Source: Tridacna crocea (lineage: Eukaryota > Mollusca > Bivalvia > Cardiida > Cardiidae). Taken from it: DNA of 64,000 bases. Location: positions 58,844,192 through 58,908,191 of the forward strand of contig OX031061.1 in NCBI GenBank assembly GCA_943736015.1. The letters run 5' to 3'. The translations under genes were made by a program, and so were the position numbers. This document shows, piece by piece, positions 1-64,000 of this stretch. The notes beneath the pieces are model-generated. The model worked only from the letters and a program-made list of their open reading frames with translations, made no database searches and was not told the DNA's origin. Numbering within the stretch: position 1 is the first letter of the stretch; every line of letters starts with the position of its first letter.

Positions 1-1556
1 GAGGTAACATTATATGCTTATCTGCCCCCATACCAAAGCGCAAGTCCAAGATACTCAGTTTGTGTTTGCTAGTAAGTGATGTTCAAGAAAGAATTAAAAG
101 GTCATGGGAAAACTAGAAATTCGTCACCGACAGGGCTGCCCCTACAACGTGACAAAGATCACAGACTTCATTATATAGTTCTAACCATCATAAGGAAAGA
201 ACTTCCTGCTGCAGGCACAATTGCTAATCTGCATCCGAAGTTTAAATAAGTGAGATAACCCCAACACTCAGGTCAACATTATCGTAATGAATCGTGACAC
301 CACTATTACATGTTTTTACAGCTCTGCTCTATCAACCACCATTTAATGACATCACTGGCTAAAAGATTTATGGCCCGCATAAGACTATAACACCAGTGTG
401 GATCACTGAAAATAGATAGAGCAAGCCACTCTTACAATACTTAAGGTAGTGGACCCGTAATAGAAAACAGCCATTTCCACTATAATATTATCCTACAAAA
501 TTTTCTATGATAAAAACTGAGTATTATTGTAACACCTTAGCTAAGCCATTTTGTTTTTTTCTTTTTGTCCTTCTTAGAATTCTCATTCATGAATCTAAAA
601 CCACTATATTCTCATTACAATGGGAGAAATTAATTACCTTCCTAGTTTCTGGAAACCAACAAAAAATATCAACGAATAATTTTAAGACATACATCAAAGG
701 AATTTCTGGTCTGTTAGAAATGTGCAAAAGTATTATATCTGTACAAATCCGTATTGATGCCATACTGCTGAAATTTTATGCCATGCTGCACTAGAAGTAT
801 TACGGATCTACTACCTAAAATGCACCTTTAATTCTTGATCACCTGAACATTCATATTCATTATAATCAAAATATCTCAATTAGTTAAAAGGATTTGGGTA
901 TCAGGAAAATTTAACAACCGTGTAAGATAACTTAAAAATAGAGTCTAAATTGTCTTTCTCATATGCAACACGACTTCTTATTACAGACTGAGGAACAGTA
1001 TTGTGAAAAGACATCAACGGATTATAGTGTTTACCACCTACAAAAAAAAAATGACAATTATTGGAGATAACTCACCAAGTCGACTGAAAACTATGTTTCA
1101 ATGTTAACCTTTTGATACGGTTCTTGCATGCGATGCATCGTCTATCATTAATGACGTTTTGTGCAAAGTGATATCGAAATCCAACCAAGTTAGATGGATA
1201 CGAACAGCCATCATTACTTTGATACGAACACCACTATTTGTTGCACATTATGTAGCATAGGATACCATAGCATAGTATAGAATTTTATTTTCGACTTAAA
1301 GCCTACAGCTCATTGTCCTACGACACAAATCAATTCAATACGTACGTGGAAAATAATTAGATATAAAGACATAAAGTTGTTAGATTGATTCACAAACAAA
1401 ATAAATGGATGGATGAATTTTACTTTTAAATTTTATTTCTTTACCATCTTAGATGGATAAATTTAATTTCAATAAAACATAAGGCCGATGGTAGATGATC
1501 ATGAATGTGAGAGTATTTTAAATCATTGTAGTAAAGGATATGGAAGGGAAGTACAT
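1..1556. other. Intergenic or intronic DNA, nothing recognised
   Basis: No exon, repeat family or structured element could be supported here. The longest open frame (507-794) has no start context, no splice logic and low-complexity composition. A few short A/T homopolymers are present. Confidence 0.6.
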
Positions 1557-2041
1557 CAGTATAATGTGCATATTCCCACTAAATTACTGGGCGAGAGGAA
1601 TGGAAATTTCTAGTCATGACTAGAACAAAAACACGACAATTTTAGAATTATTGTTTCTTGAACGGGTAGGGTAGATAAAGGATCGGGCTACTAGTTTTGT
1701 GCCACCTTATCTCCGAGCCACTTTACACGAGACGGATACCGCACAGATGCATGGCGTGTGAACAAAATGAAATATAATGTGCATATTCCCATTAAGATAC
1801 TAGATGGGAAAAATGGAAATTTCTAGTCAGTACTAGAACAAAGAATACGATTATTTTAGTATTATTGTTTCTGTGAGCAGACAGGGTAGATCAAGGATAA
1901 GACGGCGAGTTTCATGCCACCTGATCTCCGATCTACTGTACACGAGACGGAAACTACAAAGATGCATAACGTATGAAAAAGTAAAATGTAATGTACATAT
2001 TCCCAGTAATTTACTGACTGGGGGAAAATGAAATTCCAGTG
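1557..2041. repeat. Tandem repeat, about 213-bp unit, 2.25 copies
   Basis: A unit starting TAATGTGCATATTCCCA begins at 1562, recurs at 1775 and begins a third time at 1989, where it is cut off after about 50 bp. The two full copies share blocks such as GGAAATTTCTAGTCA and ACACGAGACGGA but differ at many sites, so the duplication is not recent. Confidence 0.85.
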
Positions 2042-2693
2042 TTATGTAGATAGGATATATAATGACCTGTTTTCAGAATATTTTTGAAACACGAGGACAT
2101 TTATTTGTTTTCCCATTGTGGTTATTTTTAGAAACAGTTAATTTAGTGATAAGACTGTGTACTAATCCATGATATTATCTTTCTAGAAAACATTAATCTA
2201 GAATTTTCCAAGCCGATATTAATAGGAGTAGACTTACTTTGTGATTTTGGGGGACTTGAACTTAGACTTGTGGCTTGCAGGATACAGAGTTAGTGAAAAG
2301 TGTTCGATTTAACTTGGGATATAGATCTGTAAGTTTTAATTACTTTATTCTTAAACAGGTTGCTCATATCTATTTGCAAGTTATTGTTAATTTAGGTTTT
2401 AGCAACCAGAAACTTCACATTTTTGTAGTCTGAACATAATTCTTAATTTTGAGGGACTTATTTTTTTTCTTTATTTAAGATTAAAAATTGGCATAATTTT
2501 ATTCAAACTTATTTTTTTTTGTACTCTTCTGTCTTTATAGTTATTCATAAATGTTGTTAATTGTCAAAGGCTTGTTGCTGGTTTTCTTTCTCGCTTCGTT
2601 TGGCTCGTAACACCAGTCGGTACATACATAAGAATGCAACAGTACTTGTAGTAGGAATCAAGCAAAACATAAACAATTTCTAATCAAATTTAC
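2042..2693. other. AT-rich spacer, nothing recognised
   Basis: AT-rich sequence with poly-T tracts near 2460 and 2510. No exon or repeat could be supported. Confidence 0.5.
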
Positions 2694-2878
2694 CTCTGTT
2701 CTTCATCAGTTACAGATGTGCATATTGTTTTCATCTCTTTCACGTATTTCTTTCATTTCACATCGGAAGAAACTTTGTAAATAATAATTAATTTTTGTCA
2801 TGTATTGTCTTTCCGTTGAGATAAGAATCATAATTTAATACTGTATCTAGATTGAACATATTTGCTAAGAAATTTTCT
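2694..2878. repeat. Direct repeat copy A (pair with 3888-4072)
   Basis: The 185 bp from CTCTGTTCTTCATCAG onward recur 1194 bp downstream with only a handful of differences. The near identity implies a recent duplication or a young dispersed element. The DNA between the copies is unrelated to them. Confidence 0.9.
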
Positions 2879-3887
2879 AAAGTAATTCATTGTTATCCCA
2901 TTAAATGTTTAACAAAACTCGTTAGAATATTTAGATTTTTGAGTGAAAAATGACACCAAAAAGTTCAAACCGCAAATTAAAACGTCACATGATTAACACT
3001 GAGTATGGTCACCCCTTGCATTTAAAAAAACTTGCCAGTTTCGTCTCATTGACGAAATAGTGGGGCTGTCCCATACTCTACAATGTTGTCTGATTCCACA
3101 AGAAGGGCTCTGCAAAGTTTCAAAAATTTTGTAGTGAAAACGGCTATCTGTAAAGCAGAGCTATCATGCTGCAATCTATTATAAGTGCATCTAAAATGTT
3201 AACATTGATATACTATTATAAACTTTGATTAAAAAATTGCGATCAGTGATTTGATTAATTAAGTTATACCTGAATATAACTCAACTGACAAACTATCCTT
3301 TTGTTCATGCACTATAATGAAAGTACCACAAAACTGTTCACTCTGCAAAACTCTACAAAGACCCTTCAGATTTGATAATGGTATGTTACCCTCATTGAGA
3401 AAAGAATTAATTTGACAGTGTCCTCTGAGGCATTAATCTGGTCTCTTCCGTTCCATGAGTCACACTGCTTTGCTTGGACGTCTAGCAGAGCCTTATGCAG
3501 GAACAACCCACTTATAAAAACAGTATGCAATGACCTTGCAAAGTTATCAGTGACACGAAGCTGGCAAGTCATGATAAATGTTCGATGTTTTTGTTTGCAG
3601 TAAGGACTTTTTTTATGCATTTTCCATTTGAAAATTTGAAAACATTCCTGTGAAACTTCGTCACTCATTAAAGGGAATAAAAAAAAAAAAGTAAATTTCA
3701 AAACAACTTGTAATGTTCGACTTATTTCCAACATAGAACCAGTGCTGTGCTTTTAATTGTACGTGGTATACATACATACATGTACATTTATACATACATA
3801 CAAACATACATACGTAAACCGCTGTTTTAATTTCCATTCTTTATTGGAAGTTTTTTACTAGAAGTGTTTCACTGCTCGACACTCTCG
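2879..3887. other. Spacer between direct repeats, no gene
   Basis: No exon is supported. A loose inverted pair (GAGTATGG at 3001, CCATACTC at 3071) brackets about 75 bp and could be an eroded small foldback. The open frames at 3366-3734 and 3412-3603 overlap on opposite strands and show no protein-like features. Confidence 0.5.
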
Positions 3888-4072
3888 CTCTGTTCTTCAT
3901 CAGTTACAGATGTGTATATTGTTTTCATCTCTTTCACGTATTTCTTTCATTTCACATCGGAAGAAACTTTGTACATAATAATTAATTTTTGTCATATATT
4001 GTCTTTCCGTTGAGATAAGAATCATAATTTAATACTGTATCTAGATTGAACACATTTGCTTAGAAATTTTCT
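3888..4072. repeat. Direct repeat copy B (pair with 2694-2878)
   Basis: This is the second copy of the 185-bp block. It diverges from copy A where copy A continues AAAGTAATTC and this one continues GTATCTATAT. Confidence 0.9.
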
Positions 4073-4196
4073 GTATCTATATGTATCTTTTCAGGTCGTA
4101 TTATTGTCACTATTCATCTTTTTGTGTTCTAAGTGGAATAAATTGATATCAAGATAACCGGTACTCCTTTCATATTTATAACCCGGTCGAAAATGG

Positions 4197-4270
4197 CTCC
4201 CCGAAGAGGAATCGAACCCCGGTTTGCCTCACGATAGGCAGGGATAATTACCACTATACTCATCACTGTT
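4197..4270 (-). pseudogene. tRNA-Asp-like pseudogene or SINE head
   Basis: On the minus strand a cloverleaf-like order is visible: a D-arm stretch AGTATAGTGGT, an anticodon-arm region around CTATCGT, and a T-arm with B box GGGGTTCGATTCC. Layout and T-arm resemble animal tRNA-Asp. The 5' acceptor strand does not pair with the 3' strand and the anticodon position is not GTC, so it is not a working tRNA gene. It may be an isolated pseudogene or the head of a decayed SINE. Confidence 0.6.
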
Positions 4271-4659
4271 GGTCCCCTAATTATAATATTGCTTATTAAT
4301 AGGTTTAGCTACCCAATTTACATTTAGCGCAGACATTTCGATTTCCTGGCGACAGGTAAAAAATGGCAAAGAAATGACTTTTAATTCTTTAAATCGATAA
4401 CTTTCATATCTGAATCATTCAAATGATGTCAAAAGATAACCTTTTGTGATACAACTTTCAGACAATGGCGATTACAATTTCGTCAAACTATTTTCATCTT
4501 TAGGCCGACAATTTAATCACAGGCATTTCATCAAAAGTTTTAGTCTTATTTAGATTTCAGTGATATTTTTGGATAGAAAAATTATTTTTCTCCATTTATC
4601 CCACCAAAATACACAAGTTTGCATTATGTTGTATCGCAGTGAGTAAAATGGTCCCATTT

Positions 4660-4675
4660 ATATCCCCCCCCCCCC
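4660..4675. repeat. Poly-C run
   Basis: Homopolymer of about eleven C residues; no function inferred. Confidence 0.8.
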
Positions 4676-4683
4676 TGCGAAAT

Positions 4684-4925
4684 CCCTGATCTGCACCTTA
4701 ACCCTTTACCCTATTAGGCATTTCTGTGGTATCTCTAATTGACCCTAAATAACAGCAAGGACGAAGCTATTTCTTATGTGTATATGCTACCTTTTGATAG
4801 CATAGAAAACATTGTGGCAAAAGGTGAAATTGCTCGTCACGAGCAATTTCACCTTTTGCCACAATGTTTTCCAAAGGCTCCAACAAACAATGCGTAGAAA
4901 TGAGTATCTATGGAGTAAAGGGTTA
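4684..4925. mobile_element. Hairpin MITE copy with perfect 32-bp arms (4806-4870)
   Basis: Outer ends read AACCCTTTACCCTAT on the left and GGAGTAAAGGGTTAAC on the right, i.e. terminal inverted repeats of the family. The centre is a perfect palindrome: 32-bp arms and a one-base loop. The arm sequence differs from the family consensus at several positions, yet both arms changed together and pairing is intact. Confidence 0.85.
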
Positions 4926-5207
4926 ACAGACATCTCTGACTGTCCTTTTCCGGACATAATATGTAACTTACGGATGTGATGACGCATTTACAATACAATC
5001 TTCCATGTTGTTTTGAATTCTACCTGCCTCTTTACCCGATCACCATGAAAATTAAAGAAAAAATAATAGATTGCAAGCATTCAAACACCTAGCAGATAAT
5101 TCTTTACCAAACTACCAACTGTCAGACTTGTCCGTTTTGAAAATATTTAGAGACAATAAAATACGCGTAAATAAAAATCAATAGAATATATTTATGGGAA
5201 GGGAAGA

Positions 5208-5400
5208 AACATTGTGGGGAAAGGAGAAAACGCTCGTAACAAGCGTTTTTTTCTGTTATCACATTGTTTATAAAAGCATTCAAAAATTAGTTACAGTCGG
5301 AATTGTATTGTAAAAGGTTAGATGCTGCTAAATTGGTTGGATTTGCCTTTAACTATGCACAAAACACTGTGGGGAAAAAAGGAGAAAATGCAGGTCGCAA
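5208..5400. mobile_element. Two eroded hairpin-MITE pieces
   Basis: AACATTGTGGGGAAAGGAG with a decayed partner lies at 5209-5270. A half arm, ACACTGTGGGGAAAAAAGG, lies near 5349-5370 next to the family's internal sequence. Both are degraded copies of the dominant hairpin MITE. Confidence 0.6.
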
Positions 5401-5689
5401 ATGATTTCGAATATTTTCAACATATTCTAGACGGCACTTTTCTACTGATAATCTTACAAAATGCAGGATTTTGTAGTAAAGGATTAAAGATAGATGTTAA
5501 CCAGACGACAAAATTGGAATCATTTTTGAATTGAAAAGCATTCGCAGACGTGGCTAAAACTTTTGCATTTGGACATTAGACAGCAGACAGTGGAAAATAT
5601 GGCGGGTACAGGTCGGAAAATGCTCTTTACAAACATTTTAATATTTTTGCACAAGATTTTTAGGAGGACTTCTTTCCTCGGGGTCTTGA

Positions 5690-6880
5690 AACTAAAAGAT
5701 CGCTTGAAATAATGGTTTAACTCTTAACTCTTTGCCAGACGACAATTATTTAGGATTGTCCAAAATGAAAAGACTGACAGAAGACAAATAAAACGCAGCT
5801 TATGCGTTACAATTTGTCTTAAAATGGGTAAAAGCAAAGTAGGAAAAGGGAAACATACTGGTCCTCACTATTTCTCCTTTTCCCACAATGTTTTCAATAG
5901 CTCCCTGCCCAAGGGTAGTAAAAGCATGACATTGCGTGGTAAGAGTTAAACTCATAAGCAAATTAAAAGGGAGTTTCCTACCAAGGACCCCTAATTTTAC
6001 CGATTTCTGGTTTTCTTTTGCTGAAAAGAAATCTAAGTGAATCGGGCCATGTACATCCATAATCAGACAGTATGTTCTGTTTAGTCCGATCTTGATCTTC
6101 GTTGTTCGCGAAATCGTGTTGAGCTGCAATTTACAGCCAATCACTCAAACACTTTGATGGTCAGAACACGGAGATAGCTATAAGTAACTTATTCGCGAGT
6201 TCAGTTAATTTCACTAGAATTAAGTCAAGGTTCTACAGCGTTTGACCCAAGGAAACTCTCACGTGACCAGCGATGTAACTGGGATCGAACTCGGGATTTC
6301 ATGATGTCAATTCCACCGCCTAAACTACTTGCCTACGGAGAATAAGATACTTTACTTGCACAAAAAAACGATTCGCAATCTCATCTTTTTTTTTTCGTTT
6401 TGAACACAGTCGCAAGATCTTGCTCCTTATCTTATTTTCTCTTGAAAATGTAAATCTTACAATTTGAGTATTATTGTCTTTTTGCCTGACAACTTTATAA
6501 TAATATTCCTGGAAAAAGGAATAGCTGCTTGTAATTAATTGTTACAAAATCTTTTTTTCGTTAAGACGAAATGATGATTCATTATCTCGACAAGGCAGTT
6601 CGATAAAACAAAAGTTCAAATCGTTTTAACGAAAAAATAGTCTTTTAAACAAAATAATTTGTTTTAGCGATACCCTGTTCTATTAAACAAAGATATATTC
6701 TCATTTTATTTTCTCCATGGAAGCATTTCATTTATGAAAATAAGTACTTTGGTGTATCGAATGACCAGATCGTTATTTAAATTACTTCGTTTTCTCGAAA
6801 CGGTATTTCGTAATAAATGATAACTTCATTTCATCGGATTATTATTTCGTTATTGAAATGCATGACTCGTGTCACATATG
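5690..6880. repeat. About 1.1-kb dispersed repeat copy A (related to 20640-21790)
   Basis: Blocks shared in order with 20640-21790 include a hairpin-MITE remnant, a segment around TCGGGC(C/A)ATGTA, the block GGAAACTCTCACGTGA(C/A)CAGCGATG, a stretch ending in CTACGGAG, and a tail rich in CGAAATAA/TTCGTT motifs. At 6270-6345 the minus strand looks tRNA-like (CCCGAGTTCGATCCC as a B box), so part may be SINE-derived. The pair is clearly diverged. Confidence 0.7.
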
Positions 6881-6892
6881 CTAGTGAAAAGC

Positions 6893-7143
6893 GTTTTCCC
6901 CCTTAGCCATAATCGTTTCTACCAAAACTCTTACCAAAAGGCAAAGCTGGTCCAGATTGAAAGCATTTATACACAACAATATAAATGCGACCCCAAAACG
7001 AAATTCGTCATTGGAAGGGTAGAATAAAATGTAGGAAAAACTAAATGCATTGTCTGCCAGCATTTTCCTTTTCACCCATAATGTTTTCAAAAACTTCTTT
7101 TCCTAGGGTAATTTAAGATCCTGATTGCTTGGTAAATGGTACA
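6893..7143 (-). mobile_element. Hairpin MITE copy, arms degraded
   Basis: Family internal sequence is readable (CTTACCAAAAGGCAAAGCTG, GATTGAAAGCATTTATAC, and TTGCTTGGTAAATGG at the end). The left arm of the hairpin is poorly preserved. Confidence 0.65.
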
Positions 7144-7315
7144 AAACAAATACAATTATTTGAGACACATCAAATATCGTCACCTGCAAATGCTTTAATT
7201 ATGAAAAAGATCTGTTAAAGATGTTTTTGCTCGCTAGAGGGTCTGACCCTGGCTATATGCCGTCTACATGTTTAGTCAAGCCTATTAGATTGAAACAGAA
7301 TTGCAGCAGATTGTA

Positions 7316-8307
7316 CAGGATGTCCGGAAAGTAATGTAACACTTTTGTATATCTATAATATAGCTTTAAAATCAGAGAAAGAAATAGAAATAAATGTATA
7401 TGTATATAAAATATGCAAGGTTTTTTCTTGTGGTAATTTCATTTAACTTTCTTAACAATACGCACTTTTATAAAGGTTTCAAATTAGAAGTACCTTTTTT
7501 GTCATTGGCATCATATGAGTGATTGATGAGGTTTTCAATTTGACGGCCTTTTATGCTGTTTCTTTTCCAAACACACACGATGAAATTATCAATCACTTTA
7601 GGACACATTCAAATATCAACGATAATGAGTTTACTTGAAAGATTTTTAAACAACATGTCTGTGTCGTCTGGATAGGGATCGTTAACCTTCGATCTCAAAG
7701 TAATGCAAAGGAAGAAATTACGCAGCTTGAGGCTGAAACTGTGTGCAGGCCACAATGTTTAGTAACCTGTGACCTCCGGAATATCGTTTTGACATTATCC
7801 ACCGAATGTATCATATAAAAAGTCTGCCACAGATTTAGATATGTTTGCCTTAGCACAGTCCAGCATATCTGGATGTCTTCATCCTAGCCTCGACTGCGAC
7901 CTCTTTCTACGGGGTTATGTGAAGTCAACGGTCAACAATCCCATCTAGGAAGCGCAGACATGTTAAAAAACATTTAAAGTGAAATCAAGAAAACTGATAT
8001 TGAAATGTACGCTAAAGTGAATAACAATTTTATCCTGCATGTTCGGCAAGGACAAAGCATAATCGGTCGTCACTTTGAAAACGTCAAATTATTAAAATGA
8101 TGCCAATGTCCGAAAAAGTACCTTTGAATTAAAATCTGTATGAATATGTAAAATGTAATTAAAATTGGATTAAATTATCACACACACACACAGAAAAAAA
8201 AACTTGCCTGTTTTATTTACATGTACATACATTTTTTTTATATATATTTTATATTTTCAGTCAAAATATAATGTGCAAAAGTATTACCTTACTTTCCGGA
8301 CACCCTG
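7316..8307 (+). mobile_element. Decayed mariner-like transposon with TIRs and TA target duplication
   Basis: The left end CAGGATGTCCGGAAAGTAAT and the inverted right end CAGGGTGTCCGGAAAGTAAG match over roughly 35 bp with few differences. TA dinucleotides flank both ends (7314-7315 and 8308-8309), as the Tc1/mariner superfamily requires. The 992-bp length suits a mariner that has lost some sequence. Transposase remnants lie inside on the same strand. A (CA)n tract and a poly-A run have grown near 8180-8200. Confidence 0.9.
7640..8100 (+). pseudogene. Mariner transposase remnant (C-terminal half)
   Basis: Around 7883-7945 the plus strand encodes PSLDCDLFLRGYVKSTVNNP, which lines up with the conserved mariner motif SPDLTPLDFFLWGYVK near the last catalytic acid. 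About 100 bases on, QGQSIIGRHFENVKL resembles the usual C-terminal NGGHFEHV motif. Stops and frame changes interrupt the frame, so no active enzyme is made. The N-terminal DNA-binding domain is not recognisable. The mariner (IS630/Tc1) assignment is supported independently by the TIRs and TA duplication. Confidence 0.8.
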
Positions 8308-8529
8308 TACCTTCAGTCGCCGAAAGAAGTTGGGTTTTTACATTTGTGGGGCTGAAATAATGAAAGGGGAATTTTCATTTTCTTTAAATCAGACTAACAA
8401 TTTTCGGGTTTTCCTTTTTTGAATTGTTTTAAAGCTCACCTTTCTAATCTGGATAAAAATTGCAAAACTGTACTCTGATTTTTTTTTAAATACTGATTTT
8501 CAGAGGAAAACATGAAAAGTCAAGCTGAA

Positions 8530-8940
8530 AGCATATAGCGATCCATGGTGTAGAACTAGAAGATTTTCAAAGTTTTAACTATAAGGCAAGGACAATTTCG
8601 ACCCATGGACAATAACTCGAAGAAATTTGGTAGAAGTCCACTAGATGAAGCGACATGCTGGTAGCCCTAGACTTTATGATTTCGGACATGAACATTTTCA
8701 TTTTTTTTCAGTTTTGTTACTATGGCAACGACAGTTCTTTTAAGGAATCAAATTCTTTCTATAAACTCCGAAGAAGACCTTGACAGGACTATTTCTGTGA
8801 CGTTTATTCATAATTGGATAAGTAGTTTCAGAAAAGAAGATGCTTAAAGTATAAGTTAACACATGGACACACGGACGAGCGCACGATGGTCTCAGGGCCA
8901 AGCATAAGCTCACAGGCCTTTGGCCAGTGGAGGTAAAAAA
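8530..8940. repeat. Dispersed repeat of bivalve type
   Basis: Phrases such as TACTATGGCAACGACAG, ACACACGGACGAGCGCAC and GGCCTTTGGCCAGTGGAGGT resemble interspersed repeats I associate with bivalve genomes. No full boundaries are visible and it occurs once in this window. Confidence 0.4.
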
Positions 8941-9339
8941 TGGTACAACACTGGGGATATCAACTGTTTGCTTCTACCTTGTTCGAAACTGTATTTTTTT
9001 TTAAATTTCATTTTTATACTCCCTTTGGATACATTTAAAAGGGCCATCTAGGAAGTACTGATAATGGGAGTATAACTCTGCATACACCTTATTGATTTTA
9101 TGAAGTATACATACGCTTGAAAAGAAAAAGAATGTTTTTTATAATACTGCAAAGAAATTTCTCGTGATCTGATTGGTTAACATGTCGGAAACATATATAC
9201 CATGTACCTTAGCAAAACCCACGTAAAGCCAGTTTCTCTTTCGAGTGCCCCGTAAACATCACTACACTTGCAACGCAACATCTAAAATGGCGATGTCGGT
9301 CGATCACCATACTGCACATTTATGCACCAAACTGCACGT

Positions 9340-9560
9340 TTTAGTGGCGTCAGTTTCCAGTGACGTCAGTTTTCATTGAATTGGGGCACTCAGAAGAGAA
9401 TTTCTATTTTGTCAGCATACTCGATTCGTGAGACTATAATGCAGGAAAATTTCGCTTAACGCGCTTTGAAAGGGTAAGACTTTTGCAGTATAATAAATTC
9501 GTTGTGGCAGGGGACTTGGAAACTTGTTCTCGGCTGTGTCAAATCATGTCGCCCCGAGCC
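9340..9560. repeat. Repeat copy related to 10203-10560
   Basis: Shared blocks with the second copy are CAGTGACGTCAGTTTTCATT / CAATGACGTCAGTTTTCATT, GAATTGGGGCACTC / GAATTGGGACACTC, and the end block CAGTATAATAAATTCGTTG followed by GGCAGGGGA. It appears to be a mobile element of roughly 200-350 bp. Confidence 0.75.
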
Positions 9561-10202
9561 TCGACTTTCAACACTTCTTTCAGCTTTGAGTCCATTAGGC
9601 AGTTATGCGTTACGGGTACTACTCCGTTGTGTTTTCTTTTACAAGTAGTTCAGTCAGAAATCGTAAAAGCGCAAATCGTGCAATTGCGAAATTCTTTTCT
9701 GCACTTGCGTGAAGTGCATCATGGGTGAAATGCTCCTGTTTACTTGATAATTTTAGTCTATCAGAGTAAAGACACATATGTTTTTGCATTGTCCAAGTTC
9801 TTTTGGTGATTCAGATTTTCGCCATACTGGACCGTGCAGAGAAGACTGGTCCAACAGCTCAGCTCGTTTTCAAATGATTAAATATGTAAACATCAATTCT
9901 CCGGCAACTTAAGAGTGTGGGTTCAATGCCCAAGGCTGACCACCTATAATTACAAGAAAGTGTTTGGATGAGACACTTAACATTATTCCCGTTTGACGGT
10001 GCTATACAGTGCGCACGATATAAAGCCAGGGGTAAAATAGGATGTGTTTCATCTTGTATCATCTTTTATCCTGAATTCGGGACTTCGGGAGTATTACCTC
10101 TAAACATTTTTTTTACGTACAGGGACAGTGTCGGTTTGTGCTTTTCCAGATTTGCATCAAGATAATGCATCTAGCTTCACGTTTTATCACGTATTACCAA
10201 CG

Positions 10203-10560
10203 TTTCAGTTCCCAATGACGTCAGTTTTCATTGAATTGGGACACTCCGACGGAAAATTTTATTTCGTCAGCGTATTTATATTTTAAAACCAAGAGCAGGG
10301 AAAATTCTCTGAACAAAAGTTTGAATGGTAAATCTTTACAGTATAATAAACTCGTTGTACGGTCAGGTGGCAGGGGAATGATTGGAATGGTAAAACTTTG
10401 TAGTATAATAAATTCGTTGTACGGTCAGGTGGCAGGGGAAACTTGTTCACGGCTGTGGTGAACCATGCCGTCAGTTCGTCTGCGGTTGGGGGCGACATGA
10501 ATCACCACAGCCTTGAACAAGTTTCCAAGTCCCCTGCAAACTGACCATGCAACTAATAAT
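10203..10560. repeat. Repeat copy with internal duplication and inverted end
   Basis: A 62-bp piece (GAATGGTAAATCTTTACAGT at 10324, GAATGGTAAAACTTTGTAGT at 10386) is tandemly doubled. The block GGGGAAACTTGTTCACGGCTG is followed by its inverse CAGCCTTGAACAAGTTTCC at 10510-10528, so the end forms a stem. This is probably a foldback element related to 9340-9560. Confidence 0.75.
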
Positions 10561-10639
10561 GTAAATCAAATTGAATATACTAGTTTACTGTCTGTAAATG
10601 CCTGTGAATTGGTCCGATCTAAAATTCTTCTTGTGGTGA

Positions 10640-10715
10640 AGGATTTACATGGCTTAGTGGTAAACTGTAGGGATCTTAACTAGAAGTTCTGGGTTCGAAC
10701 CTCAGTGTACATGTT
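10640..10715 (+). pseudogene. tRNA-like sequence with A and B boxes, possible SINE head
   Basis: TGGCTTAGTGG (10650-10660) fits a polymerase III A box and GGGTTCGAACC (10691-10701) fits a B box at the right spacing. Acceptor-stem pairing is not convincing, so a SINE head or pseudo-tRNA is more likely than a working tRNA. No SINE body was identified downstream. Confidence 0.6.
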
Positions 10716-11993
10716 GGATTTTTTAAGGGAATGCCACTTCAGACACTTCAGAGCCTTTGGTTTCTAATGATACCCAGAATATACATTAATATGTAGGTTG
10801 TTGCCTCAATATGCTTGAAGCAAAGTTAAAAGTCGCGAAACCTCCATTTCCGGGGCACAATATTGTTTTCCTTGTCAAAGGCAAATTGCTTAGTTTGAAC
10901 CACATGTTTTTGTCCTGTGCAAATATTCTAATTCTGAAGTCTAACTTTGTCGTATTGTGAAAAGTTAACAATGTTTAACAACTGCTATTCAAGTCTGCTA
11001 TTTTAGCGTTTCTGTGAGTCTAGTTGCCATTATTAGGGTGTTGAACAACTGCTCTGTCTCCTTTTCGCTATTTCTGGTGTTTTACATTTTATCTGGCGAT
11101 GCACTGGATGTGTTTCTGTAAAATCATATGGTCCTGGAAGAGACAGGCATGAAACCATTTTTGTTATAGGATTAATGGCTCTTTGAGAAAAAAAAGAAAA
11201 CAATAATTTTGCAGAATTTTGAAGAAAGAAATGAGACAAGGAATATCTCTCTGTCGAGGAGGAAGATTAAAAGAAAGGGAAATCGTAGAGCTCAATATTT
11301 TGCCCAGTATAAGGTTTTCATATCATATTTTATAAATGCAAGATTCATTGACAGTTTATAAAACTACCTACTGGTTTGTCCCTTTTGAAAAGGAGACACA
11401 TAGCTACCTTTATAGTGTTTTAAGAATAATAATTTATTTTACTTTACTTCTGGATGTCTTTATTCCTTGCAGCATGTTGATTGAATTTAAAGACCGTAAA
11501 GAAAAAAAAAAAAAATACATACGCTCATCTGTCTCTGAAACGAAACAAACACCTTAAAATTGAAAGGTATAAGTGTTTTATCCCCTCATCTATAAATGGC
11601 ATCAAACGCAAAACCCTGGAAACCCATATCATTACATCATAAAGCTAGCTCAGCGATACTAACTGTTTAACCTACCAAAACAAAAGAATGATCATTTTAC
11701 TTTCCTTATATCGAGTACAAAAATATTCTTCAAGCAGCCTATTTCTTCAAGTCCTTCATCTATTTATCCGTTTCTTTATCTTATTATTTAATATTAATCT
11801 AAAGAATAGTTTACCCTGCCTTCCCCGAAAAAAAAGACTGTCCGTCTGCCTGTCTTTAACAAGCTCTAATGTTACGCAGTTTCTAGTGCCTTGAAAAAGA
11901 ATCTTATCAGATTAAGGATCTGATGCATGATAAGGGTTTAGAGAAACTTAAGATAGTGGCATCACTTGCTTCGATGTTACAGACATCATTTAT
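10716..11993. other. No gene recognised
   Basis: AT-rich DNA with a poly-A stretch near 11500. The open frames here are short, overlap on both strands, and show no splice-site or domain support. Confidence 0.5.
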
Positions 11994-11995
11994 AA

Positions 11996-12222
11996 CCCAT
12001 TACCACACAATCCCTACTTTTGACGCCTCTGAGAAAGAGGCCTTTAGAAAACATTGTGGGAAAAGGAGAAAATGCTGGTAACCAGCATTTTCTCCTTTTC
12101 CCACAATGTTTTCTACCCTTCACAAAACAAATTTCAAATTTTCAGTCACTTTTATTTTGTCATCTGCAAATGCTTTCAATTTGGACCAGTCTAAAATTTT
12201 CTCGTGTGGTAACGAGTTAAAG
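11996..12222 (+). mobile_element. Hairpin MITE, full-length reference copy
   Basis: The left TIR is AACCCATTACCACACAATCC and the right end is TTCTCGTGTGGTAACGAGTT. Between them lies a perfect palindrome (about 12052-12116, 32-bp arms, AAAACATTGTGGGAAAAGG outward) followed by a conserved tail containing TTTTATTTTGTC, TGCAAATGCTTTCAATTTGG and CAGTCTAAAATTTT. Length is about 227 bp. It encodes no protein, so it must move by borrowed transposase. Confidence 0.9.
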
Positions 12223-14530
12223 GGCATTAACAGGTATTTTTGGGAATGGTTTCCATCCTGTGTCGAAGACAGAAATCATCCTTTGAGCTACATGTGCTTT
12301 ATGTTCTGCAGATGCTTTCAGTTTGGTCAAGTCTAAAATGTTACAGTACAGTTAAGTGTTTACAGGTTTATTTAACCCAGTAACAAACGGCAAAATGTAA
12401 ATTAAAAGGAAAAGAACGATTTCTCAGAAACTTATTTTTTAAAGATTGGTTGAAATAGTAGGAAAAGTTGAAAATGTTTGTTACCAGTCTTTTTTTTGTT
12501 GTTGTTGTTTGTTTGTTTTTTTCTTTTCAATCAATTTCCTGGGACTGACCAATTTTTCACCTATGATTGATGATCTAGTCACAGCGACAGCATTCATTCC
12601 TCTCCCACCGCTGACCACTGCCTCGATGATGGTTATAAAAGCAGCCTGTGGCTTGGAAAGGGAATTGTGTGGAGTAATGGTAAAAGAGACTCCAGGAAAG
12701 TATGGATAGTTGCATTGGCCGCCGCATTATAACTTAAATAATGTCGAAAACGGCGCAAAGCACCCTACAATCAATCAATTGATTATACAATTTTCTTACA
12801 TTTTCTAAAAGACTCATCTTTAGGGTCGTTAAAGTTCGGGACTGTGTGACAAAGGGTTAATATGCTTATGGCCATTGTCAGTCGGAAACAAAGAAGAAGA
12901 AAACAACACTTTTTTAAAATATACATGTTTGTGTCTTGTTTTCTGCGTGTTGTTTTGGCTTTGAAAAAATGTAATGGAACGAGAGAGTTATGCTGAAATA
13001 AACATGCAGATGCTATCTATCCATATGTAGGCTGCATGCTCTGTGAAAAAAACCGACAAAGAACAAGCAAGCAATTTGAACTTTTCTACAATGGTTACCA
13101 CCCTTTAAAGATATTATTTGAGAAGCCTTCTGTTTTTTCATTCACATTTTTGTCGTTTGGTACAATGTGAAATAGACCTTTTAACACTTTACCAAACGGT
13201 AATATTTTGGACTCGACCAATGAAAGCAGGGGAATACCACAGAACAATTGTAGCTAAAAGGGGATTGCTGTCTGCCATGGAATGGAAGACATTCCGGAAT
13301 AAGGAGGAAAAAGCTGGTTCATGTCATTTTATACATAATGTCTGTAACATTGAGGCAACCAATTCTTTTAAAGCTACTAGGCCCTGCATTACATTAGAGC
13401 CTGGTGGAGACAGGCGGGCACACAGACAGCTTTTAACTATTCATTGTATTCTTAGACAAAATGAAAAGTTAGCGAAACGGATAAAAGGTTGTATAAATAT
13501 AGGAATTACTTGAAGGGACAATCTGCTTGAGGAAGATTTTATATATTCGTTATGGCGTAAAGTGTATTGTTCATTTTTTCTTTTGATACTTTAAATAGTT
13601 AGCTGCCCTGGTTAACTTTTAAAACACGGGAATAAAACACTTTTAAGTTGCATTTTTGAAACAGAGTTTTCTTTTTAAGTATTAGTTTGGTTTCAGAGAC
13701 TGGTGAGTGTATATAACGTTTTCTAAATAGTCCTTTAACTAAATCAATATGCAACAAGGGGAATAAAGAAAACTAAAATACAGTGAAAACTTATTTATTC
13801 TTAAAACTGTTGAAATGTCGCTGTCTTCTTTTCAAAACGGTTAACCGGTAGGGAAGTTTTGTAAATTGTGAATAAAACCCCGCATTTCTAGCATAATTGC
13901 AGGCCCTAAAAATGGCAAAAAGTTGAGCTGCGCAAGCGGCGTGTGCCCTTTTCCCTTGACAAATGGGTCCCCGCCCATCCCGACCCCGAAGAGGAGAGAG
14001 AGAATCCGAACAATATCGTGAAGTAAGCTTTGCGATTTCAATACTGTGCTTCTACTTCTACTCTTTTCTTGTGATTGACTGAAATGATATTAACCCCAAG
14101 GGCAGAGCGATGGCTAAGCACAACTGAAGTTGTTTTTATAGACAAATTAGATTAAGATCAGAATGCGCAGAATGTCCCATCTGATCTTTGGTCTAAAATT
14201 CCCATATCATGTCAGCTATAGCTTCTAGATGCTGTCTTAGACTTTTCTATCATAAGTTTGATCTGTCCACGGATATATAAATGGCCTCTGTACATATTCT
14301 ATTGGTAAATGTATTTTTGTCAGGTATACGAGAAAGGAGTTAAAGAAGTTTTAATATTAAAACTTTGATTTGCCAAAGAATCATTCTACTTTATGAATCA
14401 GCCGGTTTTCGAGTAACAATGATCCATATAATGCGACAACTTGTCTGGTCTAATACAAACATGAAGATGAATCATACCCCCTTCTCCCAGAGAGGAGCTC
14501 TTACATAATTTTCGCGTTTTCGTATATCTT
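12223..14530. other. No gene recognised; scattered MITE traces
   Basis: Fragments of the hairpin-MITE tail occur at 12310-12340 and 13180-13230. The longest open frame (13118-13513) runs through such MITE sequence and is not protein-like. The rest is unassigned. Confidence 0.5.
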
Positions 14531-14536
14531 TTCTAC

Positions 14537-15692
14537 ACAGAGTAGGAATCGGGACAATCCCGTAATTGTCCTGCCAAAGTAGGATTTCTCACTTTGTCGG
14601 GTGTAGTAAGAATTCCTACCTGATGCGGTTCAATTACAGAATTGTCCCTGTGCAAAGTAGGAATCGGGACAATCCCGTAATTGTCCTGCGCAAAGCAATT
14701 CTCACTTTGTCGGGCGAAGTAAGAATTTCTGCCTGATGCGGTTCATTACCAGAATTGCCCCTGCGCAAAGTAGGAATTGGGACAAAGTGAGAATGTATTA
14801 TTTATTCTCATTTTCAGTTGTCATCATTTTCTGATCATTGTTATTGATGTTTGATTTTGAATCTACACTGTCTGATATTCTGAGATTGTCCATAGTGAAA
14901 AGAACTTTGATATAGCGATAGTTTGTAGTTTTACCACAAAACCATGTTTTTGACTGGTTCGAAATGAAAACAATTGCAAGATAACAACTTAAATGCTGCT
15001 TAACCCTTTACTACATTGCAAAATTTTCGACCTATCCAAATTGAAAGCTTTTGCAGATGACAATTTCATAGTGGCTGAAATGACGCAATTTTTCTTCGAT
15101 AGGGTAGAAAACCTTGTGGGAAAAGGAGAAAATGCTGGTTACCAGCATTTTCTCCTTTTCCCAAAATGATTTCAAAATGCCTCTTCATTGGAGGTGGTTA
15201 AATGGGGTCAATGTGTGGTAAAGGGTTAAATGACGTAATTTGACGTAATTTGTCTTTTAAGGAGAAGTAAACATTGTGGAAAAAGGATAAACTCTTGGTA
15301 ATTACGTTTTCATAGTTTAGCATGAAAGATTTGATCTATGCCTTCATCGTCGCTTAAGCGTGTAGCTACTTCATGTGGCAATGGAGAAATATCTTCAGTT
15401 GCAAAGAATTCAAATTACATGTTTTATAGAGAAATTCTTTTGGTTATTTTACTTTGTTTTATTGTAAAATATTTCGACTTTGCACTGCCCTTTGAATTCT
15501 TACTTTGTCCAAGGTAATTCCTACTTTGCGCACAGACCATAATTTATTATCAGACCATAATACGATATATCTACATTGTACCTTGCGTAATTCTAGAATT
15601 GTCCTGTACAATTCCGGAATCGACGGACAAAGTGAGAATTCCTACTTTGCGCAGGACAATTCCGGAATTGTCCCGATTCCTACTTTGCGCCG
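14537..15692. mobile_element. Foldback element with long complex inverted ends
   Basis: The left end reads AGTAGGAATCGGGACAATCC then GTAATTGTCCTG. The right end, inverted, reads AGTAGGAATCGGGACAATTC then CGGAATTGTCCTG, giving TIRs of about 48 bp. Each end also has subterminal repeats of the same words (CAAAGTAGGAATCGGGACAA at 14649, TTCTCACTTTGTCGGG twice). A hairpin MITE sits in the middle (15001-15227). No coding capacity is seen. Confidence 0.8.
15001..15227 (-). mobile_element. Hairpin MITE nested inside the foldback element
   Basis: Ends are AACCCTTTACTACATTGCAA and GTGTGGTAAAGGGTTAA. The central palindrome at 15105-15172 is nearly intact. Orientation is opposite to the 12-kb copy. It lies wholly inside 14537-15692, so it inserted after the foldback element. 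Confidence 0.9.
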
Positions 15693-15849
15693 ACCATATC
15701 CACACTTTTGATATTTCGGAATACCTCCGGTGATCACTTTAGATGTAGGTTCGAAAACGGCTGAGTTGAGACAAATACACGTTTGACCTGCCAATCCTAT
15801 TACGGTTCATGCTAAAGAGGTTTCTTAACCATTTATCCACACACTTCCG

Positions 15850-15975
15850 ATATTTGATGACCCTGAGGAAAAAAAGAAAATGCTTTTTTAAAACATTGTC
15901 GAAAAAGGAGAAAATTCTGCAACCAGCATTTTCTCCTTTTTCCACAATGTTTCATACGTACTCAAGGACAAATAT
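15850..15975 (+). mobile_element. Hairpin MITE fragment
   Basis: The palindrome at 15889-15952 is preserved, with AAAACATTGTCGAAAAAGG and its partner. The arms share a G-to-A change relative to consensus. The outer TIRs are not clear. Confidence 0.75.
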
Positions 15976-15999
15976 TATCATTAAGAGAACACTCCTCAC

Positions 16000-16020
16000 C
16001 CTCTTCCCCCCCCCCCCCAC
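16000..16020. repeat. Poly-C run
   Basis: About ten C residues in a pyrimidine-rich stretch. Confidence 0.8.
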
Positions 16021-16069
16021 ACACAAACATCTTTGAATTGTCTTTGCTAGCAAATTATTAGGTTTACTG

Positions 16070-16450
16070 GATGAAAGCCTGCGGAGCTCATGTTATGGCG
16101 TGGTTTCTGTCGTCCATCCGCCCGTCCGTCTGTCTGTCAGTCCGTCTTTTTCTTGTTAATACGATTTGAGGTCAGTTTTACATGAAACTTACACAGTTTG
16201 TTTTTCGCACCAATAGCTTGAACCCTAAGTTGAAAATTTCCATTTTACGCGATAAAGTCTGCATAATATGTGGTCAGATTTCCGTGAAACTTGCACAGTT
16301 TCTTTATTATATCCCCGCAAAACGAATGTTTTCGGAGTTATACTGAAGTCAGCCTGACTGTCCTTTGTCCGTCCATCAGCCTTACTTTCCTTTTTCTGTT
16401 CGTTCGTGTGTCTATCCGTCCGTGTGTTCGTCTGTGTACAATACACTAGT
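16070..16450. repeat. Dispersed repeat with GTCC/GTCTG-rich core
   Basis: GGAGCTCATGTTATGGCGTG is followed by CCGTCCGTCTGTCTGTCAG-type low-complexity DNA, then repeated units mentioning ATGAAACTTACACAGTTTG and GTGAAACTTGCACAGTTTC. A similar text occurs near 62650-62950, so it is an interspersed repeat rather than a gene. Confidence 0.65.
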
Positions 16451-16540
16451 AATTTTGTGTCGCAAACTCCTCCTACAGTTTTCCTTCAATTGTATTGAAC
16501 CTTTGCAATTATCTTGAAGATTTGCAAGACGCAATTATCA

Positions 16541-16799
16541 CATCCTCGGATACCCCGGGGTCTCCCTATTTGCTACGCTACATCGACCCCTGGGACAATT
16601 AATTGAATTTCCCTCGCTTTACCGCTGGCCGAATGCTGGTTTTTCATTGGTTCCATCATCATTTTGTGATGTGTGAGTAGACTGTACGCTATGACGTTTC
16701 GTATCGATTTTCGGCGGCTGATTCAAAGTTTTATTAGTCAATTGTCCCAGGGGTCGATGTAGCGTAGCAAATTGGGAGACCCCGGGGTATCCGAGGATG
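16541..16799. mobile_element. 259-bp MITE with 60-bp TIRs and 9-bp target duplication
   Basis: TIRs of 60 bp (CATCCTCGGATACCCCGGGG outward) match with one mismatch. The 9-bp direct repeat CAATTATCA flanks the element at 16532-16540 and 16800-16808. Long TIRs plus a 9-bp duplication fit the Mutator-like group best, although hAT (8 bp) cannot be fully excluded. No coding sequence is present. High TIR identity indicates a young copy. Confidence 0.92.
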
Positions 16800-17154
16800 C
16801 AATTATCAAGTGTCAACTCTTCCTGATTGAGGAAATATCTCCCCTTGAACGTGACACTTTTTTCTGTCAAAGCGCTGGCGGGGGTAAGTCACATTCAGTG
16901 ACAGCTACAGTCTTATCAATAGCTTCAACCCTATTGAATCTGAGAAAAATCAAACTAATTTCTCAACAACGTCTTTTAAATTTGTTAGGATTGTTAGTTT
17001 TAGTTTAGTTTAAACATATTTATTTTCCCTCAAATTTACATGGAAATGGGGTTGGGTCACAAGTTATAACAACTTAGAAATCGACCCTCCCCCTACAATA
17101 TAATGGATTTACAAGTGTTCCACAACTAATTATAATAAACAAGAAAGAGATATA

Positions 17155-17245
17155 GAGAGAAGGAGAGACAGACAGATAGACAGACAGACAGATAGTCAGA
17201 ACGACAGACAGACAGACATACAAACAAACAGACAAACAGAGATTT
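17155..17245. repeat. GACA/GATA microsatellite
   Basis: Imperfect GACAGACAGATAGACAGACA-type repeats run for about 90 bp inside the LINE 3' UTR region. Confidence 0.9.
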
Positions 17246-17304
17246 TGTCCATTTGCTCACTATAGTCAAAAGGAAAAATCAGAGCATACGACAGTATGCT
17301 TATA

Positions 17305-17620
17305 TCAAGTAAATCGGCCAGTTTGTTGAATATACTCCTGGACTGATACAAATAATTCTGAATTTTCTCGATCTGTTAGGGATGGTTTGCCAAAAAGAAA
17401 ATCATCTACATTCAATGGATTAAGGTGCTGAATAGAGTTAAATAAGTGCAGTCTTTGGATGATAACAAAAAGATTGCATCTGAAAAAATAGTGTTCGGCG
17501 TCTTCAGATTCCACCGAGCACGTGCAAAACTGACTGTTACGAAGATAATTATGAAACAAATCACTATTTAGTCCACTGCATTTATTCCTAAGGAATAAGG
17601 ATTGTTTAATACAAAGCGCA
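17305..17620 (-). pseudogene. LINE ORF2 C-terminal fragment
   Basis: The frame contains FCTCSVESEDAEHYFFRC, the cysteine-rich C-terminal motif (CxC...EDAEHYFFxC) seen after the reverse transcriptase in many LINEs, and ends in QEYIQQTGRFT. It stays open upstream through FLRNKCSGLNSDLFHNYLRN. The first half of the protein, including the reverse transcriptase, is absent. The clade cannot be fixed from this piece; jockey/CR1-type elements share the motif. Confidence 0.8.
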
Positions 17621-17639
17621 CTGAAACCTTATCAAATTT

Positions 17640-18015
17640 GGCTGGATTCCAAACAATCTCTTATGAGAAAATGCACGTCTATTTTTTTTCACTGATTGTT
17701 CAATTCACTATGCCTACTTAATAGTGTTTTAGTGGGTTCAGGCCTACATGCAAGAACACATTTTTTTGTTTTTTTGTTTCTTTTTGCGTAACGAGTTCAT
17801 AGTGTTTGCTATGGAGTATGCGTTCGGGGAACAAACTGGTAGTGGAAGAGGAAATTCAATGCCAGTTGAACGATTTTAAGCCTTCACGGGCTTCCAGTTT
17901 CATTATGGAGGGACAAGTCTAAAATTTTTCAGTGTGGTAAAGGGTATGGCGAGGGAAAAGAAGAGTATAACAATGACCAGACTTTAACTCCCTTTTATAT
18001 CTTGGTTCATTTGAT
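17640..18015. other. No gene recognised
   Basis: Unassigned AT-rich DNA with a poly-T stretch near 17760 and a trace of MITE tail near 17910-17945. Confidence 0.45.
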
Positions 18016-18205
18016 TTAACACTTTACTGGTCGAAGAAAATTGAGAACGCTGAAATAGAAAAAAAAAATCAACATTTTCCAAGACGCCAGATCAGATGCG
18101 GCTGAAATGTATAAATGTTTCTTTAAAAGGGGATAAAACAATGTGGGAGAAAAAGAAAATGTTAACCCGATTTTTGTCCGTTTCCCACAATTTTTACCAA
18201 AACCC
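18016..18205 (-). mobile_element. Hairpin MITE, degraded
   Basis: AACACTTTACTGGTCG at the left edge, the arm AATGTGGGAGAAAAAG at 18140 and partner GTCCGTTTCCCACAATTTTT mark a decayed copy. Confidence 0.6.
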
Positions 18206-18409
18206 TGCATTCTTATTTTCATTAAAATTCGGCATGTTTTTGTGAGGGATCAACCTCACCATTAAGAAGAAATACTTTTGGAAACCGCGTAAAATGTCAA
18301 TAATCCTTATTCTGTTTTATGAATCCGAATGAGACATTCAAGCAGATAGTAAAATACCATTTTTTTCTACTCGAAGTTATTTTAGGGGACAAGGCATCTC
18401 CTTGTCGGA

Positions 18410-18470
18410 TAGTGCAGATCAAAGATCAGACTGCACGTTCTGTGCAGTCTGATCTTGATGTACACTGTCC
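18410..18470. repeat. Short palindrome, 'CAGACTGCAC' family
   Basis: AAGATCAGACTGCACGTTCT is followed by its near-perfect inverse, GTGCAGTCTGATCTT, giving a stem of about 15 bp. Related words occur near 19085-19130, 19315-19355, 22450-22500, 23250-23280, 23770-23815, 40270-40310 and 51990-52030. Confidence 0.75.
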
Positions 18471-19074
18471 ACAAAAGATCAGTGAGTCGTGCTTAGCAAC
18501 CGCAGCGTTAATCTGGAAGCAAGTTATCGGAAATGGGTTTAACCATCACGTTTTCTATCAGTTGACTGGATCAAGCGATTTGTTTATCTATTTGAAACAG
18601 ACTTCCTTTACAAACTTCTCCGAAATCTATATATATCTTGTCTGTCTAATTGTCTGTCTGTCTCCTATCTCAAAACGTTTTCAAAACATTTCTTCCGTAG
18701 AGTCAACAAAAGTCTGCGAGATAAGAAGTTTTTCTGTTTCTTAATTATTCTCATATTTGACTGAAAGGTATTAGAATAAAAAGAGACAATAGGATCAGAC
18801 TGGGGCTCATAAAGACAATGATAATTCGGGCAGTGTTAAACGCCATCACGAGCGTTTGCTGCAAAAATGTTTCAAGGAGGGGGACAGGGAGTAAAAATTC
18901 CCTTACCATATGTACTTTGGACGCTTGGTGTTGAACAAAAGTAAAAAAACAAAACAATACATTCATCCACTTCACATGTCCAATGAGTTAAATGAAACTT
19001 TGTAGGTTACAGTAGAATCCAAAAAATTGCAATTTGAAAGTTACCTTTCAGGAGAAGATACCTCTTTTTCGGAC

Positions 19075-19355
19075 AGAGTAAGTCTAAGAGCAGACTGCAC
19101 GTTCTGTGCGGTCTGATCTTGATCTACAATGTCTGCAGAAGCGCCTACGTCGCGTTTAGCAACCAAAGCGTTCAGAGACAAAACTGTTATCATTAACAAT
19201 AGGCATCACTGAACTTCCTTTTCCGGACATAACATTTAACTTCCGGAAGTGGAGACGTACTTTGAGCCTTGCTACGTGATTAGGAGGCTTCTCGCACCTG
19301 CAAAAAGTATCGACTCAGGTCAGCCTGCGCGAAATGCACAGGCTGACCTAAGTTG
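19075..19355. repeat. Two more palindromes of the 'CAGACTGCAC' type
   Basis: At 19089-19122 GCAGACTGCACGTTCTG pairs with GTGCGGTCTGATCTTG. At 19317-19353 CAGGTCAGCCTGCGCG pairs with TGCACAGGCTGACCTAAG. Both are short stem-forming sequences with no coding potential. Confidence 0.7.
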
Positions 19356-19586
19356 AAACCTTTTGCTTTCGCTAAATTTTCTACGTGTTCAAGGACTAGT
19401 CTACCTCAGGATTGCACCTTGTGTTAGAAAAAAAACAAAAAAAAAAAACGGAATTTTATGGGTCCATGCGCAGGCCTTTGAATTCCATTCATCCATCACA
19501 GAATAATATTTTTTTCGTAGTCCATCATTGCACACATAAAAGCATATTGGTGCATCGCCGGTATTACGAAATAGCGAAATTTTGTA

Positions 19587-19693
19587 CACCGTTACTATAA
19601 ATAGCACATTGTTGAATCCCTCTTAATTCTTTGTAGTAAGGCTTATAATTTAGATTAAAGAGGGATTCAGCAATATGTTATTTATAGTAACAG
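19587..19693. mobile_element. 107-bp MITE with about 40-bp TIRs
   Basis: ACACCGTTACTATAAATAGC... and the inverted right end ACACTGTTACTATAAATAAC... pair over about 42 bp, leaving a loop of about 25 bp. No target duplication could be defined. Immediately downstream is a short direct repeat, CCCGTGACAGACCAATGAAA and CCCGTGATAGACCAATGAAA. Confidence 0.8.
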
Positions 19694-19834
19694 TGTCCGA
19701 TAACGAGGTAAATCTTTAATCCCGTGACAGACCAATGAAAAATTCTTTATCCCGTGATAGACCAATGAAATTCAGGGGCCTGAGGTCCATAGTTATGTGA
19801 TGTCTTGCGTGATATCATGCAGTAAGGAGATACA

Positions 19835-20065
19835 TTAACCCATTACCACACAATCCCTACTTTTGACCCCCCTGTGAAAGAAGTCTTTTGAAAACACTGT
19901 GGGAAAAGCAGAAAATGCTGGTAACCAGCATTTTCTCCTTTTCCCACAGTGTTTTCTACCCTTCCCAGAACAAATTTCAATTTTTCAGTCACCTTTATTT
20001 TGTCGTCTGCAAATGCTTTCAATTTGGACCAGTCTAAAATTTTCTCGTGTGGTAAAGAGTCAAGC
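19835..20065 (+). mobile_element. Hairpin MITE, full length
   Basis: Left end TTAACCCATTACCACACAAT, right end TTTCTCGTGTGGTAAAGAGT. The palindrome at 19891-19955 has the change CATTG to CACTG in both arms. It is highly similar to the 11996-12222 copy along its whole length, which suggests recent activity. Confidence 0.9.
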
Positions 20066-20195
20066 TCCTTTTTGCAAAAGCATGGCTTATTTATAATGCA
20101 ATCTTCCCTGTCTGTTTGCTTGGCTCTTTATCCGACCACAGCAAATATTCGATTTCCATGTTTCCAAATTTAAAGTCTTTGCACGCTATTTCCGT

Positions 20196-20540
20196 TTACT
20201 CTTTACCAAACGACAAAATCTCAGAGTTGTCCGAATCGAAAGTATATGCAGACGACAATTTTGCCTCTGATTCAACTGATTGAAATTTGTTTTGGAAAGG
20301 GAAGAAAACTATTTGTATGTGGATACAAAGAGAAAATGCCTTTTTCTTCCGGGTCGTTATTGTGGGGAAGCATTAAATGATGCTAAAGTGATAGGCGTTT
20401 CCTTTGAAAATGAAGACACAATGTGGGTAAATGAGAAAATGCTGGTTAATTTACCAGCATTTTCTCATTTTCCCACAATGGTTTGAAGGATATTTTCCCT
20501 CTGAGCGTCGATGAAGATATGGATTGTGGAGTAAGGGATT
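20196..20540 (-). mobile_element. Hairpin MITE with an extra internal segment
   Basis: The left end is ACTCTTTACCAAACGACAAA and the right end is near TTGTGGAGTAAGGGATTCC. The palindrome at 20417-20485 carries a shared change (AAGGAG to AATGAG) in both arms. About 100 bp of extra sequence sits before the hairpin and may be a doubled arm region. Confidence 0.7.
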
Positions 20541-20639
20541 CCTAATTACCAAACAATCCCGAGTTTTAAGGACACTGAAGCGGATGTCTTTTTTCTTCAT
20601 TTTTCTATATTTTTTTACCCTATCAAAGACATTTTCCGT

Positions 20640-21790
20640 CATTTGAGCAACATTTTAACTATAAACTGCAAATTCGGAGAAGTCCAACGTTTGGCAACAC
20701 AATTTGAGTCTCGTTCAATTTGAAAGCATTCGCAAACAGCGTAGAAAAAGTGGCTCTTTTACTTAACGTAGCTTGAATGACTTAATTTTTACTTTTAATG
20801 CTAGAAAATATTTCGGAAAAAGGAGAAAATTCTGGTTACAAGCATTTCCTCCTTTTTTGTCAAGTTATCCAAAAACTCCTTTCCACAGTGTTCTTAAAAT
20901 AAGACATTGTTTGGAACAGCTGATGAATATATGGAAAGAATTCTTACCAAAGACCCCAAATTTCTGGATTTCGTTGGGAGGAAAAATCTAATGGTATCGG
21001 GCAATGTAGATCCAAGATCTTGTACAGTTTGATCCTCATCTTCAATTTTCTCAACCTCGTGTTTAACGGCGGTTTACATCTAAGTGTTTAAACACCATAT
21101 CAGTCATAACTACTAACTTATTCGTGCGTTCAGTGGGTTACAGTAGTACTTGGCCAAAGCTCTCTGCAGTTGTTTTAGCAAAGGAAACTCTCACGTGAAC
21201 AGCGATGCAAAAAGGTATGGAATTTATGATTTTTCTGTGATAAGTTCACCGCCTCAACTACCTACTTACGGAGGAAAGAAATCTTTACAATGTTACCTGT
21301 TCCCTCTTATTGTAAACAGACCCCAAGTCTGGGACCTTATTCAATTCCTTGAGTTTTTCCTGTTCACATTGTTTATATACAAGTGTGTATATTCGTGTCT
21401 GTTTGCTTGACAACTCCAAAAGACATATTGCTGGAAACGGAAAATTTACTTGTAAGTAGTTATTACATTCTGTTTTCTTTCCCATAAGAAGAAATTGTTA
21501 TTCATTATCTCGAAACATAAGTTCGAATGAAATAATAGTTCGATTAAACGAAATAATTCATTGTAACATAATCTGATTTCGATTAAACGAGAAAAACATT
21601 GTTGTCACTTGCTCTCGATTTATGACGTACGAAAACTAAGCGGTGATCCAAACAAATCCAATCTATTTTCTCGAAGTAGCAAATTAGTATTCTGATATAT
21701 CTAATGAGACTTTCATTATTTGAAAATAAATAATTATTTCTTTTTCTCGAAAAAGGATTTCGTATTCTAACATGACACGCGACTTTGGCT
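20640..21790. repeat. About 1.1-kb dispersed repeat copy B (related to 5690-6880)
   Basis: It contains a hairpin-MITE remnant (20805-20870) and then the same ordered blocks as copy A, including GGAAACTCTCACGTGAACAG, ACTTACGGAGG and the CGAAATAA-rich tail. Conserved order over more than 800 bp shows a single ancestral unit, not chance. Confidence 0.7.
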
Positions 21791-22145
21791 CTATAAACAC
21801 AGTGCAAGGAAAACGTGGTAAAATCTGCGACAATCCATGTAGAGTGACGTCATCCTATATCGAGTGACGTCATTCAATGAGTGAGTTATTCAATGGAACA
21901 TAATCTTCATCCGCGTTTTTACTCTCAGTTTGAACTTGTTTTCCTTTCATTAAGAATTTGCCATGTTAGAATCGAAATAATCTTCTTTCTATCGTGGTAT
22001 ATCGTTCAATAAACCACGTTGTGAGTTATGAGGCGCAATGAATAACCCACTCGGGCTATCGCCCTCGTGGATTATTTATTGTGCCTCATAACTCACAACT
22101 GTGGTTTATTGAACGATATACCACGATAGAAAGAAAATTATTTCT
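21760..22145. mobile_element. CRE-bearing foldback element, copy 1
   Basis: Starts TTCTAACATGACACGCGACT, then two TGACGTCA sites (21847 and 21867), then a long palindrome at about 21975-22143 whose arms (CTATCGTGGTATATCGTTCA outward, about 75 bp each) enclose CTCGGGCTATCGCCCTCG. It shares its full layout with 32341-32745 and partly with 32803-33040 and 33955-34050. Confidence 0.85.
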
Positions 22146-22789
22146 TAAATAAACAATTCTTTCGTTTTATCGAATAAGTATATCGTTATGAAGAAAAGGA
22201 AAGTGTATAGCTCGTGACCCCTATTGTGCTCCGAAAACAAAAAGTTTTTTTTTTCCATTTTTATGGGATAGTTGTGCTTTCCGTAATTAGTAATGTTAAC
22301 AGCTTGTGGCATAGAAGATCAGCCTCTCTGTCTTTCATCTACCAGATACAAGTCTAAATAAAACGCGTTGAGGGAAGTATCACTTCACCGGCATGACTTA
22401 ATGTAAATTTGAAAGCAGGATCTTACAAGTGAAAGGAAAAGTGGGTGACCTTTAGACTGCACAGAACAGTTTCCTCATCTGTACGCAGTTCGATCAAGAT
22501 CATACAGTACTATACAAAAACTGCAGCAAAATCCGCAGCCTGATTATGAGTCGACATGGTCTGAAACTTTTGTAATTAATATTGACCCCAAAACAGCCGT
22601 GAAGTAATGATATACCAGAACTTTTCACTACATGACAATGTCTTTTAAATATGTCTGGTAAATAGTTAAGTTTTGATCTTTCTTGAGATAGATTAATGGT
22701 ATAAATGTAAAGAAGTTACGACATACCAGACCTTGTCACGAAATGATGACAATGTCTTTTAGTCTTTCTTGAGATGGATAAACAGTATA

Positions 22790-23128
22790 AACATAAAGTC
22801 TTCATTACACAATCCCATGTTCTCGTAATACCTTTCGAATACATCGCAGGGAAGGGAGAATACGCCGGTGATCAGCGTTTCTTCCTTTGTCCACAATGTT
22901 TTCCACCCCTGTAACTCTATACCAAACAGCGAAATTATGGACTGGTCCAAACGAAATGCATTTGTAGAAACAAAATAAACATGACTCAAGAAAACAAGAT
23001 GTCGAGCATGGGTAGAAAACATTGTACAAAAAGGTGAAAACATTGGTAACAAGCATTTTTCTCTTTTCCCAGAATGCCTTCTTTCTTAGGGTCATCAAAA
23101 GTCTGGATTGCATGGTAAAGACTTAAGA
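22790..23128 (-). mobile_element. Two abutting hairpin-MITE copies
   Basis: A partial copy (hairpin trace at 22838-22905) is followed directly by a fuller one, 22915-23128, from TCTATACCAAACAGCG to TTGCATGGTAAAGACTTA, with palindrome remnants at 23008-23075. Confidence 0.7.
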
Positions 23129-23129
23129 T

Positions 23130-24080
23130 CTTTTGGCCCATAGATTCGGTCTGGCGTTCCTATAAATATATCGTCAATTTTCTAGGGATTCCACAGCATC
23201 AGAAGAGACCTTTTGGGCCTAGCGTAGATCCAACCAGCGGAAGAACTTGTTTCTCTGCAGTCTGATTTTGATCTATGCCGTCTACTATGTGTAGCATAAA
23301 GTGTTGGCAGAAGGGTTCAAATGAAACTGTACAAGTTTACATTTTTTGTTACAATGCCAGAAACTTGGACATGTCTAAGGCAATAACATTTGCATATTGG
23401 CAGATCTCCTTTTTCCACATTTTTTTAAAGGACCACTTTTCATCAGGGTTATTACAACACGAGATCATGTAAACATGGGTAAAGAGTTTATCAACATCCT
23501 TTCCTGTTAACACTTCATTTAATTAAGGATGTAGCTAACATTGGTATAGACACCGTATATAGTGCATGACTGGATACATCAAAACAACTTATCTGAAGTA
23601 GTATAAAAAGGATTTTTTTAAATGGTGTGAAAAAATGATATGTGGAATTATTTTTTGCGTAGTCGTATGTTGTGCTGAATTTTCCAAAGGGCTTCTTGGT
23701 AAAGATATTTTTTTTATTCTGACCCTTTCAGCACAATAGGGGAAAACCGGAGTTTCTTTCAGACAGCATAGATTGAAATCAGGCTGCACAGAACGAACAG
23801 TTTAATCTTAGATCTTCACTGTTCACTTGTTTAGTCCAGCGTAACGCATTCAAAACATCATCGATAATATTTTCACCTGTGGCACAGCAATTAATAAATA
23901 AATTCCGATCGTTCGCCGAAAAAAAATTTTTTTTCTAATTATTTCATGCTTCCAGCCTTTTTCATTTTTTGGAGGAAGAAGTTACATCGAAATCTAGTAC
24001 AGTTCTTTTTGGTAATTCCTCGTAGATACCCCCACACTCATAACAACGCACGACAATAATACAAAAGGCGCGAAAAATGT
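23130..24080. other. No gene recognised
   Basis: Contains two traces of the 'CAGACTGCAC' palindrome family (about 23250 and 23770) and A/T tracts. No exon is supported. Confidence 0.5.
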
Positions 24081-24084
24081 AGGG

Positions 24085-24260
24085 TAACTTACTTCATATT
24101 TCCATCTGGTTGAGTGGCACGCACTGTTTACCTAGGTAACAGGTACGCGAGAATTACTGTTTCCACTTTCAATCGGTATTTTCACTGGTCGTGACCATGA
24201 AAAAAAATCACCGTTATTTCTCGATAAGCTACCGGAAATTATTGAAATAAATAGAACACC
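24085..24260. repeat. Dispersed repeat, pair with 60165-60360
   Basis: Ordered blocks are shared with 60165-60360: TTACTTCATATTTCC / TTACGTCATATTTCC, CCTAGGTAAC, ACTGTTTCC, AATCGGTATTTTCACTGGTC / AATCGGTATTTTTACTGGTC, and ATTTCTCGATAA / ATCTCTCGATAA. Confidence 0.8.
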
Positions 24261-24594
24261 TACATACCCCTTGACTCCACGCCAACTCAAGGTAACAAAA
24301 TTTAATGATCATGCGATTTTGACCAGTTTTCAATGTAAAAGTAAATACCGGCAGACACAAAATTTATGGCTTCACATTAATATTTATTCGACTGACTTCG
24401 AGTGATTTGGTTTTTATATCAACAGCCTAATGGAGATAGACTGTGTGCACCTACATCATCATTTTTAAATCGTTTTCGAAAAATAACGATCAGACAAATC
24501 AAAGGACTGAAAGTCCTGAAAGCGGATTTGTGCTTGAATATCAATAGCTCTGCGATTAAATGGATCGATTATATATTTTTCATTTAATAAAAAA

Positions 24595-24740
24595 TGCCAT
24601 GCCATTAATATGTAATTTTATCATGGACCATTAACAAAAAAGCCACATGTTCATGCAGCATACAATAACTTTGATATATTTGTATCAAAAAAGGTCTTTT
24701 TCAGCGGGGAATATCATATCAACGAAATTGCTTGTTGTAT
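24595..24740. repeat. Repeat end, pair with 50787-50920
   Basis: Shares TTTGTATCAAAAAAGGTCTT, TTTTTC(A/G)GCGGGG and CAACGAAATTGCTTGTT with 50787-50920. The common 3' limit after GCTTGTT marks the outer end of a mobile repeat. Confidence 0.8.
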
Positions 24741-24749
24741 GAAGAATAA

Positions 24750-25480
24750 CAACTCTAATGTAAACCAAATATAAGACTTATCCATTTTGAAAGCATTACA
24801 GATAAATTATTCAACAAAGCTAACTAGACCTGTCACTGAATGTGACTTAATACCCCCGCCAGCGCTTTGACAGACAAAGCCAACTGCTAGTATTTTGTAC
24901 ACAGACGGACACACGGACAGAAAGACTGATTCCAGTATAGCCCCGAAAAATATTCGTTTTGCCGGGGTATAAAAATATTATTTTTGTCTTTGATAGGATA
25001 GCAAACGCTGTAGGAACAGAAGGAAGTGTTGCATTTCGTTGTTTTAAGAACAACTCTATGGTAAAACAAAATATTAGATTTGGTTGGTTGTGTTAGAGTT
25101 TAACACCACTTTAACAGCTAAGGTCATATCATGGCGGTCGGTGACGCAGATGTGTTTCCTGGCTTTCTAATACCAGTACTAACACTACTTCCTTTCCAAA
25201 ACCACTGATTACTTTTCTCACATGCTTCAGAAGAGGTGAGAGGCGAAAATACGCCGGATAGAAAGTTTGCTTCAACCGGGTATCGAACTCACAACCACCA
25301 GGTCATGAGTTCAACGCGCTCACCACTGAACCACCCGGGCGGGCACAAAATATTAGCCTCATCCATACTGAAAGCATTGCAAATAATTCAACGAAGCTAA
25401 AACCATTAAAGTTGTCTTTGATTGGATAGCTAAAGTTGCAGGAACAGAAGGAAGTGCTGGATTTCACTTTTCCAAGCAGA
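24750..25480. repeat. Two old MITE-like pieces interrupted by other repeats
   Basis: ATCCATTTTGAAAGCATTAC and GGAACAGAAGGAAGTGTTGC before the SINE, and ATCCATACTGAAAGCATTGC and GGAACAGAAGGAAGTGCTGG after it, show two copies of one unit. The first copy is interrupted at 24847-24975 by a repeat ending CGTTTTGCCGGGGTATA, which is also seen inverted near 16310-16340. Confidence 0.6.
25078..25344 (-). mobile_element. tRNA-derived SINE with 12-bp target duplication
   Basis: On the minus strand the element opens with a tRNA-like head: A box TGGTTCAGTGG, anticodon-arm region CTCATGA (Met-like), and B box GAGTTCGATACCC. The body includes GTGTTAAACTCTAACACAAC near the 3' end. The direct repeat ACAAAATATTAG flanks it (25066-25077 and 25345-25356), showing LINE-mediated insertion. 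Length is 267 bp. The perfect duplication suggests a fairly young copy. Confidence 0.92.
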
Positions 25481-25639
25481 GATTTGTGCTATCTTCATTC
25501 GTTTGTTCTTAAATGCAATTAAAGAACAAACAGCTCATCTACAAAAGCCATTCATGTTTCATATGAAATCCACATTATTGATTAAATAATTGCATGAAGC
25601 AGGGCTATGTAAAATGTGTAAGATTGAAGAGTGTAAATA

Positions 25640-28600
25640 AAAAAAAAAATATATATATATTTTTTCCTTTTTAAGATTTTATTATGAACATAATCAACTT
25701 AAAATTCTCTCACCGTGGAAAGAATCAAAACCCAGATAAGGATATATCAGTAAGCATCCTATATAAATTTTGAATATATCTATGGAATTAAAAGTTTAAT
25801 ATGGAAATAAGGTAACGGGCTAAAATGTTCTGAGAAATGTCTCAGAATACCATTTATCATGTGAGGACCATTGTCCCTTTTGTCACAAAAGTTTTAAAAA
25901 ATAGTCTACTATAGGACAATTGAAGTTTTCTTCATGAGCAAAAACATTCATACAGCATATCTGGTTTTAGAGGGGTCATATGGTCTGCTGCATGACAACT
26001 CGTCAAGGACTAATACATTTGGACAACCTGTCTAGTTTTAGAGGGCCATATTTTTTTGAAGTGAGAGCAACAAACATAGTGACTTGTTTCTTTCCATATG
26101 CTTTGAAAAACACAATTAAGTCTTTGACAATCTTTTTTGATGTTGTTGTTAAAAAGGAATTTATAAAAAAAAAAGAATTACATTATTTACATAACAGCAC
26201 ACATTCCTATTGAAAAATGTTTTAAGATAATAATAGATAAAGAAAAAAACTTGCTTTACATGCACAGAGATACATCTATACACACTAATGAGGAACCACA
26301 ACATGCATATTGCAAAATTTCTGAAAAGAATGATTATCTTGAGCATTTTTGTATAAGAAAATACTTCTTTGGAGGTCAGCTGCTTTAAAGTAGGTGTGCT
26401 TTCTCAAGAAACAAAGATTCTTTAACTTAAGAAAAAGTTTCTTATAAAAGTAACTTTAACATTCAGTGTTCACATTACACAAGATGGAAACTGCAATTCA
26501 CTATAGCTCAAATCATTCATGGATTGGCAATTATCATAAGAGGCTTCATATTAAACAACATATAAAAACTCTGTACCCAGAAGTAGAACCTTTTGAACAA
26601 AGATGTCAGACGTACTAATCGAAGTACGGTTCAAGGGAAAAGATGGAAAATTGAACCTTGTTGTAGAGGAAAGATACATATAACATAGAAACACTAAAGG
26701 AAAGGTTAATCATAAAACAGCGTTACCTTAGAATTTACATTGTATACTTCATCTTGACTGCTAAGCAGGAAGGTCGTTTTATAATCAAAGAGATATGTTA
26801 AGCTCCTAGAATATTTTATTAGAGGTTAATACGCAAAAGTCTCTTTTCAAGAACAGTTCTGTGGATTACATATATCCTGAATTTCCTATGAAATGATGGA
26901 AGAATTCTTAATCAACTCTCCTTTTTTTTTACTTTTTGATAAATGTTTATTTTCATATAATCTTACTATCACAATGACTGATTGAACTGTCTTCAGCAAA
27001 AACAAAAGTTTTAACTTAACAATACACTGACAGGCCTATGGTAAGGACAACATAAAGTTTAAACATTATTATGGCTTTGCCAATTGAACTATCCTGTTTA
27101 GTGCATTTGGTCAAATGTATGCATTCATTTGGATCGTCAGCCGACATTTCTTCTTACATACATACCTTTGTAAAATGAACTTTTAAAATTGAAAAGGGTT
27201 ACACAATTACAATATCAGATCCATGGGGGTTGACGTATATTCTGAAGAAAAACAACAACTGCTTCTGTTCCCATATCTAAACACTAGACTTGTGCTAGTG
27301 CACTCTCTCTGCTGCAGTTGTTTGGTTTTGAAAAAAAAAAAAAACATGGAGGATTACCTAGCCCTCCGCTTTTCAATCCTGTTTTGATATGTTTTGATTA
27401 ACAAGCACATGTTTGAAAAAAAAAAGAAGAGAAACGCACTGTCAAACTTTTAGCATCATGTCAATACACATACACAGAATACAACTACAGGCTTACTGGA
27501 ATGTACCTTGGTGGTTTCTTCATCTGGGTCAAGCTTTGATTGCTAAAGGTTTGATATTAAACTTGCAAAAGTAACAAACATGTTGCTGATATACATGTAT
27601 GGCACCAGAAATATGATGATTAAAAAACTTGAAAAAAAAAAAAAAAAAACTAGTTCAAATACTCATACACATTGAGGTTGGGAGCAGTAATTACTTTTGA
27701 TGAGCAAATATTTCTTGCAAAACACATCGCAAGCAGAGAAAAGCTTGCTCACACAAAAGAGAGTACATGACATATCTGTGAGTTATTAAACTAACAAATA
27801 ACAGAACATGTATAATCGATGAAAAAACAAAATTAATACAAAAATTGCGTACAAAATACATGACAGGCTACTCTTAACTCAAAAGTTGTAGACAAAAGAG
27901 TGATTGCATAAGAAGAGCAAAGCTGCTTCCTTTAGAAACAAGTACTAAAGTATCCATAACAACTATCACCTTCTTTTCATTACATGTATGAAAAATGTAT
28001 TCAGGAAAAAAATGCCTATATATACCCACATACACTGAACATGATGACAAAATACCATACATAAACTTTATGCATTCATGTCATAAATTAGGATAAAAAA
28101 AACACACAAATTAATAAGCACTTAAATATGTGGAAAGTCACAAATGTACCACTTTCATTTGGGAAGTAGGGGTGGAAAACAAATACGCATGTGCATTTAC
28201 TAACTTTCAATATCATGTTGTTCATGTGTCTCTTGTATAAGTAATCTGCCTTTTCACAGAAAATGGTTAATCTATCATTAAGCTTGATTTTCATAAAGAA
28301 TGCAGATAACTGTTTCAACGCACAAACAAACATTGCATAAACCTACAGGAACAATGAAAATATAGTGAGTCATTAAAATCATTACAAAACCTATTTTAAA
28401 CCATGACAATGAATATGACAATAACTCAATATTGCACCCTGCATGACCACATTAGCCTAATAAAAAGAGAAAAAACCAAGTTGTCTAAATATATTGGTAT
28501 TACATGGGCTGTTTTGATATTTTATGAAAGTAATTTACAGTATAATTTTCAGAAATAATCAATCACTTAATTAAATGTCAAAACAAACCTTAGTCATCTA

Positions 28601-28700
28601 GTTATTTTGTAACTGATGTAGCAAAATAAATTGAAAAATAACAAAAAGTTTGTGATTAAAGTCTATATCTAATAAACCTAATTAACCTTTATCTATTGAG
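25640..28700. other. Repeat-poor AT-rich block, possible long 3' UTR
   Basis: About 3 kb with no MITE copy, no palindrome and no inverted ends, in contrast with its surroundings. It holds a TA microsatellite (25650-25670) and A runs at 27331, 27417 and 27632. No protein-like frame was found. Freedom from insertions could mean transcribed or constrained sequence, such as a 3' UTR of a neighbouring minus-strand gene. That is inference only. Confidence 0.35.
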
Positions 28701-29149
28701 CTGCTAAACCCATTTCTACTTTTCTCTCCTTATTTACTGGAAAAATGGGTCCTTTCTTTGGGCTCTTTAGGATTAAACATTTATATCACATGCAAAGTTC
28801 AAAAAAAGATTTTCAGGCAGCTTGTATAACAAGAGTATGGCATGCATGTTCCAATGCTCAAATGCAGTTGCTTTTAAAAAAATGATATTCATTGAAAATG
28901 TAAGTCATAAAAAAACGGCATAACTGTGACAAACATCTTTTTATGATTCGCTGATCCTATTAAGATTTTCCTTTTTAAAAGTTAATAGGTGACCTAGTTT
29001 TGAAGTAAATATCTTCGGTTATTACAGAGTTATCATAATGTCAAGTGTCAAAGCGTATAAGAATATTAGTAAGTCCAAAAAGAGGCATAACTGTGTCTAA
29101 AGTATTTTGATAGTGACCTGCCTCTGCTTTTTAATGATAAGTATGCGTT

Positions 29150-30090
29150 TGAACAGTAGTTTGTCCTTGTCCCACAATGTTTTCAAAAGCTCTTTCCCCA
29201 GGTTTGTAATAACCAGGGATTGTTTGGTAAACATTCAACATTCAACTTTGTCTTTCATAACAATTACATGAGACAAAAATTGACAAAAAATGAATAGTAG
29301 CCTAGTCTAGGATTGCTACATTATGTTTCCTAGCACTTTTACAAATGAAAATGTTCTAGACTTGCTAGAGTTGAATGTGTTTTCAGACTAATGAATAAAA
29401 CATGATGCAAAGAGTGGAATACGTTATTTTCCCAACAGTGTCATCAACACACGGGCCTATTTGGTAGGAGATTGTTGAAATGAAATATGTTAGTGGGAAG
29501 GACAATACTATGACCCCCTACCATAAATCAGCAATTTTTTGCAATTCTTATAAGAAGGGACCTTTATGAAGTTTTCCGTATTTAGCTGCTTTGACAGGAA
29601 GAAAGAATCATACCTCTGCGACTATGTTTTCACCCTTTGATTTTTTACCAGACAACTAAAATAGTCTTGTCCAAGATGAAAGCATTTGCACAAATTTTAG
29701 TGTAGCTCAAATTGTGTAACTGTTCTTTGATAGGGTTGAAAACATTGTCAGAAAAAGGAGAAAAGGCTGGTTACAAGCATTTTGCGTTTTCCCACTATAT
29801 CTTAAAAGGCTTCTTTCCAGGGATCGTCAAAAGTCGGCAATGTGCAGCAAAGTATTAAAAAGCACTAAATCATTACCAAATGACAATATTGGGCTTGTTT
29901 GAATCATTAGTATGTACAGACGACATGAAAAAAATGGTTCAAAAATTAAAAATTTGCTTTTGGATGGGTAGAAAACATTATTGAAAAAGGAGAAAATGTT
30001 GGTTACTGCCATTTTCTCCTATGTTCACACAATGTTTTCAAACGCCTTTCCTTTTGAAATTATTAAAGCCAAAACTTTTTGGTAAAGCCG
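29150..30090 (-). mobile_element. Cluster of three hairpin-MITE copies
   Basis: A fragment at 29150-29235 (TCCCACAATGTTTTCAAAAG) is followed by two nearly full copies, 29640-29862 and 29866-30090. Palindromes are at 29747-29810 and 29972-30038, and both show mismatches between arms, so these are older than the copies at 12 and 20 kb. Confidence 0.8.
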
Positions 30091-30115
30091 TAATATCAAT
30101 CTGTTTTTCCAATAG

Positions 30116-30206
30116 ATATCACAGTGGATCCTTTGGAAGAAACCTGTACTTTGACTGGGATTATCTCACGGACAGGGTCCATGTCCTCATCAAAGGCAGC
30201 CTATAG
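30116..30206 (+). CDS. Candidate exon, frame unresolved
   Basis: A good acceptor (TGTTTTTCCAATAG, ending at 30115) precedes sequence that reads like protein in two frames: one gives SGSFGRNLYFDWDYLTDRV and stops at 30206, the other stays open to about 30270. No partner exon is in sight. It could be the last exon of a plus-strand gene, or an accident inside MITE-rich DNA. No family is recognised. Confidence 0.25.
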
Positions 30207-30443
30207 CATTTCCGATGATACACTAAAATCGTACAAATTACCATCCATATCTACAGCAATATTCGTTTTCAGCTGATTGACCGAAACACCACATAGCAGT
30301 CCAGTTTAACTTGTTTCCGGTATTTCAATTTCCTACAAGAGATAATTGATAATGGTCAAATGGTTGGAATACTCAACGATACCAATACTTAATTGCTTTT
30401 GATCTATTTTTTTTCAAGTTCCGTCTACAGTGAATAATTAAGA

Positions 30444-30492
30444 ATGAGACAATGGTTACTCATACTCATAGCACTTGTGCCTATAATACTCG
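30444..30492 (+). CDS. Candidate signal-peptide exon (first coding exon)
   Basis: The ATG at 30444 opens MRQWLLILIALVPIIL followed by a phase-1 donor (G|GTGAGC at 30493). A charged N-terminus, a hydrophobic core and a phase-1 exit are typical of first coding exons of secreted or membrane proteins in animals. Its phase would fit the phase-1 exon at 57806, but the distance (27 kb) and the plus-strand gene in between make that pairing speculative. No upstream promoter is recognised. Confidence 0.4.
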
Positions 30493-30529
30493 GTGAGCCC
30501 TTTACCTTTACCTAAGGACCGTGGAGAAG

Positions 30530-31060
30530 AGGTCTTCAGAAAACAATATAGAAGAAGTAAACAGCTTTTTCACATTTTTCCAATATTGTTTTCTACTTTC
30601 TTAAGCAAAATTGTACACTATATTCATTTTCTGTGCTAAACTTTAACAGATTCGGGGGACGTGACAGCCTTCAGCTCTATAATTGTTTTTGTATAACTGT
30701 TTCTTCTAAATAATTCCAACAATTGAGGCACATTTAACACAATCCCCAGGTTTGACTCTTAACTTTGAATAAATGACAATATTTCAAACCTGTCCAAATT
30801 GAAAAAGGTAACATAAGACATTTTCAAGATGGCTAAAATGACCAAGTTAGACATTAATAAGATAAAAACATTGTTAGAAAAGCAGAAAATAATGATTACC
30901 AGTATTTTCTTCTTTTCCAACATTGTTTTGAAAAGCCTTCTTCCTCAGGAAAGTCAAAAGATTGTTTGATAAGGGGTTAAGAGGAATTCTTTTCATCATT
31001 TTAAGGGAAAAGGAGAAAAAGCTGGTTATCAAATTTTTTCCTTTTCCCATGATCTATTCT
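30530..31060. mobile_element. Three eroded hairpin-MITE copies
   Basis: Traces are at 30540-30595, 30745-30980 (TTAACTTTGAATAAATGACA to TGATAAGGGGTTAAG, palindrome 30867-30930) and 30990-31055 (AAGGGAAAAGGAGAAAAAGC). All are degraded. Confidence 0.65.
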
Positions 31061-31441
31061 AACAATTCAAGGACAAATACTATCATTTGGAAATACATTT
31101 GAAATATTGTATGTTAAGTTCTTCAATATATCTAGATGATGTAAATAATGGGTAAAGTAACTGCATAATTAGGCCTTCAGTTTAGGCTAGACCAAAATTT
31201 TGTGTCTCATAATGATTTAAGGTTCATGTTTATCAACTGTTCCTTACGAGCATTCTTAGTCTCTAGGAAATTGATGTTAGGCTAAACCAAATCAAATTAA
31301 AACAATACTGGAGGATTAGACTAAATGAGGCTTGAAACTTTCCTAAAAGTGGTTGGTGAATACAGATCAAGAATTTATCTTGATGCATCTACTCACAGAA
31401 ATTACACTGTTTCTGGAAGTGTTTAACACTGTCGCCATCTG

Positions 31442-31597
31442 CTACTCTCCTGTTATGCAGTTTGTTATCTTTACATACATTCCAACTGTACATTTGATTC
31501 CAGCTATGTCCCTACACAAAGTGATGTCTTCTCTTACTGTTATTGTTCTTATGCTTGTATCGAATCCAGCAACTTTCACCGTTCTCATTGCTTCATC
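31442..31597 (-). CDS. Candidate terminal coding exon, function unknown
   Basis: On the minus strand a strong acceptor (CTTTCATTTAACAG) leads into 51 codons and a TAG stop with no frame break. The protein begins DEAMRTVKVAGFDTSIRTIT and ends VGMYVKITNCITGE. Alternating hydrophobic and polar residues suggest beta strands, perhaps an OB-like fold, but no family can be named. The exon is flanked by MITE-rich DNA and no upstream exon was found. It may be the last exon of a minus-strand gene or a stranded piece. Confidence 0.45.
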   Translation of the reverse strand, partial: DEAMRTVKVAGFDTSIRTITVREDITLCRDIAGIKCTVGMYVKITNCITGE

Positions 31598-31734
31598 CTG
31601 TTAAATGAAAGCTATAAAGTACTAGTACATATATGTGGTGAAAACGTTAATGCCACATGTACATGTATGTATGTATGATGAAAATGCAGCTTTCAAAATA
31701 GTTAGACCTTGCTCGGACAATCCTGCATTTTAAG

Positions 31735-32078
31735 AAGCCTAAGAAGGACAGCTTTTGATGACATAGTGGGATAAGGAGAATTCCAGGTCATCGGCAATTT
31801 TCTCCTTTTCTGATTCTCCCAATGTTTTCATCTTTTCAAAGACGAAATCCACCACTTAACCCATTACAACATAATCCCGACATCTAACAACCCAAAGAAA
31901 GAAGCCTTTTGAAAATATTGTGGGAAATGGAGAAAACGCCGATGGTAACCAGCATTTTCTCCTTTTTACCACAATGTGTTCTTCCAAGGACAAATTTCAA
32001 TTTTTCAGTAACACTTATTTTGTAGTCTGCAAAAGACTGAACTTGAACAAGTCTAAAAATTTTTGTTTGGTTTAAAAT
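31735..32078 (+). mobile_element. Two hairpin-MITE copies in tandem
   Basis: A partial copy (31762-31832) is followed by a nearly full copy, 31857-32078: left end TTAACCCATTACAACATAAT, palindrome 31912-31980, tail TTTTGTAGTCTGCAAAAGAC and AGTCTAAAAATTTTTG. Confidence 0.75.
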
Positions 32079-32340
32079 CAAGCACCTGTTCATTTGATGT
32101 ACACAGATGCTATTAACTCATGCTAATCAAGTCCTTTTGTAAGAATTTAAGTTTTGCTTTAACATACATAAATACACATATAACTAACTACATGATGTTA
32201 TTATAAGAATTATTGCTTGTGGAATCTTACAGTTTTAGCAATAAGTACTTCTCTCCCTTGTTACAGGGTTTTGAACTAGTAACTCTTAGTTCACTAGGCC
32301 TGTATGTTACTAGGCTTATTCAGCTATCTTATCAAGCCTT

Positions 32341-32745
32341 AAACATGTTACATTCTAACATGACACACATGAATTCGGCTGTATAAACACAGTGCAACGA
32401 AAGAGTGGTAAAATCTACGATGTTCTGTGTATGGTGACGTCATTTATACAGAGTGACGTCATGCTGTACAAAGTAAGTTAATCAATGGATTATAATCTGT
32501 ATCCGCGTTTTCACTCTAAGTATGAGATTGTTTTCTTTTGATTGAGGGAGGGTTATACTAGAATCGAACTAATCTTCTTGCTATCGTGGTTTCTTGTTCA
32601 CTAAACCACTTGTGAGTTATGAGGTGCAATGAATAACCCACTCGGGCTATCGCCGTCGTGGATTATTTATTGTGCCTCATAACTTGCAACTGTGGTTTAT
32701 TGAACGATAAACCACGATAGAAAGAAGATTATTTCTTAGGTATAC
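32341..32745. mobile_element. CRE-bearing foldback element, copy 2
   Basis: Layout is as at 21760: ATTCTAACATGACACACATG, two TGACGTCA sites (32434 and 32455), then the long palindrome at 32572-32740 centred on CTCGGGCTATCGCCGTCG. The arms have some mismatches. Confidence 0.85.
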
Positions 32746-32802
32746 AATGCAATCAAACAGTAATCCATACTTTTCCATTAACACAAGTTAGTTGAAAAAG
32801 GT

Positions 32803-33200
32803 AAATTCTAACATGATAAGTGAATTTGGCTCTATAAACACAGTGCAAACATGGTAAAATCTACGTTCTATGTAGAATGACGTCATTCCATATAGAGTGA
32901 CGTCATGCTGTTCAAAGTTATTCAATAGATTATAATCTGCATCCGTGCTTTTATTCTTAGTATGAGCTTGTTTTCCTTTGAATAACAGTCAGTCATATTA
33001 AAAATGAAATGGTATTTTTTCAATCGTAGTATATCGTTCACTATAGTGTTGAATGCAGATTTTTGTGTTTTCATCGAGATATAAAATGCAATTGCCTTAT
33101 TACATGGCTTAACATAACGCCGAAGCCATGTAATAAAGCACTTGCATTTTATATCTCGATGAAAACACAAAAGTCTGCACTCAACACTTATAATTGCACT
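32803..33200. mobile_element. CRE-bearing foldback element, copy 3, with nested palindrome
   Basis: Starts AATTCTAACATGATAAGTG and has TGACGTCA at 32879 and 32898. At about 33045 the expected palindrome is replaced by a different one, 33046-33190, with arms of about 63 bp (TGTGTTTTCATCGAGATATA, AAATGCAA, TTACATGGCTT). The mirror-image open frames on both strands here are products of that palindrome and are not genes. Confidence 0.8.
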
Positions 33201-33954
33201 TGCTTTTCACTTAAATCACTTTTCGAAAATGATAGAGAGAAAAAAATCACGGACAAATACGACAGTAAATACGAGTCAATTTCCTTCGCGGATACTTGGT
33301 AGAAGGGCATGAATACACAATCTATTTTTAGCTTTTCAACATTTTTTTTTAGTCGAAGGCGGCCATTTTGCTCGCTTTGAAATCATACTTTCGATGATTC
33401 ATCGAACAAAATTTAAGTATAAAATAATTATGTAGATCTATATGAACAATACAATCAACTATCTAAACTTGAGGCTTAGCGGACGATATGTTCTTTCGAG
33501 TGACCTTTTCATAACTAATTTGTAAAGAATATGCGTAATTTAACTCAGTGACCTTGGCTTCATAGAAATCGGTCGCTGACGTATTGAATGATGTAACTGA
33601 TGACGTCGACTATTCAGACTCTCTATTCACTGCTGGCATAGTGTATTTTCTTATTTTTAGGGTGCAAATAAAGTTAAACATGCATCATTTTGTCAAGGTT
33701 TATTCGTTAGTTTCCTTTTTGCAAGTTTTTTTTAAAGAAAAAGAAATCGATCTTTTTGCATTTGACTGATTCAGGGATGGAACTCTAAATGTAGCCCATA
33801 AACAGTTTGCATGAAATCTAAGATTAGATACCAACAACAGTTTGGAAAAACCGAAAGTACTGCTATTGCGTTCATCGAAAAATAACATGCAGGTTTTTGT
33901 TTTTCATCACATGACCCAATTCTGACCAATCAAAAAACGATTTTACACCATGAG

Positions 33955-34050
33955 TGCAATTATTAAACCATGTTGTGAGTTACGAGGCGCAATGAATGTG
34001 CAACTTAGGCTTTCTTCCTCGTGGATTTTTTATTGTGCCTCACTTCCTTT
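33955..34050. mobile_element. CRE-type foldback element, copy 4 (palindrome centre only)
   Basis: AAACCATGTTGTGAGTTACG followed by GAGGCGCAATGAATG and TTATTGTGCCTCAC is the central part of the same palindrome; the arms are eroded and the CRE part is absent. Confidence 0.7.
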
Positions 34051-34083
34051 GACGGCAGTCTTTTTGTCTTTTTAAAAGTCTTT

Positions 34084-34100
34084 GGGGGGGGGGGGGGCAA
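34084..34100. repeat. Poly-G run
   Basis: About fifteen G residues; a slippage-prone tract. Confidence 0.8.
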
Positions 34101-34499
34101 TGAGCAAGTTTATGGTTGTCTTGTCATTTTCTTTGGATAGTCCTTTTTCCCCTTTTTGCAATATTTTCGTTTTCTCCGTGCACATAACTTTGCATCCTTT
34201 TACAACAAAGTTTCTGTTTTTCCTTCCTTCAATAGCTTGACTTTAGTAGGGTCGCTCATTGTGGCAAGCATTGCAGTGGAGCTGTCTGCCAAAACAAAAT
34301 TGAGGATTTCTACTTGTACACCCGCCTGTCCCGGTAAATGATGCTGTGTGGCCAATTTTTACAACTTTACCTGTGAAAAACTTGTTTGGGTATGGTGTGT
34401 AGCCTTGTTTTTTTCAAACTGTCATGTACAATATGACACATCCTGAAAAAAGGTTTAACCTTTTTTTCAAAATAAGTAAATCGGTTCATATGTTTACCT

Positions 34500-34740
34500 G
34501 TGAAGCCAAGTTTTTAACAATCCTTGGGATGTAGGCTTTTGAAAACATTGTAGGAAAAAGAGAAAATGAGGGTGAACAGCATTTTTTTCCTTTTCCCCCA
34601 ATGTATTCTACCCTTTCTAAAACAATATCTGTCATTTTAGCAAAATTTACATTCTTGTCTGTAAATTCTTTGACCAATCTAATGTTTTTTTTTTTGTTTT
34701 GTTTTTGTAGAAAGTTTACAATCACTTCGAAGTTTTACAG
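34500..34740 (-). mobile_element. Hairpin MITE, degraded
   Basis: AAAACATTGTAGGAAAAAG at 34542 and partner TTTTCCTTTTCCCCCAATG form the eroded palindrome. A poly-T tract has grown in the tail. Confidence 0.7.
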
Positions 34741-35044
34741 GAAAATTAGTTCGTCATGAAAACATTTCAACAGTGTGGCAGTTGATTTTAAGCTTTACAA
34801 GTCATAAGAAATAAAATCTCCTTTTTTTTTCACGATATCTTAGTAAGTTGTCTGAAATAATTTTCTTTCCTCTATGTTTTTTGTACAAGTTTTGGATGAT
34901 TCTATCCTTCTACCGTTGCTAAGTATAAATTTCTTTATTTTGGCCATGTTTGTTTTAATGTCCACAAATGCCTTCATTCTCATGTGTGAAAATATATTAT
35001 CTAGTAATATTTAACTCTTTGCCACACAATCCCGACTATAAATG

Positions 35045-35896
35045 ACCTGCACTGTTTTTAAAATTTGCTTTAAAATCTTCACAAATACATGTAGTTTGAC
35101 TGATAACATAAAGGAAAGTCAACACAAACTTTGTACTTCTAAGAATTACTTAAATTACAGTTGTCTTACCTCCATGAATTATCAAATGCTATATGCTGGA
35201 AAACTCATGTTTAGAATAGATTACTGTACCCTTGAATGGCCTGATGTAACCACTATGAGAATCATCATAACAAGTAATTTCAAAATTAGGTAACCAAAAA
35301 TTGGCAGTGTTGTGGCAGTGTGGTTCTCTATCTTGATTCTGTTATAGCAATTCATCATATTTCATCCTTTCTAAAATCTTCAAAATGTTTGTGCAGAGAC
35401 CTACTGTTATGATAGACAATAGTAAAACTTTAATCATGGTGCTTTATTTTTGGTAGAACAAGGGATTGTGGAGCCCTGAGATTTGCACAAATTTCAATGT
35501 AGCTCAAAGTGTGCAACTGTTCTTTGAAAGGGTTAAAAACTTTGTCAGAAAAAGAAGTAAAGGCTAGTTACAAGCACTTTGCCTTTTTAAAATTTACTTT
35601 AAAAATTTCACAAATACATGTAGTATGACTGATGCAAGTTGCGGACTGACATAAAAGAAAGTCAACACAAACTTTGTACTACAAACCACTATGGGAATCA
35701 TCATAACGGGTAATTTCAAAATCAGGTAAATAATAATTGGCTGGTTCTCAATTTTGATTCTATTATAGCAATTATATCTGCGTTCATAATATTTTAATCT
35801 TTTCTAAAATCTTCAAAATGTTTGTCCAGAAACCTACTGTTATGAAAGACTATAGTGAAACTTTTATCATGGTACTTTATACTGGTAGAACAAGGG
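35045..35896. repeat. Direct repeats flanking a MITE fragment at the Helitron 3' side
   Basis: 35049-35465 and 35588-35896 share ordered text (CACAAATACATGTAGT, AAGTCAACACAAACTTTGTA, ATCATCATAAC, CTTCAAAATGTTTGT, GGTAGAACAAGGGAT), offset about 540 bp. Between them lies a hairpin-MITE remnant (35480-35585). The second copy runs straight into the Helitron helicase end, so the duplicated DNA probably includes the Helitron 3' flank or tail. Confidence 0.75.
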
Positions 35897-36530
35897 ATAG
35901 CCTTAATTCTCTACGCATACGCATCATTTCATCGTACACCAAGCCCGAGACGCTGATCTTATTCTCATTCAGCCAAAGTATATGAATACCTTCCAGACCT
36001 TTTACGTGACTGAAATCAACATAATGCATGTGATTATTCCAAAGTCAAGAATTGCATTTTGTGTCGTGGAGCCCTGAGACTTATGGTTCGTTTTAGCAGC
36101 AGCTAATCTTAATGGAAACTGTCTTCTTGTAACTTGATTGACATTAATTTTGTGCGTCCGACACAGAATTTACGACTAACTTTAAGAATTGGAGTCCAGC
36201 TTCTATCAATGTCTTTGCAAATAGTCCCCTGTACTTGTTTCGTGTTTTTAAACCTATTTTTGTACTTTCAAACAAGACCCATATGATAATGTATCTGTCC
36301 GAATTTGGTACTCGGAAATCAAGTTTTTTAACTAAACAGGCTGCACCATTTGTAAGTCCATCATCAACGTCAATATTGATACAAATTTTTGCTCGGGCAT
36401 TTTCAACAAGTCTCAAGTACTTCAGGAAACCCATAGTTTTGGAAGGATCTTCTCGTATAAGTTTCAAAATCCTTTCATCTTGATTCTGTAACACATCTGA
36501 TATGTGGTCGATTGCTTCTATTTTGGTCAT
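35882..36530 (-). pseudogene. Helitron PIF1-type helicase, C-terminal motifs
   Basis: Within 36144-36530 the stretch ENARAKICINIDVDDGLTNG matches the conserved 'ARVMVTTNIDVSDGLVNG' region of PIF1-like helicases. Closer to 36060 another frame reads HKSQGSTTQNAILDFG (helicase motif VI), and at 35890-36030 NNHMHYVDFSHVKGLEGIH and LNENKISVSGLV, the normal end of Helitron helicases. The pieces lie in different frames, so the protein is not made. The family match is strong because three separate motifs appear in the right order. Confidence 0.88.
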
Positions 36531-36539
36531 AACACATAT

Positions 36540-36840
36540 ACTGTATACTGCATAAATTTTGCCTCATAATTTCAGTCACTTCAAATAAATGAAAGTGCGT
36601 TTGCTATAGATTTGTTGCCAAAGGTCCATACTCCAATGCACTGTTCGGAAATATCTAATTGTCAAGAACTGGACGGAGCTGAAAAAAGTCTCCAATTGCA
36701 ATAATACTAAGGACACCATTGGCTTGTATGTAGCAAAAACTCCCTGCAATATCATGTTGATAAAGTTAAACATTCTATAAACAACCATTGAGATTTCATC
36801 TAAACTTTCAGTTTAGAAAAGTTAACGCTCATCACATCCA
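36540..36840 (-). pseudogene. Helitron helicase, Walker B region
   Basis: KLDEISMVVYRMFNFINM contains the DEISMV Walker B motif of PIF1-like helicases. Further on, FEVTEIMRQNL matches the 'ELTEIMRQ' motif. Several substitutions and a frame change have spoiled the part between them, where a GDFFQL motif would be expected. Confidence 0.85.
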
Positions 36841-37130
36841 GCTGTTGCATGTCTAGCGGTTTAGAATTCAAATTTTGATTAGCGGAAATACAGAATAATG
36901 AATGAATAGTGCTGCCTCCAATATTGTGGGCTGCTTTTCCAGTTGGAACACCCAGAACGGCTTTTACAAAATCTGGATTTTCTCCAACTTGTGATGAGTA
37001 AAATCTGGTGACTGCTTCATACAATACAGATGTGAAAAGACTTTTACCAACACCAGCTCCACCACTTAAAAATAAATGCATTTGAGGTTTGTCTGTTTTA
37101 AGAAAATGCAAAACATGGTAGAAGAAGGCC
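36800..37130 (-). pseudogene. Helitron helicase, Walker A region
   Basis: The frame carries HLFLSGGAGVGKSLFTSVLY, a complete Walker A (GGAGVGKS) P-loop. About 35 residues later VLGVPTGKAAHNIGGSTIHS matches the PIF1 motif 'APTGKAAFNI.G.TIHS'. This is the ATP-binding core of a 5'-to-3' SF1B helicase used by Helitrons to unwind the donor strand. Confidence 0.92.
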
Positions 37131-37368
37131 TGCTGACGGTGGTTAGCAACCTTGCAAGTTTCAAATATTTTTCATGTGGCATTCTGAGCCTGTTATGATC
37201 TCATGAATCTATTTGCTTTCGGGTTATACCCATATCGTAAACAAGATCATCGTTGTGCTCAGTTTGATAGGGGTCAACCATACAGTTCACATCTATCAGA
37301 TGACTGTTCTGCATTAATAGCCTCTTGATGCTGACCCTCAGAATTAACATCAACATAAAGTGTATTTA

Positions 37369-37851
37369 CTATATTACAGATAGATTTTCTATAGCATCTG
37401 AAATACCGCTCGCAAAGTTAAAGCTGGATGCATCTTGAATTACAGTATCAAATTTTGCCATGTAACTTGCTTCATATGACTCGTAATCACCCAGTAAAAC
37501 ACTAACATCGTTTATCCATGGAAAAAACAACATTAGTTGAACTCTGTGGTAGTTTTCAGAATCTGAGTCTCTGTTGTACCTCACATAGCGAATAAGTTTG
37601 TCCACTCGCCTTCTATGAATAATAGTTCCATCTTTCATTGTATATTCATGACTTTGAGGTAGGCCTGCTGCATTTCTTGTTTTATTCTCATTCCCCACAC
37701 ACTCTTCATCAGAATCTCTTTGATATTCCTCAGGTAGAACTGTTCTACCTTTTTGATTTTTCTTACTCTTTTTCTGTGGAAAAATAATGTTATATTTTGC
37801 CATAAACCGGCTAAAGAACATGAATTCAGCTGATACGATCTTCTTTGACAA
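37369..37851 (-). pseudogene. Helitron linker between Rep and helicase
   Basis: The frame is open for 160 codons and includes RRRVDKLIRYVRYNRDSDSE and VQLMLFFPWINDVSVLLGDY, which match the conserved Helitron segment 'R..KIIR.V.FN...D...Y.RE.LMLF.PWR.E' between Rep and helicase. It begins near LNSCSLAGLWQN-type text read in the neighbouring frame, so a frame break lies at its upstream edge. Confidence 0.85.
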
Positions 37852-37866
37852 CGCTTGAAATTGTTG

Positions 37867-38106
37867 TCAGATTCTGTGCTGTGATATGGCATTGATTCTA
37901 AAATGTTTTTCAGTTTCAAAAGACATGCTTTTTTCTGCCTCAATACTGCCTTTTCTAGCATGACGGTGACTTTGATAATTAATCAAATCTTTGTTATTGG
38001 CTTGATTTGAGCATGTTACATGTTTATCAATGTATTCACATATTTCTTCGTCCTCATTCTCTCCAAATTTCGGAGCCATTTCTATCCATACTAACATGTG
38101 AATATG
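37867..38106 (-). pseudogene. Helitron Rep domain, C-terminal tail starting at the HUH motif
   Basis: The frame opens with HIHMLVWIEMAPKFGENEDE: the HxH of the rolling-circle Rep (HUH) motif, normally in 'GSPHLHMLVWIE', is right at the upstream edge. It continues ICEYIDKHVTCSN and LINYQSHRHARKG, as in Helitron proteins. The catalytic tyrosines and most of the Rep fold are missing because the preceding 300 or more residues are deleted. Confidence 0.85.
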
Positions 38107-38427
38107 TTAGTATCCTATTACATCAATAGGATGTTATAAAGTATCTGTATTGCCAGTTAAACAAGTGTCAAAGTTCTCTACTTCAGACCAGCCATCAGAA
38201 CTTTCATCATTTTGTTGATCTTTGTCCAAGTTTTCGGATGGTGCAACATTGGCATCGTGTTCTGAATTTTCATGACCAAAGAGTTCACTTTTTCCAGTTA
38301 GCTGCCAGTATTAATCAATTCCTATACTCTCTTGCATGAAAAGTTGACTTTTGGCTAGCAACCAACGTTGTGCATTTAAACATTTGACTGGTCTAATGGC
38401 TTCATGCATAACGGAATGTTTGAACTC
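38107..38427 (-). pseudogene. Helitron pre-Rep region
   Basis: The minus strand reads FKHSVMHEAIRPVKCLNAQR, LLAKSQLFMQESIGI, then an acidic stretch (DKDQQNDESSDGWSEVENFD) and CLTGNTDTL. This matches the Helitron order '.YKH.Y.FE.IRP.KV..A..YL...S.LF...' followed by the acidic 'W.E.....GNTDTL' region. It directly abuts the Rep tail, marking the deletion joint near 38105-38115, where ATCCTATT and AATAGGAT form a small palindrome. Confidence 0.82.
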
Positions 38428-38433
38428 ATTTTT

Positions 38434-38500
38434 ATCCCCCGCCGTAGGCGTAGGGATATAGTTTTAGCGTTGTCCGTCCGTCCGTCCGTCCGTGTTTACG
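38434..38500 (+). repeat. Left end of ATCCCCCGCC repeat with GTCC microsatellite
   Basis: ATCCCCCGCCGTAGGCGTAG leads into (GTCC)n at 38470-38493. This opening is common in repeats I associate with bivalve genomes. Confidence 0.75.
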
Positions 38501-38744
38501 AGGGACCCTATCATGGGTACTATATATGTACAAATTGGGCTTCGTGGGTACTTTTTCATTTTTGGGTATACCCAAAAATTTGAGTATTTAATCTGTGTCC
38601 ATCTTGGTATTCCTGGGTATCTGCCAAAAAGTACCTATGAAAATGACGGACTTCATTTTGTCCATGATTTTGTCCATATCTCGGACACTACCATAAATTT
38701 ATTTTTCAATTCTCGCGCCAAATCCCTTCAAATGCGCATTTGGA

Positions 38745-39286
38745 GTCCTCGGCCTTTTTCAGCAGCGCATGCGCGAGATGGCGAGACGCCCGAACTTCAT
38801 TCGGAACACCTCGGCCAATCTTTCGATCCAGCCTCGGATGTATGCCGACGGAATAATATGTTAAAAAACTTGACATGCATCGCCGGAAGCGGTTATTCGA
38901 CAGATACTCCCCACTACATAGTTCTCGGGATGTTCCAAATGACGTCAACTAGTAACCGTTTCGAATGACAAAAAAACCTGTAGAATGACGGCAAGTCTAA
39001 CTATAGCAGCATAAATGGCTGAATTTAGGACTTGCATTGATTACGCACTTGAAAAATTTGGCTGGATCGAAAGATTGGCCGAGATTTTCCGTATGTTTGC
39101 GCGATAATGATGTCATTGTATTTGTTGTTATGGGGGTGTTGTTATTCCTTCCGGAAGTAGTCCATCGGCATACATCCGAGGCTTGATTCGTAGAATTGAC
39201 CGAGGTGTTCCGAATGGCCCGAACTTTTGATATCCGCCATTTTGTGAACGGGAGCAATATACGCTACGATTGAGGCAGCAAAATAG
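38745..39286 (+). promoter_or_regulatory. Promoter-like GC-rich region with inverted repeats and a 5' UTR exon
   Basis: Contains GCGCATGCGC (NRF1-type palindrome, about 38765) and CCGCCATTTTG (YY1-type site, about 39235), both common in animal core promoters. Two long arms (about 38797-38852 and 39160-39222) are inverted copies of CGGAACACCTCGG...CCTCGGATGTATGCCGA, and a third related piece is at 39055-39090. Just after the YY1-type site comes a donor, AAAATAG|GTAAGC, at 39287, suggesting a short non-coding first exon ending at 39286. No transcript evidence is available. Confidence 0.5.
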
Positions 39287-40715
39287 GTAAGCTGAAAATT
39301 AATGGGTATTTACACATATTAGTTTAAAATTCTGGGCGGGATCCTTTTTTTGGTAGATTGTTCAACCATTCATCCGCAATATCATTTTCAGATAGCTGTA
39401 ACGTCGTATTCATAACACCAAATCAGTTTGAATTGTGTACTCTACTGTACAGCTGCAAAACGGTTTTTGTGCTGAAATTCATTAGGTAAACAGAGTTTTA
39501 AAGCATGCCGATCTCATTCTTGAGATCGATGTACATGCAAAGATTTTTTTCGGGTGAGTGGGTGCATTAGACACCTCACAATAAACAAACTTGGTCAACC
39601 GGACGTTTCAAACTACGTCTATTTTGAACAGATGGTAGAGAGTCATTTTGTGGAAATGGGACTGAAACAGCCAATCAGAAATCGTCTTAAACCCGTTGTA
39701 GAATTTAGATCCCTCCGTGCTCTAGGTATATTTGGTAAGAGAATGAATTAGATACAAAGAAATACAAGCCGCTCTAGTTGGATAGGAATCGAAGTGTCTC
39801 GGGAAAAATCCTGGCCTGGTTGGGTATCGAACCTAGGATCTCGGGATTGGTAGTGTTTTGCAGATCACTAATAAAGGAGCAAGAGGAAACGTATGTAATT
39901 CTTTTCATTTTCTATCTAGGCACTTCAAGGAAAAAGGCGGAACATTGAACGCAGACACTCGTCATTATGAGTCAATGTTCCCCACCCACCTTTTTCCTTT
40001 TCTTCTGTCTTGCCCAAATCTTTTTATTGACCAGAGAAAAAAAAACACAGAAAAATGCAGAATATAGGGGAAACCCTGCAAAATTTTTTTTTAGATTTGG
40101 ACTTAATTTTTTTGCAGCATTTTTGGGGAAGGGGGGGGTTGTCAAGGTTTTCTTTGCAGCATTTTGGGGGAGTTAATGTTCCCCACCAACCTTTTGATTT
40201 TTCTAAGACATTTCGTGTTTCCCACCTAACTAGAGCATACCGTTAGGTTTTTTTGCGACCGGAATAGACCCAGATTAGCCTGTGCATCCTCCCAGTCTGA
40301 TCAAAGTTTACACCGTTTGCCAATAAGTAGGAAAAATGATCGGAGTGCTTCAAAGAAACATTCCAGACAGTTTCAGCAAACAGCTTGGAATGGGTCTATG
40401 CTGTTTGCAAAAGCGTGAAGGTACCTTTTAGTGTGACTTGGCTTATAATTCCTTTTATCAACTTAAAACTCCTCCAAACACAACTCTTACTTACCTCTGG
40501 ACAGACCAGTATTTTCAAAAATAGATGTTGCTTTCAGTTTCTAATGTTGCTGTGTAAATAGGATTCTTCAGATGAAATTAGGAATAGGAACATACACACA
40601 CCAAAAAAACCACATGATATAAAAGAAGATTTATTTACCTACTCATTTTTTTAAGATTGAATAAAAATTTAGATTGTTAAAGTAGTTTAAAGATGTGGTA
40701 TATTATGTCTTTCAG
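39287..40715. other. Probable first intron of the plus-strand gene
   Basis: Lies between a donor at 39287 and an acceptor at 40715. An open stretch at 39554-39734 reads plausibly (for example YFEQMVESHFVEMG) and ends with donor GTAAGA, but its phase does not fit the next exon. At 39780-39850 the minus strand has a tRNA-like B box (AGGTTCGATACCC). Tracts of T, G and A near 40040-40140 are low complexity. Confidence 0.4.
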
Positions 40716-40843
40716 ATCATGGTCTTAGTGCACTGGTCCTCCCTGCCAGGCCTGACAAAGAGTGCAAAATGGCCTGTGCGAGTAGAAGATTGGGCTTCGG
40801 ATGATGTAAAAGTACTAGTCTTCTGCAGATCAGACAATGCATA
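40716..40843 (+). CDS. First coding exon of the inserted gene
   Basis: The acceptor ATTATGTCTTTCAG precedes ATCATGGTC, an ATG (40719) in a strong Kozak context (A at -3, G at +4). The protein starts MVLVHWSSLPGLTKSAKWPV and continues RVEDWASDDVKVLVFCRSD, ending at donor GTAAGTG in phase 2. Other frames are closed. No known domain can be named. The opening vaguely resembles the short beta-rich N-termini of some BEN-type proteins, which is only a resemblance. The next coding exon in the correct phase was not found with confidence. Confidence 0.55.
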
Positions 40844-40997
40844 GTAAGTGTATTTGCTGCATATTCCATCTTTGTTTACACACTTATGTACATGTGCAGG
40901 GCAGTTTCTTTAGTTATAGCTCTTTTATACTTGCTGGAATATTTACAGCAAGCTTTGAAATAAGTATTAATAAATCATTACTAACAACTTGTAATTA

Positions 40998-41212
40998 ACT
41001 GTGTACCACACAAGAAAATATTAGAATGGTCCAAATTGAAAGCATTTGCAAACGAGAAAATAAAATTGAAATTTGTTTCCATCAGGGTAGAAAAGATTGT
41101 GGGAAAAGGAGAGAAAATGCTGGTTACCAGCATTTTCTCCTTTTCCCACAATGTTTTCAAAAGGCCATTTTCTTGAGTTCATTAAGTCTGGACTGTGTGG
41201 TAAAGGATTAAT
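40998..41212 (-). mobile_element. Hairpin MITE inside the inserted gene
   Basis: Ends are GTGTACCACACAAGAAAATA and GACTGTGTGGTAAAGGATTA. The palindrome at 41090-41158 is well preserved (GGGAAAAGGAGAGAAAATGC). It lies in an intron of the plus-strand gene. Confidence 0.9.
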
Positions 41213-41779
41213 AGCTATATGTCCTCTAGTTCACAATGGAGCTGTGCTTGTGCAGTTAATTTGCTATCCACTATGTTTAATCGAAGATTGTGATTAACAA
41301 TAAGTCACAAAACCAAGAATTCAAGTTTAGGCACCAAGTGAGTTCAGGAGCCAACTACAATCGATTCCGGGATTTCTCAACTGTTATCGGAATCGAAAGC
41401 CAAAACCAACTCACTTTCGACTAAAGTCGATCATTGGCCCACCAGTAAGTAATAGATACAAGGGCTTCCTGCGATGAGCAGAGGATTAATTTACAGATCA
41501 GTCCCTGATGATTCAATCGCAATATCTCGGATATAAAGTCACACTTTATCAATTTAATATCAAGTAACATTCCCGATTATAACCGTTAAAATCCGATTCT
41601 AGATAGCACATAGATGTAGTATCAATAATAATACTCACAAAATACAAGAATACTTAACTTCACTTTTATTTGTTTGAATTTTAGAAAATTTGCAAAACAT
41701 AAAGGTGCAGCTTCCATATTGATATGAGACAGTTGGGCGCATTTCTAGGATTTTGAATGAGACATTCTTGGTTTTTATG

Positions 41780-42305
41780 TGCCTATGGCGCATGGTGCAG
41801 GGGTTTCCCGATCATTGTTTTGAGAAGTGTTGGGTGCCTGGGGCATTGATTTATTGGGTACACAGTCCGAAACATACTGGCATCTTTTTGTTGAAAGTCT
41901 GGTTCTCTCTGAGATGTACTGTCCAAAGTATTGTTGGGTGTTTTAAGAAGTGTTGGTCCATTTATTTATTGGGTTCACTGTCCAAACATACATTGGTGGT
42001 TTTCTTGATTGTCTTTTGCACCTTAATAAGATGTATTGTCCAAAATATTGTTAGGAGTTTAAAGAAGTGTTGGACTGTTTATTTGTTGGGTACACAGTCC
42101 AAACATACATGAGTTTTCTTGAATGTCTCGTCCACCTAAATAAGATGTACTGTCCAAAATATTTTTGGGTGTTTTGAGCAATGTTGGGTACTTGGTCCGT
42201 TCATTTATTAGTTGTACAGTCCAAAAGGGTACATGGGTATTTTTCTCAAAGTATTGTTCTCTCTAAATGTACTATCCAAAATATTGTTGGGTGTTTTATA
42301 TATAT
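41780..42305. repeat. Intronic minisatellite, about 115-125-bp unit, four copies
   Basis: Each unit carries AAGTGTTGG, TTTATT(G/A), ACAGTCCAAA, ATACAT and GATGTA(C/T)TGTCCAAA(A/G)TATT, ending TTGGGTG. The units differ at 10-20% of sites, so they are older than the 729-bp duplication that copied three of them. Confidence 0.8.
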
Positions 42306-42650
42306 TACATGATTGTGGCCAAAATTCCTTTTGGTCAACACTATATTCACTAGTTAGTGAAAAATATCATTTCAATTTTACAGCTGCCTTTAAGAAGAAG
42401 AAAATGACTCTGGATGCCTTCCTTGGAGATATAGAATGGGCTTTAATCAGTAAGTAACAGAAAGAAAGATGTGGATGGTGAAACTCGTAATTTTTGTAAA
42501 TGTAAATGAGATGCTTGTAAAACATTACATAAAAACTTAGAAAATCAGTAAACCATTCCATATACATAAATTTAGATTGTTTCAATGCCTAGACTTGTGA
42601 AAATTGAAAGCAGTCAAAGGCATCATAAACGGTTTGTTATATCTATTGTT
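41922..42650 (+). repeat. 729-bp tandem duplication, copy 1
   Basis: TCCAAAGTATTGTTGGG starts the unit at 41922 and again at 42651. The two copies differ at only a few sites over 729 bp, showing a very recent duplication. Each copy includes part of the minisatellite, an intron piece and one whole coding exon. Confidence 0.95.
42384..42449 (+). CDS. Coding exon, 66 nt, phase 1-1 (duplicated copy 1)
   Basis: Acceptor TTTCAATTTTACAG and donor GTAAGT bracket 66 nt encoding AFKKKKMTLDAFLGDIEWAL plus I. Only the phase-1 frame is open. A length divisible by three with equal phases means one copy, both copies or neither could be spliced in without shifting the frame. No domain is recognised; it is a basic start followed by an amphipathic helix-like stretch. 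Confidence 0.65.
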
Positions 42651-43380
42651 TCCAAAGTATTGTTGGGCGTTTTAAGAAGTGTTGGTCCATTTATTTATTG
42701 GGTTCACTGTCCAAACATACATTGGTGGTTTTCTTGATTGTCTTTTGCACCTTAATAAGATGTATTGTCCAAAATATTGTTTGGTGTTTGAAGAAGTGTT
42801 GGACTGTTTATTTGTTGGGTACACAGTCCAAACATACACAAGTTTTCTTGAATGTCTCGTCCACCTAAATAAGATGTACTGTCCAAAATATTTTTGGGTG
42901 TTTCGAGCAATGTTGGGTACTTGGTCCGTTCATTTATTAGTTGTACAGTCCAAAAGGGTACATGGGTATTTTTCTCAAAGTCTTGTTCTCTCTAAATGTA
43001 CTATCCAAAATATTGTAGGGTGTTTTATATATATTACATGATTGTGGCCAAAATTCCTTTTGGTCAACACTATATTCACTAGTTAGTGAAAAATATCATT
43101 TCAATTTTACAGCAGCCTTTAAGAAGAAGAAAATGACTCTGGATGCCTTCCTTGGAGATATAGAATGGGCTTTAATCAGTAAGTAACAGAAAGAAAGATG
43201 TGGATGGTGAAACTCGTGATTTTTGTAAATGTAAATGAGATGCTTGTAAAACATTACATAAAAACTTAGAAAATCAGTAAACCATTCCATATACATAAAT
43301 TTAGATTGTTTCAATGCCTAGACTTGTGAAAAATTGAAAGCAGTCAAAGGCATCATAAACGCTTTGTTATATCTATTGTT
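42651..43380 (+). repeat. 729-bp tandem duplication, copy 2 (730 bp)
   Basis: Second copy. The end ATATCTATTGTT matches the end of copy 1, after which unique sequence TAAATCCACA follows. A one-base indel near 43332 is among the few differences. Confidence 0.95.
43113..43178 (+). CDS. Coding exon, 66 nt, phase 1-1 (duplicated copy 2)
   Basis: Nearly identical to the exon at 42384, with acceptor ...TTTTACAG and donor GTAAGT intact. One difference, CTGCC to CAGCC, is at the third base of the first whole-protein codon and is silent (Ala). Both splice sites survive, so both exons look usable. Confidence 0.65.
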
Positions 43381-43856
43381 TAAATCCACATTGTTCTATT
43401 TTGCTGTTATCACAGTTAACCTGTGTGCGTCTTGATAAAAACCTGAAGCACACTTGTTCAATTTTGATGACAGTCTGGATAGTTAAGGACATTATAATTC
43501 AACAATTATTTTCTCTATACAAGAGAATAAAGTGAAAAACCTTTGTAGTATCTTCACAGTAGAAAGTTTTTGCCAGTAAAATTTCATGGAAAAGAGCGCC
43601 TGGTGTGGTCCAGGGGTGCCTCCATCATTTGTCATTGATTTGATAAGTATAGAATAGGACCACTGTTACCCTGTGCATGTTGTAAGAGGCGACTAAAAAG
43701 GCCCAAACGGATGGAATTTCTATAACTCGAAATTTTAGCAGGTGTGAAGGTGTTGGTGTCATTTCGTGTATTTTTATCTTGATGTAAATGAGAGAGAGAA
43801 CCAAAATCTTCTTTCCTGTCAGGTGCAATATAACCTGTACTGTGTTTGTGCAACTT

Positions 43857-44079
43857 TACCCTTTACCAGGCAATTCCTGGTTTTAATGACCCTGAAATAG
43901 AAGCCTTTTGAAAAAATTGTGGAAAAAGGAAAAAATGCTGGTAATCAGCATTTTCTCTTTTTCCCACAATTTTTTCTACGCACAAACAAATTTCAAATTT
44001 TGAGTTACATTTATTTTGTCAAATGCAAGTGTTTTCAATTTGGACAAGTCTAAAATTTTGTTGCTTGGTAAAGGGTTAA
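43857..44079 (+). mobile_element. Hairpin MITE, full length, intronic
   Basis: Left end ACCCTTTACCAGGCAATTCC, right end TTGCTTGGTAAAGGGTTAAA. Palindrome 43911-43977 has AAAAAATTGTGG and CCACAATTTTTT, a change shared by both arms. Confidence 0.9.
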
Positions 44080-44154
44080 AACAAAAATTCAATTCAATTC
44101 ATGGAGAAGATCAGCTATATATATGTTAATACGATCCCTTATTTTTTTTTACAG

Positions 44155-44245
44155 AAGCATCAGAAGGTATGGTCAACAAGATCAGCCGCAAGAGAGAAAA
44201 ACATCGGAAAGCAGCAAACAAGCCTGTGAAATGTGCCAGAAAGAG
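44155..44245 (+). CDS. Coding exon, basic region
   Basis: Acceptor ATTTTTTTTTACAG at 44154. Entering in phase 1 from the 66-nt exon, it reads KASEGMVNKISRKREKHRKA then ANKPVKCARK, and ends in phase 2 at donor GTATTG. The lysine/arginine-rich content suggests a nuclear localisation or nucleic-acid-binding segment. The phase agrees with the last exon if that uses the acceptor at 45996. Confidence 0.6.
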
Positions 44246-44540
44246 GTATTGTTATACATGTAGTTACTCTGGCACAGCATAATCATACATTACGGAAAAG
44301 TATGTCATTATATCCCATAGGCTATCAATGCTATTGTATTGAAATAGCTCTGCCTATCATATTTTTTGAGTTACTGCCCTTTGTTGATTTTCATACTTAA
44401 TTTTTGTCCGGAGCATAACTCAAAAAGTATTTCGGGTATCATCTTGAAACCTTATATGTGGATAGATCTTATTCAGGGGAAGTGCATTGCAAAAGAACCA
44501 TAACTCTGCCAATTATATTTTTGGAGTTATTGCCCTTTTT

Positions 44541-45973
44541 AGCTCACCTGAGCACGAAGTGCTCATGGTGAGCTTTTGTGATCGCGCAATGTCTGTCGTG
44601 TGTTGTCCGTCGCCCACAATTTCTTTAAACATCTTCTCCTCCTAAACCACGGGGCCAATCTAGATGAAACTTGGCAGGGATGAAACTTGGCAGGGATGTT
44701 CCTTGGGTTAACCTCTACCAAAGTTGTTCAAGAGATTGAATTCCAGCCATAATTCTGGTTGCCATGGCAACCAAAAGGAAAAAAAAATAGAAAATCTTAG
44801 AAAATCTTCTTCTCCGAAACTGGAATGCGCAGAGCTTTGATATTTGGTATGTAGCATCTCCTAGTGGACCTCTACCAAGATTGTTCATATGATGCCCCTG
44901 GGGTCAAAACTGGCCCCGCCCCGGGGGTCACAAGTTTGAAACATTGGAACAAAGAAGGAAAACTTTAAAATTCTTCTTCTCTGAAACTAGAAGGCGCAGA
45001 GCTTTGATATTTGGTATGTAGCATCTCCTAGTGGACCTCTACCAAGATTGTTCATATGATGCCCCTGGGGTCAAAACTGATTCTGCCCCGGGGGTCACAA
45101 GTTTGAAACTTAGGAACAAAGAAGGAAAACTTTAAAATTCTTCTTCTCTGAAACTAGAAAGCGCAGAGCTTTGATATTTGGTATGTAGCATCTCCTAGTG
45201 GACTTCTACCAAGATTGTACATATCATGCCCCTGGGGTCAAAACTGGCCCTGCTCCGGGGGTCACAAGTTTGAAACATAGGAACAAAGGAGTAAAACGTT
45301 AAAATTCTTCTCTCTATGGAACAAGAAGGCGCAGAGCTTTGATATTTAGTATGTAGCATCTCCTAATGGATGTCTACCAAGATTGTTCATATGATGTCCC
45401 TCGGGTCAAAACTGGCCCCCCCGGGGGTCACAAGTTTGTATGATGAGAACAAAGAAGGAAAACTTTAAAATTTTTCTTCTCTGAAACTAGAAGCCGCAGA
45501 GCTTCGATATTTGGTATGTAGCATCTCCTAGTAGACCTTTACTAAGATTGTTCCAATGATGCCCCTGGGGTCAAAACTGCTCTGCCCTGGGGGTAACAAG
45601 TTTGAAAAGTTCAAAATTCTTCTTCTCTGAAACTAGAAGGCGTACAGCTTTGATATATGGTATGTAGCATCTCCTAGTGGACCTCAGCCAAGTTTGTTCA
45701 TATGATGTCCCTGGGGTCAAAACTGGTCCCATATCCGGGGTCACAAGTTTGAATCATAGGAACAAAGAAAGAAAACTTTAAAATTCTTCTTCTCTGAAAC
45801 TAAGTGGTGCAGAGTTTTGATATATGGTATGTAGCATCTCCTGGTGGACCTTTACCAAGTTTTTTCTTAGGATGCCCCTGGGGTCAAAATTGGCCCTGCC
45901 CAGAGGTCACAAGTTTGATTTTACAGCTTGGTACTCAGGTGAGCGATATAGGACCATCATGGTCCTCTTGTTT
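44541..45973. repeat. AGCTCACCTGAG repeat with seven internal units
   Basis: Ends are inverted: AGCTCACCTGAGCACGAAGT on the left and CTCAGGTGAGC at 45934-45944 followed by GGACCATCATGGTCCTCTTG. Inside, a 145-170-bp unit (TTCTCTGAAACTAGAAGGCG, GATATTTGGTATGTAGCATC, GGGGTCAAAACTGG) repeats about seven times. A second copy without the array is at 46991-47680. No protein is encoded. Confidence 0.85.
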
Positions 45974-45996
45974 TCTGTTGCAGCTGCCACAACTAG

Positions 45997-46189
45997 AGTG
46001 ATGCGGGCTGAAGATGAAGTGAAAGAAATCCAGATTTATTTCAAAGAAAACCTGACAACAAGGACTACCCGGGGGATGAAAGACTGCCAGAAAGCCATTG
46101 AGCTAAGTAAAATGAGCAGTGGAACTTTACACAGAAGATCGTGGGAAACCATCAAGAAAAAAGTGTGGAACATGATTAAAAAACTGTAG
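45997..46189 (+). CDS. Last coding exon, small basic helical domain
   Basis: Using the acceptor ending CAACTAG (45996), the phase-2 exit of the previous exon reads straight into VMRAEDEVKEIQIYFKENLT, then MKDCQKAIELSKMSSGTLHR and RSWETIKKKVWNMIKKL, stop at 46189. A stronger-looking acceptor (TTTTCTGTTGCAG, 45983) leaves the phase wrong unless another exon intervenes. The spacing of acidic start, 'YF', 'C', 'RSW' and 'IKKKVWNMI' resembles a small Myb/SANT-like three-helix domain found at the C-terminus of uncharacterised invertebrate proteins. That assignment is from memory and weak. Confidence 0.6.
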
Positions 46190-46990
46190 TTGTTGTTGTT
46201 GTGTTAAACATATACCGTATAAGTACTTTTTTCTGCGGGGTCCAAATTCTGCGGATTTTCAAAATCAAAGTACTGAAAGTACTGACAGACTATTAAATTC
46301 GAAACTAGTAAGTGGCTTTGGTAAATGTAAATCTCTGTTGATTTATACCAAACTGAAGAAATATTGTCATATTTGGTTTTCAGGTCTATTGGTTCATTCT
46401 TGTTATTAAATTCAAGTCGGTTCAATTCAAATGCAGTTCAATCCATTGACTTTACCCTATGCTCTTGACCATTTTCTTCCCTAACACAAGATATATTACA
46501 AAAAACTTCAGTTTGTTAACTTTCCATTTAGAACAGGTTATTTTGTTGAGATGAAATCTGCCTAAAAAGACATCTTTAGATAGAAAGAAATAAGAGGTAA
46601 ATTGTGTTTTGCATGTACACTTGGCCTCTTAGTTATTTCCATAGAATAGTATTTGAAAAGATAAAAGAAATATGATTTTATGTGGCCTATAAACTAAATG
46701 AATACAAAGTTTCATAAAATTTTGTCCGATAGTTAAAGAGATATCAGTCCGCAATGGAAATATACATCAAGCCCCATTTTCTGATGACACGTTACCAAAT
46801 GAAAAAAGAATCTTTATCTGTAGACTGTAATATGGAATACATGAATGATGTTTCACCAATTTTCAACAAGAATTTTAAAAGATGTCTGGACAGAGGAGCA
46901 GAAAGACAGTGTGGAACAAGATCAGGCTACACAGTCTGTACAATCTGCTCTTGGATCCATACTAATTAATAATGGGATAGTTTTTTTTCT
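46190..46990. other. Presumed 3' UTR and downstream DNA
   Basis: Follows the stop codon at 46189. No clear poly(A) signal could be singled out among A/T-rich words. A related palindrome trace (GATCAGGCTACACAGTCTG) occurs near 46920. Confidence 0.4.
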
Positions 46991-47680
46991 AGCTCACCTG
47001 AGCACAACGTGCTCAAGGGGAGTTTTTAGGATCACCCGGCGACCGTCGTGCGACTAATCTTGAAACATCAACGTCTCCTAAACCGCTGGGCGAATTTGGA
47101 CCAAACTTGGCTTGAATGTTCCTTGGGAGGTCCTCTTAAAACATTTTTCACAGAATTTGATTCTGTCAAAAACTCTGGTTGCCATGGCAACCAAATGGAA
47201 TTTTCTAAGAAATTCTTTAAAAATCTTCTTCTCTGAAAATGCTGGCCAGAATTAAAAATAATTTAACAGAGGTCACAGTTTCAGGGCCAATTTCTTGAAA
47301 GTTGGTCAGAATGTTTTACTTGATGACATCTCAGATGACTTTGAAAATCGGTCATGTTGGGTTAGAAACTAGATCAGTAGTTCAAATCTTGAAAAAAATC
47401 CTGTGTATGCTTTAAAAGACACATTTTCTGTCCAATATGTATGATAGGTGGTCAAGCTCTTTGTTTTGATAATATCTACAATAGGAAAATTGGCTATGAT
47501 TGGCTAACAAGTAGGTCACTGAGAGAAATTCTAGAAAAAGTTTGTGTATATGCTAGAGGCCAAATTTTCAGTTAAACAATTATGAAAGCCTAGTTGATTG
47601 TTTGTCAAGAGATTTAAAATGGATCATGTTTGGTCAAAAGACTCAGGTGAGCGACTTAGGGCTATCATGGCCCTCTTGTT
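46991..47680. repeat. AGCTCACCTGAG repeat, second copy
   Basis: Left end AGCTCACCTGAGCACAACGT, right end ACTCAGGTGAGCGACTTAGG and TCATGGCCCTCTTGTT. Its interior (CTCCTAAACCGCTGGGCGAA, TTGCCATGGCAACCAAATGG) is shared with 61785-62060. Confidence 0.85.
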
Positions 47681-48084
47681 TTTGGGTCAAATTACCACCC
47701 TTTATATGACTTTTGGTTCATGGAAATACATTTGTCTCTGCACATTTGGCATATTTCTTCATTTATAACTTTACCTGAATGTATTGCCATTGAAATTATG
47801 TATATTTAGTAACTATTGCGCTATAAGAGCCCTCTGATCTGACTACGTTATTTGCAAATGTAATTGGCGCACTAGAAACTGCTCTATAGTGTTGAAAGAA
47901 TTAAAAACTTGAAAAGAGACTAGTCACTTGTTTCTTTATCAGCTGGTTGTAAAGTTGTGAATTTTTTAAGTAAGAGTACAAAAATGTACATGACATATCT
48001 TTTGAATAAACATTTGTCTTTGTATTGACATTACCACAGTGATTAGTGGAATGAAAGAGATTGAAGCAAAACATTGTTTCCCTT

Positions 48085-48276
48085 TTAAATCTTTACCAAA
48101 CAACAAAATTTTGGACTGGTCCAGATTCAAAGCATTTGCAGACAACAAATTAAATGTTAATCAAAAACTGAAATTGATTTTTGAAGGGTTATCAGCATTT
48201 TTTCCTTTTCCCAAAATGTTTTCAAAGGCTCACTTTCTCAGGGTTGTTAAAAGTCAGGATTGTGTGGTAAAGAGTA
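48085..48276 (-). mobile_element. Hairpin MITE lacking one hairpin arm
   Basis: TCTTTACCAAACAACAAAAT to GATTGTGTGGTAAAGAGTAA are the ends. The left arm is absent and only ATCAGCATTTTTTCCTTTTC remains, as if the palindrome had been half deleted. Confidence 0.8.
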
Positions 48277-49345
48277 AAGGAATTAGGAAATAGCAGACCA
48301 GCAATGGCATCCTCGTGTGGTGCTCTTGTATCGTGTGCAGATGCAAGTATTTTGCAAACAACTCCTTTTTAGCGACACCATTTGAAGTAAAGGGGAGCTA
48401 TCCTACTTATCTCCGTGTCGGCATCAACATTAGTGTCAATACTTTGGTTAAAATTTGCTTGCACATTTTGTATAACTTCATTATGCCTTCTTACGTCCTT
48501 TCCAAACTTTGTACAATTCTTATATATTAAAGACAAAGTTCTCACAGTAAAGTTCCATAACTCTAGTATATATTTTGTTACACTTAGAAATTTATGATAA
48601 AGGGCATATACTTATATAACTTGATGATTTCATAATGGATTAGTCTAGAACTTCACACAATTGTTATTATGTTAAGTTTTCCACAATTTCACAGGCATGT
48701 GAGCTTGTACTTGGTACAAATTTATTCTCTTTGTGGCAGTAAGAATTGAGAGTCAGAATTCATATTATTCAAATAGTCTTACATTCTATTCTTCTGACAG
48801 CTCTTTTTTTTAGTGTATACAAATAAATCTGAATATTTTGTTGGAACTGGCCATCAACCTCAAGTATTTCAAAAATACCCATTAAGTATCCGGTGATGAA
48901 CAAACTACCCATATAGTGGTCATTCTTAAGTACACTATCGGCTAGGATAAAATACCCATCAAAAAAGTAGGTGGTAATGATGGACAATAACTACCCATAA
49001 TGTGGTGATTCGTTGGTACGTCCGTCCGTGTGTCCGTCCCGGCAAATATCTCCAATACCATTGGACGGAATTTCGTGAAACTTCATACACATGTACAATG
49101 ACCCATTCTCCCGAGACACTTTTTTTTTTTTTGATTCGATGCAAAATGGCCGACTGAGAGCGATTTTAAGTTTCACTTAAGTAACACTTAAGTACACTTG
49201 ATGTTTGGAGTCTTCTCTTCAAAACTATACAAAGTTTTTACATTGAACTTGTCACATCTGTCAACCTCCATTAGGAAATGCAGGAAAAAAAGTTTCACCT
49301 ACGTTGACCTTGCAATACCACAGTTATTTGCCTTTGTTTTTGTAA
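48277..49345. other. No gene recognised; repeat fragments
   Basis: Contains a TCCGTCCGTGTGTCCGTCC-type piece at 49018-49040, like those near 16100 and 38470. No exon is supported. Confidence 0.5.
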
Positions 49346-49349
49346 TAAG

Positions 49350-50200
49350 GTGTCATGGAAAAAGGGGGTTTCATGTTATATTTCATTCAATTTCTTGTGA
49401 AGGCAACTCCTTCCACATTTCTTGAAGGAATTGAATGGAATTTTGACAGAATATTTTTTGTCATGAGACCTATTGCATATTGTCAACATTTTGCGATTTG
49501 TAGCTGCGTCATGAAAAAAGGGGGCTTCATGTTTTATTTCATTTTATTTCTTCTGAATGCAACTCGTCCCATATTTCTTGACAGAATTGAAATGAATTTT
49601 CACAGATTTTTTCTCATCATTTGACCTATCGCATATTCTCAAGGTTTTACTATTTGTAGCTGCGTCATGAAAAAAGGGGGCTTCATGTTTTATATCATTT
49701 TATATCTTGTGAATGCAACTCGTCCCATATTTCTTGACAGAAATGAATAGAATTTTCACAGAATGTTTCTTATCATCTGACCTATCACATATTCTCAACG
49801 TTTGGACAGTTTGTGGCTGCGTCATGAAAAAAGGGAGCTTCATATTTTGTTTCATTCTATTTCTTGTGAAGGCAACTCCTCCCACATTTGGCAGATTTGA
49901 ATGGAATTTTTACATTATCGTGTGACCTAACACAATGCCTCCCACATTTCTTGGCAGATTTGGATGGAATTTTCACATGATCATGTGACCTACGGCATAT
50001 TGTCAAGGTTTTGGGATTTGTAGCAGCATCATGGAATAAGGGGGCTTCATATTATAATTCAATTTTTCACCTGTATCTCTTTAATTACTGGACATATCTC
50101 AACAGATTTGGATGAGATTTTCACAGATCATGTAACCCAGCACATGTTGTCAGGGTTTTGCAATCTATCACTGTATCATGGAAAAAGGGGACTTCATGTC
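49350..50200. repeat. Diverged tandem array, about 155-bp unit, about six copies
   Basis: The phrase GTCATGAAAAAAGGGGGCTT recurs near 49352, 49508, 49665, 49821, 50028 and 50175 in slightly different forms, with shared TTTTATTTCATTTTAT, CAACTCGTCCCATATTTCTT and GACCTATCGCATATT in between. Open frames in it follow the periodicity and are not genes. Confidence 0.85.
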
Positions 50201-50563
50201 AAATTTAATTTTTTATCAGTGAATCTCCAACTTTTGCACATTATTTTCATAGAACTTCATACTTTTATTGGTTGATCAAAGCCAGTGACCAATGAGTCAA
50301 TTGTGCATTCGTCTCTCCATGCATCTGTCTGTTCGTAAACCTTTTAGATCACAAGTAATACCATATATCCATTCAGCTACCCAGGCAGGTGCTACAAATT
50401 TCAACACTTTAGTCTCTAGCTACCTGCTTGAAATGGCAGCTTATATTGTGAGAAGGATATCTTCTAAAGTCCTTGACAAAAATTGATGAAACTTCATGCA
50501 TGTTTTCTTTTCCATTAGATAGTCTGTTGATACATTTTTTTCCACCACATATATGAAATCCTG

Positions 50564-50680
50564 AAATGAAAACAAATAAAAGAAATATACATAAAACCCC
50601 CTCTTCCCTGACATGTAATTATATATGACATGTCATGGAAAAGGGGTTTTTATGTATATTTCCTTTGTTTGTTTTCATTT
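50564..50680. mobile_element. Hairpin element with about 52-bp arms
   Basis: AAATGAAAACAAATAAAAGA ... ATACATAAAACCCC pairs with GGGGTTTTTATGTATATTTC ... GTTTTCATTT; the centre is TGACATGTAATTATATATGA. Mismatches are few. It is one of several unrelated stem-forming repeats in the window. Confidence 0.75.
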
Positions 50681-50786
50681 TATGAAATGCCAAGTTCTGC
50701 AAAAAGGGTCCTGAATGTATAATCCTGTAATGGACCTCTTTTATATTTTTTTTATGTAATGAAATCCTGTGCCATGGAACAAGGGA

Positions 50787-50920
50787 GCTTAATGTATAAT
50801 TTCATCATGGACCAATAACAGAAACGCCACATGTACATGCAAAACACAATACCTCTTATACGTTTGTATCAAAAAAGGTCTTTTTCGGCGGGGGATGTCA
50901 TTTCAACGAAATTGCTTGTT
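50787..50920. repeat. Right end of the 12.5-kb insertion, shared with 24595-24740
   Basis: TTCATCATGGACCAATAACA, TTTGTATCAAAAAAGGTCTT, CGGCGGGGGAT and CAACGAAATTGCTTGTT. The last base of similarity with the 24.6-kb copy coincides with the point where Helitron protein text begins (50921). Confidence 0.85.
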
Positions 50921-51450
50921 CCTTTTAAACTTCACTTGTACTGTTTCAATATCACTGAATGTTCTTGGAAGAACAGTCATGGTAGAACTTGCATCTGATG
51001 GGACATTGACAATATTGCCCCGTAAGCTTCTCTGCCCCTCCCCCCTTTTTTTTCAAAAAAAAAAAAAAAAAAAAAATGCATGAAAGGAATTCTGGGACTT
51101 ATAATCTTTCTTCTAATGCAATCAAATCAGGTTCTTTATGCTTTTTTTCTGAAAGCCTATCCCATTAGCAAGATACAAAATGGGAATGTTTCCTGTCTTA
51201 AATGAATGTCTATATGTGCTGCATATCCACTCATACTTTCCAATACACTTAATACCTTTAATGCAAACATTAAGATTTTCAGCATGTGCATACTGCGTGG
51301 GAATATACTTAAAAACAGACTCTCTAAAGCAGGTCTGCATACAAGATGTGCAAACAAACTCGACACCTTTGGATGTTTCCTGTTTAAAATGCTGTATTAC
51401 ACGATCTACTTCTCGAGATTTCACAGGCATTTGACAATGACAATGACAAT
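50921..51450 (-). pseudogene. Helitron N-terminal cysteine-rich region
   Basis: The minus strand reads EFVCTSCMQTCF, then WICSTYRHSFKTGNIPILYL, NGIGF, and, in a shifted frame, a text matching 'LEERLISPRIPFMQI'. After an A/T homopolymer it continues GNIVNVPSDASSTMTVLPRT and FSDIETVQVKFKRN. This is the conserved block that precedes the Rep domain in many animal Helitrons. One cysteine of the second CxxC pair is replaced by tyrosine. The text ends exactly at the insertion border and its continuation is at 38427. Confidence 0.87.
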
Positions 51451-51489
51451 GTTTTATCATAAGTAATAAGGCCACCGGCCCATAATACA

Positions 51490-52490
51490 AAATCTACATG
51501 TGGAAGCGAACATACACTTAGATGAGCTACGTTTTGACATTTAAGAAAAAAAATAACACTTTTTAACATAGTTCAACAAAATATAGTTGTTAGGACTAAA
51601 GAAGAAGAATTTTAAAAAGTACAATGAGAAAAGGAGAAAAGGCAACTACTAAATATTTTGTCCACATACAGCAATATAATCTACCCTATCCCAAAAAATC
51701 CCTTCCTATCAATGTTCTATCAATGTATTTAAAAAAAAAAAACTGGGTTAACTCTTAATTACAATGACTAGATCTATATCTAAAATTATCAATGCCATCG
51801 GCCGATAAGACAGGAAAATACATTTAAAAAAAAAATAATTGACATAGCAGACAAGTTACGTCCCTTCTATTACCATGTTTACCATTAATCTGATAAAAAA
51901 ATATAGTTAATCTTACAAACTAATAATTTGTGCACTAATTTTGCTATTGTATAGGTACTCATTGGAGAAATATTTGTCCCTACCGGACAGTGTAGATTTA
52001 AGATCAGACTGCAAAATCCTGATCCATACTGCCCGCAAGGGCAGCACTTAGCAATAAAGGGGTTAAAATAAGGTACTGTACTAACACTCAGTATATACAT
52101 TGGAAAATGACCGCTCATAGGAACGTCAAAATGAGATATATAGGATTTGACATGAGTTGACTTTTGAGATAAAACTTCATCAAACGAGTCTAAGGAAAAT
52201 ATTATCAAGCGATTCAAAATTTCATCCTAAATGCCACAAAATATCAGGTTCTTTTTATCACATAATGATATTTCACCAAATATAAATCAAAAAATGAAAA
52301 AAATGAAGAAAAAATAATCTATAGATGTACCCGCATTTATATGCGTAAAAGCCATTCACTTCTATGAAAAACGTTCAAAATGACGTCAAAATTGACGTCA
52401 CTCAAATGTGATACTACACATGTTTAAGGTAGGAATATTGGTAATGGGTATTTTACACAGAAAACAAGGGAGGTTATGTAATAAAACATT
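51490..52490. other. No gene recognised
   Basis: Presumably Helitron-internal or inserted DNA between the N-terminal block and the LINE. It contains a trace of the 'CAGACTGCAC' family (51990-52030) and several A tracts. An open frame at 51885-52217 (minus) has no support. Confidence 0.45.
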
Positions 52491-52494
52491 ACAT

Positions 52495-52740
52495 AAAACA
52501 TAAAAACTTCAGTGACCTTGTAGAAAAAAAATTGAAACAAATGTCATAATGACAATATTTCCACAAAAATTTAACTCTAATGACCTTGAAGAAAAACAAT
52601 TGAAACAAACGTGAAAATGACAACATTTACCATAAAAACTTAGTTTTAGTGCCCTTGAAGAAAAACAAATGAAACACGGAGAGGAAAAGACAAAATGTGG
52701 GCAACAGCATTTTCCCCTTTTTCAGCAATATTTCCTTATT
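52495..52740. repeat. Three 65-bp tandem units followed by a MITE remnant
   Basis: ATAAAAACTTCAGTGACCTT, AAAATTTAACTCTAATGACC and AAAAACTTAGTTTTAGTGCC begin three related units with (G)AAGAAAAACAA(T/A)TGAAACA. Immediately after is a decayed hairpin-MITE centre (52690-52735). Confidence 0.75.
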
Positions 52741-53025
52741 TTTTCCTGATGTAAATCCATCTTTGAAGCCATAATCTGTAGCATAACTTTCCGTAAGATT
52801 ACGTCTTTAAACTTGTCTAACTATGTTTACTAGTATTTAAAATCACGCGGAAAAGAATGATGATGATGAATTCTAAATTTGTCCATTTATATGCAGGTCA
52901 TTTCAGAAGCATGTATATATAATGGGCTAGATGTCTAATGATGTTCGGATTTGTAGATTGAAGCAAATAGTAAAAAAATTAGCTTCACTACAACTTGAAG
53001 TATACCAGTTATATAGAAAGTTTGC

Positions 53026-53623
53026 TCATATTTCTGTAAATGTTTCACATTCAAAAAATACATGATGCTCACATTCTATAACTTTAACCTCATAATTTCT
53101 GTAACAACAAAGACAAATTCTTTTATCTCGGTGAACATTAGTATGTCTACCTGTTTCAATTCCAAATTTGTGGTTCGAACATCGAAATTTTGAAAGCGAT
53201 ATTCTCTGTTTCATTGGAATATCCGGTTGTAAGTATTTTTTCTACATTTAATAAAGATTTATAATATTTATAATGATAACAACGGCTGGATGTATTGATG
53301 GATTCATGCCAATTTTGATTTGCACAATCTATGAGTCGTTGTTTGAAGGCCTTTAGGAAGTTAATCGTATCTCCAATTTCTTGAATTATCCAGACTATTC
53401 CAAAACCGTACATGTATAGCAAATTTTTAACATTAGAAGCCCAGGTTCTGCGTCCCGCGTTATCTAAATTTTTAAGCAATATATAACAATTTCGAGGGTA
53501 TCTATGGTTTGACATTTGTAAGAGTTTACACCAATATTTAACACAAGATAAATGATAATCAATGTAGATCGGATAACGACCACATTCACCTAAAGCTAAT
53601 GTGTTGTTTGTTGAACTATTCAA
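53026..53623 (-). pseudogene. LINE ORF2 C-terminus with cysteine/histidine motif
   Basis: Two overlapping frames give LALGECGRYPIYIDYHLSCV with KYWCKLL, and then SLSKFRCSNHKFGIETGRHT followed by RICLCC and ECEHHVFFECETF. The latter is the CxxC...H...C knuckle that closes many LINE ORF2 proteins. The 3' UTR is short and ends near 52930. Confidence 0.88.
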
Positions 53624-54168
53624 AACAAGGTATTTTTTTTTTTACAAAATTCAAAATGAACTGATTCTAAGACAGGTGAGTATGTATGTCCCCATATCTG
53701 GGCCCCATAGCACAAAATTGGTTTAACCATGGAGTCAAACAATTTAAATAGGTCAGTACAACTAAAAAAACCGAACGATTTCTGATATCTATTGATAGAA
53801 AAAATTGCTTTTCTGGCCTGTGATGCTAATTTTTCTTGGGCTGGAGTCCATAATAACATTGGGGTAAAAAGGATGCCCGTATATTTATAACAAGAAGTTA
53901 CCGATACCTGCTTATTTCCGAAATACCACTTTTCATTTAACCGTAACGGTCCTCCATTTCCAAATACAACAATTTCAGTTTTATCTAAATTGACTTCCAT
54001 TCCCGTATCAAAACAAAACTCCTGTATAATATTCAATTGTTTTTGCAAATTAACAACAGTATCTGAACAATTAGCAATATCATCGGCAAACATTAAACAA
54101 ATAACATCCGGTATATTTTCATTTATATAAATTCCATTTTTGCAATCATTCCGTAATGCAGTACACAA
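53620..54168 (-). pseudogene. LINE reverse transcriptase, FADD motif and thumb
   Basis: VICLMFADDIANCSDTVVNL holds the catalytic FADD box (motif C). MEVNLDKTEIVVFGNGG is motif D, and CYKYTGILFTPMLLWT is motif E ('YLG'). Then KPILCYGAQIWG matches the conserved post-RT segment 'P...YG.E.W'. It ends at a poly-A tract that probably shifted the frame. Clade is uncertain (CR1/L2/jockey-like groups share these motifs). Confidence 0.92.
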
Positions 54169-54300
54169 TTGGTTGATAAATAAATTAAAAATTATACTGC
54201 TACTTTTGTCTCCTTGTCTGGTGACAGTGTTACACTAAAACAAATCTGTCAAACCATCTTTTGTTTTTATACATGATGACAAATTTTTGTACATGGATAA

Positions 54301-54849
54301 TCATACTTTTAGAAAGTTGTCGTAAATACCATGGCCTCTAAGACATTGGAATAATTTTAAATGATTAATTTTATCAAAGGCTTTACGAAACTCTACATAT
54401 GAAAAATAGAAACGGCCTCCTTGCTTTGATAAATATTTTTGTATTATAGCTTGTAACGAAAACAAGTTCTCTACGGTAGAATAATTTCGTCTAAATCCGA
54501 CCTGTGCTTCATCAGTTATATTGTTATCCTCCGCCCATTTACATAATCTTGTACTGATAATACCTGAACATATTTTATACATGGATGTAGTGATGGATAT
54601 ACCACGATAATTTGCCGAATCATTAATATTTCCTGATTTATATACTGGACAAACAATAGACTGTGACCAAGAAATAGGGAAATTTTCAGTAGACATTACT
54701 TTATTGAAAAGTTTGTATAAAATCGGGGTAATTTCGTGCAGTGTTGCCTTATAAAATTCAGATGGTAATCCGTCAATACCTACGCTTTTACCATTTGTTA
54801 AACTGGTTATAGCTTTTTCAGTTTCAGTCATTTGTTTTAATAAATTCAT
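54301..54849 (-). pseudogene. LINE reverse transcriptase, N-terminal half
   Basis: Open for 182 codons. Motifs in order: AITSLTNGKSVGIDGLPSEF (RT0/1, normally 'LK.GKS.G.DGL..E.'), SIVCPVYKSGNINDSANYRG and ISI (motif 2), AQVGFRRNYSTVENLFSLQA (motif 2a), and SYVEFRKAFDKINH (motif A, normally F.D..KAFD). The first aspartate of motif A is replaced by glutamate (VEFRKAFD), which would harm catalysis. Downstream, in another frame, is the RQGDKSS motif B. Confidence 0.92.
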
Positions 54850-54869
54850 GTTTTGTGTTTTCTTAATTT

Positions 54870-55640
54870 CAGCCTGTCAACAGTATAGGATATATCTTTT
54901 TTCCTCCTTCTTTTCTGTATTCTAGGTGATTCATTATTGAAATTTTCCATGTCTGCTTGTGTTTCATATCTATCAATTGCATTCTGACAACTGATTTTTC
55001 AAGTTAAAAATCCCAACAGAGTTTATTTCATGGATCACATTGTCTAAAGAAACGCTTGAAATTGAAGTGCACAACAATCGAAGAAAGTCACATAGCTGTG
55101 ATTGTGTTTCAAAGACTGATAAAATATACTTTCCATTTGGAGACAAGATACCATTTACATCTCGACTATGAGAATCGAAAAGATTATATGAGCCATTATC
55201 AAATGTAACAGCAACCGAAGCCCCATGAAATACTATGATACAGACATTACTACACCTAAACACTGAGTGAAGGGCTCTTTCTAAAGAGAGACCTTTTTCA
55301 TCAGTATAATTTACACTCATACATCCAGTGAAACTTCCTGTTAGTTGTTGTTTGAAATTGAAATAATTTAAAGTAACATATGCTGGCAAATCAGCATACA
55401 ACAACAACTCATTAATGTTCGAATGTGACTGTTTTTCAAGAACTTTCCTATATAACACATCGCCTATGTGTAAAACAGAATCAAAATCATTTGTGTTCAG
55501 ATTTGACAAAGAAAAACAAAAACTAAGCAGTTAGCCATACATTGCTTGCCTCTTGACAGCACAGGAAAAACCGCATGGCCTTGACAGAAACTTGCGTGAC
55601 ATATCAGTGTATTTATCATTTTGAACGAACTGTTTTCCAG
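54870..55640 (-). pseudogene. UL36/peptidase C76-like cysteine protease domain of the Helitron
   Basis: The minus strand carries HASFCQGHAVFPVL, then RGKQCMANCL around 55530-55555 (the catalytic-cysteine motif 'GKQC.ANS'), and about 120 residues later YNLFDSHSRDVNG (55155-55190) with the Asp-x-His pair of the C76 deubiquitinase fold. The domain is named after the herpesvirus large tegument protein, but it is also found at the N-terminus of some animal Helitron proteins, which fits its place here. It is broken, with about one or two interruptions. A lysine/arginine-rich linker (RIQKRRRKKDISYTVD) follows before the LINE. Confidence 0.78.
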
Positions 55641-55699
55641 TCAGAGGATATATCTGAAGGCTTGACTGAGTAATTTATGAAATCCAGTCTAATGATGAT

Positions 55700-57805
55700 T
55701 TTATAGGCATTAACTGTAACAATGATAAATTTATAAAGTTCTTTTTTTATTTGCAGATCTCGCGTTTATTCAGCCACATTTTTATTTTGCAAGGTTTCTC
55801 AGGAAACAAAGAGTGATGTAACACAAGATGAAAAAAATCTCATGTTTGGTTTGACAGTCTATATTTTTCAACTGTCACCAGCTATTCCTTTTTACTATTC
55901 ACTGTCAAGTCTGAATAATATGTACAGTCAATGCTTTCAAGAGCTTCAGATGTATTTTGGCCAGAAAATCTTTAAAAAAATAGTAACCTTTGACTGTATT
56001 CTCTTCTGGTAGATAAACAAATACTAAAATGGGACTAAACTTGAGCAGGAAAATTTCTACAAGTAAATTGCAAGTGCTATCGTACAATTTACTTTTTCAG
56101 CCAGAAAAAAATTACAAAATTAATCTAGGTCACTAATATATATAAAATAAAGGGTGGCTGGAGAATAAAGCGCTTCAGAATAGCACCTCCTCCAGTCCCC
56201 CATCTTTATCTGTGAGCCTGCGCTGGTCAACACTTATGCGTGGCCAAGGGCAATGGATATAGAACAACGTAGTTTTGCTTCATTCTAGCCTTTCAAAAAC
56301 CTGTACCTTTGTATACTTGTTTTCCCACTGTTGTCACAAACAAGAAAAATAGATCATGCACTAGATCTTTAGTCCATGTACATGTGATACAAGTTTGTTT
56401 ACAAATGGCGCTCGACTATTTGTTTAGAGCTTGACTGACCTACTTCGGCATTTTTTATCTGGTAGCGAAATCTCGTTGGTGTGATTGTGTAATAAAATGC
56501 TAGTATAAGATTCTCCGAGAAGACGGCTAATGCAGAACCAAAGCAAAATAAATTATCATATCAGCTTAAATCGATTGATGTTTTCGCAAGTTCACAGTAA
56601 AGTGTCTACGTCGAACTCTAACCTTCTTGGATGAGTAACTGTCACGTGATCTTCTGAGCATGCGCAGTAAGTCATGGACCTACCAAAGCACTAAATGGAT
56701 CGATCCGAATTCAAGTAAATCAAGATCTTATCCGAATACTGTTCAAACAAATGACGTCTTAAAAACTTCTTTTCATAAGTCATTATATATCTGCTCTTAT
56801 CTGTTTGTGATATAAATATTATTTTGGCAAATGTAGTTGAATCAAATCATGATCCCTAGATCTAGATGCGTAAAATAGGGTCATGATCGTGTTATGCCAA
56901 CTATTCAAAACTGGAAGTGAGTGCGCATTGGTCTGATGTATTTGGTTCCGGTCAAAACGATCAGAGTAAGCCAATTTGCTATAGCAAATTCGATAAAAAA
57001 TCACAACTTCTTCCGAGATCGTTCTAAATATATTTTCCGTCGACAAACAGTTTGTGATTTTATTTGTAAAACGTGGTTTTATCTATATCTATATATCCCG
57101 TCAGCAGTTTTCACGGACGGATCGATAGGTGTGCATAACTTCACTGTGATTGTTGTTTCCGTTTGTACTTGATTTTCCTGATCGTAGCCAGATAATATGA
57201 CTGACAGTATTTTAAAATAGAAACCTCTTTGATACGGACAGGGTTAGATGTAGTTACAGAATCGGCCGAGTCGTAACAAGTGTCTGAAATATTGACAGCA
57301 AACGTTACGGTAGCCAAACGTGATTAAAATTAATTAACGTTATCATTAAGCTGCATTTCTGACTATGTTTAACATATAGAAAGAAGGGGAAATTTGTTTT
57401 AATGCAGACTGTGGCGACATGGCTATTCGTAACTAAACATCTTAACTAGTGTACAGCCAAATCTAACCTTAATGAGCTCGCAAGACAGTCTTAAAATGTT
57501 ACTGCTTAGTGCAAGAACATTGATTTTTCAATGTACATGTATACTGTTCTTTTGCTCTTCCAATGAACTCAATTCAATACACACTTATTTTTTTCTTCAG
57601 AAGATAGCCTTTAGATCAGCTTACACTGGATAAAATTCCGTTCACTTAGTGAAACAAACAAAAAAAAAAACGTTTCAATATCAAATCAATATAAGGAATA
57701 AATATCTCTGTCTTAAAGACGCTGCACAGTGCTGATCATTCTATCATTGGACTATTTAGATAAATTTCGTCACTTATTCATGGCATGCTTAACTTTCTCT
57801 TTTAG
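55700..57805. other. Upstream region of the right-hand gene, no coding exon confirmed
   Basis: A GAGCATGCGCAGTAAG word (NRF1-like) and a CACGTGATC E-box lie near 56640-56670 and might belong to a promoter, but no first exon could be fixed. The open frame 56921-57172 has no signal sequence or fitting donor. TA-rich microsatellite-like DNA occurs near 57080-57100. Confidence 0.4.
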
Positions 57806-58126
57806 AGTACAAGAATGAGTGTGGTACACTTACAGTTGCTCAGCCTGCTATAGATGGAAAGTATGTGTTGTTGACATTTATTCTAAATGGCCCTGTGGAC
57901 GATAAAACAAAGTTGGAATGGAAATACAGGTCTGCCTATTATTATGGCTACAGTGAAACCGATATAAGTAATTCAACGAGGTACATCCTATCGTCTCGAA
58001 ATGCAACCTACACGATGGATCTCTTCTGCTATCAAAAGGAATTCAAAGAAAGGCAGTTTTCAGCGACACTTACAACGAAATACATGGAATGTACAAGCTT
58101 GTGGATAAAACTCAATGTCCTTGACG
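57806..58126 (+). CDS. Internal exon of a probable extracellular protein, phase 1-1
   Basis: The acceptor CTTTCTCTTTTAG (ends 57805) and donor G|GTATGTAAG (58127) bracket 321 nt, entering and leaving in phase 1. It encodes about 107 residues: YKNECGTLTVAQPAIDGKYV ... KLEWKYRSAYYYGYS ... MDLFCYQKEF ... YMECTSLWIKLNVLD. There are three cysteines (ECGT, DLFCY, MECTS) and two N-glycosylation sequons (NST, NAT). Alternating beta-strand pattern, sequons and a phase-1 exon equal to one domain fit a secreted or cell-surface modular protein, perhaps Ig-like. No family is certain. Confidence 0.75.
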
Positions 58127-58384
58127 GTATGTAAGAATTCTTTTATGTAAGGTCAAGTATAACGGTATTTAAAGGTTGGTAGTTTCTAAGGTGCACCGTG
58201 TCAACGCCAACGCACTATCTTAATATTACTTTTGTGAGAGCTTTATGGAAAACTAGCCTAATCTTGATACTGGCTCTGTACCTAGATGTATGATAGCATC
58301 ACCTTAGTACTAGCTTGTGACAATCTTGTGGCACCTTAAAGTAACAAAAGGTGCCAGAAATTAACAAAGCAAGAGTTAAAACGC

Positions 58385-58692
58385 AGTTAGATTCAAATCA
58401 TATCTTTAGAAAGTATGAAAATTCCTGTGAAGATTACAACCTGTTATTATATTGTCGGTCCAAGTATAAGTCGCTGGACTATCGGTCCAGGTATTAGTCG
58501 CTGGAAGAGAAATCAGTTTCTAAACAACCTTAAAAGTTGGCAGGTCGGCCTATCTTTTGTTATTGTTTGAGTGGTTTTCAAATTAATTTTTATGCCAGCG
58601 ACTAACACTTGGACCGACCACACAATAACAGATTGTTATCTTCACGGTGTTTTCCATACTTTTTATTACTATGATTAGATCTGAATGCATTT
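58385..58692. mobile_element. Foldback MITE, about 300 bp, with about 90-bp TIRs
   Basis: The left arm (AGATTCAAATCATATCTTTA ... GTCGGTCCAAGTATAAGTCG) pairs with the right arm read inverted (AGATCTAATCATAGTAATAA ... GTCGGTCCAAGTGTTAGTCG). The left inner end is tandemly doubled (CGGTCCAAGTATAAGTCGCT and CGGTCCAGGTATTAGTCGCT). Confidence 0.85.
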
Positions 58693-59309
58693 TAACACAT
58701 GCATTGTCCTTTTGGTCCCTATTTGGGTCTTTTTTGAGCTCTTGTTGACTTTTACTTTATAAAATGACCTGATGTTTATCGGAAGGTTACTGTAGGAAAA
58801 ACTTGACAGTCCCTGAGCCTCTTTTGACATCCTTGCAGCACTTTAGAAGCTTTATCACTGTGCTACCATAGTCATGGGTGGTTTTAAAGAGGAAAGGCGC
58901 GGGGTATGACCCTCCCACATCAACCAAGGTACGTAAGTTTTAACACCTTCTATTTACATAATTACGAAATACGTGGCAATACTAATTTGATTAAACACGT
59001 ATTAACTGCGGCTCTTTATTCTTTTCCATTTTCATTGATTTGTTTCGATTTCGTTACATTGGCATCCTTCCGTAACTAACAAAGTCAATACCAATCGATG
59101 CATATGAAATTAAGAAGTGTCCGGTTCATTAAAGCGACCAAGTCAGAAATGAAGTATCATCATAAATGTTGGCGTGCATCCTTACTGAGCATATAGTTTA
59201 GTCATGGAGAGTGAATCAAAAGTGCACTCAAATATTTTTCGCACACGTGGTTATATCATCTATGCACTGAAATATACACACCAAACAAGCAAACAAAAGC
59301 AGGGAATTT

Positions 59310-59420
59310 AATGTTGTGAAAGAAAAGCTATTTCCACTTTCAAAATTATTGCAGATAAAGGAGAAATCGCTCCTACTGAACAATTTCTCTTTTTCGCACA
59401 ATGTCTGCTTTTATCCTCTT
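59310..59420. mobile_element. Hairpin MITE remnant
   Basis: AAAGGAGAAATCGCTCCTAC pairs with GAACAATTTCTCTTTTTCGC, followed by ACAATG; outer parts are lost. Confidence 0.55.
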
Positions 59421-59864
59421 TTTTTATTCTCATTGAACTTTCACTGTGAATTAACACTGTTTTATGACGATATAAAGACGGATAGGTACAATTTCTATGT
59501 TGTCTTAGAATTTAGAATTATATTTACTATAATTGTGAAAATAAAAAAAAAAGAATTCTGCCCGTTGGAAACAATGTATTTATAGACGATTTACCCTTAT
59601 TTTGGTCAATTCATCTGAACAGTCTATATATAACATGCTTTTAAATATGAATCGTGCTAAACTTCTTTAATTTTCAAAATATGTATGTATACTTGTATTT
59701 TCTTCTTGTTACTTTCCTGAATATTAAGTGTGTTTAATCCAATATAAGTTAAAGTTTGGAACTGTATGATTATGCCTTTTTTAAAGTCAAATTTCTCAGA
59801 AACGAGCTCAGTGACCCATATCTTATTTTTAATGTAATCCCTAGACACATAATAAGATAGGTAA

Positions 59865-59970
59865 AGTTAGCTACAAGTAGCTAGCTACTTGTTCAGGTAA
59901 AGTTAGCTTCTCGTAGCCAGCTAATAGTAGCCAGCTATTTGAGCTACCTTCTAGCAAGTAGTCACTTGTA
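59865..59970. repeat. AGCTACTTGT / CTAGCAAGTAG short inverted repeats
   Basis: Words such as TAGCTACAAGTAGCTAGCTA, GTTAGCTTCTCGTAGCCAGC and ACTTGTTCAGGTAAAGTTAG are reiterated in both orientations; they are related to the ACAAGTAGCTGGCGAG core of the array downstream. Confidence 0.6.
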
Positions 59971-60164
59971 AAGGAAAATCTGGCAATTCGTTCCAAGCGA
60001 CCAATGTATACATTATTAAATATACGGTTTTTTACTAGTTTCCTGAAGGCACAGGTTGCTGGCGAACTAAATGTCGACCTCTTCAACGCAATATTTCTCT
60101 TCCATCCAGAATATTATATAAATGCATCAGAAAAATCAAAATTAAATAATTTTCTGTATTAAAG

Positions 60165-60360
60165 GGTCAAGTCACGGTAAGGTAAATTACGTCATATTTC
60201 CGTCTCGTTCTGAGTCACGCACATTTTGCCTAGGTAACTAGTTGGCAGGAACAACTGTTTCCGCCTATAACTGAAGAGTTAGAATCGGTATTTTTACTGG
60301 TCGTAACCATGATATATAGAAAGGTATTTCACCGATATCTCTCGATAACCTGAAAGCATG
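60165..60360. repeat. Dispersed repeat, pair with 24085-24260
   Basis: See the partner entry for the shared blocks. Here it leads into the oriented-repeat array. Confidence 0.8.
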
Positions 60361-60639
60361 ATATAAAGTAGACAATAAATGCGTCAGAAAACACATAATT
60401 GAAACATTGCCAGTTATCAAAGGGGCCACTTGGTATGAAAACAGGACATTTTTGCATCTTCGCGAAATGCTGATTTAATATATGCATATCTAGCTGGCTA
60501 GATTTAGAGAGATTTTTCAAACTATTTCAACGAATCATACTGAGGATATTTTGAAGGAAAATACAGATATTAAAATCAGTCCATTCTAATCATTTGATTC
60601 TCGTCATGGAAATTCGGATACATGTATTTTTCAATTTTA

Positions 60640-61745
60640 CTTAAAGTGAAATCAAAAGGTACAAGTAGCTGGCGAGGCTAGGAGCGAAGTTTGAAATTAA
60701 ATGCTCGTTTTTAATAACAGAGGTTATAAATGACAAATCTCAATATTGAATCATTTCCGATTATTGAAGGGGCTAGCTACTTTATAAACGGAACATTTTA
60801 CTGTGTTTCGAAGCAATGATATCAAATGTACAAGTAGCTGGCGAGAATAAATTTTCAAAGACATTTTCAAAATATTTCAATATATCATATTTAGGATATT
60901 TAGGGAAAATTAAAGATATCAAAATCCGTACTTTTTTATCATTTAAATGGCCCAACTATTCGTCAAGAAAATAAGAAAAGATCAATTTTATTTGGAGTGA
61001 ATTCAAAAGATACAAGTAACTGGCAAGAGTAAGAGCAACTTTTAACATTAAATGCTTGTTTTCAATAACAGAGACTATAAATGCATGAGAAAACTTAAAA
61101 TTTAAAAACAAGCTTTTTATTTCAAAGTTCACTCTTCGGCTCGCCAGCTGCTTGTACCTTTTGATTTCACACAGTCTAATTGAGAAATGGCAGCATTTTC
61201 ATAACGAGTATGAGATGATAAGAATGGGTTGATTTCGATATGTTTAATTTCCCCTTCATATTCTCACTGTAAATGTTTCAATTTTGAGTTTTCTCATGCC
61301 TTTGTAGTCTATTTTATTCAGGACAATCATTCCGTTTCAAAAATCGGTTTCATGCTCGCCAGTTACTTGTACCTTTTGATTTCACTTGAAGTATAATTGA
61401 AAAAAATCTGTATTTTCATGACGAGTAGCTGGCCCCTTTAATGAACAAGAATCGATTGACTTTGATATCTTTAATTTCTCGTAAGTATTCTCAATATGAT
61501 TTCTTGAAATATTTTGAAAAATATTCTCTAAATCTAGCCATTTGCTTGTACATTATAAATCATTATTCCGCAAAATGGAAAGTTGTCCCATTTTCAGGTC
61601 AAGTAGCTTGTACCTTTCAAAACCGGAAATGCGTCAATTTTGAGTTTTCTCGTGAATTTATAGTCTCTCTTATTCAAAACGAGCGTTCAATGTCATAAGC
61701 CGCTCTTAGGCTCCACAGCTACCTGTACCTTTTGATTTCACACTA
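60640..61745. repeat. Convergent array of AAATCAAAAGGTACAAGTAGC units
   Basis: The core TCAAAAGGTACAAGTAGCTG plus GCGAG occurs forward near 60650, 60828 and 61005. It occurs inverted (CTCGCCAG(C/T)...TTGTACCTTTTGATTTCAC) near 61140, 61352 and 61710. Text between cores (AATGC(T/A)CGTTTT..AATAACAGA, ATAAATG) is shared too. So three units face three inverted units. Confidence 0.8.
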
Positions 61746-61784
61746 AGTAAAATTGAACAATATCCGCATTTTCATCACGAGTAG

Positions 61785-62060
61785 CTTGACATCAACTCCT
61801 CCTAAACCGCTAGACCAATTTGGACCAAACTTGGCTGGAATGTTCTTTGGTAGGTCTTCTTTAAAACTTGTTGACCGAATTTGATTCCGTCAAAAACTCT
61901 GTTTGCCATGGCAACAAAATGGAATTTTCTAGGAAATTCTTTAAAAATCTTCTCCTCTGAAACCGCTTGTCAGATTTTAAAATAATTTCACAGAGATGTT
62001 CCTTGGGTGAGCCTTTTCAAAAATTGTTCGTGAAATTTTGATCTGTCAAGAAACGTGGTT
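61785..62060. repeat. Fragment of the AGCTCACCTGAG repeat interior
   Basis: CTCCTAAACCGCTAGACCAA, TTGGACCAAACTTGGCTGGA and GTTTGCCATGGCAACAAAAT match the interior of the copy at 46991-47680. Neither inverted end is present. Confidence 0.8.
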
Positions 62061-63400
62061 CTGATGAATGGGGGCTACTTGCACTATACAGAAATGAAGG
62101 AATTTCTAAAAAATTCTTCTTCTCTAAAAACTGTTATCTTATAACTACCTTAGTGATAATATTGTAGCATTTAGCTCCGACTTGAAGATGGATATATACC
62201 TTGGCGTTAACTTGGCATCTTGGTTTCATGCTTGATCTACATTTACGAGGGATGTTTGATAATATAATTGCTTCAGCTTGGTTTTTCCTGCATCAAAACC
62301 TGGCAGCCACCTTGTTGTGCGTAAGTACCACCATAGTGGCATCCACGTATACGTGTTTCTAAGATGGCATATCTGAAGCATTCAAGTTTCAATTCGCAGC
62401 TACCTTCGTTATAAATTTTTACCTAATCTAGCCTCATCTTGGTTACGGCAGTTTAGTGTTGACTCAGTAGTACAGAAGTTTCATTCTGATGCTACTTCAA
62501 TGACAGCCTTGCAGCACCCTATCTACATGTATGTAAGTCGTTAGTGATAAAATTGTAGAACTTTAGCTTTACAGTACTTCTTCCTCTGTCTCAAGCTAAG
62601 CCTTCTCATAGATTTGTATCTAGTGACAAGCTGGTAGCACCTTCGTTTGTATAAGCCCGAAGGATCTTATTATGTTATGGGCGTCCGTCCGTCCGTTAGC
62701 AATTTCTTGTGTGTGCAACTCCTCCTACATTTACCATTAGAATAACTTGAAAGTTAGCACAATGTGCTTTTTACATTTAGAACAATGTGCTTTTTACATT
62801 TAGAACTCTTCATGCGTTCAAAAGTTATCTGCCCCTGAATTTTGAAATAATCAATTTTTTTCTCGCAGTTTCTCTCGGAATAACTTCAAACTTAACACAA
62901 TGAAACTGTATAATGTTTAGTTGTGCATGCGACTCTTTACACTTGGATCTGTTTAGGCCTTCTTGAGTTATCTTCCCTTTTGATTTCCGAAATGGAAAAA
63001 AAAAAAATTATTCGTTGCCTTGCTTCCCATATGGATTTCCTCACAACAACTTAAACCTTACCACGTTGTATTTCTTTGACGTCAATAACCTTCACTAAAA
63101 GAGCGGTGCAAACTTATGGTTTTGTGGTAGAGATTTTGTTTTCTTTCTTGTTTCCTTTTTTTATGCAAAGTAACTTCATGGTCACATATGTCATCTTGTT
63201 TTACGGTACATCCTGCATTTTAAATAATTTCACTGCCAAGCCCCGTCGGGCGTATGTGTGCAGCTCTGCAAAGCTATTATTTATACATGTAAACACTAGA
63301 CTGTGTCTTATCGACAATCTGGCAGCATCTTGGCTTAAACTAGGTGCTCCTTTAGTGATTACTTAGGAGGTTTTAGTTTGCAGTAATTTTGCTCAAGTTT
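62061..63400. repeat. Mixed dispersed repeats in the intron
   Basis: A CGTCCGTCCGTTAGCAATTT stretch and CAACTCCTCCTACATTTACC at 62680-62740 resemble 16100-16480. The phrase AGAACAATGTGCTTTTTACA is doubled at 62755-62800. The rest is unassigned. Confidence 0.5.
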
Positions 63401-63826
63401 CGTTTTTTACAGTGACAGTCTGTTTCCATCCTAGCTTTTCCTAGTTGTCACCTTACTAACAACCGGGCACCTATTCAGCTGTATCTAGATGATTCTTGAG
63501 AAACAGTATTGCATTTTCTTAGCATCTATTGTAGTTGCAACTGGGCAAATTCATTGTGTTGCTACCTCAGTGGTTACTTGGGAGCACTCTTTTTTCATCT
63601 TGATTCTGTCTTGTAGAAGACTGTGGTCTTTACAAATTGTTTATCAAAAACATATTTACCCCTAAAACTTTTTTTTATCCACGGTAGATACAAGAAATTG
63701 CCCAATTATCAGTACCTATTTTTTCAGTACTTATAGAAAAGCTTGTAAATCTCCTGTGGTAGACCCACCTTTCTTTCTGTATATTAGGGGAAGATAATTC
63801 GTTTACGTACTTGTGTTTTTTTCCAG

Positions 63827-64000
63827 CTCCAGCTAATTGCGGTATTCTATACAGTGAAACAAAACGTATTGAACCGAATGACGAAGTGGTTATGAAATAC
63901 TACACATCACATGCAGTCCTTTCAGGGAAGGAGTATATTCGACAAGTTAGACGTAGAACCGACGATTGTTTGATGCAGTTTGGATGCCCAGTTAGCCAAA
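63827..64000 (+). CDS. Next exon of the extracellular protein, runs off the window
   Basis: The acceptor TGTGTTTTTTTCCAG ends at 63826. Joined in phase 1 to the exon ending at 58126, it reads APANCGILYSETKRIEPNDE, then VVMKYYTSHAVLSGKEYIRQ and TDDCLMQFGCPVSQ, open to the edge. It starts with the same pattern as the previous exon (xxCGxL...), which suggests a repeated domain. Three more cysteines are present. The 3' limit lies beyond position 64000. Confidence 0.7.

Follow-up and report, generated by a model that had tools for sequence, protein, structure and literature searches.

What interrupts the reading frame of a Helitron-type element in the 64-kb stretch of DNA analyzed here (the window), and did it arrive as a single piece? 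The frame, which lies on the minus strand, runs down to position 50921 at the right and reopens at the left from a run of T residues at 38429–38433; the original prediction had recognized this break and placed the resumption at 38427. The intervening block is real, and its best bounds are 38434–50920 on the plus strand (12,487 bp), as marked by its end motifs and by an in-frame reconstructed empty site. The T run can be assigned to either side of the joint; for joining, the left flank was taken to end at 38433, and the base at which the frame resumes is placed to within the run. We consider it probable that this unit is an unusually long HINE, the non-autonomous partner of a Helentron, which moved host-type DNA along as one piece.

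Joining the two flanks in silico gives an open frame across the reconstructed empty site, with five T residues at the joint. Among the run lengths of 2–8 that were tested, 2, 5, and 8 keep the frame. The unit itself has TTTTT at its left and TT at its right end, and a target-site duplication is absent at the T-rich joint of the reconstructed site. The 84 residues of the joined frame produce one continuous match to DUF6570 that spans the joint (36.4 bits). By itself, the right-flank half scores 26.5 bits, and shuffled or random continuations of it score 24.2–28.9 bits (9/9); a control that reads straight into the insert reaches 32.1 bits, and the joined match is just 4.3 bits higher. The left-flank half does not match DUF6570, either alone or with a longer stretch of its frame, and a protein search with the joined residues returned no candidate homologue.

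The interrupted element is of the Helitron type and is probably a Helentron. Its N-terminal side occupies 50921–51493 (minus strand), where the DUF6570 match alone spans 50921–51052, and its continuation at 36800–38433 (minus strand) holds the end of DUF6570 across the joint, an HIHM stretch, and a PIF1-like helicase. DUF6570 scores above the cut-off and PIF1 below it (E 5.9e-05). The HIHM stretch, which we take to be Rep-like from its appearance, has no match in Pfam. Helentrons are further marked by an endonuclease fused to the C-terminus; a stretch at 35.7–35.9 kb is presumably EN-like, and a search of it, with one stop read as E, gave no endonuclease match. Frames for a reverse transcriptase of the non-LTR type are nested in the host element at 53159–54876 (minus strand; RVT_1, E 6e-12 for 54304–54876; no family match for the 53159–53641 frame), and a protease-like frame is located at 54976–55530 (minus strand; Herpes_teg_N, E 4.2e-04, 20.5 bits, below the cut-off of 25).

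Both ends of the unit carry characteristic motifs. The 5′ subterminal inverted repeat (subTIR), ATCCCCCGCCG (38434–38444, plus strand, 11 bp), is repeated near the right end as its exact reverse complement, CGGCGGGGGAT (50886–50896, plus strand, 11/11 bp), in agreement with the earlier claim that the edges carry a motif and its inverse. At up to one mismatch, the motif has just these two matches in 64 kb; shuffled controls gave a mean of 0.05 matches, and two matches were reached in 0/100 shuffles. An 11-bp complementary word occurred in 24/20,000 random border pairs of 43/51 bp, the longest word being 13 bp. An inverted partner (38447–38457, plus strand) pairs with the 5′ repeat as a hairpin (38433–38458; DNA fold −7.9 kcal/mol, z −3.57, 1/200 shuffles equally good), and a GTCC microsatellite, of a type known in oyster HINEs (PMC7492417), is found at 38472–38493 (plus strand). 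A GTCC stretch near 49.02 kb resembles the left end in nothing but its microsatellite (score 32, with shuffles reaching 27), and the sequence past it does not match the left end. The idea that the body next to the left end resembles the HINE body on the right was also rejected, with 146/200 shuffles as good. At the right end, the palindrome ATTTCAACGAAAT (50900–50912, plus strand) is weak, with a 5-bp stem and a 3-nt loop, and stays unformed in the DNA fold (z +0.71; 149/200 shuffles fold equally well or better).

The unit closes with CTTGTT (50915–50920, plus strand), which it has in common with two nested HINE-like elements and a repeat at 24.6 kb. As had been predicted for about the last 130 bp, the right 132 bp of the unit match this repeat (24605–24736, plus strand, 85.6% identity), and both terminate at the same base. 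Further ends like those of the unit within the window are right ends only, at 24.6 and 46.5 kb; a weaker copy of the right-end repeat is present on the opposite strand at 46540–46642 (minus). A T-rich left flank together with the CTTGTT terminus is found in the unit and in both nested elements. Searches for the terminal motifs in viral and genome contig collections (viruses, bacteria, and archaea) gave 0 matches each, which says little, and a 10-base terminal motif occurs in the texts of 66 papers, where the titles among the matches listed concern other subjects.

With ends resembling those of a rolling-circle transposon, the unit probably belongs to an already described class of mobile elements that carry genes, in which it would stand out by its length. 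In HINEs of the Pacific oyster, a subTIR and its inverted partner are followed by a GTCC microsatellite, then by tandem repeats, and finally by a second subTIR and a palindrome (PMC7492417); the parts of the unit, its weak palindrome included, stand in this order too. HINEs insert at T-rich sites and leave the target unmodified (PMC4067079). Among the HINE criteria, complementary subterminal inverted repeats of 11–15 bp are represented by the 11/11-bp pair, the inverted partner stands beside the 5′ subTIR, and the T-rich target without duplication is seen at the reconstructed joined site. A microsatellite and tandem repeats are present as well, although the repeats, central by the criterion, are satellite-like 156-bp units at 49352–49914 (plus strand), close to the right end and far from the left. 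The unit is like Cg_HINE at the left end, where a subTIR and its inverted partner are joined by a GTCC-type microsatellite, and at the right end, where the second subTIR has a candidate palindrome beside it; satellite-like tandem repeats, a T-rich target, and the lack of a target duplication are further points of likeness (PMC7492417). It differs in its length of 12.5 kb and in holding exon-like, promoter-like, and nested-element DNA; moreover, ATCCCCCGCCG does not occur in the Cg_HINE descriptions within the excerpts of that source, and the palindrome is weak in the unit (PMC7492417).

Pacific oyster Helitrons are likewise of the rolling-circle type, but they are described as having TC at the 5′ end, CTAG at the 3′ end, and A-T as the target (PMC7992393); these canonical Helitron features are absent from the unit, which reads ATCCCC...CTTGTT and sits in a T run. 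Subterminal inverted repeats were reported in 257/751 of these oyster elements, whose mean length is 1,092 bp, and 17 (2%) carry gene fragments (PMC7992393). Those Helentrons and HINEs that have captured gene fragments belong to the same end class as the unit, and end bypass or composite transposition has been proposed for such capture, with examples in Culex (histone gene fragments of 244 bp and 87 bp) and Phytophthora (1,688 bp from one gene) (PMC4067079). In the excerpts of this literature, HINEs are described with short satellite-like arrays and Helentron or HINE cargo as gene fragments (PMC4067079), whereas the putative cargo here would be ~10 kb with introns. Class and mechanism are already known; what would be unusual is the length and, possibly, a whole gene as cargo.

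The interior is a mixture of nested elements and host-type DNA. Nested HINE-like element A (44541–45972, plus strand, 1,432 bp) contains 167-bp tandem repeats, and element B (46991–47680, plus strand, 690 bp) has a left hairpin with z −3.24; an end-pairing scan coupled the right end of B to the left end of A, not to its own. Three MITE-like repeats are also present inside the unit. Near the left end, a CpG-rich promoter-like stretch (38750–39290, plus strand) has CpG o/e values of 1.21 and 1.16 in 500-bp windows starting at 38501 and 39001; it also contains an inverted repeat of 59 bp and, after 39286, a donor-like site that scores 9.6. Exon-like pieces on the plus strand are found at 40716–40843 (ATG at 40719, 41 open codons; acceptor 4.9, donor 5.9), 42384–42449 (acceptor 6.2, donor 5.0), and 44155–44245 (acceptor 10.7, donor 4.2), with a terminal piece that ends in a stop at 45984–46189 (acceptor 10.6 at 45984). 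An AATAAA motif, a possible poly(A) signal, occurs at 48005–48010 (plus strand). It is the sequence alone that suggests these candidates for a promoter, a 5′ UTR exon, and a poly(A) site.

Among the splice sites of the exon-like pieces, a score of 7 is exceeded by just two, the acceptors at 44155 and 45984, and the other sites score 4.2–6.2. The piece at 42384–42449 is repeated at 43113–43178 inside a 731-bp tandem duplication (98.2%). Joining 40716–40843 to 42384–42449 runs into a stop, and a linking exon for these two pieces (25–250 bases, both splice scores >3) was sought in 40900–42380 and not found. Joining 44155–44245 to 45984 also creates a stop; the join is open only from 45997, where the acceptor scores −0.1. 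The pieces have no Pfam match, a protein search with the spliced product gave one candidate and none scored, and solved-structure searches returned nothing judged relevant. AlphaFold predicted three helices for the last piece at a mean pLDDT of 63.5, too weak to use. CpG depletion was rejected as a gene-body mark, being unspecific and equally low in much of 26–32 and 34–37 kb. The exon-like pieces foreseen by the original prediction exist, but the captured gene is putative, because most splice sites score low, the pieces cannot all be joined in one frame, and there is no family or database match.

If the unit is a long HINE carrying host-type DNA, a Helentron Rep/helicase would nick its 5′ end (38434), unwind the DNA, and copy one strand. 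The usual nearby 3′ end would be skipped and copying would stop at the matching 3′ end ~12.5 kb downstream (50920), and the intervening host-type DNA would therefore move as a single piece. The single strand would be joined into the T run that interrupts the coding sequence of the older Helitron-type element no further than by its own insertion, with no target duplication. A bypassed 3′ end was sought in 38600–40000 and not found (score 26 versus shuffles up to 27). Capture may have occurred by missed termination, by two neighboring HINEs moving together, or by filler (break) repair within one HINE. We infer a single event for the movement of the entire block, with a Helentron protein as the presumable enzyme. 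The HINE-type ends and the in-frame empty site uphold the earlier view of a single large mobile unit, possibly a composite with host DNA, but not its captured gene.

Alternatively, a HINE of ~2–3 kb could have inserted into the Helitron frame and grown later, as HINEs and MITEs landed inside it, 731 bp were duplicated, and further DNA was acquired via repair or segmental duplication; host-type DNA would then not have been co-transported. Such a history agrees with the presence inside the unit of two HINE-like elements, of three MITE-like repeats, and of a tandem duplication, as it does with the right 2 kb, where microsatellite, 156-bp repeats, and right end resemble a HINE body. However, the identified insertions and one duplication copy account for 3,499 bp of 12,487, and exon-like DNA reaching the HINE separately would require an additional event, for which no footprint was noticed; we regard this course as unlikely. 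The Helitron pieces could also derive from different copies, or the borders could be assembly joins, leaving the block as host DNA amid unrelated repeats. Such an origin could draw on the joint-spanning match, which is modest and rests on 40 residues, with a score close to that of the reading into the insert; yet both borders coincide with HINE-type ends, the joint is in frame at a T run, and two independent breaks in one codon would be a coincidence, which makes it very unlikely.

The original prediction had also offered a large element of an undescribed kind that has a spliced gene of its own; here such a gene would be required for the element to move. Exon-like pieces on the same strand as the reading from the left end speak for it, but this proposal is not supported, because the ends fit a described, non-autonomous class and the search for an intact gene came up empty: some of the pieces cannot be joined into a common open frame, most splice sites score low, and neither a Pfam match nor a homologue was obtained. 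We consider it extremely improbable.

The preferred reading, a long HINE with host-type DNA, has a stronger form in which the HINE would have carried along a complete transcription unit of the host, from its promoter through introns and coding exons to its poly(A) signal (~38.75–48.0 kb), as one 12.5-kb piece; this seems to us distinctly doubtful. If true, it would mean that non-autonomous Helentrons copy whole genes, not just fragments, in this genome. With its HINE-type ends, exon-like DNA, and readable empty site, the 12.5-kb unit would be a good test case for the uptake of host DNA by Helentrons, and units of this type would offer a case for testing whole-gene copying by Helentrons in animals.

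The insertion interrupting the minus-strand Helitron-type element is best delimited at 38434-50920, a unit of 12,487 bp whose left border is uncertain by the adjoining T run, and is probably a HINE (the non-autonomous partner of a Helentron) of unusual length, produced by rolling-circle insertion of HINE-ended DNA. The original prediction placed a break in the Helitron protein at 50921, its resumption near 38427, and inverted motifs at the two edges; we found the same arrangement, with the left-flank minus-strand frame open from the T run at 38429-38433. The left edge carries an 11-bp repeat, ATCCCCCGCCG (38434-38444), whose reverse complement lies at 50886-50896. These are the sole two matches at up to one mismatch in the 64-kb window, with no further copy of the left repeat elsewhere in it, whereas 100 shuffles average 0.05 matches. 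Of 20,000 random border pairs of the same size, 24 shared an exact complementary stretch of at least 11 bases, the longest being 13.

Both ends contain further characteristic parts. On the left, the repeat is followed by an inverted partner (38447-38457), with which it forms a hairpin of -7.9 kcal/mol (z -3.57; equalled by one of 200 shuffles), and by a GTCC microsatellite (38472-38493). The right end comprises 156-bp tandem repeats (49352-49914) and the complementary repeat, beyond which lie a short palindrome, ATTTCAACGAAAT, and the terminal CTTGTT. This palindrome does not form in the strand fold (z +0.71), which 149 of 200 shuffles equal or better. The segment 24605-24736 matches the last 132 bp of the unit at 85.6%, and the two stop at the same repeat base; their alignment scores 176, whereas none of 30 shuffles exceeds 27. 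This confirms the predicted match of the right edge to a repeat end at 24.6 kb. A weaker copy lies on the opposite strand at 46540-46642 (score 90, at most 30 in shuffles); given these two related ends, the right end of the unit is a repeat. Just inside it is a 117-bp self-complementary stretch (50564-50680, 88.1%). The end parts come in the same order as in HINEs of the Pacific oyster, whose description includes microsatellites of GTCC type, T-rich insertion sites, and the absence of a target duplication (PMC7492417). These oyster-like features agree with the bivalve origin assumed in the original prediction.

When the insert is removed in silico and 38433 is joined to 50921, five T remain between the flanks and the frame is open across the joint; among T-run lengths of 2-8, it is kept by 2, 5, and 8. 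The joined 84 residues give one continuous match to Pfam DUF6570 (profile 49-123, 36.4 bits), and the score rises to 45.2 when upstream window letters are added and the frame is shifted at a poly(A) run. The right-flank half by itself scores 26.5 bits, and the left-flank half has no DUF6570 match, alone or with more of its frame. All nine control continuations fell under the joined score, at 24.2-28.9 bits; four of them were shuffled and five taken from random positions in the window. The test is weakened by a tenth control, reading on from the right flank into the insert, which scores 32.1 bits vs 36.4. A protein search with the joined residues returned no candidate. The flanking element itself is a decayed Helitron-type element, probably a Helentron: DUF6570 exceeds the Pfam cut-off, PIF1-like helicase and protease-like Herpes_teg_N matches lie below it, and the endonuclease that marks Helentrons was not confirmed in this element. 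It also contains a non-LTR type reverse transcriptase (RVT_1 match, frame 54304-54876).

Two smaller HINE-like elements, A (44541-45972) and B (46991-47680), are nested within the unit. Scanning both strands for CTTGT preceded by a hairpin and paired with a matching repeat upstream yielded 15 candidates. Three were taken as HINE-like, namely the unit itself and the right ends of A and B; the other 12, with words of 9 to 12 bases, are probably chance or MITE matches. The scan paired the right end of B with the left end of A rather than with B's own, which was located at 46991 via the repeat AGCTCACCTGAGC (present twice in the window) and folds to a hairpin (z -3.24). The unit, A, and B share the CTTGTT end and a T-rich left flank.

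The inner DNA is rich in CpG at 38.5-39.5 kb (o/e about 1.2), and part of this stretch is flanked by a 59-bp inverted repeat (38798-39216; score 42, with 200 shuffles reaching 15 at most). The inner DNA also has a donor-like site after 39286 and an AATAAA at 48005. Four exon-like pieces follow one another at 40716-40843, 42384-42449, 44155-44245, and 45984-46189, the second of which recurs at 43113-43178 through a 731-bp tandem duplication (98.2% identity). On a simple consensus score, the only sites bounding these pieces that exceed 7 are the acceptors at 44155 (10.7) and 45984 (10.6); those at 40716 and 42384 reach 4.9 and 6.2, and the donors 4.2-5.9. The 3' end of A lies 11 bases upstream of the acceptor at 45984, within its pyrimidine tract, and A may now supply part of this splice site (region 45950-45984). 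One open frame spans pieces two and three. Joining piece one to piece two creates a stop, and a linking exon sought in 40900-42380 was not found; piece three runs into a stop through the strong acceptor at 45984 and stays open solely from 45997 (score -0.1). The spliced product matches no Pfam family and has no homologue in a protein database built from genomes and metagenomes, perhaps with few animals. The plus-strand coding exons of the original prediction correspond to these exon-like pieces, but the evidence that they form a working gene is weak. A MITE-like repeat, about 200-230 bp long with a long palindrome in its centre and ends such as GGTAAAGGGTTAA, recurs across the window, with two copies outside the unit (11993-12220, 19836-20063) and three within it (40995-41210, 43855-44080, 48080-48283). 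A separate 79-bp repeat occurs in three direct copies (22010-22088, 32601-32679, 33964-34042; 100, 90, and 85% to the reference copy).

Rolling-circle insertion of the unit would have started at one HINE left end and stopped at the matching right end 12.5 kb away. The intervening DNA could have been captured by missed termination at a nearer right end, by two neighbouring HINEs moving together, or as filler DNA taken up in repair. Excerpts of earlier work put forward end bypass and composite transposition for Helentron capture (PMC4067079), and filler DNA during repair as a capture route (PMC6544945). Each route is compatible with the unit and none is preferred, since no bypassed right end was found in 38600-40000 and a second left end is hinted at only by another GTCC stretch, near 49.02 kb. 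The main rival, that a short HINE inserted and was enlarged afterwards in place, appears unlikely. That a HINE carried a whole host transcription unit as one 12.5-kb piece also seems unlikely. With most of their splice sites scoring low, the exon-like pieces make both this whole-gene case and insertion of a long HINE slightly less likely, the latter remaining the probable origin.

Gene fragments within Helentrons are already known, according to an excerpt of PMC4067079, and partial text of an oyster survey reports them in 17 Helitrons (2%), the oyster set as a whole averaging 1,092 bp (PMC7992393). Among the matches listed for literature on Helentron capture, mollusc Helitron gene capture, and bivalve transduplication, no title describes a HINE this long with multi-exon cargo. 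The unit is most likely a new, unusually long example of an already described class of elements.
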